A stretch of DNA of 64,000 nt from a virus. The notes beneath the pieces were generated by a model. That model had not been told where the DNA came from, searched no databases, and worked only from the letters and a program-made list of their open reading frames with translations. The stretch lies in IMG/VR virus record IMGVR_UViG_3300046507_000371, positions 117,436 to 181,435 of that record; one strand, written 5' to 3'. The position numbers were made by a program, and so were the translations under genes. The number at the start of each line of letters is the position of its first letter. Positions within the stretch are counted from its first letter, which is position 1. Of the stretch, positions 1 to 64,000 are shown in pieces.

Positions 1-398
1 GTAGAGCACTGTTGCAGATACTCTCTGGCTTCCAACTTAACCCTTTCCCTAAAGAACGGATATCGCTATTGAACCAGTTTGATACTTCAAACTCTGTGCG
101 ACCCGAAGGTCGTTGTTCATGATGAACTCATGCGGTGCTTGATGTCCATCACCTGCAGCTCATAACTTATAGTTAACTATATTAGATGAGCTGTTCTCGA
201 ACCCAGAGCATCTCGGTCCCTGGGTTTCGCTGCAGGCGAAGACAACTTTCGAAGAATGTTACATACTTCTAGTAACGTTGTCGTTACTTCTATACTTCAT
301 CATGCCCCCAAAAGGGGTTCAAAAAGCAATTCTGTAGGATAACCCCAGGTTGCTCAATCAAGGGAAGGAGAAAATGTCCTACTCACCATGCACAGCTA
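1..398 (-). ncRNA. Structured non-coding stretch, candidate RNA
   Basis: No gene is supported in these 398 bases. Read on the minus strand the stretch folds into many separate hairpins: AACCCC/GGGG near 303-318, GACAAC...GTTGTC enclosing GTTAC/GTAAC at 241-282, CAGCTCAT/ATGAGCTG with an AT-rich loop near 150-193, AACCCAG/CTGGGTT near 200-230, CGACC-TTCG-GGTCG near 100-115, and GTTTGA/TCAAAC near 78-95. It lies downstream of the last genes of the minus-strand operon and may be a stable RNA or a long 3' region. It may continue beyond position 1. I recognise no known RNA family. Confidence 0.4.
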
Positions 399-569
399 TT
401 ACGTCAACATCGAGAGTCTATCACGAGTATTGTCAGTAAGCCAACAACGTGGAAACTCTAGTGATGTGATTTCGGGATTGTCCTTAGTCGCCAGGTATTT
501 ACCCTGAGTATCTTCGATCAGAGCAAAGCCTTCTTCGTACTCTACAACGCTAATGATTTCATTAAACAT
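399..569 (-). CDS. Small hypothetical protein (56 aa)
   Basis: An open frame of 56 codons starts at an ATG preceded by AGAGGG and ends with TAA. The product is mildly acidic with no membrane segment and no motif I recognise. It is the last gene of the run before the structured non-coding stretch at 1-398. Its support is coding-like codon use and the upstream purine-rich site; function is unknown. Confidence 0.5.
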   Translation of the reverse strand: MFNEIISVVEYEEGFALIEDTQGKYLATKDNPEITSLEFPRCWLTDNTRDRLSMLT

Positions 570-668
570 TTTGAATCGCCCTCTGTTGTTCCCGAGATAA
601 AAAACAGAAAGGAGCGTAGCTATATATACGCTCCGTCGAATACTACTATAAGCGATTTATTCTTTTTC

Positions 669-932
669 TTACACTACGGTAAGTTCTTGCGTAATGAAGT
701 CTTGCGGCGTAACATCTGCTGCGTTAGCCAGCTTGACCAGCGTCGAGAGTTGCGGACGATAGTTACCAGCCAGAGCACCAAGGCGGCTGAACTTTTCAAT
801 GCGACGGATAGTGCTTTCTGAGAGCTTGGTTGCAGCTGCCATATCACTGATCGTCACTTCGCTTTCAAGACGGAGATTGACAGTGTTGCGAACTACGTTA
901 CGTGCTGCTGTTTGAATATTGAGTGCTGACAT
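669..932 (-). CDS. Helix-turn-helix (Cro/CI-like) DNA-binding protein
   Basis: This 87-residue protein contains a Cro/CI-type helix-turn-helix at about residues 26-75. The order is ISDMAAATKLSESTIRRIE followed by a second helical part ending LVKLANAADVTPQDF, the usual spacing in phage and Xre-family regulators. I chose the ATG at 932 because the longer frame runs into the promoter-leader hairpin. The gene has its own TTGGTATAAG promoter at 1009-1018. It probably binds DNA as a small transcriptional regulator; its target is unknown. Confidence 0.65.
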   Translation of the reverse strand: MSALNIQTAARNVVRNTVNLRLESEVTISDMAAATKLSESTIRRIEKFSRLGALAGNYRPQLSTLVKLANAADVTPQDFITQELTVV

Positions 933-948
933 CTTGAACCTAAAACAA

Positions 949-987
949 AGCCACATAAAAAGGAAATGAAGAACACTCGATGTGGCT
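949..987 (-). terminator. Hairpin in the leader between promoter and HTH gene
   Basis: AGCCACAT (minus strand, 980-987) pairs with ATGTGGCT (949-956), followed by TTGTTTT. The hairpin lies downstream of the 1009-1018 promoter and before the HTH gene. It is either the terminator of the preceding operon or an attenuator/5' stabiliser. Confidence 0.5.
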
Positions 988-1008
988 ATGAATGTCCTTC
1001 ACAATATG

Positions 1009-1018
1009 CTTATACCAA
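1009..1018 (-). promoter_or_regulatory. TTGGTATAAG promoter motif
   Basis: The minus strand reads TTGGTATAAG, an extended -10 type element (TG-N-TATAAG), in the gap upstream of the HTH gene. It is one of fourteen copies in this window, all oriented to transcribe the minus strand. Confidence 0.7.
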
Positions 1019-1037
1019 CAAGTACTAAATTATTGAA

Positions 1038-1205
1038 TTAAGAGAAGGGTAAACCTCTGTTCTCTCGCCTCTCATAATACTCTTTCAATCGCTGCTGTTC
1101 CTGTCTATTATACTCAGCGATTTCACTAGTGACTTGAGAACGTCCTTCCTTAATTCCTCGTAAGTACTCTGACCTTCCGTACTCAGCGATTTCTTCTTCA
1201 CTCAT
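1038..1205 (-). CDS. Small charged hypothetical protein (55 aa)
   Basis: The product is a highly charged, Glu/Arg/Gln-rich 55-residue protein (YLRGIKEGRSQVTSEIAEYN...), probably one or two long helices. I chose the ATG at 1205, which overlaps the stop of the upstream HAD gene by eight bases and suggests translational coupling. A longer GTG start at 1250 is possible. No family is recognised. Confidence 0.55.
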   Translation of the reverse strand: MSEEEIAEYGRSEYLRGIKEGRSQVTSEIAEYNRQEQQRLKEYYERRENRGLPFS

Positions 1206-1926
1206 ACTTCTCTTTTTCAGTCCAGAGAATACGTCCTTGATATTCCTCACCGTGAATCAAATGATTCAATTCAAAGTCTTTGCCAGTGAGTGCTGCCCCG
1301 CAGAGCAGAGTGTCATCAAGACTCAAGCCTTCACGCCCATCAGTCAATACAACGTCTTTCATTTGCTGTGGGAGAAAGTCATTGATGTCATCTAGAATTA
1401 CGTATGACTCGACTGTAACAGGTACTTTAGATAGACTCTGAATAAGTCTTCCATTCTGTACGAAAAAGTCTGGACCTGTGTAGTAACGTTTTTCTTTAAT
1501 GCCTTGAAGGAAATCAAATATCTGTTCTCCACGATTCCCACGAAACTCAGGGGTCTTGCCTATAACACGAGTAGGATCAATACCCATAGCGCCAAGCACC
1601 AACCTAAGACTGTAGATGTCAACGCCTTCTCTCCACGTAGATGAGACAACGATATGAGCATTGGTAGCAACGAGGAGCTTGTTAAGCAGTCCAACTGCGT
1701 ACTTATCAATGCCTTCCGGATACTTCACATACGGAGCTTTAACAACTTTAGCCCTTGGACCTCCGAAGTAGCCCATATCAGCTTCATGGTCCACCTCAAG
1801 GTTAGGCCATGCCCCTGCAAGAATGAAAGTCTTGTCAGAGTTCAAAACTCCGTCGATATCCAAAAACACAAGACGTGTTTTGGATGTGTCAAGCGTAGGT
1901 GCTTCGTCTTTAAGGGCAACGTCCAT
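1198..1926 (-). CDS. HAD-superfamily phosphatase, RNA-repair-associated (HAD-SAK-like)
   Basis: The 242-residue protein carries HAD motif I as FLDIDGVLNS (about residues 21-30), motif II as VVSSTWR (about 94-100) and an acidic motif LDDINDF near residue 178, followed by VVLTDGREGLS. This combination matches the HAD domain found in 'Swiss Army Knife' RNA-repair proteins rather than metabolic HAD enzymes. The family assignment is by motif recall, not a search. It probably acts as a phosphatase on RNA ends or nucleotides, and the Pnkp/Hen1 and Thg1 genes elsewhere in the window make RNA repair plausible. It overlaps the next gene at its 3' end. Confidence 0.65.
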   Translation of the reverse strand: MDVALKDEAPTLDTSKTRLVFLDIDGVLNSDKTFILAGAWPNLEVDHEADMGYFGGPRAKVVKAPYVKYPEGIDKYAVGLLNKLLVATNAHIVVSSTWREGVDIYSLRLVLGAMGIDPTRVIGKTPEFRGNRGEQIFDFLQGIKEKRYYTGPDFFVQNGRLIQSLSKVPVTVESYVILDDINDFLPQQMKDVVLTDGREGLSLDDTLLCGAALTGKDFELNHLIHGEEYQGRILWTEKEKYE

Positions 1927-1927
1927 T

Positions 1928-2230
1928 TTATATCCTCAGAAGTTTAACAAAGATATCAACCTTATTAGACAACGCCATTTCAAAAGCCATAACGTCTTCT
2001 TCATAAGAGCTATCTGGATCGTAATAATCAAGTCTAGATCCTAACTCGTAGCACAAGTCAAATACCTTACGTGAAATGCTAGGACTAAAGATTAAGCCGT
2101 AAGCTTCTTCCCAAAGATTCTCATTTCGAGCATTGCACGTTATTTTGGTTACCGTTTCGTACATGCTCGCAAGTTCGTTAAGCTTTTGAGCTAAGGAACT
2201 CTCCAGCGAGTTTTGAGACGAGCTTTCCAT
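1928..2230 (-). CDS. Hypothetical protein (100 aa)
   Basis: This 100-residue acidic, helical protein starts at an ATG (2230) preceded by GGGGAAATACG and overlaps the end of the YqeY-like gene by 53 bases. A central stretch reads YETVTKITCNARNENLWEEAYGL. No family recognised. The tight overlap places it in one operon with its neighbours. Confidence 0.6.
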   Translation of the reverse strand: MESSSQNSLESSLAQKLNELASMYETVTKITCNARNENLWEEAYGLIFSPSISRKVFDLCYELGSRLDYYDPDSSYEEDVMAFEMALSNKVDIFVKLLRI

Positions 2231-2603
2231 CGTATTTCCCCGCGTAGTTGTTTTTGAAGATAGCCATGATTTTGCCGATGTTATCCAGTGCAGCATTCTC
2301 GATGATTACCTTGATTTCAGTTTCTGACAACTGAGTCGGCATGAAGCCTTGAAGAAGCTGGCGTTCAGCAATGAGAGCGCCTCGCTTAAGGTCATCCTTC
2401 TCATGTGCAAGCATTTCCGCAATGCCTTCAAGACCTTTCTTGACGATGCTAACTACTTCTTCATCAGTAGGGTCACGATTCTCTTTCTTCGTAGCTACTT
2501 GCTTGGCTTCACCAAGGACAGTACCAAGCTTAGTAAACGAAAAAGAATCACCGAGTTTCAGGGCTTCAACCCGCAGTTGTTGAAGGTGTGCGTAAAGAGT
2601 CAT
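2178..2603 (-). CDS. YqeY/GatB-tail-like protein
   Basis: The 141-residue product has the YqeY layout: an N-terminal helical part with R/K-rich helices, a middle ERQLLQGFMPTQLSETEIK segment, and a C-terminal segment ending KLAGEFL. YqeY domains resemble the tail of the GatB subunit of tRNA amidotransferase and are thought to touch tRNA. Full YqeY proteins are about 150 residues, so this copy is nearly complete. Its role in the phage is unknown, but it fits the window's tRNA theme. It overlaps the upstream gene by ATGA. Confidence 0.75.
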   Translation of the reverse strand: MTLYAHLQQLRVEALKLGDSFSFTKLGTVLGEAKQVATKKENRDPTDEEVVSIVKKGLEGIAEMLAHEKDDLKRGALIAERQLLQGFMPTQLSETEIKVIIENAALDNIGKIMAIFKNNYAGKYDGKLVSKLAGEFLSSKA

Positions 2604-2911
2604 ACCGAGTACCCCTTGAATTCACCTTCCATACGATAGAACTCAACGAAGATACCAAGGTCGTCAGAGCTTACGGTACCAAGCTGCCACCAAGCGCCAT
2701 TGATGTGATAGAAATCGGTTCCTTCAAACGTACTCTTGCGATAAGGTACCTTCACAGGAAGCGGATGTACGCCCATCGAAGCTTTTGATACATCGTTAAC
2801 CAGGCGATAGATAAAACTCTTATATCGAGTAGGAGGAGGGATAACGCTATCGATAAGCCTTGCTACTTCAATAGCGTCTTGCTCAGTTTTGTCTAAATCT
2901 TGTGTGCTCAT
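2600..2911 (-). CDS. Hypothetical protein (103 aa)
   Basis: A soluble 103-residue protein with a central aromatic stretch (STFEGTDFYHINGAWWQLGTV). Its start overlaps the stop of the 52-residue gene upstream and its stop overlaps the next start, both as ATGA, so it is translationally coupled on both sides. It resembles no family I can name. Confidence 0.65.
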   Translation of the reverse strand: MSTQDLDKTEQDAIEVARLIDSVIPPPTRYKSFIYRLVNDVSKASMGVHPLPVKVPYRKSTFEGTDFYHINGAWWQLGTVSSDDLGIFVEFYRMEGEFKGYSV

Positions 2912-3066
2912 TTTTTACTCTTGTTAAATTGATTGTTTTGAAAGGCTTTAATTCTATCTTTATGCATCTGCTTTTTCAAGCGCTTTGGCATACGACCAAG
3001 ATCGCTGATTACCTGTGCGCCAAGCTGTCTGAATGCATCGCCTAGGAGTTGTTTCTCTGTCTTCAT
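2908..3066 (-). CDS. Small basic protein (52 aa)
   Basis: A 52-codon frame starts at ATG 3066, overlapping the stop of the membrane-protein gene upstream, and ends in an ATGA overlap with the next gene. The product is strongly basic at its C-terminal half (MPKRLKKQMHKDRIKAF), suggesting nucleic-acid or membrane-surface binding. The double coupling is the main evidence that it is real. Confidence 0.6.
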   Translation of the reverse strand: MKTEKQLLGDAFRQLGAQVISDLGRMPKRLKKQMHKDRIKAFQNNQFNKSKK

Positions 3067-3332
3067 TTCTTCTTACGTATTTCACGCATCTTACGCTTCA
3101 AATACAAACCAAACCACAAAGGCCACTGTACAAGCCATCCCATGCAAAAATACAAGCAAAGATATGGAACAGTAATTGGCCATGTAATACCTAGCATAAC
3201 CCCAATTGCCTGCTCTCCGTTATAACGGATTAAGTACATGTTATCACCACGATATCCAATTACGATCAGGCTAATTGCGATAGCAAAGGGAATCGAGATT
3301 AGATATGCCAAAACGAAATGTACCGTAGTCAT
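3063..3332 (-). CDS. Small integral membrane protein (89 aa)
   Basis: I chose the ATG at 3332, which forms an ATGA overlap with the upstream gene. The product has two hydrophobic segments (about residues 5-24 and 45-72) and a Lys/Arg-rich tail ending KMREIRKKK, typical of a cytoplasmic C-terminus. It sits in a run of small membrane proteins between 3.0 and 4.0 kb. Function unknown; envelope modification or superinfection exclusion are guesses. Confidence 0.65.
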   Translation of the reverse strand: MTTVHFVLAYLISIPFAIAISLIVIGYRGDNMYLIRYNGEQAIGVMLGITWPITVPYLCLYFCMGWLVQWPLWFGLYLKRKMREIRKKK

Positions 3333-3553
3333 TCCGTCATCCTCCGTATACACTTCCCAATCCAAATTGGAAAATACCCTATGAAGAAAAGTGACAAGGC
3401 CACTGCGACAACAGGCCAAAACACTGAGTAGATCAATGCCATAACACCACCGATGATCTTATCAAGCTCTTCTCCTCTTTGAAAGCCTACAAGTACCATT
3501 CCTAAAAATAGAGATACAGCAAGACCAATCAAATAAATATGAAAGATAAGCAT
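3329..3553 (-). CDS. Small integral membrane protein (74 aa)
   Basis: Two hydrophobic segments (about residues 2-22 and 34-58) are separated by a short charged loop, and the tail CIRRMTE is basic. The ATG at 3553 has AGGTGG seven bases upstream. Its stop overlaps the following membrane-protein start. It resembles that neighbour in size and layout, so the two may be a divergent duplicate pair. No function is recognised. Confidence 0.65.
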   Translation of the reverse strand: MLIFHIYLIGLAVSLFLGMVLVGFQRGEELDKIIGGVMALIYSVFWPVVAVALSLFFIGYFPIWIGKCIRRMTE

Positions 3554-3597
3554 TTCCACCACCTAAAGAAAAAGGGCCTGTGGAAGCGCCCTTTATA

Positions 3598-3813
3598 TCA
3601 TTGATTCGAAACTCTCACACACTGAGTCCTCTTATCGTACGTATAAGGCACAGTCCATCTGCGCCCTTTGTAACCAGCACCGCTGTACAGAAACTCATCA
3701 TCCTGGCAGTGTTGCATAGTGTCATACGTTCCGATTACCTCGTACTTAGGCTGAGGAATAACAGGATTGAGATATGGTGTCGTTGCAACGGTAACTACGA
3801 TGAGTGCCCACAT
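3598..3813 (-). CDS. Small exported protein (71 aa)
   Basis: The ATG at 3813 follows AGGGGA and opens a short hydrophobic N-terminus (MWALIVVTVATTPYLNPV) that looks like a signal peptide or anchor. The remaining ~50 residues are polar with two cysteines (C47 and C66 approximately) that could form a disulphide in the periplasm. No family recognised. Confidence 0.6.
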   Translation of the reverse strand: MWALIVVTVATTPYLNPVIPQPKYEVIGTYDTMQHCQDDEFLYSGAGYKGRRWTVPYTYDKRTQCVRVSNQ

Positions 3814-3850
3814 AGTTTCCCCTAAGGGGCTTGTGTGAACACCCCTGCAG

Positions 3851-4033
3851 TTAACGAAGATTATCCGTAGGCTTACGCCTCGGAAACAAGTCCATGAAGA
3901 CACAGATCGGCCAAAGAATGGAACCGATAATATCTTCCAGTACTTCGCTTATACCATCCTGTTCGTAAAAGATTGACAACATCAGGAAGTAAGCCACTGC
4001 AAGACAGAGGTAGATGTGGACAAACGTATCCAT
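3851..4033 (-). CDS. Small membrane protein (60 aa)
   Basis: A 60-residue protein with one clear hydrophobic segment near the N-terminus and a second weaker one (IIGSILWPICVFMDLF). It starts within the TAA stop of the TAXI-like gene (TAATG overlap), so it is coupled to that gene. It may act with the binding protein at the membrane, but this is inference from position only. Confidence 0.6.
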   Translation of the reverse strand: MDTFVHIYLCLAVAYFLMLSIFYEQDGISEVLEDIIGSILWPICVFMDLFPRRKPTDNLR

Positions 4034-4956
4034 TACTTCAGATCATTCCACGTCCACTTGCCTTGATCCGATTTGACAACGTTCTGCCATGCCGGACTCG
4101 TACCCGTCGTCTCCTGGAGATCATCCAGGTTGTTGTAGAAGCACTCACGATAGTTCTTGAGCGCATTCACGAACTTTGCCGACTTGTATTCACGCGTAAC
4201 CAGAAGCGAAGTGATCGATACCGTCTGAACGCCAGCCGCACCCAGGTTACGGTAACTCACACGAGCCGGTTGATACACCGCCTTGAGCTTGTCTTGAACC
4301 GGAGCCGGAATAGCCAGGATCTTGAAGATCGACGGCAGAGCTTCGATTTCTTTCATGGGCTGACCACCTACTATAACCACAGCATCGACTTGTTTGTTCG
4401 TCAGTGCGGACAGGGCATCAGCGTTAGTGTTGAATTCCTGAACGTTGTACGTAAGCCCGCCTTGGAATTTGATCACTTTCGCAGTCAATACCGAACCGCC
4501 AGCAGCGCCGATGGTACGACCATTCAGGTCCGAGACGTTGTTGAACTTGATCTCTTTCCCACCGATACCCATGAAGCCACCTTCCTTCACGCCATCGCCA
4601 CGAGCCAGGAAGTGAACTTGCTCCGGGTGGAGCGAGAACAGCGTCTTGATCTTCGAGAGATCTTCGGTCTTCGCACGAAGCACGAGAACGTCGGTCTGCA
4701 CGATTGCGCCGTTGACTTGGTTGGCAACCAGCTTGTCGATGTTGTCGTTCGAGCCTAGGCTGTTGATTTCCTTCACCTCGCCAAGACCACAGCGCTGATT
4801 CAATTCCTTGAACATTGCCGAGTACGTACCCTTCGGCCCGCCAGTTGCCACGGTGAGTGACTGAGCGTGTGCATTGTGCATGACCATCCACGTGATCAGA
4901 GCGCCTACGATCATGCCGTAGATCCAACGACGGTTGTTGTACTTGTTGTTGAACAT
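4033..4956 (-). CDS. TAXI-family periplasmic solute-binding-like protein
   Basis: The 307-residue protein starts with a signal peptide ending MHNAHA-Q (cleavage near residue 31). The mature start SLTVATGGPKGTYSAMFKEL is the hallmark of TAXI-type TRAP solute receptors. Later segments (DVLVLRAKTEDLSKIKTLFSL and NDADALSALTNKQVDAV-like repeats) also fit a two-lobed periplasmic binding fold. TAXI proteins deliver small organic acids to TRAP permeases; no permease is visible here. A phage copy is unexpected and probably host-derived, perhaps remodelling uptake or competing with a host receptor. Length is close to the family's usual 300-330 residues. Confidence 0.75.
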   Translation of the reverse strand: MFNNKYNNRRWIYGMIVGALITWMVMHNAHAQSLTVATGGPKGTYSAMFKELNQRCGLGEVKEINSLGSNDNIDKLVANQVNGAIVQTDVLVLRAKTEDLSKIKTLFSLHPEQVHFLARGDGVKEGGFMGIGGKEIKFNNVSDLNGRTIGAAGGSVLTAKVIKFQGGLTYNVQEFNTNADALSALTNKQVDAVVIVGGQPMKEIEALPSIFKILAIPAPVQDKLKAVYQPARVSYRNLGAAGVQTVSITSLLVTREYKSAKFVNALKNYRECFYNNLDDLQETTGTSPAWQNVVKSDQGKWTWNDLK

Positions 4957-4957
4957 G

Positions 4958-5137
4958 TCAATTCACCTTGAGGTCTTTGAAATTGTTATCGTCCGAAGAC
5001 GTTGAGGCAGCCGGAGCCGCCGTTTGGGTTTGCACTGCGTCAGAAGCCTGCTGAGCGGATCCAGAGTCATGGTTGAAGGCGAAGTAGCCACCAACACAAA
5101 CCAGGACCACCAAGAGGCTGCAAATCAGTCGGTACAC
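4958..5137 (-). CDS. Signal-anchored small protein (59 aa, GTG start)
   Basis: A frame of 59 codons starts at GTG 5137 with AGGAG nine bases upstream, inside the end of the preceding gene. The N-terminus YRLICSLLVVLVCVGGYFAF is a membrane anchor or signal. The rest is Ala/Ser/Thr/Gln-rich, low-complexity and ends FKDLKVN. It lies immediately before the TAXI-like gene, so it may be a membrane-tethered spacer protein. Confidence 0.6.
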   Translation of the reverse strand: MYRLICSLLVVLVCVGGYFAFNHDSGSAQQASDAVQTQTAAPAASTSSDDNNFKDLKVN

Positions 5138-5490
5138 TTTTGTGACTCCTGCATCAGGGTGATCATCTTCACGTTGAATGCGGACAGGCGATCCCGTGCA
5201 TCTGTGGAATACTCATCCGACAACTTTTGACGATGAATAGGTGTATCAAAAGCCCCTGCGAAGGCCAGATACGCATCTTTCCATTCGGCATACAGCTCTG
5301 CCGAAATGGTTACTTCTTTCTCAGGTCCGGGTTGGTGAAGCTGAGACCCGCCTTGGGGATCTACCCAGCAATACTGCGATAGCGGTGTCTGGTCTTCATA
5401 ACGCTTCTTTCCTCGCCACATGTTTCCCGAAAGCCTCGTAGGAGCTAATACAATCGGGACCTTGCAGTGCTTACAAATGCCTTCGAACAT
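5125..5490 (-). CDS. Hypothetical protein with N-terminal CxxC (121 aa)
   Basis: I chose the ATG at 5490, five bases after the stop of the upstream 42-residue gene. The N-terminus FEGICKHCKVPIVLAP has a CxxC knuckle and a further cysteine lies near residue 41 (SQYCWVDP), so it may bind zinc. The second half (AELYAEWKDAYLAFAGAFDTP) is helical. No family recognised. Confidence 0.6.
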   Translation of the reverse strand: MFEGICKHCKVPIVLAPTRLSGNMWRGKKRYEDQTPLSQYCWVDPQGGSQLHQPGPEKEVTISAELYAEWKDAYLAFAGAFDTPIHRQKLSDEYSTDARDRLSAFNVKMITLMQESQKCTD

Positions 5491-5492
5491 GT

Positions 5493-5621
5493 TTAACCCC
5501 GGTTGAGATGGGAAAGGAGAACGTTGGCCTGAATCGTGGAGGTCACGAACACAATCGAGTCTCCACACGGATCATAAATATGCCAGCCGTCTGCTTCTTC
5601 ATCGTACTCTTTTGTGTACAT
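5493..5621 (-). CDS. 42-residue paralog B
   Basis: The frame from ATG 5621 encodes 42 residues ending LLSHLNRG, the same C-terminus as the neighbouring 42-residue gene at 5624-5752. Both share the pattern W-x-I-x-DP ... I ... V-x-S ... QA-x-x-LLSHLNRG and are the same length, so they are a tandem duplication. The DNA around both stops is almost identical over about 25 bases. Function unknown. Confidence 0.6.
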   Translation of the reverse strand: MYTKEYDEEADGWHIYDPCGDSIVFVTSTIQANVLLSHLNRG

Positions 5622-5623
5622 GT

Positions 5624-5752
5624 TTAACCCCGGTTGAGATGGGAGAGAAGAGCGTCAGCTTGAGATCTCGAACTGACTTCTGCAATTACATTTTCCTGCG
5701 GATCGAGAATATTCCAAGCACATTCAAGCCAGTTCCAGTCTTTCTTGTACAC
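5624..5752 (-). CDS. 42-residue paralog A (GTG start)
   Basis: The frame starts at GTG 5752 with GAGGAG eight bases upstream and encodes 42 residues matching paralog B in length and in the QA-x-x-LLSHLNRG tail. The duplication is evidence that both very short frames are translated. No known family. Confidence 0.6.
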   Translation of the reverse strand: MYKKDWNWLECAWNILDPQENVIAEVSSRSQADALLSHLNRG

Positions 5753-5753
5753 G

Positions 5754-5948
5754 TCAAAAGCTCCTCGTGGTTATTTCTTTGCGACACTGGCCACAGTTAA
5801 AGCCATCACGGCCTTCGCTACCACCACCAATATCCCTTCCCCGATACAACTCTCGCACATCTACGGGGAGATACTCGTTGATAGCACCGCAGTTCTTGCA
5901 CGTAATGCGCTTTGATACGGCGCTATCCTGGCCGACTACCTTAACCAT
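5754..5948 (-). CDS. Zinc-ribbon-like small protein (64 aa)
   Basis: Two CxxC knuckles (ITCKNCGAI and NCGQCRKEI) about 32 residues apart form a probable zinc ribbon. The ATG at 5948 follows the stop of the upstream coiled-coil gene by one base, with AAGGTG as its ribosome site. It may bind nucleic acid or another protein. Confidence 0.65.
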   Translation of the reverse strand: MVKVVGQDSAVSKRITCKNCGAINEYLPVDVRELYRGRDIGGGSEGRDGFNCGQCRKEITTRSF

Positions 5949-5949
5949 G

Positions 5950-6705
5950 TCACACCTTTTGAGCAACCTTCACAGTGGAGAAATCCACCACTTGTGCAGG
6001 ATCGTTGGTAAGAAGCGAAGCCGACTGCGGGGTTACAACCTGTCCCGGAACTTCAGTCAGCAGCGACGTTTCGAGCTGAGACATAGCACGGTTCATGTTC
6101 TCGCTCACTTGATCGATGGCAGTCTTCGACTTCAGCTCTTCCAGCAACTTGTCCGAATCCATCTGGGCCATACTGTTGAGCTTCTGCATCTCCAGCGCCA
6201 TCTCGTTGACAGCCTTGCATTTCTCGATTTCAGCAAAGTACGTATCGAGCGCAGCGTCAGCCAGACGATAATTGTCCTGCCACTTCTTCAGAACCAGCTT
6301 CATGTTCGCATGATTCGTTTCGAACACTTCCGCTTGATCAGGAAACTTCTGCTTGAATCCAGCCAGCTTGTCACCGAAGTTTTTGATCTGTGTGCTCAGA
6401 TTAGCAATTGCAGTCTGAGCTTCCTTCAGCTTGTCCTGCCGAGCATGAGCAACGTTGATCATTGTTTCAATCGGATTGCTCTTGGCTTCAGCTACGATGG
6501 CCTTGATCTTCCAGTTGGCGAACTTCATCGAGATCACCGGCGCGAAGTTGACAATAGCCAACGCCACAATACCAGCGATACCGATACCAACCAAGCCCTT
6601 TACTAGCAGCATGATTGCAGGAGCCAGGATAGCAATCGCTATAGCGCCGATTGCGATTTTGACGATCCCCGCAACCTTTTTACGTTTCAAATCGATGTCG
6701 TTCAC
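5950..6705 (-). CDS. Membrane-anchored coiled-coil protein (251 aa)
   Basis: The N-terminal 50 residues hold a long Ala/Ile/Gly-rich hydrophobic hairpin (IAIGAIAIAILAPAIMLL and a second segment). Residues ~65-205 are a continuous charged coiled coil, followed by a Gln/Val/Ser-rich tail. The layout recalls membrane-associated PspA- or DUF-type coiled coils, but I see no diagnostic motif. It is probably anchored in the inner membrane with its coil in the cytoplasm. Confidence 0.6.
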   Translation of the reverse strand: MNDIDLKRKKVAGIVKIAIGAIAIAILAPAIMLLVKGLVGIGIAGIVALAIVNFAPVISMKFANWKIKAIVAEAKSNPIETMINVAHARQDKLKEAQTAIANLSTQIKNFGDKLAGFKQKFPDQAEVFETNHANMKLVLKKWQDNYRLADAALDTYFAEIEKCKAVNEMALEMQKLNSMAQMDSDKLLEELKSKTAIDQVSENMNRAMSQLETSLLTEVPGQVVTPQSASLLTNDPAQVVDFSTVKVAQKV

Positions 6706-6869
6706 TTTGATTCTCCCTTTCCGGATTGGTAACCTTTGTTCCAGGACGCATGAAGCGGACTGAAAACACTGTAATTATTTTGAATCTTGCCGTCGCCAGT
6801 GATTGCTGCAGTACGGCCTTCTTCAAAAGCTTCTTTATGCCACTCACTATCAATCTGACGCCAGCCCAT
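6702..6869 (-). CDS. RMF/CrpP-like small protein (55 aa)
   Basis: The 55-residue product has the spacing EAFEEGRTAAITGDGKIQNNY...SWNKGYQSG, which resembles ribosome modulation factor and CrpP-type small proteins (EG-x-x-A-x-x-G ... NPY ... W-x-x-G). In bacteria RMF dimerises resting 70S ribosomes. If the similarity is real, the phage protein could act on ribosomes. The ATG at 6869 has AAGGA upstream, and the stop overlaps the next start. Confidence 0.5.
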   Translation of the reverse strand: MGWRQIDSEWHKEAFEEGRTAAITGDGKIQNNYSVFSPLHASWNKGYQSGKGESK

Positions 6870-6877
6870 GATTTTCC

Positions 6878-7138
6878 TTAGTAAACTTCGGTTCGTGTGC
6901 CTTCGTAGCACTCGTAGACGTAAACATGTTCAGGCTTAGTACAACCTTTGCCGCAGAAAACCCTACGTCCAGTAGGAGCTTCAATGACAAGATTACATCC
7001 GTGTATACGAAGATCTTCGCTGTGCTGATATCGTGCGTAAAGACTCGCTGCAACGAAGACCAGCACAATTAGGATTAATCCCCATACCAGATTTTCCTGC
7101 GATAGAAAATCGTACTCTTGCCTTCTGTGCAGACTCAT
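6878..7138 (-). CDS. Single-pass membrane protein with Cys-rich outer domain (86 aa)
   Basis: The ATG at 7138 overlaps the upstream stop (ATGA). After about 17 polar residues there is one strong hydrophobic segment (VWGLILIVLVFVAASLYA), then ~45 residues with four cysteines (CNLV, CGKGC, ECYEG) suited to disulphides outside the inner membrane. No family recognised. Confidence 0.6.
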   Translation of the reverse strand: MSLHRRQEYDFLSQENLVWGLILIVLVFVAASLYARYQHSEDLRIHGCNLVIEAPTGRRVFCGKGCTKPEHVYVYECYEGTRTEVY

Positions 7139-7338
7139 TTGTTGTACCACGATACATGAGTTGCCCATTCCGGCTTTGCAGCGAAACTGTCAACCACCGA
7201 CTCTTGCTTCTCGCCTTTACACCAGAAACCAGTTCCATCAGAAGGAATGAAAGCACCACATTCGACACTTTCAGCCCAATCCTTCGCCGTCATAACGTCT
7301 GCGTATCCCGGCACTTCGGTGAACTCATACTCAGTCAT
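7135..7338 (-). CDS. Hypothetical protein (67 aa)
   Basis: A small soluble acidic protein (YEFTEVPGYADVMTAKDWAE...) with two cysteines. Its start is preceded by GGTGGTGG and it follows the prepilin-like gene by one base, so it is probably co-translated with it. No motif is recognised. Confidence 0.55.
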   Translation of the reverse strand: MTEYEFTEVPGYADVMTAKDWAESVECGAFIPSDGTGFWCKGEKQESVVDSFAAKPEWATHVSWYNK

Positions 7339-7339
7339 G

Positions 7340-7474
7340 TCACCACCACCACTTGGAAAGAAAATGGAATCCTACGAAAGCAACCGTTCCGAGGACTCCG
7401 ATACAGATGAGTGCCACCAACACGAACCACAGTTCGATAATGGTGAATCCTTTTTGTTTGTGTTTCGAGAGCAT
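7340..7474 (-). CDS. Prepilin-like 44-residue protein
   Basis: The ATG at 7474 has AAGGAG upstream. The product reads MLSKHKQKGFTIIELWFVLV and on through a ~25-residue hydrophobic helix to a WWW tail. KQKG-FTIIEL is a textbook type IV prepilin/pseudopilin processing site: a basic leader, Gly at -1, Phe at +1 and Glu at +5. There is no globular pilin domain, so the protein is only the signal plus helix. It could enter the host's type IV pilus or secretion machinery as a decoy or plug, a role inferred from the motif alone. Confidence 0.65.
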   Translation of the reverse strand: MLSKHKQKGFTIIELWFVLVALICIGVLGTVAFVGFHFLSKWWW

Positions 7475-7489
7475 GGCACTCCTTGTTAG

Positions 7490-9061
7490 TTAATTGCCAG
7501 GTCCATAGAGATTTATAGTAAAACTTACAGCATCCGTCAACGCATCTGAGAGCGTAATCGTAACTACATTACCACTTACAGTCATTTCTGCATTAGCCCC
7601 GCCTAGATCATTATCTGTACGGAACTGTGGGAACCAGTTTGAACGACTGCATGTTTCAAAGTCCAAAGCAGTGTAAGTCGCACTTAGCGAACCGGCAGGG
7701 ATATTAATCACTGGCAGGTTATATGTTTGCGGAATAATACGTGCACGTGTTGTACCTGACAGGAATGTCTTTCCTGCAGCAGGAAGGTTGTGTAGTCTCG
7801 TAGCTGAAATGCCACGTGAGCTACTATTATTAACCTTGATGACACCAGAAGTAAATGCCGATAGTGTTCCAGCACCACCAGACTCTAGAGTATCATTAAG
7901 ATCAAGACCTTCAATGTATCCAGCCTTGATTGCGAAGTCTTGAGCTTCACTAGGAATCACTGCTGCACCACTTACGAACGAATCCCAACCACTATCTTCA
8001 AGCTTTAGCTGATAGAAGTTTGAATCAGTAGGCAACAGGTTAATAAATGCGTTACCGAGTCGCTCACAGCCAATACGCCTCCATCTACTAGAGACCGTCA
8101 TACCGGCTGTTACTGTAGATGCTAGACGGGGATCAAGAACATTGTCCTGATAGACGAAGTAAGGCGCATAGCCATTAAAGTAATCGTCCATGTCTGCATG
8201 TACGCCGAAGCTACCATTTCTCGGCAGATAAAATGCTGCACGTTGTTCTGCGTTACTGGAACATTCTTTCCATGTCCAGTCGCCACCAGTGCTTAGGATA
8301 TTCCACGTTGCGAAATTACCTGTTGCACCGACGTTATCAAGTGAGCTGTGACCGTCATTAGTCCAAGCTGTATATGCGAAACGCACGCCTGTTACGAAGA
8401 GATCTTTAGCATCGAACTTGTGATTACCACCATTACCGAAAATAATGCCATCCATCAAACAACCGGTCGTTCCAATTACTGCACCCTTCTGACCAGGACC
8501 CATAATCTTGAAGCCACGATACTTAGCTGTGTCAAGCTTCCTTGGACCGTTGTACATCTGTAGACATGCAGTGCCAGCACCCATGTCTTGTGACCAACGA
8601 AGAATTACACCGTCGTTCTGCCCACCCATTCTGTAAGATGAGCAAATGATGTGTTTATCAACTGATTTGAGTTGTACGCCAGAGCATAGGTACATGCCCC
8701 GAACCAGTTTAACGTTTGCGGTTAGAGGCGAATCAAGAGCCGCTTGGACTTTTGTACCTGTTTGGCTTAGGCCAGTGAAGTCAGCGCCATACCATACTGC
8801 TGAGTGATAATCATTGTAGATAGCGCCAGCGATAGTGCCACCCTTAGACAGATCAAAGATCGTCTGATAATCGCTTGCGTCGATAAACGCATTTAGAAAG
8901 GTTACTACTACACCTGCTGCTGGTTGAAGGACCCCACCTTCATCGAAGATACAACGTCCGCTAAACGTTGTGTTAGCTACTACTGGGGTTAGACCTGATA
9001 TACGAGTTACGTTCATGTTTGTACACTTTAAGTTAGGGTGATGCTTATATGCAGAGAGCAT
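7490..9061 (-). CDS. Tail-spike/fibre-like protein with beta-helix features
   Basis: About 523 residues, rich in Gly, Asn, Thr and Ser with short beta repeats (ADFTGLSQTGTKVQAALD, then many GxxxG turns). This is the look of a parallel beta-helix tail spike, and the NDYHSAVWYGADFTG segment resembles the entry to such domains. The C-terminal ~90 residues (FETCSRSNWFPQ... NLYGPGN) look like a trimerisation or chaperone tail. I chose ATG 9061 with AGGTG six bases upstream; ATG 9016 is an alternative. It is the only virion-like protein in the window and has its own promoter at 9111. Confidence 0.65.
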   Translation of the reverse strand: MLSAYKHHPNLKCTNMNVTRISGLTPVVANTTFSGRCIFDEGGVLQPAAGVVVTFLNAFIDASDYQTIFDLSKGGTIAGAIYNDYHSAVWYGADFTGLSQTGTKVQAALDSPLTANVKLVRGMYLCSGVQLKSVDKHIICSSYRMGGQNDGVILRWSQDMGAGTACLQMYNGPRKLDTAKYRGFKIMGPGQKGAVIGTTGCLMDGIIFGNGGNHKFDAKDLFVTGVRFAYTAWTNDGHSSLDNVGATGNFATWNILSTGGDWTWKECSSNAEQRAAFYLPRNGSFGVHADMDDYFNGYAPYFVYQDNVLDPRLASTVTAGMTVSSRWRRIGCERLGNAFINLLPTDSNFYQLKLEDSGWDSFVSGAAVIPSEAQDFAIKAGYIEGLDLNDTLESGGAGTLSAFTSGVIKVNNSSSRGISATRLHNLPAAGKTFLSGTTRARIIPQTYNLPVINIPAGSLSATYTALDFETCSRSNWFPQFRTDNDLGGANAEMTVSGNVVTITLSDALTDAVSFTINLYGPGN

Positions 9062-9110
9062 GTAAGACACCTACCCTAAACATAAAAGTAAGTACTATTC
9101 CTACAACTCT

Positions 9111-9120
9111 CTTATACCAA
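9111..9120 (-). promoter_or_regulatory. TTGGTATAAG promoter motif
   Basis: Lies in the 66-base gap between the deoxyribonucleotidase stop and the tail-spike-like start. The minus strand reads TTGGTATAAGAGAGTTGTA; the downstream AGAGAGTTGTA is shared with the copy at 22833. Confidence 0.75.
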
Positions 9121-9135
9121 AATTAGGCTTTGTAA

Positions 9136-9756
9136 TTAAAGTCCGGACCGGTAATATCTGGATTCTTTTAGATACTTTTTAGATTCCTTTAGAAGATGTT
9201 TCTTCAAGATATCCCATTGGCTCCATTCAAAAGTACACTGAGCCGTGCTCGGGGTATAAGGTTGTTTCAGATGAATATGTTTCCACTGAGGATCCACGGC
9301 ACCAGTAATCACAGGTTTATCATCAATGAGATAATCCCCGCGAACTACAGTTTTATCCTTTGTAAGGATCATTCGTTTAAGCCAGAAATCTCCGAGGATT
9401 TTCTTAACCCACTGAGCCTTCTCAGAATGACAGAGCAGGTCTTCAAAGTCAAGTTCAGGGGCGCTACAGATGTAAGGTTCGATAAAGTCCTTACAATTCT
9501 CTTCAATGTCCTTCATCGCCTCAATTGAACCAGGAATGGTTTCAAGTGAAGCATAGAAACCTTTCGTACGGGGAATCTTGAGAAGATCTTCCCGGTGTTC
9601 TTCCGGAAACAACCCTTCAATGAAAAACTCTGTTACATCTTCTTGCTTGGGAACGAACCGGTCAGGGTACTTTTCTGCATACGTGCTCAGTACACGCTTG
9701 GTCCAATCGGCTTGAACGCCGTCCATGTCAATCAACAGAATTACTTTATTAGTCAT
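9136..9756 (-). CDS. 5'-deoxyribonucleotidase (HAD, NT5C-type)
   Basis: The 206-residue protein opens with the NT5C motif ILLIDMDGVQADW (Asp nucleophile and its +2 Asp). It has SAPELDF in place of the usual motif II and YLIDDKPV as the motif IV acidic pair. These enzymes dephosphorylate dNMPs and fit the phage's nucleotide genes (NrdA/B, ThyX). Start at ATG 9756, which overlaps the stop of the small membrane gene upstream. Confidence 0.8.
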   Translation of the reverse strand: MTNKVILLIDMDGVQADWTKRVLSTYAEKYPDRFVPKQEDVTEFFIEGLFPEEHREDLLKIPRTKGFYASLETIPGSIEAMKDIEENCKDFIEPYICSAPELDFEDLLCHSEKAQWVKKILGDFWLKRMILTKDKTVVRGDYLIDDKPVITGAVDPQWKHIHLKQPYTPSTAQCTFEWSQWDILKKHLLKESKKYLKESRYYRSGL

Positions 9757-9901
9757 CAATTTCCCCGAAGAATACAAAAAGAATACAACAGATTACTACT
9801 ACGATTTCAATCGCTGCTGTTACGTAGTTACCCCAACCAATTGCTAGACCAGCAATAAAAGCATTTAGTAAAGCAATGCTTAGTAAAGTCTTATGTGGCA
9901 T
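9749..9901 (-). CDS. Two-segment membrane protein (50 aa)
   Basis: The ATG at 9901 has AGGTGA upstream. The product is two hydrophobic helices (LLSIALLNAFIAGLAIGW and AAIEIVVVICCILFVFF) separated by a short loop, with a charged GEIDD tail. It overlaps the next gene by eight bases. Function unknown. Confidence 0.6.
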   Translation of the reverse strand: MPHKTLLSIALLNAFIAGLAIGWGNYVTAAIEIVVVICCILFVFFGEIDD

Positions 9902-9903
9902 GT

Positions 9904-10122
9904 TCACCTCGTTATTACCTCAGCTTCAGTTTCCAGCCACACTCGTGCTCCACATGATAGAGGTTTGTCAGGCGAGTATACCAGTTTGGAGGGGCCGTTG
10001 ATTTCTACTTCACGACATTTCGTGTTTGACTTATAAGTCTTTACGCTAATAACAGGCAAGTCAGTACCGTTCTTACGGTTTGCTCTGATAGCGTGTTGGT
10101 CAATATGAATTCTGCTTTTCAT
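9904..10122 (-). CDS. Hypothetical protein (72 aa)
   Basis: A basic soluble 72-residue protein (SRIHIDQHAIRANRKNG...) with two cysteines and a beta-rich pattern. It has no recognisable motif. It follows a terminator hairpin and its stop lies two bases from the next start, so it begins a small operon with the membrane protein and deoxyribonucleotidase. Confidence 0.6.
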   Translation of the reverse strand: MKSRIHIDQHAIRANRKNGTDLPVISVKTYKSNTKCREVEINGPSKLVYSPDKPLSCGARVWLETEAEVITR

Positions 10123-10129
10123 TGTTAAA

Positions 10130-10160
10130 CAAAAAAGAAAGCCCGAGAATACCCGGGCTT
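10130..10160 (-). terminator. Rho-independent terminator
   Basis: AGCCCG (10140-10145) pairs with CGGGCT (10154-10159). On the minus strand the stem is followed by TTTCTTTTTT, ending the transcript that carries the 92-residue gene. Confidence 0.8.
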
Positions 10161-10168
10161 GAAATTTA

Positions 10169-10447
10169 TTAACTACCCTTCTGTCCAGCCCTTGCTTCTG
10201 TCGAATTCACCAACTCTTCGAGCGTAGACTTCAATCCTGAAATCGACTCGGACAGTGCCTTGCTGGCTTCCCGTTGTTCGTCTTGACGACGAACGTAGCC
10301 TGCGACGAACATGTTCAGCAGTTCAGCACGAACAAGCATTGTTTGACCAGGAGTCAATTGGATTTCTCCAAGCTCAATGGTCTCCATTGCCGAGTCGATC
10401 ATGCCGTTCATGTGTTCAACCGTTTTCGAAGCGTTTACCGTCATCAT
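10169..10447 (-). CDS. Helical hypothetical protein (92 aa)
   Basis: A mostly helical 92-residue protein (TVEHMNGMIDSAMETIELGE ... QREASKALSESISGLKSTLEEL) with a likely coiled coil in its second half. AGGAA lies eight bases before the ATG. It sits between an exported protein and a terminator. No family recognised. Confidence 0.6.
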   Translation of the reverse strand: MMTVNASKTVEHMNGMIDSAMETIELGEIQLTPGQTMLVRAELLNMFVAGYVRRQDEQREASKALSESISGLKSTLEELVNSTEARAGQKGS

Positions 10448-10467
10448 TTTCAGTTCCTGTTATTAAA

Positions 10468-10824
10468 TTAAACTTCGATGTTGATGCGGCCATAGTTCTG
10501 ACGCGAGAACATATGGTACGGAAAGCCGAGTTCCGGCGAGTAGTGCGTGCGGTTCAAGAACTCTTGCACACCTTCGTCCCAGAAGATTTGGTGCGCTGCG
10601 ATATCCGGATGCGGCTGATCCGCAAACACAGTATGGAAGGTGGGGAAATGCAAGTCGGTGAGCTGAACTGCAATTCGCTCTTGCAAGTGGAACGAGCTTT
10701 GCAGTTTGTACGCAACCCTGTCTTTCCAGGCTTCGGTATTCATTTTGCACTGCGTATAAGCAACGCAGATAATCGCCAGCGTGAAGATTGCGAAAATCAC
10801 AAGAATCAGTTGAACGATAAACAT
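10468..10824 (-). CDS. Membrane-anchored protein (118 aa)
   Basis: The N-terminus MFIVQLILVIFAIFTLAIIC is a signal anchor. The rest (~95 residues) is polar and His/Phe-rich (LHFPTFHTVFADQPHPDIAAH) and is probably periplasmic. AAGGACC lies upstream of the ATG, and the promoter at 10880 drives it. Function unknown. Confidence 0.6.
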   Translation of the reverse strand: MFIVQLILVIFAIFTLAIICVAYTQCKMNTEAWKDRVAYKLQSSFHLQERIAVQLTDLHFPTFHTVFADQPHPDIAAHQIFWDEGVQEFLNRTHYSPELGFPYHMFSRQNYGRINIEV

Positions 10825-10879
10825 TTTTGGTTAGGTCCTTAGGTCGATGAAAAATAATATAATTTTCTACTACAAGATT

Positions 10880-10889
10880 CTTATACCAA
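10880..10889 (-). promoter_or_regulatory. TTGGTATAAG promoter motif
   Basis: Between the terminator at 10915-10943 and the membrane-anchored gene starting at 10824. The minus strand reads TTGGTATAAGAATCTTGTAG. Confidence 0.75.
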
Positions 10890-10914
10890 GTTTGTATCGA
10901 AAAACTAAAAAAAG

Positions 10915-10943
10915 AACAAATGAAAACGGAGCCGAAGCTCCGT
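10915..10943 (-). terminator. Rho-independent terminator after the 62-residue gene
   Basis: ACGGAGC-TTCG-GCTCCGT (10926-10943) with a UUCG-type loop is followed on the minus strand by TTTTC. It is placed just upstream of the 10880 promoter, a clean operon boundary. Confidence 0.8.
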
Positions 10944-10946
10944 GTG

Positions 10947-11135
10947 TTAGTCGTTTTCTAACATGTCCTTAGCTTTCGCCAAGGCTTTGCTGATAGAGTA
11001 AAACCGATTACCCTGACACCAGTTGCAACTGCCGTGATTACGACATGTACGGTCCACGCTTTTGGCATAGTTATACTTGTAAACACGACGGTTGTCTTTG
11101 CGGTTAGGATAGTTCTTATCAGTTTCAAAAGCCAT
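10947..11135 (-). CDS. Small basic Cys-containing protein (62 aa)
   Basis: A basic protein with TCRNHGSCNWCQGNR, three cysteines and a histidine that may form a small metal site, flanked by Lys/Arg-rich stretches. It follows nadV and ends at a strong terminator, so it is the last gene of the NAD operon. No family recognised. Confidence 0.6.
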   Translation of the reverse strand: MAFETDKNYPNRKDNRRVYKYNYAKSVDRTCRNHGSCNWCQGNRFYSISKALAKAKDMLEND

Positions 11136-11175
11136 GAGTAACTCCGTATAGAATTATTTCATAGCAATTCTCCTT

Positions 11176-12573
11176 TTATATTGCAGCGTTCCTGCGAACT
11201 TCATTGAACGTCAGTTCCTTCACGAGCTTACCACCAGTGTACACGACTTCGAGATGATCGTCACGACCCATTGCATTTTCACGACGGATCGTAGTCAGTT
11301 CACCGCTTTCGTCACTGACAAGTGCCAGACGCCCCTTCTTGCTAGTCTTGCCACCAGCAACAGGATCCTTGTACACGTCATTCCACTTGCCATCGATTTG
11401 AATTGCCGAAGCCTTCATTGCAAAGCCAAACGTATCACGGTCAAGCTTCTGGTGAAGAGCACCACCCATACCGAATGCAACGTTCTCAGCACTGAAACCA
11501 TCCATCTTCAGAGCTGTGAGAATAGCTGCGATTGAGATCGGGTTTACACCGTCGCCTTGGATGACACGAACCTTGTTCAGGACTTTGAACCCTTTACCGT
11601 TCGTCGCGTATCCGAACTTGTCTGCGAGAATCCCAACAACCGTCCTAACAACCGACACCGGATCTCCGGAATCAGGTCTAACAACGAGAGTACCAGGCAA
11701 AGCAAGGACAAAATCACGAAGGGTATCGCCCCAGACGTTTTTGACAGCATTAAAGATGTCGTAACTATCAGAGACAACTGCGAAAAGGCCACTGCCGAAC
11801 TTCTCAGCCATATTACGATATGCGTCCGCTTCTCCTGAACGCCCCCAACTAGTAATAGTACTATGCTCAGCAGCAGGGATGCTAAACCCAAGAGAATCAC
11901 GTTCTGCTCCGTAGAATTGATGAGCGTACTCCATGCCGAGCATGGTGTCCGTACCCATGAAGTTCACCAAGTGTGCGGCACCAGCAATAGCAGAAGTTTC
12001 TGCAGAACTAGCACCACGAGCACCGAAGTCATGAAGCTTAAAAGGAAGCTCGTCAAGCGGCTTATCGCACGTATCGACCAGTCCTTTGAAGATGATTTCT
12101 TTACAGTGACGGCTGATCGTCGCAACTGTGGTACCAAACCAGGCCGCACGAAGGATTTGCGTTTCATAGAATGAACCCATCCAAAGCATTTCGGGATCGT
12201 GACATTCGACGTCAATGATAGCATTGCCGATAGGCACTTGCGTACCTTCAGCTACAGCACGGATCGTGATAGGCGCACGACCTCCGTACACTTCCACCAC
12301 TTTACGGAATGCGCCTTCTGCAAACGGCTCTCCGTGAAGCTTACAGATACGTCCTGCTTCAATCACGTCGTCAAGCGCAATCGGAGTCAGAAGGTGATCC
12401 TTGATGTAGCCTTGAAGGCCAAACGGAGTTACGTGTGTGATACCGAAACCGCTATTGTCCTTACGGGGTTCTACGTAAGAAGACAGAGCAGTTGCACCAG
12501 CCGGGTATTGCAGGAAATGGCTGTGCTTGTATGAATCGGTATTGAGAAGCGGATTGATTTTGAATTGTGACAT
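11176..12573 (-). CDS. nadV: Nicotinamide phosphoribosyltransferase
   Basis: NadV/NAMPT joins nicotinamide and PRPP to make NMN. The 465-residue protein has the family's landmarks in order: NTDSYKHSHFLQYP near the N-terminus, SSAETSAIAGAAH in the middle, SIPAAEHSTITSWG, SDSYDIF, VVRPDSGDPVSVV and the VIQGDGVNP segment at the PRPP site. Length matches the family (460-490). ATG 12573 follows GAGGTG. The next gene upstream makes NAD from NMN, so the pair forms a complete two-step salvage route that can rebuild NAD from nicotinamide, for instance after NAD-consuming defence. Confidence 0.93.
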   Translation of the reverse strand: MSQFKINPLLNTDSYKHSHFLQYPAGATALSSYVEPRKDNSGFGITHVTPFGLQGYIKDHLLTPIALDDVIEAGRICKLHGEPFAEGAFRKVVEVYGGRAPITIRAVAEGTQVPIGNAIIDVECHDPEMLWMGSFYETQILRAAWFGTTVATISRHCKEIIFKGLVDTCDKPLDELPFKLHDFGARGASSAETSAIAGAAHLVNFMGTDTMLGMEYAHQFYGAERDSLGFSIPAAEHSTITSWGRSGEADAYRNMAEKFGSGLFAVVSDSYDIFNAVKNVWGDTLRDFVLALPGTLVVRPDSGDPVSVVRTVVGILADKFGYATNGKGFKVLNKVRVIQGDGVNPISIAAILTALKMDGFSAENVAFGMGGALHQKLDRDTFGFAMKASAIQIDGKWNDVYKDPVAGGKTSKKGRLALVSDESGELTTIRRENAMGRDDHLEVVYTGGKLVKELTFNEVRRNAAI

Positions 12574-12599
12574 TATTAACACCTCGTTAATTAGAATGC

Positions 12600-12618
12600 C
12601 CAGAATCTATTTCTGGGA
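12600..12618 (-). other. Stem-loop between the two NAD genes
   Basis: CCCAGAA pairs with TTCTGGG across a five-base loop in the 53-base gap between the NMN adenylyltransferase gene and nadV. There is no clear U run on the minus strand, so it looks like an mRNA stability or processing element rather than a terminator. Confidence 0.45.
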
Positions 12619-12626
12619 CTTTTGTT

Positions 12627-13784
12627 TTAGATACCAAGCATCTTGCGAATGATCGATGAGTGATCTTCGAAGATCAGTTCAGCGTGACTTAGTACATAGT
12701 CGATCTCGTACCAGTCTGTAGCCTTTTGCAAAGCGGTGCTTGCGACTGCATCGTCGCCACCCTTTACCTTAGGAAGCCCCGGCTTTTTGTCCGACTTATC
12801 CAGGTCAAAAAGAAAAGCGTGCGAAATAGTGCGCCCACGCAAACTACGGCCAGGATGATCAAAAACAACACCGGCAGACATACTACCGCTAAGAAGACCT
12901 CTTGGAAGGTCAATCGAAGTTTCCTCTTGTAATTCACGGATCGCCGCATCTTCAAGCCTTTCATTTTGTTCCAGGAATCCTCCGGGTAATGCAAGGAGTC
13001 CTTCCCCCGGTGCAGCTTTACGCTTCACCATCAAAATATGACCAGCCTTCTTGACAATCGCATCGACAGTCACAAAGGTAGGTGCATACGGTGCTGCTTT
13101 CCAGGAGTCTTTGTACTTCTGCACCATCTTGTATTCACGTCCAAGACGCAGATACTCCGGAGTTTTGATGAACTCCTTGATGAAGCTAAAAGTGTACTCC
13201 GGAACCAAACTTTTGAGAAGCTCAATGAAACCAGGCTTCTCAAAGATTACTTCACGGATAGCTGTAGCATCAAAGCCAAGCTTGACTTCGTCTACTGCAA
13301 CGTAATCGTACTGCGGAAAGAGATCAAGGTAGTACGAGCTTTCGTCTTTCTTGTTACCGACGATTGCAACCTTGCTTTTTACATCTTTGTCTGTCCAACC
13401 CTTTCCTGCCAAGAGAACAGTTGCTACTTCGTTTTGCACGGAAGTAACCCACTCATCATCTGAGTAGAGGTTATCCACAAGCGGAGCCGTGAAAATGTTC
13501 GAAGTACCAGCCGCTTGAATAACCATTTGCGAACGTTCATCGTACGTAAATGGATTCTTGATAGTGCGTGGTGCGTGCGAAGAACCGATAAGAACCAATA
13601 CCTTGTCAGCCACCATGAACGCCTTATTCAAAAGGATCTGGTGACCTACATGCAAGGGTTCGAAACGACCAATGACTACAGCCAGGTCGTATTGATTTTC
13701 TTCTGTGGATACTGCAAGTTGTTTACTGCCAAAAGTAGCTGCGTACATTTCAGCCACTTCATGATAAAGTTTACTATGTGACAT
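12627..13784 (-). CDS. Bifunctional NMN adenylyltransferase / Nudix hydrolase
   Basis: The N-terminal half (about residues 30-205) is a nucleotidyltransferase: VIGRFEPLHVGHQ carries the HxGH-type motif and FDATAIRE replaces the ISSTxxR motif. It would make NAD from NMN and ATP. The C-terminal half (about 235-385) is a Nudix domain with the box GGFLEQNERLEDAAIRELQEET, all catalytic Glu and Arg present. The same fusion is known in NAD-salvage phages and in bacterial NadM-Nudix proteins, where the Nudix part acts on ADP-ribose. It ends 53 bases before nadV. Confidence 0.92.
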   Translation of the reverse strand: MSHSKLYHEVAEMYAATFGSKQLAVSTEENQYDLAVVIGRFEPLHVGHQILLNKAFMVADKVLVLIGSSHAPRTIKNPFTYDERSQMVIQAAGTSNIFTAPLVDNLYSDDEWVTSVQNEVATVLLAGKGWTDKDVKSKVAIVGNKKDESSYYLDLFPQYDYVAVDEVKLGFDATAIREVIFEKPGFIELLKSLVPEYTFSFIKEFIKTPEYLRLGREYKMVQKYKDSWKAAPYAPTFVTVDAIVKKAGHILMVKRKAAPGEGLLALPGGFLEQNERLEDAAIRELQEETSIDLPRGLLSGSMSAGVVFDHPGRSLRGRTISHAFLFDLDKSDKKPGLPKVKGGDDAVASTALQKATDWYEIDYVLSHAELIFEDHSSIIRKMLGI

Positions 13785-13800
13785 TCGAGCCTCTCGAAAG

Positions 13801-13831
13801 TTAAAAGAAGCGGTAACTCTCTGCTACCGCT
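13801..13831 (-). terminator. Rho-independent terminator
   Basis: AGCGGTA (13809-13815) pairs with TACCGCT (13825-13831), followed on the minus strand by TTCTTTTAA. It ends the 155-residue gene's transcript before the NAD genes. Confidence 0.7.
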
Positions 13832-13843
13832 GATAAATCAATT

Positions 13844-14311
13844 TTACTCGGATTTGCCGAGATTATCAAGCATGCTTTTCACAGACTCCATGCTGATACC
13901 CTTAAGCGGAGATTCTTCACCACCTTCAACCGACTTGATGACCAGGTTGTGTTCAAGCATAAGGTCCGTCAGTTCGAAAAGCGCCTTCTCGAAGTTTGAT
14001 GCAAAGCGCTCGCAGTCAGCCTTCATTTCGTCAAGCTTGAAGTTCTCCCACAGCCCTTCGGTAACTTTGAGTTCCGCTTCCGACATGAATTCCTTCGTCG
14101 CTTGGAAACGCCTCCAGCTACGCTCGGTCTGCTCCACCAACTTACGTTCTTGCATTGCAAGGCCGTGAACGGTCTTACGCATGTCGTTGAAAATGTCGTC
14201 AATGCTCTTGCCAGGAGCTTCGCCTACGAGTTCCAACTTGTCTTCCTTTTCTTCGATGACGAAGCAAGAAACGCCAATCGGGATGATGATGTAGTTACCG
14301 GACTTGATCAT
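13844..14311 (-). CDS. Hypothetical protein (155 aa)
   Basis: An N-terminal beta-rich part (SGNYIIIPIGVSCFVIEEKEDK) is followed by a long charged helical region (~residues 45-135). No motif recognised. GGAG lies upstream of the ATG, and the promoter and leader hairpin at 14333-14381 lie directly ahead. Confidence 0.65.
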   Translation of the reverse strand: MIKSGNYIIIPIGVSCFVIEEKEDKLELVGEAPGKSIDDIFNDMRKTVHGLAMQERKLVEQTERSWRRFQATKEFMSEAELKVTEGLWENFKLDEMKADCERFASNFEKALFELTDLMLEHNLVIKSVEGGEESPLKGISMESVKSMLDNLGKSE

Positions 14312-14332
14312 TTTGAGTCTCCTTAACGCTAA

Positions 14333-14368
14333 AGAAAAAGTGCCGAAAACGTTATTGTTCCCGACACT
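14333..14368 (-). terminator. Terminator-like hairpin at the start of the leader
   Basis: On the minus strand AGTGTCG (14362-14368) pairs with CGGCACT (14339-14345) and is followed by TTTTTC. It begins four bases below the 14372 promoter, so it would sit at the very 5' end of the new mRNA. Confidence 0.65.
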
Positions 14369-14371
14369 GTG

Positions 14372-14381
14372 CTTATACCAA
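14372..14381 (-). promoter_or_regulatory. TTGGTATAAG promoter motif
   Basis: Just after the thyX stop and ahead of the 155-residue gene. The predicted transcript would start inside or next to the hairpin at 14333-14368. Confidence 0.7.
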
Positions 14382-14388
14382 TATTTAG

Positions 14389-15792
14389 TTACTTCTTGAC
14401 AATGTCTTGCTCACCACGGCGAACAGTCCAGTCATCAACGTCCTTATCATAGAAAACTGGGACACCATAGTCTTCCAGATACTTACCAAGTGCCTGAGCA
14501 AATGGACGGACAGTAGCGTGAACAGTTTTACCAGAACGAAGTTCAGCTACGTACATAGCTTGTTGAACGGTGTACTTGAAAGCCACCTGAACAACATTAC
14601 CCATCGGGAGAATGTATTGACCGAAAGCTAAGAAAGCTTCGTCGCTTTCACGAACATCCAACCTGTCATACGTATCCTCAATTTTTTCAAGCAACTCATC
14701 AGCCTTCTTCTGAAGTTCAGGCGTAAGATTGTCGTAGTACCAAGGATGAATACCATACTCTCCTGTTACAACTGGCATTGTGCAGTAGCCATTACGATGA
14801 CGTTGGATATCCCGGAATGAACCGAAGTCCATTCTAGACTCGGTCCAAATAGTGGTTTGAGAAACAAGGGAATGTTTATGGAGTTTGGTACGCTTGGGGC
14901 GATTTTTAAACCCAGGACACAGAGCCCTGGAATCTTCGTCTTCAATAGCGACAGTAAATGTTCCCAATTCAATAGGGTCTGTTATCCTTTCGTAGCCCGT
15001 CACCTCTTGATACATAGCGTAGAAGTTCTGGAAGTCAGAGTTAAACTCATACACGTTATTGCCTTCGATGTTCCTAAGCTCACGCTCAAACTCTTCTTGT
15101 GTTGAGCAATTAGCTACGATTGCGTAATCCAGACGGAACGAATTAGGATACTTCATCTGCATCTGTTGATACGCCTTAGCTCCAAGAACTCGAACTTCCT
15201 CAAGCGGATGGTGCATCATCCAAATGAGATGCTCACCAGCGTTGCTAAGTCGTCCAGTCCAAGCCACATTGGTAGTAGCACCGACAGGGAGAAAACCACG
15301 AAGAATATCAAAAGCACGTGCAGCAATAGCCTTGTCATAGGTAACTAGCTTGTCGCCTTCCTTGATTGGGTACACTGTCTTGAGATGAGCCTTCAGAGGC
15401 TCAAGACTCTCGACATAGAACTTACGATACTCAGCGTAAAGATTTGCAATCCGACCGCTCATTTCTGAGTTCTTCGGAGCAGGATCATAGAAGGGTTGAT
15501 AGCTGAAATCGATGTAACGTGAGCTACACTCCTGTCCTACGAAAAGAGGGTTATCTTCAATAGCCTTTGCAGCTAGCATTGAGATACCCTCGAAATACAT
15601 TGTTTCAGAACCGCAGTCACCAATAGACGCATGTCCGTATCCCAGGTAGTATCGGGACATGAAATTACTTGAACCGACCTCATCAATCTTCTTGATGTGA
15701 TCGGCTACGCTATCGATACTACGTGAGTACAACGCTTGAAGCATTGCGTTGTCTTCTGCATTCATGCAGGTATGAAGGATGATTCTGGACAT
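14389..15792 (-). CDS. thyX: Flavin-dependent thymidylate synthase (double-length ThyX)
   Basis: ThyX methylates dUMP to dTMP using FAD and methylene-THF. At 467 residues this is about twice the bacterial enzyme. The N-terminal half contains ARAFDILRGFLPVGATTNVAW and EHLIWMMHHPLEEVRVLG, matching the ThyX substrate and flavin segments. The C-terminal half repeats the theme with FRDIQRHRNGYCTMP and VAELRSGKTVHATVRPFAQ. The canonical RHRxxSxxxxSxR motif is degenerate (RHRNGY here and SSRYIDFS in the first half), so the active site may be split between halves. Known long phage ThyX proteins share this layout. Confidence 0.85.
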   Translation of the reverse strand: MSRIILHTCMNAEDNAMLQALYSRSIDSVADHIKKIDEVGSSNFMSRYYLGYGHASIGDCGSETMYFEGISMLAAKAIEDNPLFVGQECSSRYIDFSYQPFYDPAPKNSEMSGRIANLYAEYRKFYVESLEPLKAHLKTVYPIKEGDKLVTYDKAIAARAFDILRGFLPVGATTNVAWTGRLSNAGEHLIWMMHHPLEEVRVLGAKAYQQMQMKYPNSFRLDYAIVANCSTQEEFERELRNIEGNNVYEFNSDFQNFYAMYQEVTGYERITDPIELGTFTVAIEDEDSRALCPGFKNRPKRTKLHKHSLVSQTTIWTESRMDFGSFRDIQRHRNGYCTMPVVTGEYGIHPWYYDNLTPELQKKADELLEKIEDTYDRLDVRESDEAFLAFGQYILPMGNVVQVAFKYTVQQAMYVAELRSGKTVHATVRPFAQALGKYLEDYGVPVFYDKDVDDWTVRRGEQDIVKK

Positions 15793-16004
15793 AATATGTT
15801 TTCTTGTTTACTACTTTGTTGTTTTGGGCCTTCTTTCCGAATGTGCCATGCGTCACACTCTTTACAGAAGTAAGCTTTGTACTGACCTAACGCACTACCA
15901 GTCTTCGGCTTCTGAAACCTATCCTTGCGGGTAAGTCTCACAGCTTCATTCTTTGCAGTAAGTTGATCGTACTTCTTTTCGTGACACTTCTTTTCAGTTG
16001 ACAT
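15762..16004 (-). CDS. Small zinc-finger-like basic protein (80 aa)
   Basis: Lys-rich 80-residue protein with YFCKECDAWHIR, a C-x-x-C-x-x-x-H knuckle similar to that of several phage RNA- or DNA-binding small proteins. Its stop lies 30 bases inside the thyX start. The promoter at 16061 begins this operon. Confidence 0.65.
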   Translation of the reverse strand: MSTEKKCHEKKYDQLTAKNEAVRLTRKDRFQKPKTGSALGQYKAYFCKECDAWHIRKEGPKQQSSKQENILCPESSFIPA

Positions 16005-16060
16005 GGTGTGAGCCCCCTTTGAGCGCAGTGGTTTCTGGAATTAGAATTTTTACCATTATC

Positions 16061-16070
16061 CTTATACCAA
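16061..16070 (-). promoter_or_regulatory. TTGGTATAAG promoter motif
   Basis: Between the terminator at 16088-16117 and the 80-residue gene that precedes thyX. It drives the thyX operon. Confidence 0.75.
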
Positions 16071-16087
16071 ATACGCTCTTGGCTAAT

Positions 16088-16117
16088 CAAAAAAAAAGGC
16101 GCTTAGAAACAAGCGCC
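16088..16117 (-). terminator. Rho-independent terminator
   Basis: GGCGCTT/AAGCGCC stem (16098-16117), followed on the minus strand by nine T residues. It ends the operon that contains the zinc-ribbon gene 16147-16395. Confidence 0.85.
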
Positions 16118-16146
16118 AGAAAGGAGGACCACGATCAAATCTTTGA

Positions 16147-16395
16147 TTAGTTCAGTGTCACACGACTTCCCGTAGGACAATCTTGAAGAGGACAGGAGCG
16201 GTATTCTACCCCGCCACGAAACTCGTGTCCACACTCACCGCATACAGCGATGACGGGATTGTGCAGCGGCGGGTTGATAGGCTTTTTCGGAATCAGAGGG
16301 ACTCCGAGACGAGAAGCTTTCTGCTTAGGAGTTTCTTTCTCGAATTCTAAATCAGCAGCTACGAAAGGCTTTTTACCAGGAGGATCGATATACAT
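16147..16395 (-). CDS. C-terminal zinc-ribbon protein (82 aa)
   Basis: The C-terminal half has VCGECGHEF and YRSCPLQDC, four cysteines spaced as a zinc ribbon. The N-terminal half is proline- and lysine-rich. The protein may bind nucleic acid. Last gene before the terminator at 16088. Confidence 0.65.
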   Translation of the reverse strand: MYIDPPGKKPFVAADLEFEKETPKQKASRLGVPLIPKKPINPPLHNPVIAVCGECGHEFRGGVEYRSCPLQDCPTGSRVTLN

Positions 16396-16401
16396 TTAAA
16401 C

Positions 16402-16563
16402 TTAGTCCTGCTTGTAGATGATACGAACTTCCCAACCCGGACTGCGCTGAAGAACTTCGTAGTTGGTGATGAGAATTACTTCCCACGGATTTCCCATGAA
16501 CCGACCTTCGTAGCGAAGGACTTCTTGCCCAACTGCGAGGTCAACAGCATCACGAGCAGACAT
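16402..16563 (-). CDS. Small beta-rich protein (53 aa)
   Basis: ATG 16563 with AGGAG seven bases upstream opens a 53-residue frame (RDAVDLAVGQEVLRYEGRFM...WEVRIIYKQD) that looks like one small beta barrel. It is in the same reading frame as the upstream gene, separated only by TAG-GAG-TAG-AAC. Suppression of the two amber codons would fuse the proteins. No family recognised. Confidence 0.6.
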   Translation of the reverse strand: MSARDAVDLAVGQEVLRYEGRFMGNPWEVILITNYEVLQRSPGWEVRIIYKQD

Positions 16564-16572
16564 GTTCTACTC

Positions 16573-16761
16573 CTATTTGACTACCGGTTCGAGAAGACGA
16601 ATGAGAGTTGCACGATCACCAGCATTTACTTCTTGCGTAGCATCATTCAACCGGAACAGAAGTCTTTTGAAGGCTTCCTTGTTTTCCTCGATTTCATAGA
16701 GCATCTTTGACTCAGCGTGTTCGAGGCCACAATCCATGCAGAATATTTCACTTAGAGTCAT
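16573..16761 (-). CDS. Small acidic protein with CxxC, amber-terminated (62 aa)
   Basis: ATG 16761 has GGAG upstream. The product begins TLSEIFCMDCGLEH and is otherwise helical and acidic. Its stop is TAG, one of only three TAG stops I find, and the next codons GAG-TAG-AAC-ATG lead in frame into the following gene. With the amber suppressor tRNA at 29860 a read-through product of about 118 residues is possible. Confidence 0.6.
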   Translation of the reverse strand: MTLSEIFCMDCGLEHAESKMLYEIEENKEAFKRLLFRLNDATQEVNAGDRATLIRLLEPVVK

Positions 16762-16762
16762 G

Positions 16763-16933
16763 TTATTCTCCAGCCAGTTCGGAGGTAAGTTCCTTCTCAA
16801 ACTGTTTCTTGGTAGTGCGTTTATCTTTGCGGTTTTTATGCTCACCGCCTGTTTTAGCCTTTACTACCAGGCCTTCGTTTAACTGCTCGTGCCTCGGAGG
16901 TCTTGGTTTAGAGGCTCGTCGTTGAGAGGCCAT
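16763..16933 (-). CDS. Small very basic protein (56 aa)
   Basis: A 56-residue Lys/Arg-rich protein (ASQRRASKPRPPRHEQ ... EHKNRKDKRTTKKQFEKEL). It overlaps the neighbouring gene at 16879-17049 by 55 bases in another frame and its stop is one base from the next start. The composition suggests nucleic-acid binding. Confidence 0.5.
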   Translation of the reverse strand: MASQRRASKPRPPRHEQLNEGLVVKAKTGGEHKNRKDKRTTKKQFEKELTSELAGE

Positions 16934-17049
16934 AAGAAGCGGTATCCTTCACGAAGAATGCGGGTGCGGGCTGCGTAGCGCAACTCGCCATTGTCATCAG
17001 CATGACCATCAGTACAAATCTGTTCTTGAGTTTCATGATTGGTTTCCAT
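16879..17049 (-). CDS. Hypothetical protein (56 aa)
   Basis: The frame from ATG 17049 encodes a polar protein (ETNHETQEQICTDGHADDNG... ). The longer frame would start inside the tRNA-Arg gene, so I use the internal ATG. The overlap with 16763-16933 is unusual, and one of the two frames may not be translated. Confidence 0.45.
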   Translation of the reverse strand: METNHETQEQICTDGHADDNGELRYAARTRILREGYRFLWPLNDEPLNQDLRGTSS

Positions 17050-17082
17050 TTTGAATACTGCTCCGATTGGAAAAGCCTTAGG

Positions 17083-17156
17083 CATCACTGATTGGACTCG
17101 AACCAATTACCCCAAGCTTAGAAGGCTTGTGCTCTATCCGGATGAGCTACAGTGAT
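17083..17156 (-). tRNA. tRNA-Arg(TCT)
   Basis: Minus-strand cloverleaf: acceptor ATCACTG/CAGTGAT, D arm GCTC...GAGC, anticodon arm AAGC-CTTCTAA-GCTT with anticodon TCT, T arm ATTGG-TTCGAGT-CCAAT, discriminator G. CCA is not encoded. Confidence 0.9.
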
Positions 17157-17172
17157 CCTAAGACCTTTCGAT

Positions 17173-17264
17173 TGGTGGACGTGACGAGACTCTCACTCGC
17201 AAGGGGGACTCAATTCAGCCCCTACCGTATTACGCAGGTTCGGCCTGCTACGATTCGCACGCCC
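17173..17264 (-). tRNA. tRNA-like element with encoded CCA (anticodon not assignable)
   Basis: On the minus strand GGGCGTG pairs with CACGTCC, followed by A and an encoded CCA. A T-arm-like stem GCGAG...CTCGT adjoins the acceptor and an AATCGTAG D-loop-like word follows the 5' side. The length (92) suits a class II tRNA. The anticodon loop lacks U33 and the T loop is TGAGAGT rather than TTCGANT, so it is probably a decayed or specialised tRNA-like RNA. Confidence 0.35.
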
Positions 17265-17269
17265 ATAGA

Positions 17270-17668
17270 TTACTTAGAGATTTGATCGAGTGCAAACGTC
17301 TTGTACATCGAGCTTGCTATTTCGAAGTTATGGCTCCAGCCCCACTCGTTCTGAACGTACTGTTTGAACAGTGTCTGATCCAGTTCGATGGTGTCGCTGA
17401 CCGACCATTCGAGCATTTTGATTGCATCGACGTACTCCTTCTCATAGCTCTGAGGTGGAGCGAACTGGACTGCACGGACTTTGAGAGCGTCTGTTGCTGA
17501 GCTGGCCCCTACTTCATACAGCTTTACCTCCAGATCGTCCATCAGTTTCAAACGATAGCCGACTACCGCTTCAGCGTAGTCAATCTTGTGCTGAGCCAGG
17601 TTTACTTTCAGTTGTTCGATAAGCTTGAGACGATCAACCGTAACAGAGCGTTGGTGTGAATTCATCAT
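17270..17668 (-). CDS. Hypothetical protein (132 aa)
   Basis: A helical 132-residue protein (RLKLIEQLKVNLAQHKIDYAEAV ... RAVQFAPPQSYEKEYVDAIKMLEWS). Phage proteins of unknown function with the PPxSYEKEY...AIxMLE pattern are common in my recollection, but I cannot name the family. It lies between two tRNA genes. Confidence 0.65.
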   Translation of the reverse strand: MMNSHQRSVTVDRLKLIEQLKVNLAQHKIDYAEAVVGYRLKLMDDLEVKLYEVGASSATDALKVRAVQFAPPQSYEKEYVDAIKMLEWSVSDTIELDQTLFKQYVQNEWGWSHNFEIASSMYKTFALDQISK

Positions 17669-17690
17669 GGTCTATTCCATGTTAGTTAAA

Positions 17691-17765
17691 TGGTCGGCGC
17701 ATCCGGGTACGATCCGGAAAAGGAAGATTAAAAGTCTTCTATGATACCAGTTTCATCATACGCCG
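17691..17765 (-). tRNA. tRNA-Lys(TTT)
   Basis: Acceptor CGGCGTA/TGCGCCG, D arm ATGA...TCAT, anticodon arm GAAGA-CTTTTAA-TCTTC with anticodon TTT, T arm TCCGG-ATCGTAC-CCGGA. Discriminator A and CCA are encoded. Confidence 0.92.
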
Positions 17766-17810
17766 CTTACCAGAAGAACGTGTAATTATACACGGACTAA
17801 AGAATTTTTC

Positions 17811-18132
17811 AAGAGAAATAAGAACTGGGCCACCGGTTAGGTTTGCCCAGTCCTCAGATACAACGCTTCTGCCATGCTATCGAGTAGTCTTAACAGAAGT
17901 TTCACATTTTGGAGCAAGTCCCGGCAGTAGATGCCGCAATATCCAAAGTATAAATCTCTACAAATATAGTAGTAGAGATGGGTGCAACCTAGTAAATATG
18001 ACAGCTAACGTACTCCCAGTCCCCCAGGAGATACAGCCTTTTCAACGGGAGGCCACCCACGAGTCATTGAGCGTAGCGAGGGAACCGAAATTCCCCCGAC
18101 CCTGAGTTTCACAGGGTACTACCTAGCTGACC
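17811..18132 (-). ncRNA. Structured non-coding stretch, candidate RNA
   Basis: No gene is supported between 17766 and 18132. The minus strand forms separate perfect or near-perfect hairpins: ACCCTG/CAGGGT near 18098-18118, ATCTCTAC/GTAGAGAT near 17955-17982, CGGCA/TGCCG near 17921-17938, and ACTGGGC/GCCCAGT at 17824-17851, which is followed by a T-rich run. It could be a separate stable RNA or the long 3' end of the gene at 18133. I recognise no known family. Confidence 0.45.
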
Positions 18133-19107
18133 TTACTCCGATTTCGGAGCAGCCTTCGGCGTCCAGTCGGTCGGAACCTTCAGCAGTTCCTTGTTTTCGA
18201 CACGGTGCGACCCAACGTGGCCGACCAGAATGCCCAGCGGAACGAAGTTGTTCGTTTCCAGGCCATACGCCTTCGCACGGTTGATGTCGGCAATACGAGT
18301 CTTTGCAGCTTCGACGGTGTTGCGAGCCGAACGGATTTCTGATACGTTTTCTTCGATTACGATTTCAGCAGCGTTCAGAACGCCCATCACTTCCTTAGCC
18401 GCCGCGATGGCCGCTTCCTTCTTCTGCGCTGCTTGCATGTCTTGCAGTGCTTCACGCAGATCCACGTTCAGACCGCCGAAGTCAGCGACTTCCTTGGTGA
18501 ATTGCGAATCTGCCAGACGGATTATTGCGTTGCTCATGGTCGTTTCTTCCTTTTTGGTTGTAGGTACTTCGAGTTTATTGCAGATGGTCTTGCCAGGGCG
18601 GAAATGCCGTTTCTTAAGATACTCCACCTTGACCTGATCGGTGATAGGGGTGCCGTCAGTATACTCAAACTGCACACCTTCCCTTGACACAATTACCGTG
18701 TAATCGTTGCATGGAATCAGATCTTCTACTGGCAAAAGGTGAAGGTGAAGCTGATACGGACGGGACTTGGAGTCTGTTGACTCTATCTTCTTGGCGAGGT
18801 ATAACTTACAAGAGCCGCCCATTACTTCAGGCTGTTTGATTTCAAGGAGAAAAGATCCGCTCGCACTAGGACAGTGCCCGCCAACGAGCCTGTCGCATTT
18901 GGAGCAGCTCTGTTTCTTGGCGTCGAGTTTTTCCTTAAGCAACTGGCCGAGATTGGGCACTGCAGTTACTGGCTCATTCTCCTTCTGCTCAAAGTCGTTC
19001 ATGCAAGGTCCGACCTTTGCGCTGACCGGTGTGAACCGATGGTCGAGATACTTTCCACCGCACGCAACACCAGGCCCTTTGAATTTTTTGCAATCACCGC
19101 ACGGCAT
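18133..19107 (-). CDS. Cys-rich two-part protein with internal start (324 aa)
   Basis: The N-terminal ~190 residues are Cys-rich (PCGDCKKFKG, CSKCDRLVGGHC, GSCKLYL), suggesting metal binding. The C-terminal 134 residues begin at Met191 (SNAIIRLADSQFTKEVADF), are Ala-rich and helical, and look like a separate domain. GGAAG lies about nine bases before that internal ATG (18537), so a shorter in-frame product is likely. No family recognised. It follows the long leader at 19115-19526. Confidence 0.6.
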   Translation of the reverse strand: MPCGDCKKFKGPGVACGGKYLDHRFTPVSAKVGPCMNDFEQKENEPVTAVPNLGQLLKEKLDAKKQSCSKCDRLVGGHCPSASGSFLLEIKQPEVMGGSCKLYLAKKIESTDSKSRPYQLHLHLLPVEDLIPCNDYTVIVSREGVQFEYTDGTPITDQVKVEYLKKRHFRPGKTICNKLEVPTTKKEETTMSNAIIRLADSQFTKEVADFGGLNVDLREALQDMQAAQKKEAAIAAAKEVMGVLNAAEIVIEENVSEIRSARNTVEAAKTRIADINRAKAYGLETNNFVPLGILVGHVGSHRVENKELLKVPTDWTPKAAPKSE

Positions 19108-19114
19108 TATTTCT

Positions 19115-19526
19115 CCTTATCTACAACGATTAAGTTCTGCAGCCTAAGACAAAGCTTAAGCGTTGAAGGGAACCCCGTACTGGACTACGGGGGTACTGCG
19201 GTTTAGTTTCGGTGGTCCAAACACCTAGTTGGTTTCGCTGCCTTACCAACAGAAGTTCCAACAGAAAGAGTGCAACTACATCTCTCTCTTCAGCTTTCCA
19301 ACAGCGCTCCGTCCTTTATAGAGCTTCGCCTCATCAGCGCCAGAATCGAACCGGCCCCTCTGTTGGAAGTTTCCCCTTAACTGATTCGTTTAACTCTCAG
19401 CTAATCCGGTAGCGACTCCACTCTACCTCTCGACAGTTAGTTAATCCTCGTCAGGACTTTGGTGATTCGAACACCATCGCTTGGTTCAGGGGAAAAGAAA
19501 GGCATCGAATAAATACAATGCTTCCT
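19115..19526 (-). ncRNA. Long structured leader or non-coding RNA
   Basis: About 410 bases without a supported gene lie between the 19533 promoter and the gene at 19107. The minus strand contains CCCCGTA/TACGGGG (near 19183-19200), GGTG...CACC hairpins near 19210, GGTG-TTCGAATC-ACC and GCCGG-TTCGATT-CTGGC tRNA T-arm-like stems, and four copies of CTGTTGG or its complement that can pair with each other. It is probably transcribed from the 19533 promoter. No known RNA family fits. Confidence 0.45.
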
Positions 19527-19532
19527 AATAAA

Positions 19533-19542
19533 CTTATACCAA
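19533..19542 (-). promoter_or_regulatory. TTGGTATAAG promoter motif
   Basis: Directly after the last tandem paralog and at the head of the long structured leader 19115-19526. GCATTG...CGATGC can form a weak hairpin just downstream. Confidence 0.7.
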
Positions 19543-19568
19543 TTCGAAATGTCGAAATTGAATAAAAC

Positions 19569-19940
19569 TTACAGACAACGCTCAATCACGTTTGCGATTT
19601 GCTTGAAGCTCAGCCTATCCGTATCATTCAGGTTTACCAGGGTAGTTGCCTGACCACGATACGTAACATTGATATCAGTAGGCTCTGCTGCATCTTTCTC
19701 GCTTGCAACCTCCATCAAACCTGCCCACTCTACAACTGCAGGAGGAAGATGCCCGAATGCGTCCATATAGCTAAATTTGCTAGTCTCTTTTGCAGCAAGT
19801 TCCGGATGCTCTTGAGCATGAATGTTGCATAGAACGCCGAGGCAACAGAATCCAATATCGTCACGGAGTTGGCCAGTAGTACGGGGGTAGTCACCGCTGC
19901 GAAGAGCTTTGAGCCACTTAGTTTTTACACGCTTTTTCAT
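19569..19940 (-). CDS. Tandem paralog 8 of the CCLGVL family (123 aa)
   Basis: Last of eight neighbouring genes with one architecture. Each has an N-terminal K-x-K-W-x-x-A-L-x-S-G-x-Y, a CCLGVL Cys-Cys core (here GFCCLGVLCNIHAQEHPEL), a W-A/S-G turn (VEWAGLM) and a C-terminal LND...IA-x-x-IE element. This copy starts with a longer KKRVKTKWLKALRSGDY. Such small proteins are widespread in phages but I know of no assigned function. Confidence 0.75.
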   Translation of the reverse strand: MKKRVKTKWLKALRSGDYPRTTGQLRDDIGFCCLGVLCNIHAQEHPELAAKETSKFSYMDAFGHLPPAVVEWAGLMEVASEKDAAEPTDINVTYRGQATTLVNLNDTDRLSFKQIANVIERCL

Positions 19941-19969
19941 TTCAATTCTCGTTTAAAGTTGTTTACGAC

Positions 19970-20329
19970 TTACAGTTGTGCTTCAATAAGATCAGCGATT
20001 CCGGAAAATCCGGGATTCAAGCTAGGGCTATCGTTGAGAGTCCAAAGATCTTTCTTTGAGCCTTCGAACATTACCTTGCCATCATCATCAAGGCCGGCCC
20101 ACCTACGGACTTCATCTGCAAGCATTCCCGGCGAATTTCCGTAAACAACCACTCCCTCAAGACCGTCGGGGTAGTGAAATCCCTTGCTCTCAGGATGCTC
20201 TTTGAGATGAAGTTCACAAAGAACGCCGAGGCAACAGTGACCTTCAGTCTTTTTAAGCTGACCTGTAGTCTGCTTGTACTCACCGCTACGAAGAGCGGCT
20301 ACCCATTTTGCTTTTACCACTTGGTTCAT
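19970..20329 (-). CDS. Tandem paralog 7 of the CCLGVL family (119 aa)
   Basis: Same layout as its neighbours: VKAKWVAALRSGEYKQ, then HCCLGVLCELHLKEHPES, RRWAGLDDD, and a C-terminal FSGIADLIEAQL. Two bases separate its start from the stop of paralog 6. Sequence identity to the others is high in the CCLGVL core and low between, consistent with old duplications. Confidence 0.75.
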   Translation of the reverse strand: MNQVVKAKWVAALRSGEYKQTTGQLKKTEGHCCLGVLCELHLKEHPESKGFHYPDGLEGVVVYGNSPGMLADEVRRWAGLDDDGKVMFEGSKKDLWTLNDSPSLNPGFSGIADLIEAQL

Positions 20330-20331
20330 AT

Positions 20332-20688
20332 TTAAAGATCGTACTTAATAAGATCAACGATTTGTGAAAACGGCATATCGTGGTCGTTAAGGTTTGAAAG
20401 CCAAACTTCTCCGCCTTGCCTATTCGTGATCGACAATCCCCCGTCGAAAGACGCAAGACCAGACCACTTTTTAACTTGTACAGGCAAGTTACCTTCCGCT
20501 TTAAGAATGAGCTTCTTACCATAATCGAAATTGGAATTAACCCACGGCTCGCCCGTTTCCTTGGAATAGATATCGCAAAGAACCCCAAGGCAGCAGAACT
20601 GTTCATCTTTGTTGAGATTGAACTTTCCCTGCTTATACTCTCCGCTCTCAAGAGCAGCAATCCATTTCTGTTTGACTTCTTCGTTCAC
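20332..20688 (-). CDS. Tandem paralog 6 of the CCLGVL family (118 aa, GTG start)
   Basis: Starts at GTG in a GTGA overlap with paralog 5. Shows VKQKWIAALESGEYKQ, FCCLGVLCDIYSKETGEPW, KKWSGLASF and a C-terminal LNDHDMPFSQIVDLI. The middle segment is shorter than in paralogs 2 and 4. Confidence 0.75.
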   Translation of the reverse strand: MNEEVKQKWIAALESGEYKQGKFNLNKDEQFCCLGVLCDIYSKETGEPWVNSNFDYGKKLILKAEGNLPVQVKKWSGLASFDGGLSITNRQGGEVWLSNLNDHDMPFSQIVDLIKYDL

Positions 20689-21029
20689 AGTTGAGCCTCG
20701 ATAAGGTCTGCGATTTGGTGAAAGTTGTATCCACGGCCATCATTAAGAAAAGGGATAGACGAATGCATCGAATATCCTTCAACCTTAAATCTTATAGCCT
20801 GAAAGTTAACATCAGCCCATTCAGAGATATGGGAAGGAGGAAATCCTTCCATCGAATCAAACGATTGCTTCTTAGCACCAGTCTCTTTATCATGAACCTC
20901 GCACAAGACACCAAGGCAGCAGTGAGATGTACTACCATCTACCTCGTTTTGCTTAAGCCTATACCGGGTCTGTTTGTACTCCCCGCTGCGCAAGGCTTCA
21001 ACCCACAGTTTCTTTACACGTTCGTTCAT
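20685..21029 (-). CDS. Tandem paralog 5 of the CCLGVL family (114 aa)
   Basis: ATGA overlap with paralog 4. The Cys-Cys core is preceded by an insertion (QNEVDGSTSHCCLGVLCEVH), and the WAG motif has become SEWADVNF. It ends NFHQIADLIEAQL. It is the shortest and most divergent copy. Confidence 0.75.
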   Translation of the reverse strand: MNERVKKLWVEALRSGEYKQTRYRLKQNEVDGSTSHCCLGVLCEVHDKETGAKKQSFDSMEGFPPSHISEWADVNFQAIRFKVEGYSMHSSIPFLNDGRGYNFHQIADLIEAQL

Positions 21030-21466
21030 AGCGCGTATTTGATAACGTCAGCGATTTGAGAGAAGGTGAGACCGGAGTCGTTCAGAGTTGCCAGAGTGAA
21101 GTAGTCGTATTGATTTATAGGATCATCTCCTTCTACCCAGCTCTTAGCCGGAACCACTGCTGGGTTCTCACCTTCGATGCCTGCCCAATCTTGGACTTTC
21201 TTATCAAGAGTCTTACCATTACCCTCGAAACGGAAAAGCGGTTTGTTGAGCAATTCCGTTGGGTAATAGTCTTCGTCATCGACAATTTCATCAAGTGGCT
21301 TAACAGTGTGCGGTTCCCACTTGGCACCTTGATTCTCCTGGATATACAGATCCGTGAGAACTCCAAGGCAGCACATGCCTTCACCGGTATTAAGACACTT
21401 CGTGGCTTGTTTATACTTACCACTTTCCAGTGCCCACACCCACTTTTCTTTGACTTGTTCGTTCAC
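21026..21466 (-). CDS. Tandem paralog 4 of the CCLGVL family (146 aa, GTG start)
   Basis: Starts at GTG in a GTGA overlap. Contains MCCLGVLTDLYIQENQG, a longer acidic middle (DEIVDDEDYYPTELLNKP) and QDWAGIEGENP. It ends TFSQIADVIKYAL. With paralogs 1 and 2 it forms the CCLGVLTD subgroup. Confidence 0.75.
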   Translation of the reverse strand: MNEQVKEKWVWALESGKYKQATKCLNTGEGMCCLGVLTDLYIQENQGAKWEPHTVKPLDEIVDDEDYYPTELLNKPLFRFEGNGKTLDKKVQDWAGIEGENPAVVPAKSWVEGDDPINQYDYFTLATLNDSGLTFSQIADVIKYAL

Positions 21467-21846
21467 AGTTGAGCCTCGATGATGTCAGCGATTTGGTTGA
21501 AGTCGAACGACAAATCATCGTTCAAGTCCATCAAGTTGGAATTACGAGACCTAATATCGGCCTCTTCGTCGGAAAGAATAACCGGAGCATCCCCATGATT
21601 CGCAAGAATACCGGCCCATGCTCCAACTTCGCTAGGAAGAGACGTGTATTCTCTGTCAAACCTGTACCGTCCCAACTTAGCATCGAACTCCCATTTGAAC
21701 TCTGGAAACTCTTTGGAGTAAACATCACACAGAACACCGAGGCAGCAGAAGCCTTGATTATCCTTGAGTGAGTATTGGGTCTGCTTATACTCCCCGCTTC
21801 GAAGCGCAGTAAGCCACTTGGCTTTAACTTCTTGATTCATCTTCAT
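21463..21846 (-). CDS. Tandem paralog 3 of the CCLGVL family (127 aa)
   Basis: Begins KMNQEVKAKWLTALRSGEY and contains GFCCLGVLCDVYSKEFPEFKWE, then GAWAGILANHGDAP. It ends DFNQIADIIEAQL. Its ATG overlaps the upstream TAA (TAATG), so it is coupled to paralog 2. Confidence 0.75.
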   Translation of the reverse strand: MKMNQEVKAKWLTALRSGEYKQTQYSLKDNQGFCCLGVLCDVYSKEFPEFKWEFDAKLGRYRFDREYTSLPSEVGAWAGILANHGDAPVILSDEEADIRSRNSNLMDLNDDLSFDFNQIADIIEAQL

Positions 21847-22241
21847 TACAGAAACGCCTTGATAAGATCTGCGATTTCAGGAAAGGTAATGCCTTCGTCG
21901 TTCAGAGCTGCAATACTTGTGCTGATGTCGGCTTCCGGAATAGGTTCAGGATCTTTCCCTATAAAATTTGCACGTTCAGCGAACGGAAGATACGGAACAT
22001 TTGTGTCAATACCGGACCATGCCTGAACATCTAGAGGGGTTAGGTAAACCTCTCCATCGAAACCAGGCTTGCCTTCATCTTCAATGAATTCCCACTCCAG
22101 GCCATGTTCTTTTGCGTAAATATCTGTCAGAACTCCTAGGCAACAAAAGCCGCCCTGGCCATTGTTCAAACAGCTCTTACCTTGGCTATATTCGCCGCTA
22201 GTAAGAGCTTCAACCCATTTCTGTTTGATTAGTTCATTCAT
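21846..22241 (-). CDS. Tandem paralog 2 of the CCLGVL family (131 aa)
   Basis: Contains GFCCLGVLTDIYAKEHGLEWE, QAWSGIDTN and a C-terminal GITFPEIADLIKAFL shared almost exactly with paralog 1, its closest relative. TAATG overlap at the start. Confidence 0.75.
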   Translation of the reverse strand: MNELIKQKWVEALTSGEYSQGKSCLNNGQGGFCCLGVLTDIYAKEHGLEWEFIEDEGKPGFDGEVYLTPLDVQAWSGIDTNVPYLPFAERANFIGKDPEPIPEADISTSIAALNDEGITFPEIADLIKAFL

Positions 22242-22684
22242 TACAGAAACGCCTTGATAAGATCTGCGATTTGAGGAAAAGAAATACCAGCGTCATTTGC
22301 GCCAGCTACGCTTTCGTGGTATTCGGACATTTTGTCTTCATCAATCTCAATGTCTTCGCTATTGTGATCTTCGTCACGAGGAATAAAAGGAAGAAGAGGA
22401 ATCGGTTCTTTCAAACCAGCCCAGTCTCTTACTATGGAGGTAAGTACTCCAGCTTCATCCCATTCATTAGGATTCCCACCAGGAGCATCCAGTGCATACC
22501 GCGTAACACCTGCCTTAACTCCGTAATCGCTCAGTTTCCACTTGCCACCATTTTCCTTGATGTACAGATCCGTGAGAACACCGAGACAGCACATTCCTTG
22601 GCCATCGTTAAGACAACCTTTAGTCTGTAAATATTCCCCGCTGTTCAAAGCTTCAATCCATTCCTGCTTAATTTGTTCGTTCAT
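22241..22684 (-). CDS. Tandem paralog 1 of the CCLGVL family (147 aa)
   Basis: First copy in transcription order. I chose ATG 22684, which overlaps the stop of the 31-residue membrane peptide (ATGA). It has MCCLGVLTDLYIKENGGKWK, RDWAGLKEP and an extra acidic insertion (DEDHNSEDIEIDEDKMSEY) before the shared GISFPQIADLIKAFL end. Confidence 0.75.
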   Translation of the reverse strand: MNEQIKQEWIEALNSGEYLQTKGCLNDGQGMCCLGVLTDLYIKENGGKWKLSDYGVKAGVTRYALDAPGGNPNEWDEAGVLTSIVRDWAGLKEPIPLLPFIPRDEDHNSEDIEIDEDKMSEYHESVAGANDAGISFPQIADLIKAFL

Positions 22685-22776
22685 GGTCTTGATCCGGTAT
22701 AGGTTATTATTACAATACAGGCTAACGCAATTGCGACGCCCAGTGTCCAAACTGATGCCTTTAGAGCGGCCTTCAT
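22681..22776 (-). CDS. Single-pass membrane peptide (31 aa)
   Basis: ATG 22776 begins a 31-residue frame with one hydrophobic helix (ASVWTLGVAIALACIVIITY). Its TGA overlaps the ATG of the first tandem paralog, so it opens that operon below the 22833 promoter. Very short, supported by coupling and composition. Confidence 0.5.
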   Translation of the reverse strand: MKAALKASVWTLGVAIALACIVIITYTGSRP

Positions 22777-22832
22777 TTTGAGAAGCCAAAAAAGAGAGTG
22801 TAGAATTAAAGAGCTACTTCTTATACAACTCT

Positions 22833-22842
22833 CTTATACCAA
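22833..22842 (-). promoter_or_regulatory. TTGGTATAAG promoter motif
   Basis: After the release-factor-like gene and ahead of the tandem paralog operon. The following AGAGAGTTGTA matches the copy at 9111. Confidence 0.75.
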
Positions 22843-22857
22843 AATTGAGGACTATAA

Positions 22858-23475
22858 TTAGTCGTCGTGCTTGCCGTCGTAATGACCTTTCCAGTACCCT
22901 TTATTCAATTCTCCGTTTATTGCCTTAACAAGAGTTTGAGCGGGAGCTTCTCTCAGAGCAAGCATCATTGCGAAGTTAGCAATATCGGTAGGGTCACCCT
23001 TGTACAAGTGTTCAACCAACATATCTGCAAGTTTATCAACACTGCACCTTTCAGGATTGTCCCAACCGCCACGACCTTTCTCCCGAGCTTTAGCGAGCTT
23101 CGCTTTCATCATTGCTGCAAACTTATCCACAGCAACGTCGTCGGGATGAGGTTCTTCAACGGGTTGTTTGAAGCCCTGAAACATCTTCCTCAACTCTTCC
23201 ATTCCCGCTTCAACTTGTCGAGCAGCTTCTGCAAAGGCCTCATACTGAGCAAATTGAACCGGAGACTTTTCATGTCCCAGAGCTTCAAGCATCATCTTCA
23301 GATCTTGCAAAGCAATTTCTCTATTCTTGTGCTGAGACCTGTGCGTATCACATGTAGCAGAAGCTCCTGTCGGGATATGAGTTGCACGAACCCCTACCCC
23401 CATAGAGGAGCCTACCCACGTTCTAGGCTCCGTATAAAACACATCTAACTTAATGTCTTTTGGATCAAGTTCCAT
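22858..23475 (-). CDS. Release-factor-like (RF-1 domain) protein lacking GGQ
   Basis: Residues ~20-66 read GVGVRATHIPTGASATCDTH followed by RSQHKNREIALQDLK, the ribosome-binding core that follows the GGQ loop in class I peptide release factors. The GGQ itself is absent: the preceding residues are VGSSMGVG. The C-terminal part (REKGRGGWDNPERCSVDKLADML ... DPTDIANFAMML) is a separate domain common in phage proteins, often linked to nucleotide metabolism. It may bind the ribosomal peptidyl-transferase site without hydrolysing, but this is inference. Confidence 0.65.
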   Translation of the reverse strand: MELDPKDIKLDVFYTEPRTWVGSSMGVGVRATHIPTGASATCDTHRSQHKNREIALQDLKMMLEALGHEKSPVQFAQYEAFAEAARQVEAGMEELRKMFQGFKQPVEEPHPDDVAVDKFAAMMKAKLAKAREKGRGGWDNPERCSVDKLADMLVEHLYKGDPTDIANFAMMLALREAPAQTLVKAINGELNKGYWKGHYDGKHDD

Positions 23476-23647
23476 TTTTAGTATCTCTCATTGCATAGGC
23501 GAAGTCACCAAGGCTTGAGGCTTCTTCTGCCATTTGTTTAAGTTCTTTGATTCTTTCGGCCAGCGTAATCACTGCCTGAGCCGATGTGCTGATTACACCT
23601 TCAGCTTTGTACTTCTCCGCCAGCGCCAGAGCTTCGTTGATTGTCAT
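23465..23647 (-). CDS. Small helical protein (60 aa)
   Basis: ATG 23647 has GGAG ten bases upstream. The product is one or two amphipathic helices (EALALAEKYKAEGVISTSAQ... ERIKELKQMAEEASSLG). It overlaps genes on both sides. No family recognised. Confidence 0.5.
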   Translation of the reverse strand: MTINEALALAEKYKAEGVISTSAQAVITLAERIKELKQMAEEASSLGDFAYAMRDTKNGT

Positions 23648-23795
23648 TGTTGACATTCTCCGTTTCGTCTTTGTAAAGATGAGCCTCACAGAACATGAAA
23701 GCTCGTCCCAGTTTGTCCACATGCACAAGCGAGCCGCTAAATTGACTCAGCTTAGTCGGTGACTTGGACCTACACCCGTCGCATTGATTGATCAT
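23601..23795 (-). CDS. Small Cys-finger protein (64 aa)
   Basis: ATG 23795 lies in an ATGA overlap with the membrane gene upstream. The N-terminus INQCDGCRSKSPTKLSQF and a third cysteine (FCEAHLYK) with a nearby histidine suggest a zinc finger. The tail is Asn/Ser/Gly-rich. Confidence 0.6.
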   Translation of the reverse strand: MINQCDGCRSKSPTKLSQFSGSLVHVDKLGRAFMFCEAHLYKDETENVNNDNQRSSGAGGEVQS

Positions 23796-23968
23796 TTTAG
23801 GTAAAGCACGATAGAGACGAAAGAAAATACAAAGAATCCTCCTGCAAAGAAAAGTTCGAATACAGTTGAGACTTTTCTTCCAGTAGGAAGATTTGTTTCT
23901 CGAATAGTAAGCACACCGAGAAGTAAACTGAGAATACAAAGAGTAATGTCGAGAATAATATGAAACAT
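23792..23968 (-). CDS. Two-segment membrane protein (58 aa)
   Basis: Two hydrophobic helices (HIILDITLCILSLLLGVL and FELFFAGGFFVFSFVSIVLY) joined by a charged loop. Its stop overlaps the next start by ATGA. Confidence 0.6.
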   Translation of the reverse strand: MFHIILDITLCILSLLLGVLTIRETNLPTGRKVSTVFELFFAGGFFVFSFVSIVLYLK

Positions 23969-23999
23969 AGATATACAAAAAGAAAAGTTAGGGGATACA

Positions 24000-24031
24000 G
24001 CACCAGGACCAGCCTAAGCCAGTCCCGGTGC
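24000..24031 (-). terminator. Terminator-like hairpin
   Basis: GCACCGGGAC (minus strand, 24022-24031) pairs with GTCCTGGTGC (24000-24009) through ten bases with one G-T. A T-rich stretch follows further down. It ends the operon carrying the two basic proteins. Confidence 0.65.
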
Positions 24032-24041
24032 GGTTCAGTTG

Positions 24042-24254
24042 TTACGCCGAACGTCGCGGATGATCCGGACCAGGCTTGATTTTGAACGGCATCAGAGCCG
24101 TTGCTTTACCGATGTTGTTGCCATTTTCAGCGAGTGCTTTCTGAAGATCGAAACCAGCGTCTTTGTTAAGCTGGTCACGGACCTTCTTCAGTTCTTGCTT
24201 GTTGTCGTGCGAGTGCTCGCCGTTCGTGCCACGGATGATCCAAACTTTCTTCAT
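24042..24254 (-). CDS. Small basic protein (70 aa)
   Basis: The 70-residue product (KKVWIIRGTNGEHSHDNKQELKK ... ALMPFKIKPGPDHPRRSA) is basic with a short beta strand at the start. No family recognised. It follows the 125-residue basic gene. Confidence 0.6.
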   Translation of the reverse strand: MKKVWIIRGTNGEHSHDNKQELKKVRDQLNKDAGFDLQKALAENGNNIGKATALMPFKIKPGPDHPRRSA

Positions 24255-24285
24255 TTACAACTCCAGTATGGTTATTTTGTGAGAA

Positions 24286-24304
24286 GCCTAGAACTAGTCT
24301 AGGC
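24286..24304 (-). terminator. Short hairpin between two basic-protein genes
   Basis: GCCTAGA pairs with TCTAGGC across a five-base loop on the minus strand; no strong T run follows. It is probably a processing or partial termination site. Confidence 0.4.
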
Positions 24305-24314
24305 ACATGAATAC

Positions 24315-24692
24315 TTACTTGTTCATCTTGTAAGCGATGACAACCCGCTCGTTGCCCTTGCCCGTCACAACCGTGCGATTCTTCTTGCCGTTGCACGAGT
24401 TGAACGGGAAGTTGCCCGTCGAAGCCTTGTTGTCATGCTGCCAGCTGACACGGCTGGACTTGTTTTCCAGGTTACGACGCATCGCACCGTTCGCACGGTC
24501 CTTGGCAGTCTTGCCGACACGGGCACGCGGGTGATTCTCCGGGCCGATTTCCATGCCCTTCCAGAGAATCGTGACCTTCTCGCCACGGGTGATGGTGGTC
24601 TTGTGACCGTCCTTCACGACGATTTCCTTCGGACCTGCGTTCTTGAACTCCGGCTTCTTGCCGTTGAACTTTTGTTGGCGATTGTCAGCCAT
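24315..24692 (-). CDS. Basic hypothetical protein (125 aa)
   Basis: A Lys/Arg/Asn-rich protein (ADNRQQKFNGKKPEFKN ... RANGAMRRNLENKSSRVSW). GGAGAG lies eight bases before ATG 24692. The charge suggests nucleic-acid binding. Its GC content looks higher than that of neighbouring genes. No family recognised. Confidence 0.6.
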   Translation of the reverse strand: MADNRQQKFNGKKPEFKNAGPKEIVVKDGHKTTITRGEKVTILWKGMEIGPENHPRARVGKTAKDRANGAMRRNLENKSSRVSWQHDNKASTGNFPFNSCNGKKNRTVVTGKGNERVVIAYKMNK

Positions 24693-24832
24693 TTTATTAC
24701 TCTCCATTTCTTGGTTTAAAACTTCATCGAGTTTTGATAAGGAAAAAACAAACTACTACTACAGTTGACCCACTACTTGTGTGTACTCCGAGTAGTGAGC
24801 CGTAAAGAAATGATTATGTGTTCCGTAATATA

Positions 24833-24842
24833 CTTATACCAA
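24833..24842 (-). promoter_or_regulatory. TTGGTATAAG promoter motif
   Basis: After the SPFH-like gene and ahead of the basic 125-residue gene. The leader contains CACTACT...AGTAGTG and a TTTGTTTTTT run. Confidence 0.7.
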
Positions 24843-24863
24843 GCCATATCACGAAACTTGAAA

Positions 24864-25703
24864 TCAGTTTGCTTTGAACTGAAACTGGGTGCTTGCACCG
24901 GAACCGAGTTGATAGACCGGAAGTTTACCGTCCCATTTCTCGATCCACATCTGTTGCAGGATTTCCGGATTCTTGGCTAGTGCTTGACCACGAATAACCG
25001 TAGCCTGAGCATCGTTTGCTGCGATCTTCAGATCAGCATCCGAGTTTGCAATACGCTTTGCAGCTTCAGCCTGCGTCTTCTGCAGTTGGTTTTGCGAAGT
25101 GATTGCATCCATCTTTGCTTGTTGCTGTGCATTGATAGAAGCCTGGATTGCTTCCGGCCAATGGAAGGCACCGACGTTCGAAAGAAGCTCTACCGTCAGG
25201 CCATTAGGTGCTGCACGCTTGATAAGTTCAGCGTTGACCTTCGACATGAACGCGGGAATGTCATTGCTGATTTCATCGAACGTCAGATTGCCAGCAACTT
25301 CATTCAGGCTGTCACGAATCAGGTTACGAAGCGGACCCATCGTAATGCCATCAAGGTCTTTGTGATACTTCTGGAAGACGAGCGGAGCATTGTCTGCCGA
25401 TATGTGGTACGAAATGCCGAAGTCAGCGTTGATGGCTACGCCGCCCTTTGCTTGAAACGTTACCGATTCATCGCTCGGATGACCTTCTTCCGGAGCCTTG
25501 CTGTACACGTAGTTTTCCGTGAACGTCGGATACTCGTACACAGTCGTGTTCCAGCCAGTAAAGTAACGGCCAGGGCCAAGAACCTTGGTTTGTACGCCAC
25601 GGTCGCTGCCGTACATGTCTACCTGAACACCTACGAAGCCCGTTTCGACTTTGCTACAAGCAGCGAGAAGCAGGGCTGCGATGATGAGGAAAATACGCTT
25701 CAT
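24864..25703 (-). CDS. SPFH/prohibitin-like lipoprotein
   Basis: The 279-residue product starts with a lipoprotein signal, KRIFLIIAALLLAAC, with the lipobox Cys near residue 16. An SPFH domain follows (VQVDMYGSDRGVQTKVLGPG ... FQAKGGVAINADFGISYHI). The C-terminal part is a long Ala/Gln-rich helical region (INAQQQAKMDAITSQNQLQKTQAEAAKR), as in prohibitins and HflK/C. SPFH proteins form ring scaffolds on membranes. A lipidated phage copy could act in superinfection immunity or envelope protection; that role is inferred. ATG 25703 overlaps the upstream stop. Confidence 0.8.
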   Translation of the reverse strand: MKRIFLIIAALLLAACSKVETGFVGVQVDMYGSDRGVQTKVLGPGRYFTGWNTTVYEYPTFTENYVYSKAPEEGHPSDESVTFQAKGGVAINADFGISYHISADNAPLVFQKYHKDLDGITMGPLRNLIRDSLNEVAGNLTFDEISNDIPAFMSKVNAELIKRAAPNGLTVELLSNVGAFHWPEAIQASINAQQQAKMDAITSQNQLQKTQAEAAKRIANSDADLKIAANDAQATVIRGQALAKNPEILQQMWIEKWDGKLPVYQLGSGASTQFQFKAN

Positions 25704-25897
25704 TTCTTGGTTTTGCCTTTGAGAAAAAAGTGCCACACACAGAATGCTGTGAGTGGAATTGTGAGCCACAGGAGCGGGACGAGTACAATCAGATCTCCGC
25801 CATCATTCACTAACGACTTCGTTAGCGGCAACAGCAGAACCAGAAAGTACAGCGTCGCCAGAATCCCGTAAGAGACGAGAATGAGTTTCTTGTACAC
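25700..25897 (-). CDS. Two-segment membrane protein (65 aa)
   Basis: Two hydrophobic helices (residues ~5-25 and ~37-57) with a basic tail KGKTKK. Coupled by ATGA to the SPFH-like lipoprotein, so the two probably work together at the membrane. Confidence 0.65.
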   Translation of the reverse strand: MYKKLILVSYGILATLYFLVLLLPLTKSLVNDGGDLIVLVPLLWLTIPLTAFCVWHFFLKGKTKK

Positions 25898-25898
25898 T

Positions 25899-26291
25899 TT
25901 AGAATCGTGGAAGGAAGTCGTACTTGAAAATCAATCCATCAATGACGCCGATGATATACTTTTTGTGCTTCAGTTTATCTTTTGGATATCCAAAATTGTA
26001 TAGGATTTCATCGCAGTCCTCTTCAGACATTCCGAAAATTTCCACAGCGGCTTGAGTAAGATTATCACCGTGACTCTTCAGATCAGCATCACCGTTGTGG
26101 TCTTCAATCCAAATCGCTTCTCCAGCAAGGAAAGGATCGGTAGCAATCCATCCTGCCGCACACATCACACATTCAGTGAAATCCGCGGAATTCCACTTCG
26201 AAACAAAATCACCCAAGTAGATGTTTTCTTTCGGGATGTTCTTCAGCATACGACGAAGATGCTTCAATTTCTTAACGGTATTATTAGCCAT
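25899..26291 (-). CDS. Hypothetical protein with CVMCAAGW core (130 aa)
   Basis: The middle reads FTECVMCAAGWIATDPFLAGE and the end is DGLIFKYDFLPRF. The Cys-x-x-Cys-Ala-x-Gly core is reminiscent of CAVGCLI in the gene at 37587-37982 and, loosely, of the CCLGVL paralogs, so these may be one broad fold. Function unknown. Confidence 0.6.
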   Translation of the reverse strand: MANNTVKKLKHLRRMLKNIPKENIYLGDFVSKWNSADFTECVMCAAGWIATDPFLAGEAIWIEDHNGDADLKSHGDNLTQAAVEIFGMSEEDCDEILYNFGYPKDKLKHKKYIIGVIDGLIFKYDFLPRF

Positions 26292-26340
26292 TATTTCTCC
26301 TTGAAGAAGACCGAGATTTCTCCCGGCCCTCAGTTACGCT

Positions 26341-28437
26341 TTATGCAAAGAACGCCTTGACTGCACGACCCAGACGAATCCAGAAACCATCATCGCTGGA
26401 ATAGCGAGCAGGTTCGATGAACTCAAACTCTTCTTCGTGATGTGCAGCGATTGCGCTGAACGACATGTCCGTGTTGCTGGTGCCCAGTTGGAACACAGCT
26501 TCTTGGAATGCCTCACCCTTTTCCAGCACCAACGTGAAGTCACTGTACTGAGCCGTACGGCCATCGCGCAGAGCCAGAGCATGTGCATTGCGGCACACGT
26601 TCTTGATCTGACGACCGTTCACTTCGTAGCTCGACAGATCCCAAATTTCGTCTTCCGTGAGGACTACGTCATTCAGGTTCAGGTTGTTTTCCCAGATCTT
26701 GTAACGATCACTTGCTTCGAGGCCAGGGAAGTTGATGGCCATGCTGATCCGCGAATAGAACGCCTTGTCGATGTTCTTCGCACGGTTCGAGGTGAGGAAC
26801 AGAACACCTTGGTAGTATTCCAGCAGACGCAGGAACACACCGACCATAGCGTTACGTTGGATATTGCTATCCGTACGTGCTTCCATGAAGATGTCACATT
26901 CGTCAAGCAGCAGCACTGCGTTCCAGGTCGAAGCCACGTCCAGGATTTCACGCAGATTGCCTTCCAACTCTTCTGCGGACGTTCCCAGTTCACCGACACC
27001 AACCATGTACAGCGGACGCTTCAGGTACTCTGCCGTAACTTCTGCAGTCAACGTCTTGCCCGTACCCGGCTCACCAGCCAGCAAGAAAATACAGCCGCCG
27101 CCCTTACCATCGATGATGTCCGGACGAGTGCTCTTCTCAAGCTGTGTTGCTACCAGTGAGAGAATCATGTTCTTCTGTGCTTCTTCCATCACTAGCTTGT
27201 CGTATGCATCGCTGCGGTACGCAATCTCGCTGATGTTTTCCACCAGCATTTCACCCCAGACTTTCGACAGGAACGAAAAGCCATAGACATACGGCGAGAA
27301 TTGGAGATAGACTGATTCGTCGATGCTGACCGATTCCGACTTAGGCTTGTAACCATAGCCTTGCTGATCCTGCGTACCGCCGAAGTACTTGTTATAGTTC
27401 GGATCCATTACCCGCATCGCTGTGAAGTCAACCATCACACGACCAGTCGAACGGAAGGCGGTGTCGCTCCAGTAACCACGGCGAATAAGATCACCCTTGT
27501 AAGCCATGTACGACGACTTCGACGTAAATTCGACTGCCTTCTTGCCACGAGCGATGAGCGACTGCTTCAGCTCTTCGTTGTTCTTGATAGGCGTGAGGCC
27601 GAGTTCATTGAGCGACTTCTTACCTTCGAAGCCACCGAAGTAATACGAGTGACGGAACTTCTGAATCTCAGCACCGTTACGAGCGTACATGTGACCTGTT
27701 GCTTCGAGATACGGGCCAGCCATGCTCATGCGTTGATTTGCCGTGAAGGTACTGATACCGAGCGATGTGCTGCCGTCATTCAATGCAAACTGGATGCCAG
27801 CTTGCGAAAGAAGAACCGAAAGTTCGTCGTACGAGAACTGGTCTTCAGCCTTCAGATTGTCGATGTTCCCGAGCGTGCTTGCGTAGAACTCGTCAACTTC
27901 TGCAACAACACGGCTGACTTCCGCATGAACCCGGTTAGCCATGTCTTGATCGTCATCGTACATGTACGCAACGTCGCTAAGATAACTCTCAATGGATCCT
28001 TTGCAACGGAAGATCTGCAGGCCAGAGATAAGTACCTGGGCACGGGCCATGTTGAACGGACCTTCATTACCAATGTAGTTGAATTCATTGATGTGAAGGT
28101 TATACGATACGTCACGAATGGCATCGCCGTATTCTTGCAGGCTCTGACGGATGTCATGCGGAATGTACACACTGATCTTGCCTGCACGTCCCTTGAACAC
28201 TTCTGCAGGAGGACGCTTGCTGATTTCGACTTCAGCATTTGCTTGTTCTTGCTTCGCAGCTTCGACAAACGGGTCCTTCTGCTTCGTGATACCAAGAGTT
28301 TCAAGAGCCGCCTTGATCGATTCCGAAATCAGGGCTGCTTGAGTTGCTTCGGACGTGGTGGGGGCCGCAACTGCAGCTGCATTCGATTCCACGGCTTGAG
28401 TTTGGATTTCGCTCACGTTAATTTCCTTCGTTTCCAT
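26341..28437 (-). CDS. AAA+ ATPase (698 aa)
   Basis: The C-terminal third is an AAA+ module: Walker A GEPGTGKT, Walker B VLLLDECDIF, sensor segment VLFLTSNRA and an arginine-finger region (KAFYSRISM). The N-terminal ~400 residues carry no motif I recognise and are probably the substrate-handling part. I chose ATG 28437 (METKEINVSEI), which leaves the terminator at 28486 outside the gene. Similar unassigned AAA+ proteins occur in large phages. A role in protein remodelling is likely, the target unknown. Confidence 0.8.
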   Translation of the reverse strand: METKEINVSEIQTQAVESNAAAVAAPTTSEATQAALISESIKAALETLGITKQKDPFVEAAKQEQANAEVEISKRPPAEVFKGRAGKISVYIPHDIRQSLQEYGDAIRDVSYNLHINEFNYIGNEGPFNMARAQVLISGLQIFRCKGSIESYLSDVAYMYDDDQDMANRVHAEVSRVVAEVDEFYASTLGNIDNLKAEDQFSYDELSVLLSQAGIQFALNDGSTSLGISTFTANQRMSMAGPYLEATGHMYARNGAEIQKFRHSYYFGGFEGKKSLNELGLTPIKNNEELKQSLIARGKKAVEFTSKSSYMAYKGDLIRRGYWSDTAFRSTGRVMVDFTAMRVMDPNYNKYFGGTQDQQGYGYKPKSESVSIDESVYLQFSPYVYGFSFLSKVWGEMLVENISEIAYRSDAYDKLVMEEAQKNMILSLVATQLEKSTRPDIIDGKGGGCIFLLAGEPGTGKTLTAEVTAEYLKRPLYMVGVGELGTSAEELEGNLREILDVASTWNAVLLLDECDIFMEARTDSNIQRNAMVGVFLRLLEYYQGVLFLTSNRAKNIDKAFYSRISMAINFPGLEASDRYKIWENNLNLNDVVLTEDEIWDLSSYEVNGRQIKNVCRNAHALALRDGRTAQYSDFTLVLEKGEAFQEAVFQLGTSNTDMSFSAIAAHHEEEFEFIEPARYSSDDGFWIRLGRAVKAFFA

Positions 28438-28485
28438 ATCGATTATGCCTTGCGGCTTGGGTTGGCTAAACAAATTGACAAGCAA

Positions 28486-28517
28486 TAAAAAAGGACCTCG
28501 ATATTAGCTGAGGTCCT
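28486..28517 (-). terminator. Rho-independent terminator below tRNA-Ile
   Basis: AGGACCTC (28492-28499) pairs with GAGGTCCT (28510-28517), followed on the minus strand by TTTTTTA. It ends the short transcript of the two tRNA-type genes. Confidence 0.85.
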
Positions 28518-28536
28518 GCGAAAAGCATGTGCTGCG

Positions 28537-28610
28537 TGGGCCATTCTGGACTTGAACCAGAGACCGGACGATTATGAGTCGTCTGCTCTAACCAACTGAG
28601 CTAATGGCCC
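28537..28610 (-). tRNA. tRNA with CAT anticodon, tRNA-Ile2-like
   Basis: Acceptor GGGCCAT/ATGGCCC, D arm GCTC...GAGC, anticodon arm GACGA-CTCATAA-TCGTC, T arm TCTGG-TTCAAGT-CCAGA, discriminator A. The body resembles bacterial tRNA-Ile2 (CAT read as lysidine, AUA codons) more than elongator tRNA-Met, but the two cannot be separated with certainty by eye. Confidence 0.85.
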
Positions 28611-28627
28611 ACATAGCACACGCCAAC

Positions 28628-28698
28628 TAAAACAAGGGGGACTCGAACCCCCAGCGTCACAAGAGTTTGTGCTGCTCTACCGATTGAGCTATTGTTTT
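28628..28698 (-). tRNA. tRNA-like gene with short anticodon loop
   Basis: Acceptor AAAACAA/TTGTTTT, D arm GCTC...GAGC and T arm GGGGG-TTCGAGT-CCCCC are perfect. The anticodon arm is not: GCACA-AACTCT-TGTGA gives a six-base loop without U33, and the whole gene is 71 bases. The anticodon cannot be assigned. It may be a decayed tRNA or a decoy. Confidence 0.6.
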
Positions 28699-28724
28699 AA
28701 AAAGATATTCTCTTTTACAATTCT

Positions 28725-28734
28725 CTTATACCAC
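28725..28734 (-). promoter_or_regulatory. GTGGTATAAG promoter motif ahead of two tRNA genes
   Basis: Minus strand GTGGTATAAGAGAATTGTA, 27 bases above the tRNA-like gene at 28698. It shares the AGAGxxTTGTA downstream word with the 9111 and 22833 copies. Confidence 0.7.
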
Positions 28735-28745
28735 GGTCAGGTACA

Positions 28746-28976
28746 TTAATTGATTAACGCTTCGCCGTCAACAATCGTCAACGTACCTTTAACAACGCAT
28801 GCCGCTTTGGTATGTACGTTATCGGGAGTCTCTTTTGTTGTAAAGCCAATACCCGGCGAGATATGTATGTGAGTGACGTACTCCGTCTTACCGTTAACTT
28901 TGATGACCCAAGGAGGAATCGATTGATCCAGATTGTGCGCTTTGTTAAAGTGAAAGACAATTTTATCCTTTTTCAT
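28746..28976 (-). CDS. Hypothetical protein (76 aa)
   Basis: ATG 28976 overlaps the stop of the Pth2-like gene (ATGA). A beta-rich 76-residue protein (KIVFHFNKAHNLDQ ... THIHISPGIGFTTKETP). No family recognised. Confidence 0.6.
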   Translation of the reverse strand: MKKDKIVFHFNKAHNLDQSIPPWVIKVNGKTEYVTHIHISPGIGFTTKETPDNVHTKAACVVKGTLTIVDGEALIN

Positions 28977-29287
28977 GCTGCCCTCCACAGACGCATATTG
29001 CTAAACAACTTTCGTTGTTCGTCAGTGACGGGTGCAGTGGTGATAGACGTGTAACCCATGTCATCGTCTGGTTCGAAGAAGTCATAGAATTGAATGTTAT
29101 TTGCCCAGATTTTATCTCTGAGTTTCATAAGCTCTTCTTTGTTCTTAACTTCGAGCAGAATGAGTGACGGAATTTTTCCGTTAAGGGGGTTTGACTCGTT
29201 TCCAGCATGAAAAGCTGAATGAGCAGTCTGAACGATTTGATCAGCGAGGGGAATATCTTTGCGAATGATTGAATAGATGTAAGACAT
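28973..29287 (-). CDS. Pth2-like protein (104 aa)
   Basis: The pattern YSIIRKDIPLADQIVQTAHSA, then LILLEVKNKEELMKLRDKIW and SITTAPVTDEQRKLFSNM matches the peptidyl-tRNA hydrolase type 2 fold in outline (R-x-D, Q-x-A-H-A, then TAP near the end). It is shorter than the Pth2 at 34043-34456. It may release peptidyl-tRNA or bind aminoacyl-tRNA; activity cannot be judged by eye. Confidence 0.65.
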   Translation of the reverse strand: MSYIYSIIRKDIPLADQIVQTAHSAFHAGNESNPLNGKIPSLILLEVKNKEELMKLRDKIWANNIQFYDFFEPDDDMGYTSITTAPVTDEQRKLFSNMRLWRAA

Positions 29288-29403
29288 GATTTTCTCTTTA
29301 AATGAATTAGGTACTGCAATTTACTGCGCCAAATTTCAATTCAAAGAGTGTCTTACGGAGGTTTTGTAACCTAGAGCTTATTAAGCTTCATGATGTTTCC
29401 TTT

Positions 29404-29652
29404 TTAAGATGCTACACGATTAATGGGTGGCAGTGCATTTAACAAAGCCTTAGACAAAGCATCAGCTTCTTCTTTAAAGCCTTGTTTAAGGATACTAGTA
29501 TGTAGTTCCCACATTGCTTTCCGTTCTTCGTTAGAAATATTGGAATCTAATTTCCAACCTTCTGGCCAAAGAGGCCAAGCCGCGCAAGGCCCTTTATGAC
29601 CTCTATCCGCACGACAACTCCAACCTGCAGGAGGAAGATCACATTTGCTCAT
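29404..29652 (-). CDS. Hypothetical protein (82 aa)
   Basis: The N-terminus SKCDLPPAGWSCRADRGHKGPC has three cysteines and a histidine in a pattern seen in short phage zinc-binding proteins. The rest is helical (EERKAMWELHTSILKQGFKEEAD). Its start lies one base below the preceding stop. Confidence 0.6.
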   Translation of the reverse strand: MSKCDLPPAGWSCRADRGHKGPCAAWPLWPEGWKLDSNISNEERKAMWELHTSILKQGFKEEADALSKALLNALPPINRVAS

Positions 29653-29653
29653 A

Positions 29654-29848
29654 TTAATTCTTTGTGGAAAGGACATATCGAACCTTAGCCAGTTTAAAAG
29701 CGTCGATGTATCTAGATTCACCCCTGAGAGTATCCCAGACTAAGACTTCTTCTTCACGCTGGTATTCTTCACACTCTATTACAACGAGTTTACCGAGACT
29801 GCCATCTGCAGGCTCATAAACCTGACCAAGTTCAATGCCATACTTCAT
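29654..29848 (-). CDS. Small beta-rich protein (64 aa)
   Basis: ATG 29848 is used because the longer frame runs back into the suppressor tRNA. The product (KYGIELGQVYEPADGSLGKLVVIEC...) resembles small phage barrels that bind nucleic acid or protein, but no family is certain. Confidence 0.6.
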   Translation of the reverse strand: MKYGIELGQVYEPADGSLGKLVVIECEEYQREEEVLVWDTLRGESRYIDAFKLAKVRYVLSTKN

Positions 29849-29859
29849 GATGAACCTTG

Positions 29860-29935
29860 TGGTGAAAACGACGGGACTTGAACCCGTAACCAACGGTTTT
29901 AGAGACCGTTGCTCTGCCAATTGAGCTACGTTTTC
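29860..29935 (-). tRNA. Amber suppressor tRNA (anticodon CTA), tRNA-Trp-like
   Basis: A canonical cloverleaf: acceptor GAAAACG/CGTTTTC, D arm GCTC-AATTGGCA-GAGC, anticodon arm ACGGT-CTCTAAA-ACCGT, T arm ACGGG-TTCAAGT-CCCGT, discriminator A and encoded CCA. Loop positions 34-36 are CTA, which reads UAG. The D and anticodon region CGGTCTCTAAAACCG differs from bacterial tRNA-Trp (CGGTCTCCAAAACCG) mainly by one base in the anticodon, so it looks like a natural tRNA-Trp-derived suppressor. It might be charged with Trp or Gln. Confidence 0.9.
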
Positions 29936-29974
29936 AATGTTCTTAGTTTAATGAAGAGTTAAATGAATGTCAAC

Positions 29975-30061
29975 TTAGAAAAGAGTACGGATAAATACAA
30001 TCCCAACTGCAGCACAGGCGATTGCTACTCCAACATGTTCGAATGCAGTAGGCCAGTCCAT
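29975..30061 (-). CDS. Single-pass membrane peptide (28 aa)
   Basis: ATG 30061 follows the upstream TAA by one base. The 28-residue product (DWPTAFEHVGVAIACAAVGI...) is one hydrophobic helix with a short polar start. Very short, supported by coupling and composition only. Confidence 0.4.
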   Translation of the reverse strand: MDWPTAFEHVGVAIACAAVGIVFIRTLF

Positions 30062-30062
30062 G

Positions 30063-30248
30063 TTATCGATCCATGTAGTTGCCAGCAGCAGATGGCCTCT
30101 TTTCACAATAGGCATCGGCAGTTACATTAAGAGGGTCACTGGCGTCGAAGCCAATTGTCTTCATGATAAGGCCAAATTCCTGCTTAGCTACAAAATCCTT
30201 TACTGCTTCTTCAAGATCTTTTTGAGTAAGAGTAATCATTATTTGCAT
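30063..30248 (-). CDS. Hypothetical protein (61 aa)
   Basis: I chose ATG 30248 with GGAG eight bases upstream. The product (QIMITLTQKDLEEAVKDFVAKQ ... DPLNVTADAYCEKRPS) is a small helical protein. No family recognised. It follows a strong terminator. Confidence 0.55.
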   Translation of the reverse strand: MQIMITLTQKDLEEAVKDFVAKQEFGLIMKTIGFDASDPLNVTADAYCEKRPSAAGNYMDR

Positions 30249-30261
30249 TTCAAACTCCATG

Positions 30262-30284
30262 AAAAAACCCAGCCGAAGCTGGGT
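30262..30284 (-). terminator. Rho-independent terminator
   Basis: ACCCAGC-TTCG-GCTGGGT (30267-30284), followed on the minus strand by TTTTTTC. It ends the ACP operon. Confidence 0.85.
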
Positions 30285-30289
30285 GTATG

Positions 30290-30586
30290 TTAATCCCACG
30301 GAAGAAGTTCTTTACGGGGAATGATGACTTCGTACTCTTCGTTCTTTTTGTAACGAGCGAGTTCTACGTTGGCTTCTGCACGGTGTTTGATCTGACATTG
30401 CTGACGAATCCACTTGGAGGGCCAAGTCCAACGCGCAGTGTCACCGTGGTGCTTGTGCAGAGCTTGAGTGAGTTCCTTGCCTTCTTTAGGGACACGGATC
30501 CATCCGTAACCGTTAATGCTGAGACGTTCCCACGAGTGGGTTACCCAAATCGGTACGTAGTTCTTTCTGCGGATAGTTCTTGACAT
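30290..30586 (-). CDS. Basic hypothetical protein (98 aa)
   Basis: ATG 30586 has GGAG upstream. The 98-residue product is Arg/Lys/Trp-rich (SRTIRRKNYVPIWVTHSWER ... TARWTWPSKWIRQQC), suggesting nucleic-acid binding. It is the last gene before the terminator. No family recognised. Confidence 0.6.
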   Translation of the reverse strand: MSRTIRRKNYVPIWVTHSWERLSINGYGWIRVPKEGKELTQALHKHHGDTARWTWPSKWIRQQCQIKHRAEANVELARYKKNEEYEVIIPRKELLPWD

Positions 30587-30644
30587 ATATGTTCTCCAGT
30601 GAGTTGCATATATGCCAGTTGTGATAGTAAGCTTCGTTGAACAT
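30513..30644 (-). CDS. Possible 43-residue overlapping gene
   Basis: ATG 30644 directly follows the ACP stop (TAACATG), with AGGAAAC seven bases upstream inside the ACP gene. The frame runs 43 codons, overlapping the basic-protein gene at 30290-30586 by 74 bases in another frame. The good ribosome site argues for translation, the overlap against. Confidence 0.3.
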   Translation of the reverse strand: MFNEAYYHNWHICNSLENIYVKNYPQKELRTDLGNPLVGTSQH

Positions 30645-30645
30645 G

Positions 30646-30930
30646 TTAGTTTCCTAGGTTGCACTTGAAAAGGAATGAAGCAGCTTCTTCTGCAAGCATG
30701 GTTTGATCGAAGTGTTCAAGCTTATGATCATCGAGATAAATTCCAAGTTCATCTTCGACTACCATCACGACTTCGACCATGTCAAGGCTGTCCATGCAGA
30801 GGTCTGAAAACGTGCGATGAATTTTGCCTTCCAGAGCTTTGGTCGTTTCTTCAACACTGATCATCGTATACTCAAGCGTAGCTACGAGAACAGCCTTCTT
30901 AAAATCGTCTAGAGTAAGGTTACGAGCCAT
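30646..30930 (-). CDS. Acyl carrier protein
   Basis: The 94-residue protein has the phosphopantetheine site DSLDMVEVVMVVEDELGI, with Ser in the DSL motif, and the helical pattern of ACPs. ACP carries acyl groups on a thiol arm for lipid or polyketide enzymes and can also be a structural partner. A phage copy next to a 2OG-oxygenase-like gene suggests a small modification pathway or an allosteric partner; no synthase is visible in the window. Confidence 0.85.
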   Translation of the reverse strand: MARNLTLDDFKKAVLVATLEYTMISVEETTKALEGKIHRTFSDLCMDSLDMVEVVMVVEDELGIYLDDHKLEHFDQTMLAEEAASFLFKCNLGN

Positions 30931-30931
30931 A

Positions 30932-31531
30932 TTAATTGTGAGTAGTGTGATTACGGGTTTCGCCACGCTCTACCATAGTCCAAGAATAATCAAAGAGATA
31001 GTTATGAGCGTTGCCTTGGAGATTGTACTTATCCTTTGACAATGAAATCTTGACAAAGGTCCTGTAATGGCCTTTCGTACACTCAGCAGTACGATGGACC
31101 ATACTGTGGTCTAAACACAGAAGAGAACCTACAGGATATGTCTTGATATTCTCAGGCTTTACTTGAGCTTCCATATCCTCCATTGCACCTTCGTGGTCTT
31201 CTCTCAGATCAAAATCTTGGACACAAAACTCTGTTGGCATCGAGTCGTACCAAATGAGGTTTATATCATTTGTGCCGAATCCATCTATGTGCCAGCCTGG
31301 CCTGTTACCAGGATTACCCGGAGTTACATAGAAATGCTTGGCTGTGACATAGACGTATTCATCTTCGTAGTATCCAATCATATCTACGAGAGGCTTTAAA
31401 AATCTAAGGTTTTGGGGGATTCGAACGTCAGTTCCAGGCATGCGGATAGGCATGTACTGGACAAACATGAGTTCAGGAGGAAATAGCATTATGCAAGAGA
31501 CATTTACAGGAGGTGCGCTCCTTACTATCAT
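30932..31531 (-). CDS. 2-oxoglutarate/Fe(II) dioxygenase-like protein
   Basis: The 199-residue protein contains RPGWHIDGFG (H-x-D) and, ~75 residues later, LDHSMVHRTAE with H and R in the positions expected for iron and 2-oxoglutarate binding. The segment YPVGSLLCLDHS fits the double-stranded beta helix. Such enzymes hydroxylate proteins, nucleic acids or small molecules. The gene is coupled to acpP-like 30646-30930. Substrate unknown. Confidence 0.65.
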   Translation of the reverse strand: MIVRSAPPVNVSCIMLFPPELMFVQYMPIRMPGTDVRIPQNLRFLKPLVDMIGYYEDEYVYVTAKHFYVTPGNPGNRPGWHIDGFGTNDINLIWYDSMPTEFCVQDFDLREDHEGAMEDMEAQVKPENIKTYPVGSLLCLDHSMVHRTAECTKGHYRTFVKISLSKDKYNLQGNAHNYLFDYSWTMVERGETRNHTTHN

Positions 31532-31547
31532 GCTGACTCCTATTTGG

Positions 31548-31624
31548 TGGTCAGAGTGCTCAGATTCGAACTGAGGTTGCACGGTCCCAAACCGCGAGTA
31601 ATGACCTGGCTATACGACACTCTG
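31548..31624 (-). tRNA. tRNA-Pro(TGG)
   Basis: Acceptor CAGAGTG/CACTCTG, anticodon arm CGCGG-TTTGGGA-CCGTG with anticodon TGG, T arm CTCAG-TTCGAAT-CTGAG, discriminator A, CCA encoded. The AGGAG of the next gene lies just below it. Confidence 0.92.
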
Positions 31625-31632
31625 ATTAAGAT

Positions 31633-31875
31633 TTACTCTTCAAACTCGTAAGTTTTAAGAGCTTCTAGTTGTGATCGTTCTTGAAGAGTTAAACATTCCG
31701 CCTTAAACCATTTATGTCTACGGGGATTTCCACACCCAGAGCAAGAACACATCTGAGGGTGTTGTACCATTGCGCTTAATTGCTTTGGTGTAAGAGGCTC
31801 TTTTCGCCAGCCGTATGCTTTGCGTGTTTCTTTTAGTCTATCTGTGTGATGACGGCGTTCTGCTCGGTTAAACAT
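31633..31875 (-). CDS. Small zinc-knuckle protein (80 aa)
   Basis: Contains HPQMCSCSGCGNPRRHKW, a cluster of three Cys and two His that resembles a phage zinc knuckle. The N-terminal part is Arg/His-rich. Probably RNA- or DNA-binding. Confidence 0.65.
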   Translation of the reverse strand: MFNRAERRHHTDRLKETRKAYGWRKEPLTPKQLSAMVQHPQMCSCSGCGNPRRHKWFKAECLTLQERSQLEALKTYEFEE

Positions 31876-32003
31876 TCGGCTTTTTCCTTTTCACATTCTT
31901 CTGTACAAACTATCCAACAATTACAGCTTACTTCGTTGCGCTCTCTTCTTACTGTCTCTAGCTGAGCTTTACACCACTCAGTCTCATAATCGAGGACGCT
32001 CAT
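31833..32003 (-). CDS. Small Cys/Glu-rich protein (56 aa)
   Basis: A 56-residue frame from ATG 32003, four bases below the stop of the 150-residue gene. It has NCWIVCTEECEKEKAEC and a helical start. It overlaps the zinc-knuckle gene by 43 bases in another frame. Confidence 0.5.
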   Translation of the reverse strand: MSVLDYETEWCKAQLETVRRERNEVSCNCWIVCTEECEKEKAECLTEQNAVITQID

Positions 32004-32006
32004 ATT

Positions 32007-32459
32007 TTACCAATCGTATTCAAATGATCCAAGATTCTTCTCAAGGATCTCTTCTTTTAATTCATCGAGTTTACTTGGGTTTTCATAGAAGAACATTTTC
32101 CACTTTTTGATATGGACCGCAGTTCCAGGATTTTCTTTGAAATACTTTAAATCAGATTCTAGGTCTGAGACTTTATCAATAACGTGAACTGTCTCGTGAC
32201 GTTCCACATACCAATTGTCATAGTAACCAAAGTGACCGTTATCTGATTCGTCCAATGTCTTTAAACCAGCCGTCCAGAAATCGTGATCTCTAAGATAATC
32301 TGGAGCCTTGAGGAAAAGTCCCCATCGATCTTCTAGAGGAATAGACTTATCTTTAATAGTCGCTTTAAACTTCTCACTGGCTGCTGCTATTGCTACTTTG
32401 TACTGTTCGATGAATTCTTCAACTTCACCAATTTTCTCTTTTGCTTCTGCGAGACTCAT
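32007..32459 (-). CDS. Hypothetical protein (150 aa)
   Basis: A 150-residue helical protein with a coiled N-terminus (AEAKEKIGEVEEFIEQYKVAIAAAS) and an aromatic middle (GHFGYYDNWYVERHETVHV). No family recognised. It sits below the first tRNA array. Confidence 0.65.
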   Translation of the reverse strand: MSLAEAKEKIGEVEEFIEQYKVAIAAASEKFKATIKDKSIPLEDRWGLFLKAPDYLRDHDFWTAGLKTLDESDNGHFGYYDNWYVERHETVHVIDKVSDLESDLKYFKENPGTAVHIKKWKMFFYENPSKLDELKEEILEKNLGSFEYDW

Positions 32460-32474
32460 TTACTACTCTTTGTT

Positions 32475-32549
32475 TGGTAGCTGTTCGTGGGAACGATCCA
32501 CGGACCTACGCCTTATCAAGACGTTGCTCTGCCACTGAGCTAAACAGCC
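32475..32549 (-). tRNA. tRNA-Ile(GAT)
   Basis: Acceptor GGCTGTT/AACAGCT, anticodon arm ACGTC-TTGATAA-GGCGT with anticodon GAT, discriminator A, CCA encoded. Confidence 0.92.
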
Positions 32550-32559
32550 ATTGTTAAAC

Positions 32560-32633
32560 TGGTACAGGATGAGGATTTCGAAACCCCGACCTTCGCTGTG
32601 TAAGAGCGTTGCTCTGCCTCTGAGCTAATCCTG
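32560..32633 (-). tRNA. tRNA-Val(TAC)
   Basis: Acceptor GCAGGAT/ATCCTGT, anticodon loop CTTACAC with anticodon TAC. One mismatch lies at the base of the anticodon stem (A-A) and one in the T stem. Discriminator A, CCA encoded. Confidence 0.88.
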
Positions 32634-32643
32634 CGTTATTGGG

Positions 32644-32727
32644 TTGCAGAGATGGGACTTGAACCCACGGGGCCTTACGGCGACGGGTTATGAGCCCGCC
32701 AAGCTACCAACTACTCTCTACTCTGCT
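32644..32727 (-). tRNA. Initiator-like tRNA-fMet(CAT) with long variable region
   Basis: Anticodon arm GCGGG-CTCATAA-CCCGT has the three stacked G-C pairs of initiators, and the first acceptor pair is an A-A mismatch (AGCAGAG/CTCTGCA), equivalent to the unpaired C1-A72 of bacterial tRNA-fMet. The variable region is unusually long (CGCCGTAAGGCCCC) and can form a small GCC/GGC stem. CCA is not encoded. Confidence 0.85.
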
Positions 32728-32733
32728 ACTGAT

Positions 32734-32809
32734 TGGTGCGACATCGTGGTTTCGAGCCACGCTTTCAAGCTTTTCAGGCTAGCACTTTCACCAGATTAGT
32801 TTATGTCGC
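32734..32809 (-). tRNA. tRNA-Phe(GAA)
   Basis: Acceptor GCGACAT/ATGTCGC, anticodon loop CTGAAAA with anticodon GAA, discriminator A, CCA encoded. One T-T mismatch in the anticodon stem. Confidence 0.92.
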
Positions 32810-32819
32810 ATTGAATTTT

Positions 32820-32894
32820 TGGAGCCACGTAAGAATTTCGAAATCTTGGCCTACGGTTTACAGGACCGTTGCTCTGCCTCTGAGCTAACGTGGC
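32820..32894 (-). tRNA. tRNA-Thr(TGT) with C33
   Basis: Acceptor GCCACGT/ACGTGGC, anticodon arm ACGGT-CCTGTAA-ACCGT. The loop is CCTGTAA, giving anticodon TGT but with C instead of the near-universal U at position 33. Discriminator T, CCA encoded. Confidence 0.85.
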
Positions 32895-32899
32895 GTACC

Positions 32900-33460
32900 T
32901 TATAGAGAATGTTTTATTTCCCTGAACATTTCCACTACATCTTGCTCAGGAACCCATTCTCCATTTTTAATATCTACTGACCATTTTTCTAACAGTCGTT
33001 TTTCTTCTGCTTTGCGATCAACTACAAACATGTAGTCAATTACTCTGTATCTTTTAAGAGGGTCATACGTTTGATACTGTGACAATCGTTTATTTACATC
33101 TTGAGTCATACCTACTTTAACAAATCCTGGAAAAGCCGGATTCCCAATTAAGTATACGATTCCACATTTTACTTCCGTAGCTAATTTCTTACTACCAGTA
33201 GTAACCTTCTCTATTTTTTGATTTTCTTGTTCAAGCCTAACTTCGTTTAGATTCATCAGGTTTATACCTGAGAGCTTTTTAAAATAACGAATTTCGCTGG
33301 GCTTTGGATTCCAACCAGTCTTAGGAGGAAGTATCTCTCTATATATTTCAAAAGAAGTATTTATTAAAGCTGAAGTAACTTCAAACAATCCTTCTTTTGG
33401 AATCAACCCTCGTTCAATCATCTTACCAAAAATGATCTGAGCGTTTTTGTTGATTGCCAT
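32900..33460 (-). CDS. GIY-YIG (T5orf172-type) nuclease
   Basis: The C-terminal ~90 residues read GIVYLIGNPAFPGFVKVGMT, then QDVNKRLSQY and FVVDRKAEEKRLLEKW, the T5orf172/Mug113 version of the GIY-YIG nuclease fold with its GIVYL, K-V-G, R and E landmarks. The N-terminal ~95 residues carry no known motif. Such phage nucleases are often mobile (homing). Here it sits inside the tRNA array, and could also restrict competitor DNA. Confidence 0.8.
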   Translation of the reverse strand: MAINKNAQIIFGKMIERGLIPKEGLFEVTSALINTSFEIYREILPPKTGWNPKPSEIRYFKKLSGINLMNLNEVRLEQENQKIEKVTTGSKKLATEVKCGIVYLIGNPAFPGFVKVGMTQDVNKRLSQYQTYDPLKRYRVIDYMFVVDRKAEEKRLLEKWSVDIKNGEWVPEQDVVEMFREIKHSL

Positions 33461-33589
33461 TTACTACAATTACGTAAACTACGTTAAAGTTATGCGGCTA
33501 CAAGTTTAACGTCATTACCGTGGGGACGTTCCCATTCCGAGGAATGCGGCCTGTATTGGGTACTACGCAACCTAACAGGAGAGGTTCTT

Positions 33590-33817
33590 TTAGCTGATAG
33601 TCAGCTCTTGTTCTTGCTTCGCTTTCTCTACTACGTCTAAATGCTTTCGAATCCAACGCATATAAAGCATACCTTTATCCATGCTAAGAAACTCTGCATC
33701 ACCAGTGTCTTCTACTGGTACTGGAAATTCAAATCCGTTTCCAGTTACATACCAAAGATTACCTTTATGGTAACGCTTGAACTTTACTGGTCCAGCTACA
33801 TATTCTTTAATACTCAT
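33590..33817 (-). CDS. Hypothetical protein (75 aa)
   Basis: A 75-residue protein starting SIKEYVAGPVKFKRYHKGNL with a beta-rich N-terminal half and a helical end (WIRKHLDVVEKAKQEQEL). No family recognised. It is flanked by tRNA-Asp and by 129 bases of non-coding DNA holding two short hairpins. Confidence 0.6.
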   Translation of the reverse strand: MSIKEYVAGPVKFKRYHKGNLWYVTGNGFEFPVPVEDTGDAEFLSMDKGMLYMRWIRKHLDVVEKAKQEQELTIS

Positions 33818-33830
33818 CACATTACTCTAA

Positions 33831-33905
33831 TGGCGACTTAAAGGAGAATCGAACTCCTATGACCGGATAGACAGTCCAGCATAATAACCGTTATATGATT
33901 AAGCC
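33831..33905 (-). tRNA. tRNA-Asp(GTC)
   Basis: Acceptor GGCTTAA/TTAAGTC, anticodon arm CTGGA-CTGTCTA-TCCGG with anticodon GTC, T arm AGGAG-TTCGATT-CTCCT, discriminator G, CCA encoded. Confidence 0.92.
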
Positions 33906-33958
33906 AAATTCTCGACTGACTTTCTGATTCAGGTAGCAGTCAAACCTGTTATTAAATC

Positions 33959-34035
33959 TGGAGTCCCCGGTACGATTTGAACGCACAATCTTCTGCTTTG
34001 CAGGCAGACGTATTAACCAATTCTACTACAGGGAC
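33959..34035 (-). tRNA. tRNA-Cys(GCA)
   Basis: Acceptor GTCCCTG/CGGGGAC, anticodon arm TCTGC-CTGCAAA-GCAGA with anticodon GCA, discriminator T, CCA encoded. Confidence 0.92.
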
Positions 34036-34042
34036 ATAAACT

Positions 34043-34456
34043 TTACAACAACGGTAATCCGCCAGTGATGCTATCGATCTTATCTTCGAAGTCCGGACCT
34101 ACTGCAATGCAGGTATTCGTTGGGACTCCGTTGAACTCAGTTAATCCTGCATCGGTGATCAAAGAAGTAATTATGCCAGCTTCCATCGCTTTTGCATAGA
34201 GTGCCAGTAGCTCTTCTTCAGAATTTACATACACACATACTTTTTTGAAATTTCCTAAGAGCCAGTCTTTCATCCGCGTGTCTACATGCAGATGAAAATA
34301 TGTAAGCTCCTGCTCATTAACTCTTACCTCAGTGAGGTTTTCGTAATGGCCTTGATCTAGAATCGCCTTCATACTCGCATGAGCACCTTGAGCGATCATC
34401 TTGCCTTTGCGCATATTCAAATCTTTGCGCATCACAATTACTTGCTTATGACTCAT
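34043..34456 (-). CDS. Peptidyl-tRNA hydrolase, type 2
   Basis: Pth2 frees tRNA from prematurely released peptidyl-tRNA. The 137-residue protein has MRKDLNMRKGKMIAQGAHAS with the catalytic K/D and Q-x-x-H-A region, a central CVYVNSEEELLALYAKA, and the C-terminal CIAVGPDFEDKIDSITG, where the family has A-x-G-P. Length matches bacterial/archaeal Pth2 (115-130). It sits among tRNA genes. Confidence 0.88.
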   Translation of the reverse strand: MSHKQVIVMRKDLNMRKGKMIAQGAHASMKAILDQGHYENLTEVRVNEQELTYFHLHVDTRMKDWLLGNFKKVCVYVNSEEELLALYAKAMEAGIITSLITDAGLTEFNGVPTNTCIAVGPDFEDKIDSITGGLPLL

Positions 34457-34608
34457 AGTTCTCCTCTATCTTTCATTTCCTGCATTACTCGAAGGACCCT
34501 TGCTCGCAGAGCAGCTTGGAACTCCTGCTCTCTAAGCAAGGCACGTTCAAACGGTGCCATCTGTCTACGTCTGTTCCATTCGATGAACCAAGCCTTAAGC
34601 TTTTTCAT
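34453..34608 (-). CDS. Small basic helical protein (51 aa)
   Basis: Arg-rich 51-residue helix (KKLKAWFIEWNRRRQMAPFE ... RARVLRVMQEMKDRGEL). Its TGA overlaps the pth2 ATG, so the two are coupled. It may bind RNA. Confidence 0.55.
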   Translation of the reverse strand: MKKLKAWFIEWNRRRQMAPFERALLREQEFQAALRARVLRVMQEMKDRGEL

Positions 34609-34620
34609 ACGAACCTTTGT

Positions 34621-34705
34621 TGGTGAGTCAGGAAGGATTTGAACCTACGTACCCGGAGGGATCGCTTTTACAGAGCGACGTCTTTAACCACTCGACCACT
34701 GACCC
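34621..34705 (-). tRNA. tRNA-Tyr(GTA)
   Basis: Class II cloverleaf: acceptor GGGTCAG/CTGACTC, anticodon arm TCGCT-CTGTAAA-AGCGA with anticodon GTA, long variable arm TCCCTCCGGGTACG, discriminator A, CCA encoded. Confidence 0.92.
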
Positions 34706-34709
34706 TTTG

Positions 34710-34880
34710 TTAATCTTTAGAAGGATACGGTTTCCAGCCTGGATTGGCCTTATGAAACGCATCATTCAATTCTTTATACATCTTTGTAGCTTTGTCTGGC
34801 TCATTCGCCAGAAGTGCCTTGAACAGGTCGCTGTTCGTTGACAGGAGCATGTCCTTGTACTGCATCGTCTTCGCTGACAT
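34710..34880 (-). CDS. Small helical protein (56 aa)
   Basis: ATG 34880 follows AGAGAGG. The product (SAKTMQYKDMLLSTNSDLFK ... NDAFHKANPGWKPYPSKD) is helical. It overlaps 34801-34977 by 80 bases in another frame. No family recognised. Confidence 0.5.
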   Translation of the reverse strand: MSAKTMQYKDMLLSTNSDLFKALLANEPDKATKMYKELNDAFHKANPGWKPYPSKD

Positions 34881-34977
34881 CTGGACCTCTCTCATCCATA
34901 AGTCTCAATTTTTCAAACAACTCTTTACGTTCTTCGTAGAGTTGCTGGAGCTTAGCCTTGGTTGTTTCCGATAACAT
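34801..34977 (-). CDS. Small charged helical protein (58 aa)
   Basis: ATG 34977 follows AGGAAGGTGGC. The first half is a charged coil (ETTKAKLQQLYEERKELFEK) and the second half a disordered Gly/Pro/Gln tail. It overlaps both neighbours, which makes it less certain. Confidence 0.45.
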   Translation of the reverse strand: MLSETTKAKLQQLYEERKELFEKLRLMDERGPDVSEDDAVQGHAPVNEQRPVQGTSGE

Positions 34978-35272
34978 CTGCCACCTTCCTGTATTTCTTT
35001 ACAACGACTTCATACTCTTCCATTTCTGGGCATTCGATTTCTGGACCCTCGTATTCGAAAGGCATTTCATCCTGATTCTCAGTAGCACCTCTACTATAAC
35101 TAGTAAAGTAAACTTTGTCACCATGCTTGAATAGTAGATTATGGATAACTGACCACCGACTATTATCGACTACCTTATCGGAGACAATGTCAATCGGTTG
35201 TTCTTCAAATTCGTAAATGTCTTCGCGAAGAAGATCTTGAAGGACACGCTTAGGAAACTTCTTTACTGGCAT
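34952..35272 (-). CDS. Hypothetical protein (106 aa)
   Basis: An acidic 106-residue protein (PVKKFPKRVLQDLLREDIYEF ... PEIECPEMEEYEVVVKKYRK) with alternating charge. Start and stop overlap the neighbouring genes. No family recognised. Confidence 0.6.
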   Translation of the reverse strand: MPVKKFPKRVLQDLLREDIYEFEEQPIDIVSDKVVDNSRWSVIHNLLFKHGDKVYFTSYSRGATENQDEMPFEYEGPEIECPEMEEYEVVVKKYRKVADVIGNNQG

Positions 35273-35645
35273 TTGAAACAAGCCCTAATTCACGTTGGAG
35301 TTTAGCAAGTTGTTCGAGTTTCTTTTCCCGAGCAGCAGCTTCGTTTTTAACGCGGTTGGCTTCTATTGCAGCTTTACGCTGAGCCTTTTTACGTTCCGCT
35401 TCTTCTTGTTTCTTTTTAACTTCGTCCAAGAGCGATGCTACAGTCTCTCGTACGAAGACTTCGTGATTCATAGGGAATTCAATAAGCTTGTATCCCTTTT
35501 GCCATTGGTAATCGTGAAGGAGTTGAAATTCCTCCTGAGTCACAATGGTCCACTCAGTGATATGTTCGATTATCTTTCGATAACTTTCTTCTCTGTCATC
35601 CCATTGTTCGTCTGAGAAGATAATGGCGATTTTACGGTCAGCCAT
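35250..35645 (-). CDS. Coiled-coil protein (131 aa)
   Basis: The N-terminal half resembles a small alpha/beta domain (DRKIAIIFSDEQWDDREESY). The second half is a Lys/Glu/Ala-rich coil (EVKKKQEEAERKKAQRKAAI). It overlaps the next gene by 23 bases. Confidence 0.6.
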   Translation of the reverse strand: MADRKIAIIFSDEQWDDREESYRKIIEHITEWTIVTQEEFQLLHDYQWQKGYKLIEFPMNHEVFVRETVASLLDEVKKKQEEAERKKAQRKAAIEANRVKNEAAAREKKLEQLAKLQRELGLVSNASKEVS

Positions 35646-35658
35646 GAGAACCTCTTTG

Positions 35659-35746
35659 TGGCGGTAGCTATCCGAGTCGAACGGATGGACCTGTTACAGT
35701 CGGCAGTTTAGCAAACTGCTGGGTTAGGCCTCTCCCCCAAACTACC
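35659..35746 (-). tRNA. tRNA-Ser(GCT)
   Basis: Class II: acceptor GGTAGTT/AGCTACC, anticodon arm GCAGT-TTGCTAA-ACTGC with anticodon GCT, long variable arm, discriminator G, CCA encoded. Confidence 0.92.
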
Positions 35747-35754
35747 TATGTTAA

Positions 35755-35829
35755 TGGAGTCGCATATGGGAATCAAACCCATCTCTACACCGTGAAAGGG
35801 TGTTGACCTAATCGATAGTCGAATGCGAC
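35755..35829 (-). tRNA. tRNA-Glu(TTC)
   Basis: Acceptor GTCGCAT/ATGCGAC, anticodon arm ACACC-CTTTCAC-GGTGT with anticodon TTC, T arm ATGGG-TTTGATT-CCCAT, discriminator T, CCA encoded. Confidence 0.9.
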
Positions 35830-35837
35830 GTTGTTAC

Positions 35838-35928
35838 TGGAGGAAGATGCGTGGATTTGAACCCGCGAGTCCTTTCGGACTGTCACTTTTCAAGAGTGGT
35901 GCAATAAGCCAGACTCTGCCAATCTTCC
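35838..35928 (-). tRNA. tRNA-Ser(TGA)
   Basis: Class II: acceptor GGAAGAT/ATCTTCC, anticodon loop CTTGAAA with anticodon TGA, variable arm AGTCCGAAAGGACT, discriminator T, CCA encoded. Confidence 0.92.
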
Positions 35929-35939
35929 ATATTTGTTAC

Positions 35940-36015
35940 TGGCAACGGCGACAGGACTCGAACCTGTGACACACGGAATCAAAATCCGTTGTTCTACCAA
36001 CTGAACTACGCCGCA
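35940..36015 (-). tRNA. tRNA-Gln(TTG)
   Basis: Acceptor TGCGGCG/CGCCGTT with a T-T first pair, anticodon arm ACGGA-TTTTGAT-TCCGT with anticodon TTG, T arm ACAGG-TTCGAGT-CCTGT, discriminator G, CCA encoded. The weak first pair is a known GlnRS preference. Confidence 0.92.
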
Positions 36016-36016
36016 A

Positions 36017-36223
36017 CTAAACCTTTACAGGTTCTTTTAGTTCTACGCCGTTAAGATGGGTTGCTACTGCTTCGCCCGTCTCTTCGTCAAACTTGATTCT
36101 GATGCCTACTTCGTAGCAGACATACGCAAATTTGTAAGCGTCTTCTTTCGACAGCATTAACTCTTTTGCTTGATGATAGTTACTCTCTTTACTGCTATGC
36201 AAATAAATAGTTGTTTCTACCAT
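36017..36223 (-). CDS. Hypothetical protein, amber-terminated (68 aa)
   Basis: A 68-residue protein (VETTIYLHSSKESNYHQAKE ... VATHLNGVELKEPVKV) ending in TAG one base before tRNA-Gln. It is one of three TAG-stopped genes. Read-through would run into the tRNA, so TAG is a true stop here. No family recognised. Confidence 0.6.
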   Translation of the reverse strand: MVETTIYLHSSKESNYHQAKELMLSKEDAYKFAYVCYEVGIRIKFDEETGEAVATHLNGVELKEPVKV

Positions 36224-36233
36224 AATTATCCTT

Positions 36234-36312
36234 TGGTACGACTGGTCAGACTCGAACTGACAGGCTACTCGTTCTAAGCGAGCAAGGTATACCGGATTCC
36301 CTTCACAGTCGC
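36234..36312 (-). tRNA. tRNA-Leu(TAG), class I shape
   Basis: Acceptor GCGACTG/CAGTCGT, D arm AAGG...CCTT with a large loop, anticodon arm GCTCG-CTTAGAA-CGAGT with anticodon TAG (reads CUA), T arm GTCAG-TTCGAGT-CTGAC, discriminator A, CCA encoded. The variable region is only four to five bases, although leucine tRNAs normally have a long arm. Confidence 0.8.
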
Positions 36313-36318
36313 ATTATT

Positions 36319-36394
36319 TGGTGGAGAATACCGGGATCAAACCGGTCACCTCCGAGGTGCAAGCTCGGCGCTCTCTCAAATGAGCTAATTCCCC
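36319..36394 (-). tRNA. tRNA-Ala(TGC)
   Basis: Acceptor GGGGAAT/ATTCTCC, anticodon arm CCGAG-CTTGCAC-CTCGG with anticodon TGC, discriminator A, CCA encoded. The acceptor lacks the usual G3-U70. Confidence 0.9.
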
Positions 36395-36419
36395 ATAAAC
36401 TTTACTTATCGATGCTGTG

Positions 36420-36494
36420 CTCCGGCCCCGGGAATCGAACCCAGCTTTATATTGATTAACAGTCAATCGCCTACACCTTGCTTGCTCGACCGGA
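36420..36494 (-). tRNA. tRNA-Asn(GTT)
   Basis: Acceptor TCCGGTC/GGCCGGA, anticodon arm ATTGA-CTGTTAA-TCAAT with anticodon GTT, T arm CTGGG-TTCGATT-CCCGG, discriminator G. CCA not encoded. Confidence 0.9.
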
Positions 36495-36555
36495 ACAAAG
36501 CACCGATAAGTAAAAATGATTTTAATACGGAAAACTGAATTGTGTCAACACTTTT

Positions 36556-36816
36556 CTATCGACAAAAGTCAGGACGATGTAAAGCCTGCATAATAAGCTC
36601 CATATCTTCTGGTTTAGAATCGATGTTGAAACCCTCGCTTCTGCCGTATGTATATAGCTTTCCGTCGTTATCAGCACCGATATAACCGGCGCCAGTAACC
36701 TTGCCACCAGATGTTCCACTTCTGAAAAATAGAAACGCATCCTTGTGATACAACGCGTCCGGAAAAATAAGCGCATGCTTATCATTCACAATAATATACT
36801 TCATCCCCGTATCCAT
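36556..36816 (-). CDS. Hypothetical protein, amber-terminated (86 aa)
   Basis: An 86-residue beta-rich protein (KYIIVNDKHALIFPDALYHK ... GAGYIGADNDGKLYTYGRSE) ending in TAG. It belongs to a type of small phage protein I have seen but cannot name. GGGG lies seven bases before ATG 36816. Confidence 0.6.
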   Translation of the reverse strand: MDTGMKYIIVNDKHALIFPDALYHKDAFLFFRSGTSGGKVTGAGYIGADNDGKLYTYGRSEGFNIDSKPEDMELIMQALHRPDFCR

Positions 36817-36837
36817 GTCTAACCCCGTAGTATTATG

Positions 36838-37209
36838 TTATTTGAAAGTGACGTATGGTGGTTTAGTATATTGATACTTCATTCCATACTGCGTTATTTT
36901 GTGGCTGAAGTTATCCTTGCGTTCATCAGCAAGTTGAGCTTTCTGCTCTCTTAAAGTTTTCTGCTTAGGCCCGTGTCCAAGCCAGTTACCATTCCTAGTG
37001 CGCAAAACCTTAGTGTCGATCCACCATACTTTCATGATGGCCCACTCTCTGATATCCCGCTTAGGTGGTGCTTTGAACTTAGGACCTACATTATGCATAG
37101 GCTGTTTACAGGATGGGCAGATACTTGTTTCTTTGAATACATGTCTACAGTCGAAACAAGCGTGCTTACCCTTTCCTCCGCCTCTTTTCTTAGACGGTTC
37201 TCTGAACAT
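36838..37209 (-). CDS. Zinc-finger protein (123 aa)
   Basis: Two CxxC knuckles (ACFDCRHVF and ICPSCKQPM) ~14 residues apart form a zinc ribbon near the N-terminus, after a GGGKGKH start. The rest is basic and Trp-rich. It may bind DNA or RNA. Confidence 0.65.
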   Translation of the reverse strand: MFREPSKKRGGGKGKHACFDCRHVFKETSICPSCKQPMHNVGPKFKAPPKRDIREWAIMKVWWIDTKVLRTRNGNWLGHGPKQKTLREQKAQLADERKDNFSHKITQYGMKYQYTKPPYVTFK

Positions 37210-37454
37210 CAGTGATACGTTGGCTTCAAAGCCATACGTTCCTCTACCGGCATCGCTTCGATTTGTTTGCAGATTTCTTCGTAAGCTTCCGGGTCTTCTT
37301 GCTCAAGCTCTTCAAGATTAAGAGGCTCAGAGTCGGCAAAGAAAGAACCGTCTGCGACTGACTCTTCGATTTCTTTGATAATCCTTTGTGCTTCTTCTTC
37401 ACCGACTTCCTCTACGAGGTTAGCTAGAGCTTGGGGAGCGAACACTACTTTCAT
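37209..37454 (-). CDS. Acidic protein (81 aa)
   Basis: A Glu-rich helical protein (NLVEEVGEEEAQRIIKEIEE ... EELEQEDPEAYEEICKQIEA). Its ATG shares its last base region with the upstream stop. The strong negative charge suggests a DNA mimic or binding partner for a basic protein. Confidence 0.6.
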   Translation of the reverse strand: MKVVFAPQALANLVEEVGEEEAQRIIKEIEESVADGSFFADSEPLNLEELEQEDPEAYEEICKQIEAMPVEERMALKPTYH

Positions 37455-37456
37455 TT

Positions 37457-37600
37457 TTAGTCCCGTCCAAAAAAATTGGGATCACCATCGTCTTTAATGG
37501 AATCCTCGGGTACATCATCGGCCTTAAATAGCTGGAGATCACCGTCGTCTTTTAGCGACTTCCAACCCTCGTTTTCAAATACGTCTTTAAACAGATTCAT
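37457..37600 (-). CDS. Small protein with internal repeat (47 aa)
   Basis: ATG 37600 begins a 47-residue frame holding a repeat: SLKDDGDLQLF and SIKDDGDPNFF, ~19 residues apart. It overlaps the 131-residue gene upstream by 14 bases. The repeat supports translation. Function unknown. Confidence 0.55.
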   Translation of the reverse strand: MNLFKDVFENEGWKSLKDDGDLQLFKADDVPEDSIKDDGDPNFFGRD

Positions 37601-37982
37601 ACTTATTCAATACTTCTTTACTGAGATTGTATCTAGTAGCAATAATATACAATCCATCGAGCCACATATCAGGAGTATCCTCATCGTGAAGTGACTGAAG
37701 ACCAGATAGCACGATGCCTACTTCGTCTACGTTTTCAAACAATCCTTGAAGCTTAGGATAGGCTGAAAGAACGTGGCTTGAAGTATGATTCTCCATTCGT
37801 GGATCATAGAGGTCGTCAGGGATCAAACATCCTACCGCACACATCTTTCCGTTTTCTCCACGATATGCGCAGTCTGTAGTAAAAAAGCCAGAGTCTACAG
37901 TAACGGTGCTGGTACTCTGCTCCATCTGCGCCATAAGATGATCTGCAACTTTGTCAAACGTTTGTTGAACCGTCAAAGCCAT
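37587..37982 (-). CDS. Hypothetical protein with CAVGCLI core (131 aa)
   Basis: The centre reads CAYRGENGKMCAVGCLIPDD, similar to phage and bacterial small proteins of unknown role and comparable with the CVMCAAGW core at 25899-26291. The rest is helical. It sits below tRNA-Leu. Confidence 0.6.
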   Translation of the reverse strand: MALTVQQTFDKVADHLMAQMEQSTSTVTVDSGFFTTDCAYRGENGKMCAVGCLIPDDLYDPRMENHTSSHVLSAYPKLQGLFENVDEVGIVLSGLQSLHDEDTPDMWLDGLYIIATRYNLSKEVLNKYESV

Positions 37983-37998
37983 GATGACTCCAAATTGT

Positions 37999-38085
37999 TG
38001 GTCCGACTGACCAGATTTGAACTGGTACGCCCATTCGGGCCCGAGGGTTTAAGTCTCGTGCGGCTACCAATTACGCCACAGTCGG
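37999..38085 (-). tRNA. tRNA-Leu(TAA)
   Basis: Class II: acceptor CCGACTG/CAGTCGG, anticodon loop CTTAAAC with anticodon TAA (one A-C mismatch in the stem), variable arm GGCCCGAATGGGC, discriminator A, CCA encoded. Confidence 0.9.
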
Positions 38086-38117
38086 AAAGCTAAAAGTTAT
38101 AAGAGCAAAAAGAGCAA

Positions 38118-38135
38118 GGAGAAAACTTTTTCTCC
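38118..38135 (-). terminator. Hairpin just below a promoter
   Basis: GGAGAAAA pairs with TTTTCTCC (minus strand), followed by TTGCTCTTTTTGC. It lies nine bases below the 38144 promoter and ahead of tRNA-Leu, so it is either a leader hairpin or the end of the preceding operon. Confidence 0.55.
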
Positions 38136-38143
38136 GTAATACT

Positions 38144-38153
38144 CTTATACCAA
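38144..38153 (-). promoter_or_regulatory. TTGGTATAAG promoter motif ahead of tRNA-Leu
   Basis: Between the 134-residue gene's stop and tRNA-Leu. It begins the transcript that carries the tRNA array and its small genes. Confidence 0.75.
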
Positions 38154-38165
38154 ATAACGTCCGTT

Positions 38166-38570
38166 TTAGGAACGGACAAATCCTATTCCATGACATGCAT
38201 CTACGAAAATGAACGGTTGTTTAATTCTCGTATATAGCTGGTCAAGCCAAGCGTCAACTTCTTCGTTCTCGAATGACAATCTCAGCAATGCGTCGTACCG
38301 ATCCCGGCTAATTGCTGCAACATCACTCGATGCTGTAAATCTAGCCTTCAGATAATCGTAGTCAAGTTCAGCAAGAGTTTTTGGTTTCTCAGGTTTAGCA
38401 GGCGCTGGATTGGCTTCAGTATTCCAACTATCGAAAACTACCTTACCATCTTTGTCAGTGATAATAACCTGACCTGGTCTTCCATCTTCCCCTAGAAAAA
38501 CCTCTGTAGATCGCTTCTTAAAAATTGAGGATAAACGGGAGCCCAGCCAAGCAAATAGCGTCAGCTTCAT
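38166..38570 (-). CDS. Hypothetical protein (134 aa)
   Basis: A short hydrophobic N-terminus (KLTLFAWLGSRLSSIFKK) is followed by a beta-rich part (FLGEDGRPGQVIITDKDGKV) and a helical part. It overlaps the resolvase gene by 53 bases. No family recognised. Confidence 0.6.
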   Translation of the reverse strand: MKLTLFAWLGSRLSSIFKKRSTEVFLGEDGRPGQVIITDKDGKVVFDSWNTEANPAPAKPEKPKTLAELDYDYLKARFTASSDVAAISRDRYDALLRLSFENEEVDAWLDQLYTRIKQPFIFVDACHGIGFVRS

Positions 38571-39072
38571 GATCTGTCTTAATTTCCTTTACGTTGGCAA
38601 CGGCTTTCGCTGCTGCGATGCTAAATTTCTTATCCAGCTTATCGCTGGGGTTTTGAAAGCCTTGTTGCTTGAACAAAGCCTTGACGATATTCATCTTCCA
38701 ATCAATAGCCCTGAATAAACGTACTTCATGGCTAGTGTAATAATCGGTGCCTACCATCAAAGCACCGACCATCATTGTAATCGTTTCACTTTCCGTAGTC
38801 ACAACATTGTTGTACGGAACGTATCTCTCGATACAGACTTTGACATTGTCTCTCGGCCCTGTCAGAGCCATAGGAACGTTTTCGTCAATGATCTTAGAGA
38901 TGTGATTGACTGTTCCAACAATACCCATTGTGGACGGGTTAATAGCAGAAGAGTATACAAGCTCAATAGGCTCGCCTTCAGATACTTTCTTGACGATGGC
39001 AAAGCCCAGATTCTTCCAACCTGGATCAATGCCAATCCCAAACTTATGACTGGCAACGACTTCGCTAATCAT
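38518..39072 (-). CDS. RuvC-like Holliday-junction resolvase
   Basis: The RNase-H-fold motifs are visible in order: GIDPGWKNLGFA (first Asp), VCIERYVP (Glu, with Y), and TDHEADAICLA at the end (the acidic pair). The spacing fits phage/poxvirus-type RuvC resolvases of ~180 residues. These cut branched DNA before packaging. It overlaps the next gene by ATGA and lies in the nrd operon. Confidence 0.85.
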   Translation of the reverse strand: MISEVVASHKFGIGIDPGWKNLGFAIVKKVSEGEPIELVYSSAINPSTMGIVGTVNHISKIIDENVPMALTGPRDNVKVCIERYVPYNNVVTTESETITMMVGALMVGTDYYTSHEVRLFRAIDWKMNIVKALFKQQGFQNPSDKLDKKFSIAAAKAVANVKEIKTDHEADAICLAGLPFILNF

Positions 39073-39323
39073 GCAAGTACGATCCGCTTTTCTTCATTCG
39101 GTGGTTCCTTCTTCATTGCATATTCCAGGAAATTAGCAACTGCGTTAGGACCGTAGAGTGTGCTCATCACTTCGATTGCCATATACTGATACTCGTCATT
39201 GGCAGTCTTAAGATCTCCGCTCATCGTAGCTGCGGCTGCTCTAATGGCGTATCTTTTTACTTCGTCCCAGTCAGGATCTGAAATCTGATCGGGAACAACG
39301 TAGGGTTCTCTATTAATGTTCAT
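39069..39323 (-). CDS. Hypothetical protein (84 aa)
   Basis: An 84-residue helical protein (NREPYVVPDQISDPDWDEVK ... EYQYMAIEVMSTLYGPNAVA). Coupled by ATGA on both sides, between nrdB and the resolvase. No family recognised. Confidence 0.6.
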   Translation of the reverse strand: MNINREPYVVPDQISDPDWDEVKRYAIRAAAATMSGDLKTANDEYQYMAIEVMSTLYGPNAVANFLEYAMKKEPPNEEKRIVLA

Positions 39324-40429
39324 AGTTCAATATCATCAAATGTTGATTCATCAAGTGTATTAACGATACCCTTAACGTAGGAAGTCTTTTCAGTCTCTTG
39401 TGGAGCAGGCTGCATATCACCTTCATTCAGCCACTTACCCATCCAAGGAAGCGGACGAGTCTTAGGTGAAGCATCAGGATATTCCATATGAATAGCCCGC
39501 ATACGTTTTGCAGCTGTAAAGTCAAGTTCTGAATTAAGCATCGATTCATTAAGACCGATCAACGAACCTTCTTTGAAAAGAAACTTGTTAAAGGTCTTTT
39601 CTTCACTCACGACTTCCATGAAAATATGCATGGATTCTTCAAGACAATCTTGTCTGATAACAAAGAATTCTTCATCGTCATCAGGTAGTGTACGAAGCAG
39701 CGCAGTCGTGAAGGCAACGTGCATCAATTCATCATTTGCAATCAACTTAATCAGACTCGAATTACCGATCATACGGCCAGTCTGACCAAACGAAAAACTA
39801 CAAGCGAAGGAAACAAAGAATCGAATACCTTCAAGAGCATTGATCGACTGCAGAGCCAGCCAAAGCTTCTTTTTCAGCTGATGCAAAGTAGTCATGTTAA
39901 GACGATACTTCGCAGTTTCCATCAACAGTTCATCGTAATAGCGGCTAATACTTTCACCGGCCCTGACGATAATGTCAATGTCCTTAATGCTTTCCGTTAC
40001 TTCTGTCGGATTATTATATACGTTTTTCAGAATGTGTTCATAAGTCATGTTATGAACTTCTTCGAAATACGTGATGATATTGATACAACGTTTAATCATC
40101 GGATCCGAAGCCAGAGGTAGCAAAGCTTCTGCCAAGCCTAGACTCTGAATCGTATCCAGCATCATTTGACGCTTAAGATTCGACGTAAAGATAAACTGTT
40201 CGTTAGTAGTTAGTACGTCATAGAAATCAATCTTGTCTTTCGTCAAGTTGATCTCAGTACGTTCCCACTTTGCTTCATCCATCGCCTGCGCTTGCTTCTC
40301 GAAGATCTTGTACTTGACAATATCCGAACGAGAAATATCAACAGTACCGGACTCGTCTAGAAACAACTTGATATCAAGCGGAGACTTGTCGCGGATTTTA
40401 AATACGTGTAGGGGTGATTCTTGTGTCAT
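39320..40429 (-). CDS. nrdB: Ribonucleotide reductase, class I small subunit
   Basis: NrdB holds the diiron-tyrosyl radical cofactor that starts ribonucleotide reduction. The 369-residue protein has FYDVLTTNEQFIFTSNL, then YFEEVHNMTYEHIL with the E-x-x-H iron ligands, and later SFAFSFGQTGRMIG with ELMHVAFT giving the second E-x-x-H. Length is normal. Operon with nrdA and small genes. Confidence 0.9.
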   Translation of the reverse strand: MTQESPLHVFKIRDKSPLDIKLFLDESGTVDISRSDIVKYKIFEKQAQAMDEAKWERTEINLTKDKIDFYDVLTTNEQFIFTSNLKRQMMLDTIQSLGLAEALLPLASDPMIKRCINIITYFEEVHNMTYEHILKNVYNNPTEVTESIKDIDIIVRAGESISRYYDELLMETAKYRLNMTTLHQLKKKLWLALQSINALEGIRFFVSFACSFSFGQTGRMIGNSSLIKLIANDELMHVAFTTALLRTLPDDDEEFFVIRQDCLEESMHIFMEVVSEEKTFNKFLFKEGSLIGLNESMLNSELDFTAAKRMRAIHMEYPDASPKTRPLPWMGKWLNEGDMQPAPQETEKTSYVKGIVNTLDESTFDDIEL

Positions 40430-40692
40430 TCGCCAATCTTATACTCGTTAATAAGTCTAAGCATAAATTCGTTCTCTGCTTCCAGTCGTGCGCTCTGTGT
40501 AAGCATAGTTATAAATTCATGAGATAGACTGTCGTGCTTATCGCAAATCTTTAGGTACTCTCGCGCCAACTCTTGAGCGTCTACCGCAGTGTAGTTTTGA
40601 CTAGGATAAATAAACTTATTAGCCAACGCATAATTTCGTCTACTTCTAGTGTATTCTAAAGCCCTATTTGCTATTGCCCAAATTATACCCAT
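40426..40692 (-). CDS. Hypothetical protein (88 aa)
   Basis: An 88-residue helical protein (NRALEYTRSRRNYALANKFI ... LTQSARLEAENEFMLRLINE). Stop overlaps the nrdB start (ATGA). A terminator lies directly upstream. No family recognised. Confidence 0.6.
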   Translation of the reverse strand: MGIIWAIANRALEYTRSRRNYALANKFIYPSQNYTAVDAQELAREYLKICDKHDSLSHEFITMLTQSARLEAENEFMLRLINEYKIGE

Positions 40693-40695
40693 GAT

Positions 40696-40718
40696 GAAAA
40701 AGCCGGGTTTCCCCGGCT
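40696..40718 (-). terminator. Rho-independent terminator
   Basis: AGCCGGG-GAAA-CCCGGCT (40701-40718) with a GNRA-type loop, followed on the minus strand by TTTTTC. It separates nrdA and its partner from the nrdB group. Confidence 0.85.
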
Positions 40719-40722
40719 CCTC

Positions 40723-40941
40723 TTATTCCCCTTCTATTCTATCCGCATCACTGACTCTTACTTCATCAGTGCCGAACAGATCGAAGAACGCTAGTGTGTA
40801 TGCAGATGCTTTCTCATACCCTTTGTCATGGTAGTAGTCTCCGAACTCCTGGAGAATCTCACCGTCCATTTCGACAGTCACTTTCGTGTACATGTCGCTT
40901 TCTTCATTATCGAAATGTCTAACAATAACTAGATTGTACAT
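40723..40941 (-). CDS. Hypothetical protein (72 aa)
   Basis: A 72-residue acidic protein (YNLVIVRHFDNEESDMYTKV ... YTLAFFDLFGTDEVRVSD). GAGGTAGAAG lies upstream of ATG 40941. It lies directly after nrdA and before the terminator. No family recognised. Confidence 0.6.
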   Translation of the reverse strand: MYNLVIVRHFDNEESDMYTKVTVEMDGEILQEFGDYYHDKGYEKASAYTLAFFDLFGTDEVRVSDADRIEGE

Positions 40942-40949
40942 CTTCTACC

Positions 40950-43247
40950 TCAAATATGGCAAGCGCCACCTTCACAACCTGCATCTGAATTATCCTCTAC
41001 GAAACCGAGAATTTCTGCTTCGCCCGGCTTCTTTGTATTTTGGTAATAATGGTTTTTATTACCCAAGGAATAACTGTACATAATGTCCTGACCAAGAGTT
41101 GCTGAATCAAGCTTTTCATCTTTAAAGAACTTCGGGTTATACGACATGTTTACAGAAATAGCTTGGTCTACATACTTCTGTAGAACAGCGATTACTTCCA
41201 AATACCCACGTGGACTTCTTTGATCCCACAGCCAATCATAACTGTGTCTAAGTTCATCGATCTCCGGAACTGCAATCGGAGGTGCTGCGTCTTTAGATGA
41301 CTTAACAATGATCGGACCCATTGCTGGCTCAACGCCATTGGTTTCGTTTGACAGCTGGCTTGAAGTCTCTGAGGGCATCAGAGCCATTACCGTGCTGTTA
41401 CGAATACCATGCTTCTGGATCATTGCACGGAGCCAAGCCCAATCCATGCGTTCGACGTGCGGCAGGATCTTATCCAGCGCAGCAGTACGAGTCATGTTCG
41501 GAGTCCAGCCATCTGCATACTTTGTCTCTTTCCAAAGCGGGCAAGGGCCTTTCTCGATAGCCAGTTCCATCGACGCCTTAAGCAGATAGAACGACCAGGC
41601 TTCAGCAAACTCGTCAACCAGTTGCAGTGACATGCGGCTGTACGGCATACCCTTCTTTGCCAAGAAGTGAGCGAAGCCGATGATACCGATGCCAATAGGT
41701 CTACGAGCCATTGTAGACTGTCTTGCTGCCTCTACTGGGTAGTCTTGGTAGTCCAGTACTGAATCAGCCAGACGAACCGCTATACGGCACGGAACTTCAA
41801 AGTCTGATGGCTTGTTAATCTTGCCCCAGTTCACAGCACCGAGTGTACAGATGCTAATCTCTGAAGGAAAGCCAGCTTTGATATCGTCAAACGGAGTCGT
41901 CGGAAGAGTAATTTCAACGCACAGGTTCGTCATGTAAATGGGAACCTTGAACGAAGACTTATCATTGACGTGGTCAACGTTACTGATATAGATCCGGCCA
42001 GTGTTACTACGTTGTGTAATCAGATCATTAAAAAGCTTTTGTGCTGATACAGTACGACGACGAATGCTTTTATCTGCTTCATACTTTTCATACAGATATT
42101 CAAAGGCAACTTGGTCTGCAAAGAATGCATCATACAGCCCTGGTACTTCATGTGGGCTGAACAGAGCCAGCTCTTTGTTCTCTTTAATACGCTTGTAAAT
42201 GAACCTATTGAACTGAACACAGTAATCTGCTTGACGATTAGTCTGTTCTGCAGGAAGCGTTGAATCTTTAAGCAGAATTAGTTCTGGAGATTCGTAATGC
42301 CAAATCGGGAAGTTAAATGTTACCGCACCATCTCGCATACCACCTTGTGAACAACTTTTGGTTGTTGCCGTCGCTTGCTTAATAAACGGAATCAAACCAG
42401 TATGTACTGCTTCACCACCTTTAATAGGACAACCGAGGCCACGATTACGACCTACGTTTACACCTAGTCCAGCTTTGTTTGATACGTATCGTTGAATCGC
42501 ATGGTTAGATGCGCTGATACTATCAATGGTATCCCCCATGTCTACTAGAACACAGGATGAGAATTGTTTTAGAATTGTACGAACACCAGACATAATCGGG
42601 CTGGGTTCACTGATGTCAAATAGACTCAATGCGTCATACGCTTCTTTGATAAGTTCCATGCGGTTAGTTTCGTTGCGCAGTAATACTGCAGGAACGAGAA
42701 TAAACGGAATCTGGAAACTTTCGTAAATCTGTTTTGTTACTCGATTCTTACTAAGGTACTTGACACGCATTTGTTCTGCGCCAGCTAGACGAAACAGTTC
42801 ATCACGATCATGATCAACCATTTTATTAAGCTGTTTCCATTCTTCCTCGTTATACATACCGAGAATATCTGGATCATACCGGCCAATCTCTATATTTCGT
42901 TTTACAGTGTCATACAGAGCTGGAACTTTATATGAACCATATGCATCCTTACGTACGATAAAGGAGATGATCTTACCACCGACTTTATCATAATGTGACT
43001 TACCTTCGATCATCAGGCTTTTACAAGCTGAGACAATGAACTCGTTAATCTCACGAGTAGTCATATCATCATGAAAGTTCTTAGCGATTTCCATTTCCAA
43101 TTCTGATGGAGAAACGCCTTCAATACCTTCACAACCATAAGCACATACTTTGTGAATCTTATTACGTTCTAGTTGAACCTTTTTACCACTCTTCTTTGTT
43201 ACATACTTCATTTGCGTTACTTCACTGTCTTGGTTTTCGATAATCAT
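40950..43247 (-). CDS. nrdA: Ribonucleotide reductase, class Ia large subunit
   Basis: NrdA reduces ribonucleoside diphosphates using the NrdB radical. The 765-residue protein has an N-terminal ATP-cone (KKSGKKVQLERNKIHKVCAY), NLCVEITLP at the active-site cysteine, TVMALMPSETSSQ, and ends GCEGGACHI, like the redox-active tail CESGACKI of E. coli NrdA. The N-terminal methionine is one of two in frame (43247 or 43211). The segment ahead holds two short inverted repeats. Confidence 0.93.
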   Translation of the reverse strand: MIIENQDSEVTQMKYVTKKSGKKVQLERNKIHKVCAYGCEGIEGVSPSELEMEIAKNFHDDMTTREINEFIVSACKSLMIEGKSHYDKVGGKIISFIVRKDAYGSYKVPALYDTVKRNIEIGRYDPDILGMYNEEEWKQLNKMVDHDRDELFRLAGAEQMRVKYLSKNRVTKQIYESFQIPFILVPAVLLRNETNRMELIKEAYDALSLFDISEPSPIMSGVRTILKQFSSCVLVDMGDTIDSISASNHAIQRYVSNKAGLGVNVGRNRGLGCPIKGGEAVHTGLIPFIKQATATTKSCSQGGMRDGAVTFNFPIWHYESPELILLKDSTLPAEQTNRQADYCVQFNRFIYKRIKENKELALFSPHEVPGLYDAFFADQVAFEYLYEKYEADKSIRRRTVSAQKLFNDLITQRSNTGRIYISNVDHVNDKSSFKVPIYMTNLCVEITLPTTPFDDIKAGFPSEISICTLGAVNWGKINKPSDFEVPCRIAVRLADSVLDYQDYPVEAARQSTMARRPIGIGIIGFAHFLAKKGMPYSRMSLQLVDEFAEAWSFYLLKASMELAIEKGPCPLWKETKYADGWTPNMTRTAALDKILPHVERMDWAWLRAMIQKHGIRNSTVMALMPSETSSQLSNETNGVEPAMGPIIVKSSKDAAPPIAVPEIDELRHSYDWLWDQRSPRGYLEVIAVLQKYVDQAISVNMSYNPKFFKDEKLDSATLGQDIMYSYSLGNKNHYYQNTKKPGEAEILGFVEDNSDAGCEGGACHI

Positions 43248-43412
43248 TATTTGCCATTACTGTCTGAGTAGGGTCATGGACTTATTCCATGACACGAATT
43301 CTTGGAGGGAATTCTTAGTATAACCGTTTCTCAGAATACTGCAGCAATGGCTTCGTCAGTATTTTTAGCACCGACATAATACCCATACTACGTAATACTT
43401 TTCTTTTTCCGA

Positions 43413-43447
43413 CTAAAAAAAGAAGGTGCGAAATACCGCTACGCACC
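43413..43447 (-). terminator. Rho-independent terminator ahead of nrdA
   Basis: GGTGCG/CGCACC stem (43425-43447), followed on the minus strand by TTCTTTTTTT. It ends the short operon of the 117-residue gene. The ~170 bases between it and nrdA contain GGTTATACTAAG, a diverged copy of the promoter motif, near 43316. Confidence 0.8.
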
Positions 43448-43463
43448 CCCTCTCTTCCGTACT

Positions 43464-43817
43464 TTACTGAACTGCCTTAATGAGTTCATTCGACAGACGT
43501 TCTGCCAAAGCATTGTCTTGCGCTTCGGTAGGGTCGTCTTGATTCACAGGCTCACCAGTCGTAATGTAAAGCCAACGACCTTTCTTCAGAGCACCGATTT
43601 GGTTGGAGTCCGTAATTTCAGGACAGATTTCCCAACCAGGTTCGGTGCGAGGATGAAAACGACAATCCGTGGGAGCATTGTCAGGGCATGCGCAATAACG
43701 TGTCCGGATAGCTGTTGGATAAACAATAGCTGGACCTTCCGCGTTTGCGGCATTGAGACGGTCACGAAGACTGAACTCGAATGCCTGAATTTCTTCTACG
43801 TTTCTTTCAGACGACAC
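43464..43817 (-). CDS. Hypothetical protein (117 aa, GTG start)
   Basis: GTG 43817 has AGGAG eight bases upstream. The product contains TRYCACPDNAPTDCRFHPRT, a four-Cys/His cluster that probably binds zinc. It follows a ~320-base structured leader. No family recognised. Confidence 0.6.
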   Translation of the reverse strand: MSSERNVEEIQAFEFSLRDRLNAANAEGPAIVYPTAIRTRYCACPDNAPTDCRFHPRTEPGWEICPEITDSNQIGALKKGRWLYITTGEPVNQDDPTEAQDNALAERLSNELIKAVQ

Positions 43818-43819
43818 TT

Positions 43820-44137
43820 ATTTCTCCTTATTGCACAAGTGTACTTGCAACTCGTTCCCGTTAGGGAGGCTCGGGTCGAGGACGGCGTAGCCGTTCTAAG
43901 TAGGGACCCGAAGTTTATTACCAGAAAGTTACTCGCTGGCCTTCGTTTTAAAACACTAAAACAAACACATACTTGCAAGCTACCGTAAAACATCTACGGT
44001 ATTAAAGGTACTACTGGGGTAAACTCGTGGTTGTGTACCTGGTCTGGGTAAAGACATCCTTCGATGTCTTCCCAGAGAGTAAAAGAGGAAGTAGCTTCCT
44101 CTACCATCTGCTATTACGATGACTATACTTTACCCAG
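43820..44137 (-). ncRNA. Long structured leader or non-coding RNA
   Basis: About 320 bases from the 44141 promoter to the GTG at 43817 hold no gene. CTGGGTAAAG/CTTTACCCAG (44044-44053 with 44128-44137) encloses GAGGAAG/CTTCCTC plus a T run and AAGACATC/GATGTCTT, a nested multi-branch fold. Further down are ACCGTA/TACGGT, ACGGC/GCCGT, GGGTC/GACCC and TTGCA/TGCAA stems. No known riboswitch is recognised. Confidence 0.5.
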
Positions 44138-44140
44138 ATA

Positions 44141-44150
44141 CTTATACCAC
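44141..44150 (-). promoter_or_regulatory. GTGGTATAAG promoter motif
   Basis: Sixteen bases after the pnkp stop. It starts the structured leader 43820-44137. Confidence 0.7.
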
Positions 44151-44165
44151 GATTACGTCATTTAT

Positions 44166-46586
44166 TTAAAGACGCGGATCCATTTCTTTCTCTTGGTTGA
44201 GTTGCGAGATCATCTTCACAATCAACTCAGTCATTGCAGGACCGTTGTCAGCCGAAAGCATCTTCGTTGCCAGTTCGAACTCCTTGATAGAGACCTTCAG
44301 TTTACCACCAACTCGCTTCTGCTTGCACAGTGCTTCGTAGCGACGTTTGTAGTCGAAGCCATAGACGAGAGTCAGGTAATTTTCATTCCGGACTTTCATA
44401 TACGGTGCTACGTCTTCAGGTCCGGCGAGAGGTTTAATGACAACACCCTCCATGCCGTGTTCGATAGTCAGTTCCTTGAAGAAGTTTTCAGCCATTTGCA
44501 GCTGGCTCTCATCATCGAGATCGATGACCAGCCAGTCATCCCCATTCACTTCATCGAATGAGTCAGCTTGTTCAACGCGAGTAAATACATTGCCATCGAT
44601 TTTCAGAATTGCAAACGGCTTGTAATATGGCTCGCCAGTTGCGGAGTACAGATTCAGCGTATCCGAAAACGTCTTCAGATCGTTCTCAAGCAAATCCTGA
44701 GCATCGATCTTCTGCTTAAAGTCAAGCTTAGCAAATTCTTCGTCCTGAGCAAGTGTCGAAAGCTCATAGTGTACAAGACCTTCATACGCTTTGAACTGCT
44801 CTTCAACAAGACCAGTACCAAGAGTCGTCCACGGCAGAAGCTCACCGTCCAGAATAAGTTCATCGAACGAATTCGGAAGGAACTTTTCTTCATACTCAGC
44901 AAGAAGCTTCTGAAGCATAACAGTAAGCTCTTCTGTCATGCGAATCTTGAATCCATTTCTGGAAACAAGGAAACACTTCTCCGGTTGACCGTGATACAGA
45001 TACGCCTGACAACGTGAGCCCATGTACTTCGGTTGAATAGCAACCTGATCTACACCCTTGTCTTTGAAGTACTTAAGACCAGCTTCAAGGCTTTCGATCT
45101 TACCTTCGGTTGACGGAGCCGGAGCCATCGTACCAGAAATGTACTTAATGCCGTTCTTCAGCGTACGATTCAAAAACTTCATGTCGTCTGGAGACAACTT
45201 ATAATCATAAATGCTGAAGGGACGCTCCTTCAAACCGATAGGTACGGTCAAGTCAGACTTCAACTCTTTTTGATGCTCGACCAGCGACTCGGTCTTGACA
45301 TCGACGTAAACATATCGATTGTTTTTGTACGAAAACGCAGTAAGCTTGTTACCGTACACTGCTCCGGTATCCAGGAAGATCTTGTTACGGAACTCAATCT
45401 TACCGGCATTGTGAGCAACGTGACCGAATACATGAATAGGATGGTTACGAACAGCCTGATCGAAGATGAACTTGTACGCTTCACGATAGTCTTTATCACG
45501 ACGACCGAAAAGATTACGCTGCGCCTTAAGTGCATCATTGCTCAGCTTACCCAGATACTTGTTTTCACAAGGAGCATGGGTTACATACACGGTTCGTATA
45601 TCCCGTCCAAATACTTTCAGGAACGGAGTAGAGTGATTGTCAAACAAGTCAACAAGCACGGCGGCAAGGTCAGGACGTTCCAGGAGAACCTTAAGTGAAG
45701 ACATATACTTAGCCTCCAGTTCAAGATCAGGATTTTTGATTTCGCCCTTGATACGCTTCACAGCGTAGCTCTCATGGTTTCCGTGAATGATACGGCCACC
45801 TTCGTCAACAAACTTTGAAACCAGCCGAAGCATGTTCTCCGTGTCATTGCCTTTGTCTAGATAATCACCTACAAGAACGTTGATACTGTCCTTAGGCAAC
45901 TTCTCCAGCATTTCAGTAAGACCCTTAACGTGCTCATGGGTATCACCGATGATGTTCAGCTCTTTGTTCGAAGTCAAGTACAAGCTGCTCTTGGCATAAA
46001 CATCGAGGTCTTTGATTTCAACTTCGATATCAGCCCAGTACTTCGGATCACGTTCACGGATACGGATGTTTCCGTCGTGTTCTTTTCGGCCAAGGTTAGG
46101 AAGAACGTGCTGCTTAAAACGAGCTGCACTGCTGTCTACTACTAGCTTTTCTTCCGGCGTAGATTCAGACGAATATGACTTATTGGTGTACTCGAAAGTA
46201 ACCAGTTCAGTACGATACTCGTTGGTTTCCGCAAGAGTCCTGACTTTCTTTCGGAACTCGTCGTTCATGCCAGTCGTATCAACGATCACGAACTCGCTGT
46301 TGACAGGGAACATGATCGCAGCTTCAAGTTTCGCCATCAAGACCTTAAACGCGGCCTCTGAAGCCTCCGCCATGAGCGGGGAATACCGATGGAGGTTCTT
46401 ATGGCCGTAAAGGCTCTCACGCTCGGAATCGGAGCTGATAATAGGAATTGCACAGCTCGCTCCAAGCCCTGCTTTGGCCATTTCTTCGCCAAGCGCAAGT
46501 TGAAGTTGGTGTGAGAACGTGCTCTTACCGCACATCGAAGGTCCGACGAGAATAAAAACGGTATGGAGCTTAGTTTCGATTTTCAT
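44166..46586 (-). CDS. pnkp: Bacterial-type Pnkp: RNA 5'-kinase / 2',3'-phosphatase / ligase
   Basis: Pnkp heals and seals broken RNA. The 806-residue protein has all three modules: a kinase P-loop GPSMCGKST at 15-23; a metallophosphoesterase with GDTHEH (214-219), GDYLDKGND (240-248), GNHE (269-272) and FGHV (387-390); and a ligase adenylyltransferase domain with the nucleotide-binding Lys in QPKYMGSR (about 520). Length fits the bacterial enzyme (~850). Its start overlaps the hen1 stop, the standard bacterial pair. It would repair tRNA cut by host anticodon nucleases. Confidence 0.93.
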   Translation of the reverse strand: MKIETKLHTVFILVGPSMCGKSTFSHQLQLALGEEMAKAGLGASCAIPIISSDSERESLYGHKNLHRYSPLMAEASEAAFKVLMAKLEAAIMFPVNSEFVIVDTTGMNDEFRKKVRTLAETNEYRTELVTFEYTNKSYSSESTPEEKLVVDSSAARFKQHVLPNLGRKEHDGNIRIRERDPKYWADIEVEIKDLDVYAKSSLYLTSNKELNIIGDTHEHVKGLTEMLEKLPKDSINVLVGDYLDKGNDTENMLRLVSKFVDEGGRIIHGNHESYAVKRIKGEIKNPDLELEAKYMSSLKVLLERPDLAAVLVDLFDNHSTPFLKVFGRDIRTVYVTHAPCENKYLGKLSNDALKAQRNLFGRRDKDYREAYKFIFDQAVRNHPIHVFGHVAHNAGKIEFRNKIFLDTGAVYGNKLTAFSYKNNRYVYVDVKTESLVEHQKELKSDLTVPIGLKERPFSIYDYKLSPDDMKFLNRTLKNGIKYISGTMAPAPSTEGKIESLEAGLKYFKDKGVDQVAIQPKYMGSRCQAYLYHGQPEKCFLVSRNGFKIRMTEELTVMLQKLLAEYEEKFLPNSFDELILDGELLPWTTLGTGLVEEQFKAYEGLVHYELSTLAQDEEFAKLDFKQKIDAQDLLENDLKTFSDTLNLYSATGEPYYKPFAILKIDGNVFTRVEQADSFDEVNGDDWLVIDLDDESQLQMAENFFKELTIEHGMEGVVIKPLAGPEDVAPYMKVRNENYLTLVYGFDYKRRYEALCKQKRVGGKLKVSIKEFELATKMLSADNGPAMTELIVKMISQLNQEKEMDPRL

Positions 46587-47893
46587 GCTTGATCCTTGTT
46601 CTTAGTTACTACCACCATCGTCGAAGTAGCAATGTTATTTACACTATCACCGATTCCTTGAACAGAAATAGAGATTGCATGACCTTCCGAAACATTCCAG
46701 AACCAGTCACCGAATTCTTTAAGGCCCGGCTCCCACTTGTGATCATCATGACGGAACTGTGTTTCGTCCATCAGATAGTTCACATTGAATTCCTTGTTAG
46801 GAACCGTGAGAATCAGCTTGTTGAAGTTAGTCTTCAGCACGGCTTGAATCAGCTCTGCTGCGACATCCTTTTCCATGTGTTCAAGCACTTCAGTGATGAG
46901 TACATCAGCTCCATCGAATAGAGCGCTGCAATCGTCAATTGATTCAGGAGTTGCTGCTTCTTTGAAGGTGATATTCTCAACTCCTCGACCACTGGCTTTC
47001 CCCACGGCGTTCTCACGTACTTCGTCATCCGCTTCATACGCAAGGATTTGTTCATACTTTGCACTGAGCGGGATCGAATAATTGAGTTCGCCGAACCCAA
47101 TGTCAATGAGGACCGACCCTCCTCCCAAATGCGGGAAGATAGCCTCTTTACGTTGACTGAGAGTGTCCCCGTGCCAGAGGTTAATACTGGGCGTATCGAG
47201 CAACGGCTTGTTTTTAGCAAAGGTTTCACGATTCGTAAACACATTCCGTTTAAAGAGGTATCGGATGAAGTAAGGTGCATCGATGCGATTAATTGCATTG
47301 ATGTACTTTTCAATGATATCTCCCTTAAGGTTGACGTAAATGCTCTTTGTCGTAACGCAGAACATCAAGAAAATAACCATTGCTGCATTCAGAAGATGAT
47401 GAACACTAGGTCCGACAATGCGAACTTTGTATGCATGACCAGAAATCAGTTCTGCATGAAAGCTGTAGCCTTGATCGAAACCAAACGGCCCATTGAAATG
47501 TTGCTCCATGTGCCTAAGCGTGCTTGCACTGCGAATCTCAACCGTAGTTTCGAGCCATGCGCTAAAAGGAACACTAGCATCTTCTTCCTGATGTTCTTTG
47601 AACGCAGTTGCCAGGCAGTTCGTCATCAGGCTAATCGGAAGGTACGGCGAAGCATAGCGAGTACGATCAAGATACTCAAACTCCTGGTCCCGCCCTTCGG
47701 CAAATGAGCAGTGCAGAGCATGATCCTTGAACCACAACCTAAAAGCTTGGTCTCCTTCTAGAAACCATCCGTACACTGAACCTTGTCGGATGGACTTCTT
47801 AAACGGATCTTTCGATTCACGAATCGTTGCGGGGTTTTTCTGAATGACCCAAGAAAACTTCGGGTTACTAGACCCAAGAGTAAGCACTGACAT
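46583..47893 (-). CDS. hen1: Hen1 RNA 3'-terminal 2'-O-methyltransferase
   Basis: Hen1 methylates the 3' 2'-OH of cut RNA before Pnkp seals it, making the junction resistant to a second cut. The 436-residue protein has the bacterial N-terminal domain that supports Pnkp ligation, then the methyltransferase with DIGFGE (264-269), EVLEHME (335-341) and RHDDHKWE (381-388), whose Glu and His residues bind the catalytic metal. ATGA overlap with pnkp. Key residues look intact. Confidence 0.92.
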   Translation of the reverse strand: MSVLTLGSSNPKFSWVIQKNPATIRESKDPFKKSIRQGSVYGWFLEGDQAFRLWFKDHALHCSFAEGRDQEFEYLDRTRYASPYLPISLMTNCLATAFKEHQEEDASVPFSAWLETTVEIRSASTLRHMEQHFNGPFGFDQGYSFHAELISGHAYKVRIVGPSVHHLLNAAMVIFLMFCVTTKSIYVNLKGDIIEKYINAINRIDAPYFIRYLFKRNVFTNRETFAKNKPLLDTPSINLWHGDTLSQRKEAIFPHLGGGSVLIDIGFGELNYSIPLSAKYEQILAYEADDEVRENAVGKASGRGVENITFKEAATPESIDDCSALFDGADVLITEVLEHMEKDVAAELIQAVLKTNFNKLILTVPNKEFNVNYLMDETQFRHDDHKWEPGLKEFGDWFWNVSEGHAISISVQGIGDSVNNIATSTMVVVTKNKDQA

Positions 47894-47935
47894 TATTTAA
47901 CCTTTTTGGAAGAGAGGTTTATGGACGACATAAAT

Positions 47936-47953
47936 GATAGGACGAATCCTATC
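47936..47953 (-). other. UUCG hairpin at the start of the hen1-pnkp leader
   Basis: GATAGGA-TTCG-TCCTATC lies twelve bases below the 47965 promoter, at the expected 5' end of the hen1-pnkp mRNA. A hyperstable tetraloop there may protect the message. Confidence 0.6.
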
Positions 47954-47964
47954 GTAATACTTCA

Positions 47965-47974
47965 CTTATACCAA
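47965..47974 (-). promoter_or_regulatory. TTGGTATAAG promoter motif for hen1-pnkp
   Basis: In the 83-base gap above hen1, overlapping the last bases of the preceding region. It makes hen1-pnkp an independent transcription unit. Confidence 0.75.
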
Positions 47975-47976
47975 AA

Positions 47977-48153
47977 TCATAGGTATTGTGTGAAAGGTCC
48001 AGTTGGATCTGGTTGGCGAGTGAAGGTTGCTGGGCCTTTAAAGGCGTCTTCATAATAACCGCAAGACTTACATTCTACCCAAAGAGGTGCATTGACTAGA
48101 CGGTGTTTATTCAATTCGCCGCATTCAGGGCATTCTTCTAGGATATTGGTCAT
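47977..48153 (-). CDS. Zinc-ribbon small protein (58 aa)
   Basis: Four cysteines in TNILEECPECGEL and WVECKSCGYYED form a zinc ribbon. ATG 48153 overlaps the nucleotidyltransferase stop (ATGA), so the two are coupled. The protein may help the transferase bind RNA. Confidence 0.65.
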   Translation of the reverse strand: MTNILEECPECGELNKHRLVNAPLWVECKSCGYYEDAFKGPATFTRQPDPTGPFTQYL

Positions 48154-49154
48154 TGCAGTTTCCACATTTCGTAAGACCGTTTTACATCTTCGGTCAGTTG
48201 TTCCAATTTCAGACTATCTACCATTCTCTGAAAGGCTTCTCTGTCTTCACCTCTGTAATCAGACATGAAGTTTCCAAGCTCTTTACCGGTAAGGCCAGTC
48301 CACTCAGATACGTTATTACCGTTGAACTTATCCTTAACACGCTCTGCTCGGAAATAGTCAAGCGTGGCCTTGATAAAGTTCAGACCTATCTCTTGTGGCT
48401 CAGCTTCAGAAGCCAGCAGGATGCCGAGATCTTTTGAACCTCGCTTATCATTAAGATGTTTATTATCCATCCACTCCAAGAAAAGCATATACGTATTGCG
48501 TTTCTTATCACGGACTCGGCCTACAGCATTACGATTTTCCAACAGGTAATTCCACTTAGTGAAGTACTTGCTTGAGATTACGTATTCAAAGATAGCTTCC
48601 AGGTTATCAAATCCCAATGCATACCTGGAAGGGTCGTATCCGAGAAGATCGAGGGCCTTTTCAAAGTTCTGAGTGATACAGATTTCTTTGACAAGAGTGG
48701 TTCCGACGATGTACTTATACCAGAGACCGTCGTGGCCAAACTTGAGACCGAGCCCATGAGCAGTCTGACCGATAAGATTACCAAGATCATTGAAAGCAAA
48801 ATACTTAAAGGCAAAGTCATGGATTTCTCTAGGGACGGTAATGAAATCAATTTGAAAAATGGTTCGCTTAAACATCAAACCAGAAATGTCTAAAGCGAAA
48901 GAGATAACGTTTCCGTTAGTGTGAACCTCAGGAGAGTTAAGAGCTTTTTCGCAAAACTCTCTAAGAGTCTTTATCTCAATACCTGAAATCAGAATGTCAA
49001 GATCACCAAAACTCTCTTTCTCTCTATATGCCGGAATAACTGAAATGATTGCGTCTGGAAAAGCTTCTTTAAGAACAGTACTCGTACCTTCTGCTACATA
49101 GTCGTAGTACTGTTTCTCCAGACGGACTGCATTGCTGATTGCATTACCGCCCAT
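48150..49154 (-). CDS. Pol-beta-fold nucleotidyltransferase (334 aa)
   Basis: The N-terminal part contains KESFGDLDILISG (the G-S/D-x-D signature of pol-beta-type transferases) and a later third acidic position in IFQIDFITV. The remaining ~200 residues are helical. Such enzymes add nucleotides to RNA or proteins (CCA-adding, poly(A), antibiotic or toxin types). Next to pnkp-hen1, a role in repairing tRNA 3' ends is plausible but not shown. Confidence 0.75.
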   Translation of the reverse strand: MGGNAISNAVRLEKQYYDYVAEGTSTVLKEAFPDAIISVIPAYREKESFGDLDILISGIEIKTLREFCEKALNSPEVHTNGNVISFALDISGLMFKRTIFQIDFITVPREIHDFAFKYFAFNDLGNLIGQTAHGLGLKFGHDGLWYKYIVGTTLVKEICITQNFEKALDLLGYDPSRYALGFDNLEAIFEYVISSKYFTKWNYLLENRNAVGRVRDKKRNTYMLFLEWMDNKHLNDKRGSKDLGILLASEAEPQEIGLNFIKATLDYFRAERVKDKFNGNNVSEWTGLTGKELGNFMSDYRGEDREAFQRMVDSLKLEQLTEDVKRSYEMWKLQ

Positions 49155-49161
49155 GACTTCC

Positions 49162-49380
49162 TCACTTTTTTGCAGCTACAAGATCTGAACCAAACTTTAC
49201 AACGATAATTACGAGTGCAACCGGAAGGGTGATCGGCCAGAACAGACAAGCAAAGCCAAGCAGAAGTCCATACACAAACATATGAATCGTGTGGTAAGGC
49301 AACTGACGTTTCTTGTTAAGACCAAGAGCTACCGTAAAGGCAGCTACCCACAACAGAATTGCGAATAACAGATAGTCCAC
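49162..49380 (-). CDS. Small membrane protein (72 aa)
   Basis: Two hydrophobic segments (YLLFAILLWVAAFTVALGL and IHMFVYGLLLGFACLFWPIT) with a third weaker one, and a basic KK end. AGGA lies just below its stop as the ribosome site of the next gene. Confidence 0.6.
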   Translation of the reverse strand: MDYLLFAILLWVAAFTVALGLNKKRQLPYHTIHMFVYGLLLGFACLFWPITLPVALVIIVVKFGSDLVAAKK

Positions 49381-50106
49381 TTAATTCTCCTTGACGGCCT
49401 TATCGACCTTATCCAAAATAGTAAGCACCTTGTCAATATCAAACTTGTCTTCAGTGCGAGCACCGGATTCAAGATCGATCCAAACGAAGCCTTCTTCCAC
49501 ATCTTTGTGTTGCTGTAGCAATTCGAACACTGTTTGTTCTACGTTGTCTACGTTGATTCCACCTGCATAACCTACGTCATACCGGCTAGCCCAAGGTTCT
49601 GGAATATCCGGCCATCCTGCTTCCTGCCAGGAAATACCTCTGCCGCCAGAAGCGTCAAGGAGAATTTTCAGATCAGGAGGTACATCTTCATCGAACATTC
49701 CATTGAGAAGAATGTCGGTGTTCTGACTATACTGGACGATTACAGTATTCTTCTCAGCCTTTGCGAATTCAAAGATCAAGTCTTTGTTTTCCGCAGTCAA
49801 GAAATTGAACTGAACTGCGTTGTACCCTAGCGTTACTTCGTTTTCGAAATGTTTCCAAGAAGACAGAAACGCCTCTACCGATTTGCCACAAAGATGCGCA
49901 GCAAGAGTGTAGTATTCACCTCTATCGTTCGTTGCCCAGTACAGCTTCTCCCTCCACTGTGCTGTTGGGTAACGAGGTTGGCCCTCACGGGATTTAGAAA
50001 ATAGAATGCCCCATTCTACGAACGGGTATTCACGACCGATATCATCAAGAAGATTTGGATCAACCGCATCATCTGCACCGGTAATAGTAACGCCTAGTTC
50101 AATCAT
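49381..50106 (-). CDS. Phosphoribosylanthranilate isomerase-like TIM barrel
   Basis: The C-terminal part reads VGYAGGINVDNVEQTVFELL and VWIDLESGARTEDKFDIDKV, which parallels the TrpF segments GGL-x-x-x-NV and D-x-SSG-x-E-x-x-x-G-x-KD. The N-terminal GVTITGADDAVDPN also fits the TrpF start. TrpF acts in tryptophan synthesis, so a phage relative may have another substrate. With a tRNA-Trp-like suppressor in the genome, a link to tryptophan is an appealing but unproven idea. Confidence 0.65.
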   Translation of the reverse strand: MIELGVTITGADDAVDPNLLDDIGREYPFVEWGILFSKSREGQPRYPTAQWREKLYWATNDRGEYYTLAAHLCGKSVEAFLSSWKHFENEVTLGYNAVQFNFLTAENKDLIFEFAKAEKNTVIVQYSQNTDILLNGMFDEDVPPDLKILLDASGGRGISWQEAGWPDIPEPWASRYDVGYAGGINVDNVEQTVFELLQQHKDVEEGFVWIDLESGARTEDKFDIDKVLTILDKVDKAVKEN

Positions 50107-50108
50107 TG

Positions 50109-50558
50109 TTATTCCTTTGGAATTGCTGATACTGCTAATTGATCTACTGCTTCATTCCAGACATTACCGGAATGACCTTTGACCCATTTCCATGTCAAAT
50201 TCTTATGCTGTTCACAAACTCTGTCTAACCGTTCCCATAGGTCTCGATTTTTAACTGGTTGTTTATTTGAACCGATCCAGTTCTTTGTCTTCCAACCTTT
50301 AATCCATTCTGTAATTCCTTGCAGAACGTATTTGGAATCCGTTATTACAACAATTGATTCAGGCTTGCCATCTAGGAAAGATTCTAGGCCTGAAATTGCA
50401 CCCATTAGTTCCATGCGATTATTGGTCGTATCTTTCTCTCCGCCACTTCCACGTTCCAACATTCCATTTGTTTCGCTTACTGCAATGTACCCATACCCGC
50501 CTGGCCCTGGATTACCAGAGCAGGCTCCATCGGTGTAAATGGTAACCTGCTTCGTCAT
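50109..50558 (-). CDS. rnhA: Ribonuclease HI
   Basis: RNase HI cuts the RNA strand of RNA-DNA hybrids. The 149-residue protein has IYTDGACSGNPGPGG (first Asp), NNRMELMGAISGLE (Glu), VITDSKYV (Asp) and KGHSGNVWNEAVDQLA (His and last Asp; the usual NERAD is NEAVD). Length is normal. It probably removes primers or R-loops; its start touches the polymerase stop. Confidence 0.92.
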   Translation of the reverse strand: MTKQVTIYTDGACSGNPGPGGYGYIAVSETNGMLERGSGGEKDTTNNRMELMGAISGLESFLDGKPESIVVITDSKYVLQGITEWIKGWKTKNWIGSNKQPVKNRDLWERLDRVCEQHKNLTWKWVKGHSGNVWNEAVDQLAVSAIPKE

Positions 50559-52267
50559 TATGCCTTCTTCTTAAATAACATATCGTTAATTGCTTCTTGC
50601 GTTACGCCGCGATGTACTTGTTCTACTTGACCCCAGTTAAAGCCGATTTCACCTTCAACTCCAATCGGAAGATCAAGCCAATCAAAGTTTTCGACAGGCC
50701 ATTCGTTCATATAGTAGAACGCTGTTTCAATTACTTGTGCTGCATTCTCAATCGGAATCTCAAACTCAATCGAATCGTACACAGTACAGATTGACTTGTT
50801 ACGGGGATCAAGTTTCTTGATTGCTTCATTCAGATTAGCGAATGTAACTAGACCAAGAGTTGAAGTCGCACTTTGAATCCGTACGTTCTGAGCATTTCGA
50901 AGAGATGCGTTATACGCTGCAGTCTTCTTGAATACTTCTTGTGCTACATACTCATGCTTGTACTGACCAAATGGAGTCCACACCTTCTGATTCCAACGAG
51001 CCATGTTATGTGACTCCTCAATGTAGTCCTTAACTCCAGGATATGCATTGAAGTACATGTTGACCAGACGCTCAGCCTCGTCCTTCTCAATCGCTAGCTG
51101 CATTGCAATACCGCCGACTGACGAACCATACAAAATCGAGAACGTCAAAGTCTTAGCAACTTGTCGCATACGCTTGTATTCTTTGTTAAGCGCATTAGTC
51201 TTATCTTCAAGAACGTGAATGTAATCGTCGTACGGAATTCTCATCATAGCACTTGCGGAATAGGAGTGAAAATCAAGTCCCTCAGCAATTGCCTTCAGCA
51301 TATTCTTGTCTTTACAGATTGCTCCGAGAATCTTTACTTCCGCTGACGAAAAATCGAAAGCAATAAACACATTACCGGAGTCAACAGTATAACATTCCCT
51401 AACGTTGTAGCCATGTTTTGGCCGAGGTAACTGTGTAAGATTTGGGGAATCACCAGTGATGCGAAAACTACTAGTACCGAACATGTTATAGCTAGGATGA
51501 ATACGACCATCACGCTTAACAAAGTCTTCGACATACGTTTTGATGAACGTGTTATGTACACTGTTGATATCCTTTCTTTTAGCCATGTCTGCCAAGAACT
51601 GAAACTTGGGGTCTTCGGCAGTATATTGGTTGGCTAGTGGATTTAAACCAGCCAAGGTTAAGAGTGCAGCACCGTCAGTTGCATCGTCACCAGACTTCGT
51701 TTTAAACGGGGCAACAAACCCTAACTCTTCATAGAGCAACTTGCCGACTTCCGTGCCGGAATCAAGGTTAATACGTTTGCCTAATGCTGTGAAAATCTTC
51801 TCGTCAAATTCTTCAACTTCACGAACCATCTGCTCAGAGATCTTACGGTTACGATCTACGTCATAGACCATTCCGTTAATTTCCAAGTCAATGATGAATT
51901 CGTGACACATCATCTCTGTATTGACAATCGATTCGATAATCGCTGGAGCCTTGGCCTTAATTGGCGCTCCTGTCGGTCCTGCAATCTGAACTTCCTGCGG
52001 CTTGACCATTGCTGGCCATAAACCTGTCAGAACCTCTGACGTTACGATATTGTCGATACCTGCATATACATACAAGTCTTCGCTATCAAAGTCCTCGTAT
52101 GTACGGTAGATCTTCTTTTCTAATACCGGTTCTTCTACCTTTGGCTTAGGCTCTGCTTTCTTGCGAGTTTTTTTCTCTACTGGCTGTTCAACTACCGCTG
52201 CAACAATCTTCTCTTCTAGAATCTGCTCAGTTGACTTCTTTGCTTTTGGATCTACGCGCTTAATCAC
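50558..52267 (-). CDS. polA: DNA polymerase A, polymerase domain with exonuclease motif III
   Basis: This 569-residue chain holds the polymerase: motif A IAFDFSSAEVKI, motif B RQVAKTLTFSILYG and motif C CTVYDSIEFE, where the usual HDE is YDS. It starts, after a Lys-rich linker (EKKTRKKAEPKPK), with DLYVYAGIDNI, which matches exonuclease motif III (Y-x-x-x-D). So the exonuclease domain is cut between this gene and the one upstream. GTG start, overlapping the upstream stop by eight bases in the +1 frame. Confidence 0.9.
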   Translation of the reverse strand: MIKRVDPKAKKSTEQILEEKIVAAVVEQPVEKKTRKKAEPKPKVEEPVLEKKIYRTYEDFDSEDLYVYAGIDNIVTSEVLTGLWPAMVKPQEVQIAGPTGAPIKAKAPAIIESIVNTEMMCHEFIIDLEINGMVYDVDRNRKISEQMVREVEEFDEKIFTALGKRINLDSGTEVGKLLYEELGFVAPFKTKSGDDATDGAALLTLAGLNPLANQYTAEDPKFQFLADMAKRKDINSVHNTFIKTYVEDFVKRDGRIHPSYNMFGTSSFRITGDSPNLTQLPRPKHGYNVRECYTVDSGNVFIAFDFSSAEVKILGAICKDKNMLKAIAEGLDFHSYSASAMMRIPYDDYIHVLEDKTNALNKEYKRMRQVAKTLTFSILYGSSVGGIAMQLAIEKDEAERLVNMYFNAYPGVKDYIEESHNMARWNQKVWTPFGQYKHEYVAQEVFKKTAAYNASLRNAQNVRIQSATSTLGLVTFANLNEAIKKLDPRNKSICTVYDSIEFEIPIENAAQVIETAFYYMNEWPVENFDWLDLPIGVEGEIGFNWGQVEQVHRGVTQEAINDMLFKKKA

Positions 52268-53519
52268 TTTCTACTTCCTCTTCGTCTTCTTCAGTCTCTT
52301 CACCTTCTTCAGGTGCATTCTTAGTTAGCTTTGGTAATAGGTCTTCGTAACCACCCAGTCCAGTCCAAGGAACAATATCCCAGACTGCTGTTTTCAGCGA
52401 GTACGTACCCTGAGCCCCACTATCTAGACTGTGTAAAACTAAAAGAGTATCAAATGCCATATTCTTTACACGAACTTTTGTCGTGTGCCAAATATATAAG
52501 ATATCGAACTTTATGTTGTGGCCTACTTTTGGCCTATCGCTCTCTAGGAACAGTTTTACAAATTCCCAAGCTTCATCTGCGTTGTACATCTTATTCTCAC
52601 GATGCCACAACGGAATTACCAAAGCCTTTACTTGCTTGTCAACCTGATCTCTATATCCAAACTGAACACACAGAAGCTTTGCATTCTCAGCCAGTCCATC
52701 CAGACTAGTCGTTTCAGTATCTAGACTTACAATTGCATTTGCAGGAAGTTTAATCAACGTATTCATAAAATCCTTTACGTCGTCAAGGCTTCTCGCTACT
52801 CGAATTCGGTTCTCTTTATAGAACTTGATTGCTTCTTCAAGAGTAGGCGGTTTTAAATGCCCTGTAGCCATCGCTACGGCCTTCTTGAAGTCCCGGAGGA
52901 TCACGCCATACAACTCTTGACCCCAGAAGGCCCCAGAGGCGTTCTGACGAATCATCGTCAATGCTCTTGGATGAATTGTGATGATTACATTATCAATGTA
53001 CTCGCCACGATTACCCGTGTTACTGTGCTTCTTATATCCAAGTGCTTTAGTGACTGCTGTTGCCAGACTGATAATCACTTTAGGTTTGCAACGCTCTATC
53101 TCTTCTAAAAGATAAGGCTTGCATTTCATAAGCTTTGTTGCAGTCGGTGCTTTACCCTTTGGGAAGTCTTCTTCGTTAGGAGCACACTTAAGCAAGTTTA
53201 CAAGACGGTATTTCAAATCTCCGAATCCTGCTTGCTTGCAGAGATGGTGAATAATGTCTTGTTGAATCTTCTCTTGCTGTCCTTCTACTCTGTCCCACTT
53301 CCCAGCAGGTGCCGCATGGTCCTGAATGATCAGGATGTCTACTTCGTTTTGAGCAAGACGTACGTTGTTGTACGATTTGCATTTCAGCTTACAGACTTTG
53401 TCGCAATATGTTTGACTAATCTTGCTGAAATCTTCCTTGCTATGGATTGCCACTTCTACAGACGTTGTAATCTTTCTTTCATACAACTCGTTCAGTGGAA
53501 GATCTGAGATCTTTGCCAT
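52260..53519 (-). CDS. Uracil-DNA glycosylase-like domain fused to 3'-5' exonuclease
   Basis: The N-terminal ~210 residues resemble family 4 uracil-DNA glycosylase: cysteines at 39, 43 and 47 with C112, C133 and C144 that may bind an iron-sulphur cluster, LLKCAPN near 110, and ITIHPRAL near 180. The C-terminal part is a DnaQ/PolA-type exonuclease with DTET (267-270), GHNIKFD (333-339) and TYSLKTA. Motif III is missing and is found at the start of the polymerase gene. The tail is very acidic (EEGEETEEDEEEVESD). Confidence 0.8.
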   Translation of the reverse strand: MAKISDLPLNELYERKITTSVEVAIHSKEDFSKISQTYCDKVCKLKCKSYNNVRLAQNEVDILIIQDHAAPAGKWDRVEGQQEKIQQDIIHHLCKQAGFGDLKYRLVNLLKCAPNEEDFPKGKAPTATKLMKCKPYLLEEIERCKPKVIISLATAVTKALGYKKHSNTGNRGEYIDNVIITIHPRALTMIRQNASGAFWGQELYGVILRDFKKAVAMATGHLKPPTLEEAIKFYKENRIRVARSLDDVKDFMNTLIKLPANAIVSLDTETTSLDGLAENAKLLCVQFGYRDQVDKQVKALVIPLWHRENKMYNADEAWEFVKLFLESDRPKVGHNIKFDILYIWHTTKVRVKNMAFDTLLVLHSLDSGAQGTYSLKTAVWDIVPWTGLGGYEDLLPKLTKNAPEEGEETEEDEEEVESD

Positions 53520-53583
53520 TGTTTCTTTCTTCCGTTAAAACGTTATTATCTCATTGAACAGAAGGCTCAACAAGACTTGACTT

Positions 53584-54057
53584 TTAGTTGCTATAGTATC
53601 CTGAAACCAGCCATGCTGGTTCCGTGTAGCTTATACCATACTTCTCGCAGAAATTGCGCAGTCTATCGATCTCTTCTTGAGACACTTCCAGGTCCTCTGG
53701 ATCGAGCTTTGTGCAATCCCAGATTTCTCCTACTGATACCTTCTTTGAATACAGAATGTATGCAGGATATTCACTTGTGCCGTAGTGTTCTATTCCGACG
53801 CCTACATTTTCCAAGGCGTTATGCTTAGCATCCCAGTAAGCACAATACAACTCCTTGGTTTCTTCTGAATAATCTTCTGTTGGGTGCACTACTCCTAATT
53901 CTTTCAGAATCAAACTTTCAACAGCGTCTCCAACGCCATCGTAGTTTTCTTCTCCCACCGCTTCCCGAAGAGTATTTTCAAACTTCTCAAACTCTTCGTA
54001 GTCATCTTCGATACCCCCTAGATCAATACCGAAAACTAACTTTATATCTATACTCAT
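53584..54057 (-). CDS. Hypothetical protein (157 aa)
   Basis: A 157-residue acidic protein (IDIKLVFGIDLGGIEDDYEE ... PAYILYSKKVSVGEIWDCTK) with alternating strands and helices. No family recognised. It lies between thg1 and the UDG-exonuclease gene. Confidence 0.65.
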   Translation of the reverse strand: MSIDIKLVFGIDLGGIEDDYEEFEKFENTLREAVGEENYDGVGDAVESLILKELGVVHPTEDYSEETKELYCAYWDAKHNALENVGVGIEHYGTSEYPAYILYSKKVSVGEIWDCTKLDPEDLEVSQEEIDRLRNFCEKYGISYTEPAWLVSGYYSN

Positions 54058-54062
54058 CCCCA

Positions 54063-54896
54063 TTACTGCCCCGCATGAAAAAGTCTAAACGAACCTTGAC
54101 TCACAGTAAGCGACGTGAGCTTAGGAACATCATTAATAACTTCAATTGCACTTCTGATTACTTCTCTTGATGCTGGCTTGTTAGCGTCAGGAATCAACGA
54201 CCAAGTATGGTCATCAATCGCTACGAGCTTCTTAAACTTCTTGGTGAACGTACCTTGCCTAAAAGATTCAGGATAGTCGTGGAAGTTAATCCCTACTTGT
54301 CGAAGCATTTCAATTTTCTCAGCAGTGTTTTTATGAAGCAACTCTGAGTTGTTGAAGACCGTGTGCGCAGCCATGCTGACACTGTTCTTACGAGCATCCC
54401 ACTGACGCCATACAAAGTAATCATATGCTTGCTCCCATTTTGGGAATTGGAATACACGAGCATCAAAGACTGGACGTGCTGCGAATTTGCTCGGCAGGAA
54501 GCCTTGCAAGTAACTGTTAAAAATCACTGAGCACTTTGCAGCATAGACGCTTAGCCATTTCTGAACCTTGCCATCAAAGTTCAGCTGTGCAGTAGGATCC
54601 CTATTAAACCAAAGAAGACTGATCTCATCGCTCTGGTGGTATGCCAGATCAGGATTCAATTCCTTGATCAGATCATCCACTGTACATTGAAACGTTTGAG
54701 CCAGTTCTTTATCGTAGGGCTTGGTGAGACCCTTTGTGAATGTATGGAATGCGTTCCCATCAAAGCGAATGACAGTCGGCAGACCTGGCATCAAGTGTTC
54801 GCTGTTGTACTTCTTTTCATACCGCTTCATTTCGTCGCCAAGAGCGTTGAAATCAAGATGGCGAATTTCTTCTGTTATCTGTGTCTGTGTCATTTG
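54063..54896 (-). CDS. thg1: Thg1-like 3'-5' RNA polymerase
   Basis: Thg1 family enzymes add nucleotides in the 3'-5' direction, for example G-1 on tRNA-His, or repair truncated tRNA 5' ends. The 277-residue protein has VIRFDGNAFHTFTKG (first metal Asp), AYHQSDEISLLW (second acidic pair) and PVFDARVFQFP, all family hallmarks. I chose ATG 54896 rather than the longer frame, which would run through a terminator. Its presence alongside pnkp/hen1 points to tRNA repair. Confidence 0.9.
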   Translation of the reverse strand, partial: QMTQTQITEEIRHLDFNALGDEMKRYEKKYNSEHLMPGLPTVIRFDGNAFHTFTKGLTKPYDKELAQTFQCTVDDLIKELNPDLAYHQSDEISLLWFNRDPTAQLNFDGKVQKWLSVYAAKCSVIFNSYLQGFLPSKFAARPVFDARVFQFPKWEQAYDYFVWRQWDARKNSVSMAAHTVFNNSELLHKNTAEKIEMLRQVGINFHDYPESFRQGTFTKKFKKLVAIDDHTWSLIPDANKPASREVIRSAIEVINDVPKLTSLTVSQGSFRLFHAGQ

Positions 54897-54904
54897 AGTA
54901 AACC

Positions 54905-54934
54905 AAAAAAAACCGGGGAGGTCGAGTCCCCGGT
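54905..54934 (-). terminator. Strong terminator between promoter and thg1
   Basis: ACCGGGGA (54912-54919) pairs with TCCCCGGT (54927-54934), followed on the minus strand by seven T residues. It lies inside the leader of thg1, below the 55023 promoter, so it must be read through or acts as an attenuator. Confidence 0.8.
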
Positions 54935-55022
54935 CAAAGACCAATTGACGGGTTAGGTCAATGCACTACCAAGAAAGGGAATTAACCAATGATGACGATC
55001 AATGAGTTTCTTCCATACTTTA

Positions 55023-55032
55023 CTTATACCAA
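55023..55032 (-). promoter_or_regulatory. TTGGTATAAG promoter motif at the edge of the inverted repeat
   Basis: Directly below the left arm of the 55063-55632 repeat region. It drives thg1 and probably the polymerase genes. Confidence 0.7.
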
Positions 55033-55060
55033 AACCACTATAGATTAGTGACTTTTTGGA

Positions 55061-55632
55061 CGTGTCCAGTTTCCTTAAAAAATGTCCAGTTTTAAAATTT
55101 CAGAATTCTTCTTTATAATCAAAGACTTAAAGAGGGTTTGTCCAGTGTGTCCAATTCTTGTTTAGAAAACTGGACAGGTGTTTTCTCTTTAGAATCAAGA
55201 GCTTAGATACGATTGTCCAGAAATTTCGGCTTTTTCGCAAAAACCATACCTCACTTTCTAATAGCCAAAAGATTTACCAAAAAAGAAAACAGACCCCTTA
55301 TATATAAATATATTTTTTAAAAGTTCAAATATAAATATATATATAGTACCCCCTGTTTTCTGGACTGGTTAGGGCTAACCCTAAGTTTTTCTTTTTTTGT
55401 TTTTTATTTAGTCAAAAAGAAAGTGAGGTATGGTTTTTGGAAAAAAGCCGATATTTCTGGACAAAGTGACTTAAGTGTTTGATTCTAAAGAGTAAAATGT
55501 GTCCAGTTTTTTTTAGAGAAATTGGACAAACTGGACAGATGCTAGTTAAGTCTTTGATTCTAAACATTATTTTTCAAAAGTAAGAACTGGACATTTTTGG
55601 ACAAAACTGGACACATTGAATTTGAAGTCCAG
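55061..55632. other. Candidate replication origin: large inverted repeat with TGTCCAG iterons
   Basis: No gene is supported between 54945 and 55783. The region is AT-rich and its two halves are imperfect mirror images over ~200 bases each: for example AATTTCGGCTTTTT...CCATACCTCACTTTCT (55220-55260) against AGAAAGTGAGGTATGG...AAAAGCCGATATTTC (55420-55457). TGTCCAG occurs at 55063, 55083, 55139, 55214 and 55500, and CTGGACA at 55170, 55457, 55531, 55587 and 55607. The centre (55285-55355) is almost pure A/T. Iterons, symmetry and an AT core beside the replication genes fit an origin. Confidence 0.65.
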
Positions 55633-55748
55633 TTTTAGTACAGAAGTATGGCTCTGACTTCACCACAGCCTCCAGGACGGGCTGGAAACCCTAAGACATC
55701 ACTTAGGTAGTCCAGGCTCGTCAGAGGCTCTAAGAGGCTTTAAATGAC

Positions 55749-55779
55749 TAAAAAAGAGAGCCGGAAAATCGGCCCTCTC
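55749..55779 (-). terminator. Rho-independent terminator
   Basis: GAGAG-GGCCG/CCGG-CTCTC stem, followed on the minus strand by TTTTTT. It ends the operon whose last gene is 55784-56893, just above the origin-like region. Confidence 0.75.
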
Positions 55780-55783
55780 AAAG

Positions 55784-56893
55784 TTACAGCGTAGGCATCA
55801 ACTCGGAAAGCTTGAACGAGCCAAAGTCATGGCCGATCTTCACTTTCACAAGTGCCCAAGTGAACACAAAAGACTCATCTTCGAAAAGACCTTCTTCTCG
55901 CATGAGTTCATTGACTTCACCCATGTCCATATCATGAAGTTCCCGGTCAACAATGAATCGTTGCTGATCATTTGGTGTAGGCATGCCACTGTCACGATAT
56001 GCTGCCGTCCATTCAATACCCCGCGCTTGCTGAGCTTGATTGAGAGTAGCCACTATCAAGGTACGTTGTGCACGACGTTCGCTAAAGTCGTATGTCGCTG
56101 TTTCAATAAGATTACTGACATGATTTTGAATACGATGCAAAAGAGCCTGATTAAACTCTTCCGGCTTCTTGCTGCGAACGAACCGTTCAGAGAATGACTG
56201 AAGCAGAACTACTTCTTCATCTTCAACCGAGCGCCCAATCAACAGATGCACAACTTCCATCTTGTTGTAAGCAGTCAGCGCCGGAATCTCCGTAATACCA
56301 GCAGGCAATGCTCCGCCATCGCGGGTCATCACCAGAATGGGGATTTCTTCACGAGTTCGTACGACGGGCTCCAGAGCAGGGATCCGTTCTGACGTTCCCA
56401 ACGACGCTGGCTCATTACGACCTTCGCATCGTCCGTCGTTTTGATCGTCTGACAGAACCTCTGCAAAGTCTGCTTCGGCATCGCCACTCGTTGATGTGAC
56501 GTCTCCCCCCAACTGTACAACTTGTCGTTTGGCAACACGAGTGAGCTGTGGATGACTATTAGCTTGCTCATTTTGAAGCTCCTGTTGAATTTCTTCCTGT
56601 TCAGATTCGTCAAGATCCGTGCCTGCATCTACAGGGTCTGCCGTAGCACTAACTTCCGCTACGGGTTGTACGGGAGCAAGTTCAACGCGTCGCATTTGAC
56701 GCTGAACAGGCTGAAGAGGCGGAATAGAACCTTCGCTAAGTACTTCACCACGAGTCTGTACCAGCGGAGGAAATGACTCCTGCTCCGCTGAAGCTGATTC
56801 CTCTACTCGTTGAGTAGCGTTGAATACAACTCTTTCTTCTTGGGGTTCCGGAGCAAGTTCTACGACAGTACGAGTGGGTTTGTTCAGCTTCAT
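55784..56893 (-). CDS. Hypothetical protein with disordered N-terminus (369 aa)
   Basis: The first ~190 residues are Pro/Gln/Glu/Val-rich and disordered. The second half is structured (ITEIPALTAYNKMEVVHLLI ... HDMDMGEVNELMREEGLFED) and ends in a beta segment. No family recognised. It lies between the origin-like region and the HU-like gene, so a role in replication or packaging control is possible. Confidence 0.6.
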   Translation of the reverse strand: MKLNKPTRTVVELAPEPQEERVVFNATQRVEESASAEQESFPPLVQTRGEVLSEGSIPPLQPVQRQMRRVELAPVQPVAEVSATADPVDAGTDLDESEQEEIQQELQNEQANSHPQLTRVAKRQVVQLGGDVTSTSGDAEADFAEVLSDDQNDGRCEGRNEPASLGTSERIPALEPVVRTREEIPILVMTRDGGALPAGITEIPALTAYNKMEVVHLLIGRSVEDEEVVLLQSFSERFVRSKKPEEFNQALLHRIQNHVSNLIETATYDFSERRAQRTLIVATLNQAQQARGIEWTAAYRDSGMPTPNDQQRFIVDRELHDMDMGEVNELMREEGLFEDESFVFTWALVKVKIGHDFGSFKLSELMPTL

Positions 56894-56915
56894 TTCAACT
56901 CCTAGTTAAAAAGGT

Positions 56916-57272
56916 TTACAGCTCGAAGTGTTCAAGCAAAGTGTCGGTTTCGATTTTTACTGCGTACCATGAAATAGTGTTAACCCAGTGAGTGTCTCCG
57001 TCTTGTCCGGAAATAGTCACGGAATATCCATCAACCATGTTATCGTTCGTATCAACTACAAAGACAGGCTTAAGCGGATGCTTCAAAACGTTGAGGCCTT
57101 CTTCTTGCACCGTGTTAAGGTGATCTACCACGATCATTTGATGTGCTACTTCAGGATTTGAGGCAATGCCGAGAATCGTAGTGGTAGTACCTACATTACC
57201 TGTGTCTTTTGTTGAATGCGAATAGTCTAGCTTCGCAAATACTACGCTTACTGATGTGTTCTTTTCTGTCAT
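56916..57272 (-). CDS. Hypothetical protein (118 aa)
   Basis: A 118-residue beta-rich protein (SVSVVFAKLDYSHSTKDTGN ... DGYSVTISGQDGDTHWVNTI). No family recognised. Seven bases from its upstream neighbour. Confidence 0.6.
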   Translation of the reverse strand: MTEKNTSVSVVFAKLDYSHSTKDTGNVGTTTTILGIASNPEVAHQMIVVDHLNTVQEEGLNVLKHPLKPVFVVDTNDNMVDGYSVTISGQDGDTHWVNTISWYAVKIETDTLLEHFEL

Positions 57273-57279
57273 GCTTTCT

Positions 57280-57753
57280 TCAACCGAAAAATAATCCGTA
57301 ACCTGGTGTATTCAGGTGACGTTTTTTACTATCAAAACCATAAAAGTGCATGGTAGGGATAGTGTCTTTAATTACTTGGAAATCTACATCCTTGTCGATG
57401 AGATTTAAACAGTCCAACCAAAGGTTTACAATACCCTTCGGATCTTCTACAGCATACTGTCCTTCATATGTACCTTCTTCGTGACGATACAAGCTGTAGT
57501 CTATGAATCCAACATCGATCCCAGCTTTAACCAAGGCTTCAATTTGATCGTCAGGAATGAAATTGTTTTCATATTCTTTCGCCCACTTACCAGGATCAAT
57601 ACCGAGTTCTTCAATGCACTTAAAGTGCAGTTCTCGAAGGTACTCTACCGGCTTTGTAGACTTGACTACTGTTTCGTCATATCTGCCATGTCCATCGTTG
57701 GACCAATCTCCTAGCACGAACTTAACTAGGTATGTTTCTTGTGCTTCACTCAT
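57280..57753 (-). CDS. Hypothetical protein (157 aa)
   Basis: A 157-residue alpha/beta protein (YLVKFVLGDWSNDGHGRYDE ... DTIPTMHFYGFDSKKRHLNT). Similar unassigned proteins occur in phages. It follows the promoter and hairpin at 57765-57808. Confidence 0.6.
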   Translation of the reverse strand: MSEAQETYLVKFVLGDWSNDGHGRYDETVVKSTKPVEYLRELHFKCIEELGIDPGKWAKEYENNFIPDDQIEALVKAGIDVGFIDYSLYRHEEGTYEGQYAVEDPKGIVNLWLDCLNLIDKDVDFQVIKDTIPTMHFYGFDSKKRHLNTPGYGLFFG

Positions 57754-57764
57754 TTTCTGGACAA

Positions 57765-57790
57765 TAAAAAAGCCAGGTAAAAACCTGGCT
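57765..57790 (-). terminator. Terminator-like hairpin directly below a promoter
   Basis: AGCCAGGT (57771-57778) pairs with ACCTGGCT (57783-57790), followed on the minus strand by TTTTTT. It begins nine bases below the 57799 promoter, the clearest case of promoter followed by terminator. Confidence 0.8.
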
Positions 57791-57798
57791 TCATAACT

Positions 57799-57808
57799 CT
57801 TATACCAA
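57799..57808 (-). promoter_or_regulatory. TTGGTATAAG promoter motif
   Basis: Between the HU-like gene stop and the gene at 57753, with a canonical terminator hairpin right below it. Confidence 0.75.
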
Positions 57809-57823
57809 TAAACGCTTTATTGT

Positions 57824-58102
57824 TTAAGCATTTACAAGTGACTTCAGTGCCTTAGACGATGCTAGGCGAACAGTCTTGCGAGCGGAGATCTGGAGAGATT
57901 CACCGGTACGGGGATTACGACCCGAACGTGCTGAACGCTCACGAACCTTAAGCTTGCCAATGCCCGGAATAAGGGCTTCACCTGAACCAGCAACAGTTAC
58001 TTGAACTGCCTTGGCAAAGGAGTTGATGAATGCGTGAGCAGCCTTCTTGGTAATACCGAGGTCAGTGCTGATGGAGTTGATGAGTTGTGCTTTTGTTGTC
58101 AT
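57824..58102 (-). CDS. HU/IHF-family DNA-binding protein
   Basis: HU proteins bend and wrap DNA. The 92-residue protein has KAQLINSISTDLGITKKAAH at the start, GIGKLKVRERSARSGRNPRT in the beta-arm with the conserved G-R-N-P, and a final helix KTVRLASSKALKSLV. Length matches HU (90-95). It could help open the nearby origin-like region. Confidence 0.92.
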   Translation of the reverse strand: MTTKAQLINSISTDLGITKKAAHAFINSFAKAVQVTVAGSGEALIPGIGKLKVRERSARSGRNPRTGESLQISARKTVRLASSKALKSLVNA

Positions 58103-58107
58103 TTCAA

Positions 58108-58350
58108 TTAATTGTGAATAGGTTTTGCTGCGTAAAGCTTTACTGGCTTTGGACCGAATGTGTAGTTCATTGTCAGTAGATTCTTCGAATAGGCTTCTCG
58201 AATTGCGTAGAATTCATCATCTGCCCAAACATGTCCCAGGAGAGGCTTTGGACCCCAACTGTCTTTCCAAAAGTCCGGGTAGATTGCATACTTGAATTTA
58301 CCAGGACCATAAAAACTGCGAGTTGGCTTGTGTGCCGTTGTCTTGTTCAT
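58108..58350 (-). CDS. Hypothetical protein (80 aa)
   Basis: An 80-residue Lys/Tyr/Pro-rich protein (NKTTAHKPTRSFYGPGKFKY ... NYTFGPKPVKLYAAKPIHN) starting at ATG 58350. No family recognised. Between the primase and HU-like genes. Confidence 0.6.
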   Translation of the reverse strand: MNKTTAHKPTRSFYGPGKFKYAIYPDFWKDSWGPKPLLGHVWADDEFYAIREAYSKNLLTMNYTFGPKPVKLYAAKPIHN

Positions 58351-58424
58351 TTCTTGAATCAAGGAAGTTGTTTAGAAGGTTTAATGATAAAGATCGAAAA
58401 ACCTTCTGTCAACACCTATTTTCG

Positions 58425-61367
58425 TTATTCGTTGAATTCACCGATATTTTTAATCGTATCTGGAGCTAGACTCATATCCAGTGTCAGCACAACTCTTCGA
58501 ATACCGTTTAAACCCATCTTTACCTTGCGTTCATCACTTACAAAATACGGTTCTTCTCGTATAGCTGACAGCACTGCATTTTTCGAGAATGCAAATCTAC
58601 CCCTAGTATCATCTAACACCTGCTTAAACACTGCAGGGTACCAGATGTGAATCAAGTTACCTTCAGTCAAAACGTGTGAGATGTTAATCTTCTGATGCTC
58701 CTGAGCCATCATGCCTTCTACGAGTTCAAAGAACTGCATAACCGTAGTGTCAGCCTTTTGACTAGTAGCTTCTTCAGCAGAAGCCTTAAACAGAAACTCT
58801 TTGAAGTTGAACTCAGGAATGTACTTGTCAGCAATACGCTTTGCAAATACTCCGATTGCCGCCCAGTTCTTAGAAGTTCGCTGAGAGCAATTAGCCTCTC
58901 TAACAAGTTCCTTATCCAGGTCTCGAATCTCATCTTTGAGCTTGTCCATATCTTCGTCAACGCTATCAAGAATCCAGTGATAAACAACACCACTGAATAG
59001 ATGACGACGATCCTCAAGCCAACGATACGATTCTGTTAACTCTCGGTTGTTTACCGGAATACGAACAGGTATGCAGCGCTCCCTGGTTGCAGGGTCCTCA
59101 AATAAGTCTTCACCGACGAACATGAAGCAGGAACGAACTTCTTGAGTCTTGACACCAAAACCATCTTTAACTCCCATCGTTCTTGGAGTACGGTCATAGT
59201 ACGTACGGAACAAGTTCACATACTCTTTCGTCTCTTGGTCTGATCGAATTTCATCGATGAAGACTGGAAGTGAAGAATAGTACTCAACCTTACGACCCCA
59301 ACCTACTGCTGACTTCAACTGCGGAACTGAAGTGTAGCCACAGTCACGCATATCATAAAAGTCTTGAATCCACTTCGCAATCGAAGTCTTACCTTTACCC
59401 TTCGTGCCCCATAGGAACAGATACGGAAAACTCTTGTTTAAAGAGAAAATCGTATTTGAATAAATACAAGCATACATCCAGCCTAGAAGAATCAAAGCAT
59501 GACCTGGATTGTTCAGATTCTTACTCAGATTCTCCACGATACCCTTCATGAGATCATCTGCTTCAGCTCTTGAGATGTCAGGCTCGATATAAGGAATATC
59601 GACTTTCCCGGAGTTGTCCCCAGTTGTGTGAACCTGGTTCGAGGCAACGTTGAGCGATTCAGGTCTAATACCAACTGTCTTACCTGCAAGCCAAAATACT
59701 CCATCCTTATCTGGTTCGATAACAGCCCCTGTGTCAGAAATGAATCGATTGCGGAAGATCCAACCGCGCATTCCTTCATGACGTCCAACAGTTCGTGTAA
59801 CACGGACTTGTGTTTCTGATGACTGGGAGTAGACGAGTTCCCAAAGTCCAGACATATCTCGTTCATTGCCTTTGAAATCGGCGTCAACCGCTCTTGCAAG
59901 CAATGTTCTGAAAGGCTTGAGAGAGACTTTGGTTTCCGAGTCGATTAGAATTGGAATACTCTTTTGACCGTCTTCTCTGACGATAACGACTTCACGATGT
60001 CTATCCCCATCTTCAGTAATGTAAATGTTCTTCAGTACGATTACAAAGTCACTTACTTTAGTGTACTGAGGCTCACCTTCTTTAAACGTTACTCGCCAGT
60101 AGGAACCCTTCTTCTGAACAATTGAGTTCTGAGCTAGTTCTTTTCCGGGAGGGAGGATTTCAATATCTCCTGAATCTTCTTCAGAAATATCTCGTTCTCT
60201 TTCTCCGTTATGTCCTTCACCGCCTGCCGACTCCATTCTCTGAAGATACGAGCCCCCATCGAACTGTACTTTTCCAGACCCGGACTCCACAGCCACGACC
60301 TGCGTTCCTGGCCCTTTGCTCGCTTCAATAAGCGCATCTACATCTGCTCCATTGCAAATCAGTTTATCAATGTCATCTTCACGTTCTCCAGGAATTACCT
60401 GAATTACAGTAGATAACGCTTTACGAAGTTTATCAACTTTAGTTCGATACTTATCACCAGCTTCATCATTATCGAAGAACGTTACAATTGTCTTCTTGCT
60501 GAGATTCTCACGAATCCAGTCAAGTTGACTACCGGAGATCTGACCGATAGTTGCCAGTACGCCAGTTTTACCTGCACGCAATAGACTCAAACGATCATTC
60601 TCACCTTCAACGATGTAGACAGTGTCTTTACCTACAACAGTATCTTGTCCCCAAAATTGATGCCCGTTAAGACAGAACCGATTTGGAAGCTGATACGCCA
60701 ATTTCTTAAGCGGATCTTTGAAGGTAAAGTGGGAGACTCTACCTTTCACATAATGAGGATAGATGAATACCTTCGAAGGGAGGAAATCACGACCAGTCTT
60801 TTCACTCTTAAGTCCTGAAGCTAGAAGAATCTCTGTGTCATACCCCAATGCTTCAAGATACGCTACAACTCCGCCATCAGACCAACCTACATGTTCCTGC
60901 TTGAGAATCTCTTCAGAGTGTCCTCGTACCTTCATTTGATACTCGGACGGAGTCATCTTCGCAAGCTCCATATAGGGCTTGTTGCACTCTTCCCAAAGAC
61001 AATTCTCGTAATACGCTGCTGCTAACTGGAAAATCTCTGCAATCGGATTGTAGTCCGAAGGCAGTTTAATATCATGTTCCTTCGAAAGCTTAAGACACGC
61101 TTCTCGAAGAGTTACATCATTACGTTTTGCAGTCCACTCAATGACGTCTCCATGAGCCTCGCAGCTAAAGCAGTGGTAACCTGCCTTCTCTGGTTCGTCC
61201 TCATTAAAGAACATCTTGAAGCAGCCTTTATGACCACAGAATGGACAACCTACGTCTTCATCGTCTTCAAATCTAAATGTGTTTGTACCATTTTCTACAA
61301 TTGACTGCTGAGTATCGTTTGCGATTTGCTCAAGCAGGTTTACAGCCTTTTTAATTGTTTCAAACAT
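58425..61367 (-). CDS. Primase-helicase (CHC2 zinc finger, Toprim, D5-like ATPase)
   Basis: The 980-residue protein joins priming and unwinding. The zinc finger is CPFCGHKGC and HCFSC (41-69). The Toprim core is VYIVEGENDRLS (near 255) and VTFFDNDEAGDK (near 296). The C-terminal ATPase has GTKGKGKTS (Walker A, near 646) and LPVFIDEIR (Walker B). The middle (~370-600) is an unassigned linker domain. This is a primase of T7/DnaG type fused to a superfamily-3/DUF927-like helicase. Confidence 0.9.
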   Translation of the reverse strand: MFETIKKAVNLLEQIANDTQQSIVENGTNTFRFEDDEDVGCPFCGHKGCFKMFFNEDEPEKAGYHCFSCEAHGDVIEWTAKRNDVTLREACLKLSKEHDIKLPSDYNPIAEIFQLAAAYYENCLWEECNKPYMELAKMTPSEYQMKVRGHSEEILKQEHVGWSDGGVVAYLEALGYDTEILLASGLKSEKTGRDFLPSKVFIYPHYVKGRVSHFTFKDPLKKLAYQLPNRFCLNGHQFWGQDTVVGKDTVYIVEGENDRLSLLRAGKTGVLATIGQISGSQLDWIRENLSKKTIVTFFDNDEAGDKYRTKVDKLRKALSTVIQVIPGEREDDIDKLICNGADVDALIEASKGPGTQVVAVESGSGKVQFDGGSYLQRMESAGGEGHNGERERDISEEDSGDIEILPPGKELAQNSIVQKKGSYWRVTFKEGEPQYTKVSDFVIVLKNIYITEDGDRHREVVIVREDGQKSIPILIDSETKVSLKPFRTLLARAVDADFKGNERDMSGLWELVYSQSSETQVRVTRTVGRHEGMRGWIFRNRFISDTGAVIEPDKDGVFWLAGKTVGIRPESLNVASNQVHTTGDNSGKVDIPYIEPDISRAEADDLMKGIVENLSKNLNNPGHALILLGWMYACIYSNTIFSLNKSFPYLFLWGTKGKGKTSIAKWIQDFYDMRDCGYTSVPQLKSAVGWGRKVEYYSSLPVFIDEIRSDQETKEYVNLFRTYYDRTPRTMGVKDGFGVKTQEVRSCFMFVGEDLFEDPATRERCIPVRIPVNNRELTESYRWLEDRRHLFSGVVYHWILDSVDEDMDKLKDEIRDLDKELVREANCSQRTSKNWAAIGVFAKRIADKYIPEFNFKEFLFKASAEEATSQKADTTVMQFFELVEGMMAQEHQKINISHVLTEGNLIHIWYPAVFKQVLDDTRGRFAFSKNAVLSAIREEPYFVSDERKVKMGLNGIRRVVLTLDMSLAPDTIKNIGEFNE

Positions 61368-61429
61368 CTCTTACCTACGCCTTAATCAAGTCCCATAGGA
61401 TAACTCAAAAGAACTACGATTTACAAACT

Positions 61430-61453
61430 AAAAAAGCAGACCTCTAGTCCGCT
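61430..61453 (-). terminator. Rho-independent terminator
   Basis: AGCGGAC/GTCTGCT stem (61435-61453), followed on the minus strand by TTTTTT. It separates the nuclease gene from the primase-helicase gene. Confidence 0.8.
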
Positions 61454-61483
61454 TTTCTAGTCACAGCTTATAAGCTGTTGATT

Positions 61484-62464
61484 TTATTCTGCTTTTTTGA
61501 TCTCGAAAAACTTGGAAGTAGCTTTCTCCAAATCTTTGAGGTTACCGTCAGCTTTCTTGGCCTTGCACCAAGGAGCAAACTCACAGTACTTACAGTGATT
61601 TCCTACACGATGAGCGAAGTGTTTATCTTCGGATACAGAGTCAATAGCACCTTGTACATTGAACTCCATCATGTTTTTCATCTTACCTTCGATGTCTTCC
61701 TTGTTAGAGAACTCATCTAGGATAATCTCACCCTCACGGATGAAGCCAACTCCAGACGTAGCACCCTTGATAGGCGTCAGCCCGAAGTTAATCATTGGCT
61801 TATACGAATCCAACTGTTGCTTGTAGTTACGGATACCAGCCGCTGCAGGAGGACCGTACTTCCAGTCCAGGATCATGGCATCGCCATTTTCCAGAATAAT
61901 TACGAAGTCAACTACGCCTCGGAACCATACATCTGCTGCAAAGAACTTCGTGGCTTTCCAGTCACGGGTAACACCTAGTCGAAGCTCGGTATAGACCTTC
62001 TTAACCTTGTTACGCTTCTTAAAATTATCGATACGATCCTTGAACTGAGTGATGTTATACTCAACTCCCTCGATTCGTTCAACCCAGAGTTCTTCAGTAA
62101 GCTTGCTCGGTACAAACTCAGTCTTAGCCATTGCATAAGCATTTGCGACTGTGTGACCGAAGAATACCAACTCCAGGATTTTGTGTGCTGCCGAACCAAC
62201 GTCGGCTAGCGAAGTGTCTTGCGCTGCTGCTAACTGAGGCGGTAACTTAACCTTCAGAATGTACTTCAGATAGAATTGCAGAGGGCATTTCTCCAGAACC
62301 TTGAGTTTAGAATGAGACCAAGGTCCCAACGAAATATCATCAAGTGCTACCTCTTCAAGAGAACTACTTTGCTTGTAGAGGGTTTCAAGGAACTCTTTAG
62401 AAATCTCTTTCAAGCCATCATTTACTTCTCCGGTACTTTCTACTTGTTCAACTACGTCTGTCAT
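61484..62464 (-). CDS. RecB/Cas4-like PD-(D/E)XK nuclease
   Basis: The 326-residue protein has SHSKLKVLEKCPLQFYLKYI at the start, a typical RecB/Cas4 entry motif, then GVVDFVIILENGDAMILDWKYG with the D...D-x-K core, and a C-terminal HCKYCEFAPWC that with the first Cys may hold an iron-sulphur cluster. Such phage exonucleases act in recombination and host-DNA breakdown. Confidence 0.88.
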   Translation of the reverse strand: MTDVVEQVESTGEVNDGLKEISKEFLETLYKQSSSLEEVALDDISLGPWSHSKLKVLEKCPLQFYLKYILKVKLPPQLAAAQDTSLADVGSAAHKILELVFFGHTVANAYAMAKTEFVPSKLTEELWVERIEGVEYNITQFKDRIDNFKKRNKVKKVYTELRLGVTRDWKATKFFAADVWFRGVVDFVIILENGDAMILDWKYGPPAAAGIRNYKQQLDSYKPMINFGLTPIKGATSGVGFIREGEIILDEFSNKEDIEGKMKNMMEFNVQGAIDSVSEDKHFAHRVGNHCKYCEFAPWCKAKKADGNLKDLEKATSKFFEIKKAE

Positions 62465-62466
62465 AA

Positions 62467-63024
62467 TTAATGGAATTCCATACTAGTGTAGGGAGACCAG
62501 AAACTGTCTTCACTACCCTGCGTACTGTTCTCTTGTAGTTCGGGTTCTTCAGATATCTGATCATCGTTTTGCTCAACTTTATGTGTATTGCGGTTTTCAT
62601 AAGCATACACGAAGTTTTCAACGATGTCACGTCTATCCTGACTAAAAAAAGAAGGTAAATTCGTAAACTGCTTCTTTAGCCATTTATAGAAATAATAGCG
62701 ATGTTCTGATTCAGGAATAGTGATGAATGTAACGCTGGTTCGCATCAGTCGGATAATCTTGGATCGACTGAATGGCTTACCGTCTACTTTTCCGTTTTCA
62801 CTTACTAGCTGGCAAGAAGCAGCTACTAAGAACGAATCATCTAATTCTCCAATACACACCCCAAACACCGCTGTACCACCTAGCAGATGGAACACACGAT
62901 CTTTAATCTCGTTATCACCGAGAGAAATGCTTAGGGATAATTCTGCACACAGCTTAATATGCTCAGGAAGCGTATCCTCTGCGTCGTTCTCTTTGACTGG
63001 AACGTTGTTCTTGGTTTCTTGCAC
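62467..63024 (-). CDS. Hypothetical protein (185 aa)
   Basis: I prefer GTG 63024 with AAGGT seven bases upstream; a GTG at 63051 would lie inside the terminator hairpin. The product is mixed alpha/beta (SLSISLGDNEIKDRVFHLLG ... RTSVTFITIPESEHRYYFYK) with an acidic Gln/Glu/Ser-rich tail. No family recognised. Its stop lies two bases from the nuclease start. Confidence 0.6.
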   Translation of the reverse strand: MQETKNNVPVKENDAEDTLPEHIKLCAELSLSISLGDNEIKDRVFHLLGGTAVFGVCIGELDDSFLVAASCQLVSENGKVDGKPFSRSKIIRLMRTSVTFITIPESEHRYYFYKWLKKQFTNLPSFFSQDRRDIVENFVYAYENRNTHKVEQNDDQISEEPELQENSTQGSEDSFWSPYTSMEFH

Positions 63025-63037
63025 GATCTTTACCTTC

Positions 63038-63061
63038 AAAAAAGGCTCCACGAAGGAGCCT
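63038..63061 (-). terminator. Rho-independent terminator
   Basis: AGGCTCC/GGAGCCT stem with a TTCG-type loop, followed on the minus strand by TTTTTT. It ends the transcript of the Cys-cluster protein, or attenuates the next gene. Confidence 0.85.
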
Positions 63062-63076
63062 TTGTATTACGCTTAC

Positions 63077-63928
63077 TTAAACTGAGTACTTGCTAGCGAG
63101 TTCTACGTCGCCACCTTCTTCTGCAGCTGGGCCTTCGATTGCGAGAGTTGCGTCTGCGCTATCGTTGGTCAACTGAGGTGCCGAGTCTGATGCACGGCGA
63201 ATCTGAATAAATTCATAGAACTTATCGAGAGATTCCTTACGATCTTGACGGACTACTTCAAAGAGTTCCTTAAGGAAGTCTACAAGTTCAGGTGCTACGT
63301 TCTTCTCTGCTGCCGGTGCCGGTTCAACTACATATGACTCAACGTTCTTGTACTTTGCGTTAGTCTTTGAGCTAAGCTGATAAACACGACGATACGGAGC
63401 AACGCCTGCCTTCTTCAGAAGCGATTCAAATTCAGTACCAATCGCATAGTTTGTCTTTGCGAAGTTGATAGAGAAGATGTCGCTGAAGTCTGCTGCAATG
63501 ACCAGCATTTGCTTGATCTTGCTGCAATCTGACTTACGGGTTTCTTCATTGAATTGACCATGCGGGCACTTTGCGCAATCCATGCCGATATAGCCAACCT
63601 TAGCGTCAGGGCTGGAACAAAGCATCTTAGCTTCATCCTTGTCCGGACTCCAATACTGACGACCGTTACCGATATACAGCGGAATAACCTTAAGCGGTTG
63701 ATCGACCTTTTCTTCACCAAGCATAAAGTCACCAGCGCCAACACCCTTCGGGAGCTTGCTACGATCTGACGTTGCTTGAATGAGTTTCAACAGGGCGGCA
63801 CGCCACTTGATAGGTTCGTCGCCAATTCCTTCTACTACAGCTTCCATGCGGTCCAGCAGATCCAGCGCGTTTTGCTTATGTGAATCGGGTAGTGCAGCTG
63901 CCAATACTTTAAGTGAATCGAGATTCAT
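63077..63928 (-). CDS. Cys-cluster phage protein, possible ssDNA-binding role (283 aa)
   Basis: The middle contains GMDCAKCPHGQFNEETRKSD followed by CSKIKQM: a three-Cys/His metal site seen in phage proteins associated with replication. The flanks are mixed beta and helix, and the C-terminal ~60 residues are acidic and disordered, as in single-strand binding proteins. A role as an SSB-like protein is inferred from this acidic tail and position ahead of the nuclease and primase. Confidence 0.6.
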   Translation of the reverse strand: MNLDSLKVLAAALPDSHKQNALDLLDRMEAVVEGIGDEPIKWRAALLKLIQATSDRSKLPKGVGAGDFMLGEEKVDQPLKVIPLYIGNGRQYWSPDKDEAKMLCSSPDAKVGYIGMDCAKCPHGQFNEETRKSDCSKIKQMLVIAADFSDIFSINFAKTNYAIGTEFESLLKKAGVAPYRRVYQLSSKTNAKYKNVESYVVEPAPAAEKNVAPELVDFLKELFEVVRQDRKESLDKFYEFIQIRRASDSAPQLTNDSADATLAIEGPAAEEGGDVELASKYSV

Positions 63929-63932
63929 TAAC

Positions 63933-64000
63933 TTATACTTCCTTGGTTTTAATAATTGTGTAACTATGTGAGGCCACTACTTCTTCGAGGTCGCTAAAAG
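63933..64000 (-). CDS. Partial gene, C-terminal end only
   Basis: The last 68 bases contain the final ~21 codons of a minus-strand gene (SDLEEVVASHSYTIIKTKEV-stop) that starts beyond the window. Its end also supplies AAGGA as the ribosome site of the next gene. The family cannot be judged from so little. Confidence 0.6.
   Translation of the reverse strand, partial: FSDLEEVVASHSYTIIKTKEV

Follow-up and report, generated by a model that had tools for sequence, protein, structure and literature searches.

A predicted Hen1-Pnkp RNA repair pair of a hybrid type in a large phage and its possible accessory enzymes

The question raised by this locus is whether a phage that encodes Pnkp, Hen1, a nucleotidyltransferase (NTase) and a Thg1-like protein carries a machine for mending cut tRNA and which of these genes belong to it. 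All four genes are encoded by the minus strand of an IMG/VR phage contig 181 kb long (IMGVR_UViG_3300046507_000371); the window analyzed here is the 64,000-nucleotide stretch between positions 117,436 and 181,435 of that record, and all coordinates refer to it. An initial annotation had grouped these proteins with a HAD protein, and all five were located where it had placed them, with matches well above chance. We consider it likely (probability of about 0.7) that the two-gene pair Hen1-Pnkp is an RNA repair machine sustaining translation when host tRNases cut tRNAs, with the NTase as a likely and the Thg1-like protein as a possible accessory.

Proteins of the locus and their conservation

The features discussed below are collected in Table 1.

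Table 1. Features of the window that bear on the proposed repair function.
Feature	Position	Strand	Basis or remark
HAD_SAK_2 phosphatase-like protein	1198..1926	(-)	Pfam HAD_SAK_2, 68 bits
tRNA region, 22 tRNA genes, possible clients	17081..38085	(-)	tRNA gene calls
Promoter-like motif directly after Pnkp	44141..44149	(-)	kept in relatives
Pnkp, 806 aa	44166..46586	(-)	Pfam AAA_33, Metallophos, PNKP_ligase
Hen1, 436 aa	46583..47893	(-)	Pfam Hen1_N; overlaps Pnkp by 4 bp
Promoter-like motif TGGTATAAG, 80 nt before Hen1	47965..47973	(-)	kept in relatives L009, L010, L012
62-aa zinc-ribbon-like protein, between NTase and Hen1	47977..48165	(-)	weak zinc-ribbon matches
Pol X-fold NTase, likely accessory	48150..49154	(-)	predicted fold
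Replication block (not RNA repair)	50109..53519	(-)	lies inside 11-kb stretch
RNase H	50109-50558	(-)	part of replication block
PolA	50558-52267	(-)	part of replication block
UDG/3'-5' exonuclease	52260-53519	(-)	part of replication block
Thg1-like (TLP-type) 3'-5' polymerase, possible accessory	54063..54896 (ORF to 54944; ATG at 54896)	(-)	Thg1 Pfam/PHROG
Promoter-like motif upstream of Thg1	55023..55031	(-)	motif scan

Pnkp consists of a polynucleotide kinase (residues about 1-185; AAA_33, 33.6 bits; motif GPSMCGKST), a calcineurin-like phosphatase (about 204-430; Metallophos, 38.6 bits; motifs GDTHEH, GDYLDKG, GNHE, VTHAP and GHVAH) and an Rnl-type ligase (about 470-806; PNKP_ligase, 96.7 bits; motifs KYMGSR, EGVVIKP and MKVRN), whose nearest solved relative is CgiRnl (E 5e-38). 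These domains and the overlap of the two genes bear out the earlier description of a complete three-activity Pnkp coupled to Hen1. In Hen1, an N-terminal domain of the ligase-activating type (Hen1_N, 168 bits) is followed by a C-terminal 2'-O-methyltransferase domain, which was detected by TIGR04074 (60 bits) and by fold. The motifs EVLEH and FRHDDH are present, and E335, E338, H339 and H385 are invariant among 25 homologues. The full-length fold matches 4XRP, the Hen1 of the Pnkp1-Rnl-Hen1 complex (TM 0.77-0.80), and the nearest solved relative by sequence is CgiHen1 (E 8.5e-28).

Profile searches matched Pnkp, Hen1, Thg1 and the HAD_SAK_2 protein, leaving the NTase recognized by fold only: no Pfam family was found for it at E values up to 1, and its assignment to a named Pfam family was dropped. 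In a Foldseek comparison, its structure model (pLDDT 95.9) resembles DNA polymerase beta/lambda (E 1.8e-7, TM about 0.4), and D51, D53 and D103 are invariant in 56 homologues. The Pol beta palm fold and three catalytic carboxylates place the NTase with the DNA polymerase X/beta-like enzymes, as had been proposed. The assignment of the remaining gene to a 3'-5' polymerase also appears correct, since the protein is recognized by Thg1 profiles (Pfam, 96.5 bits; PHROG, 241 bits) and its motifs RFDG, TKPYD and SDE correspond to R28/D30, K43 and S74/D75/E76 of BtTLP, the Bacillus thuringiensis Thg1-like protein and its closest solved homologue. The three metal carboxylates, the activation lysine and the serine that define the TLP type are all kept. 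BtTLP is a tRNA 5'-end repair enzyme; the same role is putative for the phage protein.

The initial annotation had named loss of catalytic residues as one outcome that would speak against it; alignments show that Pnkp, Hen1, the NTase and Thg1 all keep their catalytic motifs. The values of dN/dS relative to L009 are low (0.067-0.145), which shows that these genes are under purifying selection. Synteny is preserved across five relatives, with protein identities of 60-100%.

Transcription units, linkage and phage tRNAs

The 11-kb stretch is not a single RNA-repair island, since RNase H, PolA and UDG/exonuclease genes are interspersed in it and the interval between the NTase and Thg1 is mostly made up of replication genes. 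The 62-aa zinc-ribbon-like protein is present only in relatives L008 and L009. Terminator-like hairpins near each end of the Thg1-to-Pnkp stretch suggested a single operon; this reading was dropped because of the promoter-like motif at 47973 and because in relative L012 a terminator-like hairpin is located 3' of Thg1. The motif occurs in 39 copies, every one on the minus strand. The copy in front of Hen1 marks Hen1-Pnkp off as a two-gene unit of its own, split from the NTase and Thg1, and the copy directly after Pnkp is taken to mark the end of this unit.

In the majority of phage lineages that encode Hen1 as well as Pnkp, the two genes are adjacent or near each other, and so they are in Bacillales. 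The NTase gene overlaps Hen1 in unrelated phages (G023/L042) and is linked to it in G303 too; this linkage recurs in unrelated phages (three lineages, p=0.0015). In the likewise unrelated G020/L036, Thg1 sits between Hen1 and Pnkp, and in L018/L020 the RNA 2'-phosphotransferase KptA is found 1.4 kb upstream of the pair. These cases support the view that in unrelated phages Hen1-Pnkp is repeatedly found with enzymes acting on RNA ends. The linkage of Thg1 is only suggestive: neither its proximity to Hen1, assessed over eight lineages (p=0.083), nor its higher frequency with Hen1 than without it (8/24 vs 10/49, p=0.26) reaches significance. The motif at 47973, the L012 hairpin and this non-significant linkage were counted against cooperation of the NTase and Thg1 with the pair. 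The idea that the five proteins act together is not supported: besides the separating motif and the Thg1 statistics, the HAD protein, although present as HAD_SAK_2, lies 42 kb from the other four genes, and no evidence of linkage with them was found.

Elsewhere, 8 loci have the NTase within 7 kb of a DRB0094-type RNA ligase, and in 4 loci it adjoins AAA_33 kinases; DNA ligases are also among its neighbours. The lack of a Pfam match together with these 8 loci leaves RlaP, the RNA ligase-associated Pol-beta NTase family, as a candidate affiliation. It occurs mostly without Hen1, which is present in 1 of 50 NTase records. This distribution, the DNA ligases and the fold, which is that of DNA gap-filling polymerases, were counted against the NTase as an accessory of the pair. 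Single-sequence scans with Hen1 or the NTase recover close relatives only, and alignments are required for distant ones.

There is no tRNA-His gene among the 22 phage tRNAs or elsewhere in the contig, so a role of Thg1 in serving a phage tRNA-His was ruled out. Editing of mismatched 5' ends of phage tRNAs is likewise unsupported, since the acceptor stems, judged by eye, pair except for U1-U72 of tRNA-Gln. A tRNA with a CTA anticodon raised the possibility of amber recoding, which is unsupported; TAG terminates 21 of the 246 called ORFs, and reading through it lifts coverage merely from 91.4 to 93.9%. Among the 28 Hen1/Pnkp phage records, 21 contain tRNAs.

Proposed repair pathway and alternatives

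The apparently intact Hen1-Pnkp pair probably mends cut RNA and chemically protects the junction. With the chemistry and the order of steps carried over from characterized homologues, the Pnkp kinase would phosphorylate the 5'-OH and the calcineurin-like domain would remove the 2',3'-cyclic or 3'-phosphate. Hen1, docked on the ligase by its N-terminal domain, would 2'-O-methylate the new 3' end, and the ligase would then seal the tRNA halves, with a mended junction expected to resist re-cutting by nucleases that require the 2'-OH. The Pol X NTase could fill in a missing nucleotide ahead of ligation, and the Thg1-like protein may rebuild tRNA 5' ends. That tRNA is the in vivo substrate, that the role is anti-defence and that the NTase and Thg1 cooperate is what we infer. 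Counted for the repair machine were the domains and motifs, the Hen1 fold match, the Hen1-Pnkp overlap and proximity, purifying selection, the RNA-end enzyme neighbours, the NTase-Hen1 p value, the RNA ligases and AAA_33 kinases near the NTase elsewhere, the 22 tRNAs with the 21 of 28 records that contain tRNAs, and the closeness of Thg1 to BtTLP. The evidence does not reach as far as the suggestion that the set restores end damage of every kind, and the NTase substrate could be RNA or DNA.

Hen1-Pnkp may be the only RNA repair system here, the NTase and Thg1 being chance neighbours that work independently as members of the replication and tRNA gene sets. Such an arrangement agrees with the motif that divides the units, with the replication genes in between, with both Thg1 p values and with the usual absence of Hen1 beside the NTase, but the significant NTase-Hen1 linkage and the distant phages in which the NTase overlaps Hen1 (G023) or Thg1 separates Hen1 from Pnkp (G020) speak against it; we regard it as possible, though on balance improbable. 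It is less likely still that the enzymes mature or quality-control the phage's own tRNAs instead of countering defence, with Thg1 mending 5' ends and Hen1-Pnkp sealing misprocessed molecules. The 22 tRNA genes are indeed in the same region, and Hen1/Pnkp phages often have tRNA-rich genomes; however, the acceptor stems look complete save for the tRNA-Gln pair, Hen1 is missing from many tRNA-rich phages, as annotated phages closely related by PolA do not appear among the Hen1 matches, and three Hen1/Pnkp records of more than 150 kb (G010, G017 and W03) have at most one tRNA match. Finally, Pnkp, the Pol X enzyme and the ligase could be a single-strand-break kit for DNA, working beside PolA, RNase H and UDG. 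We find this very unlikely: the Hen1 family methylates the 2'-O of RNA 3' ends and its active site is intact here, the ligase is of the Rnl type, and the linked Thg1 and KptA are RNA enzymes, even though the NTase fold is closest to Pol beta/lambda, the neighbours are replication genes and DNA ligases lie near the NTase in other phages.

If the two-gene repair machine operates as proposed, 2'-O-methylating repair would be a counter-defence more lasting than T4-type repair, because a mended tRNA could not be cleaved a second time at that site. The NTase, Thg1 and KptA genes that recur near the pair point to specific missing steps, namely a lost nucleotide, a damaged 5' end and a leftover 2'-phosphate. 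As late as 2015, bacterial Pnkp-Hen1 repair had no identified natural substrates (PMC4411300). For a phage-encoded pair the setting is defined: when the infected host carries a known tRNA-cutting defence, both substrate and benefit are measurable.

Relation to known repair systems

The classic bacterial Pnkp-Hen1 system (Clostridium thermocellum type; TIGR04075/TIGR04074) has the same adjacent gene pair, the same single-chain kinase, calcineurin-like phosphatase and ligase, and a Hen1 that likewise combines an N-terminal domain with a methyltransferase. The label "bacterial-type" given to the phage Pnkp fits this layout but calls for refinement: the phage proteins score far below the family cut-offs (Pnkp, 142.8 bits vs 750 for TIGR04075; Hen1, 60.3 bits vs 340 for TIGR04074), and both trees place a true TIGR04075 member (777 bits) far away as an outgroup. 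The phage ligase and Hen1 are of the CgiRnl/CgiHen1 type found in the Pnkp1-Rnl-Hen1 complex of Capnocytophaga gingivalis (4XRP/4XRU), which mends ribotoxin-cut tRNA in vitro to give a product that resists re-cleavage (PMC4411300). That complex has a separate Rnl protein and a T4-type HAD phosphatase, whereas the phage has one 806-aa chain with a calcineurin-like phosphatase. Bacillales (Paenibacillus, Listeria and Brevibacillus) encode Hen1 and an 861-aa Pnkp with the gene order, domain order and phosphatase type of the phage; the Hen1 proteins are 29-34% identical to that of the phage, and this pair also falls under the TIGR cut-offs. It is chromosomal and forms one shallow clade alongside deeper phage diversity in the trees; no described biochemistry for it was found in the literature. 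The phage Hen1-Pnkp belongs to a hybrid subfamily that matches neither characterized bacterial system and is diverse among phages, with the sampled bacterial copies mainly in one Bacillales clade.

Phage T4 likewise repairs anticodon-cut tRNA through kinase, phosphatase and ligase activities, using Pnkp and Rnl1. T4 repair proceeds without Hen1 methylation, with a HAD phosphatase and a separate Rnl1 ligase. The set described here lacks the T4-type combination of a kinase-HAD phosphatase, a separate Rnl1 and no methyltransferase. We advance, as a doubtful conjecture, that a third, hybrid Hen1-Pnkp lineage, in which an Rnl-type ligase is joined to a kinase and a calcineurin-like phosphatase, is kept by phages and would act as a modular kit. 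Its accessory slot would be filled by a Pol X NTase, Thg1 or KptA depending on the phage; pair and accessory together would restore nucleotide-deficient tRNAs, render them resistant to re-cutting and thereby defeat "repair-proof" nucleases such as RloC, and the chromosomal Bacillales copies would have descended from the phage pool.

The initial annotation had presented such a pathway as a distinct solution, yet a 2018 report described PNKP, Hen1 and two Thg1 genes in the Xanthomonas jumbo phage XacN1 and interpreted them as tRNA repair, and a 2021 review treated jumbo-phage RNA repair with Thg1, SAK-HAD and Pol-beta NTases. In XacN1, the ligase stands alone (ORF197, 404 aa), the kinase is separate (ORF199) and Thg1 is about 42 kb away. 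The idea of phage tRNA repair by Hen1, Pnkp and Thg1 had already been published for that giant phage, and the present pair is a distinct, mostly phage-borne form.

A hybrid Hen1-Pnkp in phages

All the proteins named in the initial annotation, i.e., Pnkp, Hen1, a Pol X-fold nucleotidyltransferase (NTase), Thg1 and a HAD_SAK_2 protein, are present with strong family scores, and no loss of catalytic residues was found: the motifs are retained in all four proteins of the proposed island. The dN/dS values of Thg1, Hen1, NTase and Pnkp are 0.067-0.145. The NTase had no Pfam match; its predicted model is confident (pLDDT 95.9), with DNA polymerases beta and lambda as the top solved matches (E 1.8e-7, TM about 0.4). 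The Hen1 model (pLDDT 90.3) has a match in full-length Hen1 from the Pnkp1-Rnl-Hen1 complex, with TM 0.77-0.80 and E 2.5e-30.

Two bacterial systems have been characterised: Pnkp-Hen1, in which a calcineurin-like phosphatase and the ligase share one chain, and Pnkp1-Rnl-Hen1, in which the ligase is separate and the phosphatase comes from a different superfamily (PMC4411300). The description of the phage Pnkp as bacterial-type holds for its architecture, which is that of Pnkp-Hen1; however, the protein scores far under the curated cut-offs of that system (TIGR04075/TIGR04074), and both the ligase and Hen1 are nearest to Pnkp1-Rnl-Hen1. The same hybrid was found in roughly 17 phage lineages (our own count) and in Bacillales chromosomes.

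In phylogenetic trees, where the window was represented by the related contig L008 (99.8-100% identical in these proteins), its relatives fall inside phage-only groups of both the ligase (support 99/99) and Hen1 (98/88). The phage sequences are more deeply diverged than those of Bacillales, which form one shallow group beside them; classic Pnkp stands as a distant outgroup. The outgroup has a long branch, and the bacterial sequences were gathered with a phage-biased query; both limit what the trees say about the root and the direction of transfer.

Other phages build the kit differently. In RYC, sm033 and L033, Hen1 is fused to the kinase and a HAD phosphatase and the ligase is separate, while XacN1 and RAS14 carry Hen1 with a ligase-only protein. 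Pnkp is in two pieces in L020 and L035; the interruption in L020 looks like a mobile-element insertion.

Probable transcription units and associated genes

Gene order is shared by five related contigs and runs Thg1, UDG/exonuclease, PolA, RNase H, NTase, Hen1, Pnkp, NrdA, NrdB (in one of them, L008, Thg1 is cut off at the contig end). The Hen1 and Pnkp genes have 4 bp in common. A striking motif, TTGGTATAAG-N4-TTG, recurs in the window, where its core, TGGTATAAG, is present in 17 copies against 0.29 expected. All 39 copies of the core in the whole contig are on the minus strand, and 32 are intergenic. Judging by position and strand, the motif is probably the phage's own promoter or promoter core. 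Motif copies flank Hen1-Pnkp (both are conserved in the relatives L009, L010 and L012) and another precedes Thg1; thus, Hen1-Pnkp is probably a single transcription unit, and Thg1, the replication genes and the NTase probably belong to the preceding one. The single island proposed at 44166-54896 therefore joins two units.

Hen1-Pnkp is the core of the system, and the NTase is a likely accessory. The NTase lies near Hen1 in all three lineages having both genes (combined p=0.0015) and overlaps it by 86 bp in phage G023. The NTase mostly occurs without Hen1; elsewhere, eight of its loci have a DRB0094-type RNA ligase at most 7 kb away and four have an adjoining AAA_33 kinase, but DNA ligases are also among the neighbours. 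Thg1 is a possible accessory: it sits between Hen1 and Pnkp, 7 bp after Hen1, in one phage (G020, L036) and a few kb off in G022, but its proximity to Hen1 over eight lineages was not significant (p=0.083), and neither was its co-occurrence with Hen1 (8 of 24 Hen1 lineages, in our own grouping, versus 10/49 without; p=0.26). The p values given here presuppose that genes are placed uniformly and that lineages are independent; they were calculated once the adjacencies were known and rest on few cases. The HAD_SAK_2 protein, proposed as a further repair partner, does exist, but its gene is 42 kb away from the island and its membership is unsupported.

Features of the window and of related phage contigs
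Feature	Position	Strand	Remark
TTGGTATAAG-N4-TTG	1009-57807	(-)	17 sites in this span
Motif copy	44149	(-)	immediately after Pnkp
Motif copy	47965-47973	(-)	immediately before Hen1
Motif copy	55023-55031	(-)	before Thg1
NMT1-like protein	4033-4956		solute-binding type, in phage genome
NAMPT-like gene	11176-12582		beside nucleotidyltransferase-Nudix gene
Nucleotidyltransferase-Nudix gene	12627-13784		beside NAMPT-like gene
SPFH/Band 7 protein	24864-25769		tRNA region, near AAA ATPase
714-aa AAA ATPase	26341-28485		tRNA region, near SPFH/Band 7 protein
tRNA-like gene	28627-28699		acceptor stem intact; anticodon loop apparently 6 nt
tRNA, CTA anticodon	29860-29935		amber-reading, high score
tRNA-Phe	32737-32809		Infernal; extra to ARAGORN's 21
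241-aa protein	49381-50106		PRAI (TIM-barrel) match, sub-threshold only
KptA-type RNA 2'-phosphotransferase	L018:8016-8561		1.4 kb upstream of Hen1-Pnkp; Pfam
KptA-type RNA 2'-phosphotransferase	L020:7995-8537		1.4 kb upstream of Hen1-Pnkp; by similarity; contig related to L018
Split Pnkp	L020:11354-15473		break within phosphatase domain; 348-aa opposite-strand ORF between halves
Rearranged Hen1	L043:8212-11038		ORF 1, Hen1 N-terminal domain; next ORF, Hen1 methyltransferase fused to ligase

Genome context

The window covers the final 64 kb of an IMG/VR virus contig of 181,435 bases, with a GC content of 44%; nearly all its genes are on the minus strand. It also encodes class Ia ribonucleotide reductase, PolA, primase and RNase H, and the closest annotated PolA relatives (~45% identity) are from Salmonella phage Arash and Vibrio phages D69/D148/D181. 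The 241-aa protein adjoins RNase H and the NTase and is conserved in all close relatives. Of 22 tRNA genes, 21 were detected by ARAGORN and one by Infernal. TAG still terminates 21 of 246 called ORFs despite the CTA-anticodon tRNA, and the apparent 6-nt loop of the tRNA-like gene makes its anticodon not assignable. The adjacent NAMPT-like and nucleotidyltransferase-Nudix genes are likely an NAD+ restoring pair; such pairing has been discussed among jumbo-phage responses to NAD+ depletion (PMC7824862), and it fits a counter-defence programme, without being proof of one.

Proposed function and precedents

By homology to systems assayed in vitro (PMC4411300), the phage pair would heal both RNA ends, methylate the 3' end and ligate the two, yielding a junction expected to resist re-cleavage. 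The substrate may be tRNA cut by host defence nucleases, a suggestion aided by the tRNA-rich genomes.

Phage Hen1-Pnkp together with Thg1 had been put forward as a distinct solution, but phage Pnkp/Hen1 with Thg1 was already reported for XacN1 in 2018, and jumbo-phage RNA repair was surveyed in 2021. Compared with the literature covered, the following appear to be new, though some may be on record: the single-chain hybrid as a subfamily with its diversity among phages, the repeated linkage of NTase and Hen1, KptA and Thg1 as alternatives beside Hen1-Pnkp, and the promoter-like motif by which the units are defined.

Follow-up and report, generated by a model that had tools for sequence, protein, structure and literature searches.

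Homologous palindromic iteron arrays as candidate replication origins at three sites of a ~181-kb tailed phage genome

The herpesvirus origins oriS and oriL are palindromes in which an A/T centre is flanked by inverted initiator sites, and they occur in three copies per genome. Several origins in large phages are known mainly from T4, and phage P4, whose replication protein is considered below, is a small satellite. In T4, about five origins are active early on a ~169-kb circularly permuted genome, and they share no motif (PMC3016281). The hrs of baculoviruses are dispersed, AT-rich and palindromic; they act as origins and enhancers, and were first proposed as origins for their symmetric location, AT content and palindromes (PMC6669502). 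The Rep protein of SaPIs uses its C-terminal domain to read iterons at an origin immediately downstream of rep (PMC7581432), and the alpha protein of P4 unites a primase and the initiating helicase in one protein (PMC7145576).

Here we describe a palindromic iteron array, element A, in a lytic-type tailed phage whose ~181-kb genome maps as a circle. We read it as a replication origin, one of three homologous ones in that genome; judged from sequence patterns, this reading has a probability of roughly two in three. Multiple phage origins and dispersed palindromic viral origins are known already, and what would be new is a homologous origin set in a phage. A literature search, with most subscription literature outside its coverage, returned no report of a homologous, dispersed set of palindromic origins in a phage. 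In the main text of the paper on the related Salmonella phage Arash, the term 'origin of replication' is absent and the two matches to 'repeat' are unrelated.

The window, a stretch of 64,000 nucleotides that comprises bases 117436-181435 of the virus record (G000), carries element A at 55060-55614 as an iteron array arranged around an A/T core. A first-pass annotation had described a gene-free region with mirrored halves, ten TGTCCAG words and a nearly pure A/T centre, and each of these features was recovered on closer examination. No gene crosses element A. The left outer arm (55062-55176) contains exact TGTCCAG iterons at 55063, 55083 and 55139 on the plus strand and at 55170 on the minus strand, and the right outer arm (55500-55614) contains iterons at 55500 (plus) and at 55531, 55587 and 55607 (minus). 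The left inner arm (55181-55289) and the right inner arm (55388-55496) add one iteron each, at 55214 (plus) and 55457 (minus). Ten exact TGTCCAG/CTGGACA words, five per strand, thus fall within 551 bp, compared with 0.03 on average, and never more than 1, in shuffles of the same stretch. Both the outer arms (115 nt) and the inner arms (109 nt) are 77% complementary. BLAST of the element against itself aligns 553 bp in inverted orientation at 69% (E 8e-63), and folded as single-stranded DNA the element is 17 standard deviations more stable than its own shuffles.

The 48-bp core (55299-55346), a candidate unwinding element, is all A/T save two bases and is nearly invariant between copies. It is flanked by an inverted pair of inner motifs, CCATACCTCACTTTCT in the left half (55244-55259, plus strand) and AGAAAGTGAGGTATGG in the right half (55418-55433, minus strand), and this pair is common to all TGTCCAG-type copies and to contigs L030 and L031. 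A short perfect palindrome, TTAGGGCTAACCCTAA (55369-55384), adjoins the core and persists in altered form in other copies of the element; other clades possess a related core, TATATATA..TTTTTT..AAAA. The spacers between iterons (55104-55136, 55471-55491 and 55546-55566) consist of a repeated hairpin-like module resembling TAAGNCTTTG. The first-pass annotation had also suggested that the arms could extrude a cruciform. The pairing of the arms is confirmed, but extrusion is not needed, given that one clade keeps only ~24-bp arms, which leaves the iterons and the AT core as the conserved parts. Rfam, run over the window at curated thresholds, yields tRNAs only, and element A therefore contains no known RNA family. 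An RNA-structure reading was set aside, as the inverted words are common to otherwise unrelated spacers and it is spacing, not pairing, that is kept.

The first and last 86 bases of the record (G000:C1:1-86 and 181350-181435) form an identical direct repeat, by which the sequence closes into a circular map of 181,349 bp. It is a tailed phage genome with phage core genes. The element is present three times in this circle, as A in the window and as two homologous copies outside it, B (G000:C1:113592-114152) and C (G000:C1:67321-67880, reversed), with gaps of 46, 59 and 76 kb between copies. Each copy holds ten exact iterons, so that 30 of the 48 exact TGTCCAG copies in the 181-kb genome sit inside the three elements. 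The iteron-type origin proposed at first pass stands as the best supported reading, but not as a single origin, with three copies here and two to five in relatives. Element B is adjoined by a gene for a TROVE/Ro60 protein (L009:4214-5872, minus strand; E 4e-35 and 5e-54), and a reverse transcriptase gene (RVT_1, 1e-23; L010:857-1876, minus strand) lies a few kb from element C.

The DNA of the element finds no match among GenBank phages, and relatives were therefore sought by pattern and protein scans. A pattern scan with the core recovered nine more stretches on six contigs. Among them are the three loci of a sister species, which keeps A, B and C at the same places in stable order and position; at locus C, the left and right spacer modules are swapped between the two species. 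A scan with Thg1 added relatives at 75% amino-acid identity that have the same architecture in front of Thg1. Their contigs break inside element copies, and the copy distances of 49.5, 57.4-59 and 75 kb agree with closure of the circle. By DNA polymerase and primase, the nearest named relatives are Salmonella phage Arash and Vibrio phages D69, D148 and D181. These named phages and eight long IMG/VR contigs found by way of the primase formed the sample, in which genomes were compared with themselves.

Every one of ten full-length genomes carries an AT-rich noncoding repeat family of 3-5 copies: three copies in D69 and G012, as in G000, four in G010, and five in Arash and G013-G017. A 168-kb partial record (G011) holds two. 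Simple ORF calls cover part of the repeats in G013 as if they were coding, but these ORFs are probably spurious. Conservation of the symmetry in relatives had been set as a test beforehand, and the same structure was found family-wide: an A/T core between inverted iterons, the word of which differs by lineage (TGTCCAG or TGTCCAA; TGCTACA; GGTTACAACGTTTG; CGTACCAA; TGTCACA; ATGTGTCG). The G000-type element has DNA-level homology to the elements of G010, G011, G018 and G019, a homology still detectable in genomes with 55% primase identity. The best scores of the G000 core in Arash fall on exactly the five Arash elements, a result to which base composition may contribute. These five lie at 26.7, 66.5, 100.2, 138.6 and 173.4 kb and have GTTACAA as their iteron word. 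A set of 35 genes, with RNA polymerase subunits and a sigma factor among them, is common to all eleven genomes. As controls, T4, ICP1, KVP40 and phiKZ were put through the same repeat search, which returned no comparable AT-rich noncoding family above 120 bp; T4, KVP40 and phiKZ have AT-rich noncoding families of short repeats only (82-115 bp). In Vibrio phage KVP40 (NC_005083), seven such repeats of ~115 bp are dispersed over 35.7-238.2 kb.

The geometry of the array is fixed. Nearly throughout eight copies from four species, sites are spaced 9-22-44-33 bp to the left of the core and 35-43-22-9 bp to the right, with spacers that differ in sequence; the next site out on the right follows at 55/56 bp, and the outer runs are spaced 10 bp. 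These values lie near multiples of ~11 bp, as might be expected of proteins bound to one face of the helix. The copies also evolve in concert. Outside the element, paralogous copies are 24-41% identical, that is, unrelated, versus 52-89% for orthologues, and in the element centre the copies of one genome match each other (80-94%) as well as orthologues do (79-91%), which indicates that copies are homogenised within genomes. In clade III, the Arash copies are 86% identical to each other versus 65-68% to those of G014 and G016. The spacing between copies is unusually even: the probability under random placement of a minimum gap as large as that seen is 2e-5 for Arash, 2e-5 to 3e-4 for G013-G016, 0.006 for G017, 0.005 for D69, 0.009 for G010, 0.08 for G012 and 0.055 for G000, values that are not independent because genomes of one clade share ancestry.

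We infer origin function, the identity of the initiator and the melting step from these patterns. Clustered repeats of one word and an adjacent A/T-rich region, features of iteron origins, are both found here and kept between copies and species. The origin reading draws support from the mirrored iterons around the A/T core, the fixed geometry, the family-wide conservation, the even spacing, the existence of copies between convergent genes, concerted evolution, a predicted helicase fold like that of SaPI Rep and the lack of a ParB, ParA-type or tubulin gene in four genomes. A phage initiator would bind in several copies to the inverted TGTCCAG iterons that flank the core, the core would then melt, and helicase would be loaded on both strands before priming. 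With replication starting at each copy, the genome would be copied from several evenly spaced points, and probably, as the sequences suggest, phages of this family start DNA copying from several identical sites at once. Gene conversion, together with recognition by one shared trans-acting protein, would keep the copies alike. Skew at fourfold sites in ten genomes reveals no switch at the elements (lead-minus-lag GC skew 0 to -0.11, if anything in the wrong direction), and a test of gene orientation around the elements in the same number of genomes gave no origin signature. In each of the ten, genes directed away from their nearest element have a fourfold-site GC skew no higher than that of genes directed towards it; the difference is small and not significant in individual genomes.

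The most likely initiator, judging from a structural model and by analogy, is a 980-aa primase-helicase (58425-61367, minus strand) with a Zn ribbon, a TOPRIM domain and a helicase domain, which may work like SaPI Rep. Element A lies 3 kb downstream of its gene. The first third of the protein is DnaG-like by sequence. The predicted structure (pLDDT 81.5) matches DnaG and, in its helicase half, SaPIBov1 Rep (8tch, Foldseek E 1e-12) and SCCmec Cch (5dgk, 4e-14), with a moderate TM of ~0.5 on the target; a DUF927 profile was negative against these primase-helicase proteins. In 11/11 genomes the primase gene has its nearest element on its downstream side, at 0.76-7.7 kb, a distance not in itself unusual in clades I and III. 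Divergence along the primase reveals no clear domain that tracks the iteron word.

Compared with the origins of SaPIs and PICIs, the present system is alike in its iterons; its candidate initiator may share the helicase fold, and a candidate origin lies downstream of the gene. A SaPI, however, has one origin right behind rep, whereas here 2-5 copies are dispersed, the gene is 0.8-7.7 kb away, and the helicase has a DnaG-type primase fused in front of it. That fusion recalls P4 alpha, which belongs to a small satellite rather than to a ~181-kb phage. T4 likewise has several origins in a genome of similar size, but without a shared motif, whereas the elements described here are homologous, palindromic and iteron-based. 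The baculovirus hrs are also dispersed, AT-rich and palindromic, an analogy only, since there is no homology and an hr comprises many 30-bp palindromes versus one 200-550-bp array here. The parallel with herpesvirus oriS and oriL is structural only, the viruses and the initiator being unrelated.

The surroundings of the element bear on whether it serves transcription instead. To the left of element A lie Thg1 (phrog_4717, 2e-71) and a family-A DNA polymerase, and to the right HU (PF00216, 5e-24) and the primase. These neighbours are as the first-pass annotation had named them; the element, which it had placed between operons, sits between two co-directional minus-strand genes and not between divergent operons. 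Among 44 copies with both neighbours known, simple ORF calls place 25 in co-directional, 13 in divergent and 6 in convergent contexts, and the elements are independent of neighbouring gene direction. The convergent cases are D69 and a single locus, apparently orthologous, in five genomes of clade III. An element need not therefore be upstream of anything and is not simply a promoter, and a promoter-only reading was rejected on these grounds. A wider possibility, which we consider unlikely, is that the iterons bind a regulator that activates adjacent phage-RNAP promoters, either alone or alongside an origin role, as in baculovirus hrs. The phage family does encode its own RNAP beta/beta' and sigma, and halovirus HF2 has promoters within its intergenic repeats (PMC8707807). 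Just outside element A, CTTATACC (55023-55030), which is GGTATAAG on the minus strand, forms a candidate phage promoter that reads towards Thg1. In G000, GGTATAAG has 43 copies versus 6 for permuted words, 42 of them on one strand and 1 on the other, with a similar strand bias in G010, G011, Arash, G013, G014 and G016; it probably serves the phage polymerase as promoter for one class of transcripts. It stands just outside all three G000 elements, reading away from them, which leaves room for an added enhancer role. Against this weigh the copies between convergent genes and the ~40 other GGTATAAG sites that have no element, and an enhancer alone gives no reason for the even spacing or the conserved centre.

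Even spacing, high-order palindromic arrays of sites and indifference to gene context would all suit partition-like or genome-organising sites, that is, nucleoprotein hubs at regular intervals by which replicating genomes are arranged, paired or segregated. We regard this as quite improbable: ParB_N, AAA_31 and Tubulin profiles have no match in G000, G010, Arash or D69, with positive controls, and an A/T core so strongly conserved points to melting more than to binding alone. The homogenised copies and the exchange of arms at locus C between species indicate that recombination happens at the elements. That they are themselves packaging (pac/cos) or site-specific recombination sites is nevertheless very improbable, since the order and positions of the three copies are stable between species and the G000 record ends away from them; the packaging site offered as an alternative at first pass is further disfavoured by the dispersed copies, three here and two to five in relatives, where a single one would be expected. 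A mobile repeat of the MITE type, or passenger DNA of another kind, would likewise be inverted, noncoding and multicopy, but it hardly accounts for elements that keep orthologous places across large divergence, for the fixed iteron geometry and the even spacing, or for flanks that are unrelated between paralogues yet conserved between orthologues; we give it next to no weight.

If the elements are origins, they would form a homologous set that can be counted and predicted from sequence. Since the family has at least one member in culture, Arash, the number of origins, their spacing and the specificity of the initiator would then be open to direct test; in T4, where origins share no sequence, what makes an origin remains unclear. 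With an iteron word that shifts between lineages and a geometry that stays constant, the family is a natural series in which to look for the initiator and the code by which it recognises its sites. More tentatively, and with the odds against it, we propose a ~180-kb tailed phage family whose 3-5 evenly spaced, homogenised palindromic replicators both start replication and set the genome layout, the spacing itself being selected. Were this true, the phage chromosome would be multi-replicon, its layout reflecting replicon length or the pairing or folding of copies.

Three minor observations concern the genomes at large. In Arash (OQ632216, 66432-66938), an HU-like frame on the plus strand starts just right of Arash element 2, opposite the annotated hypothetical gp116c, which is likely an annotation error. 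The G000 record contains a 201-bp tandem duplication of 85% identity (G000:C1:76596-77002). Among 21 phage tRNAs, the one at window positions 29860-29935 (minus strand) has the anticodon CTA (assigned Pyl by ARAGORN, with a strong Rfam tRNA score) and is possibly an amber-suppressor tRNA.
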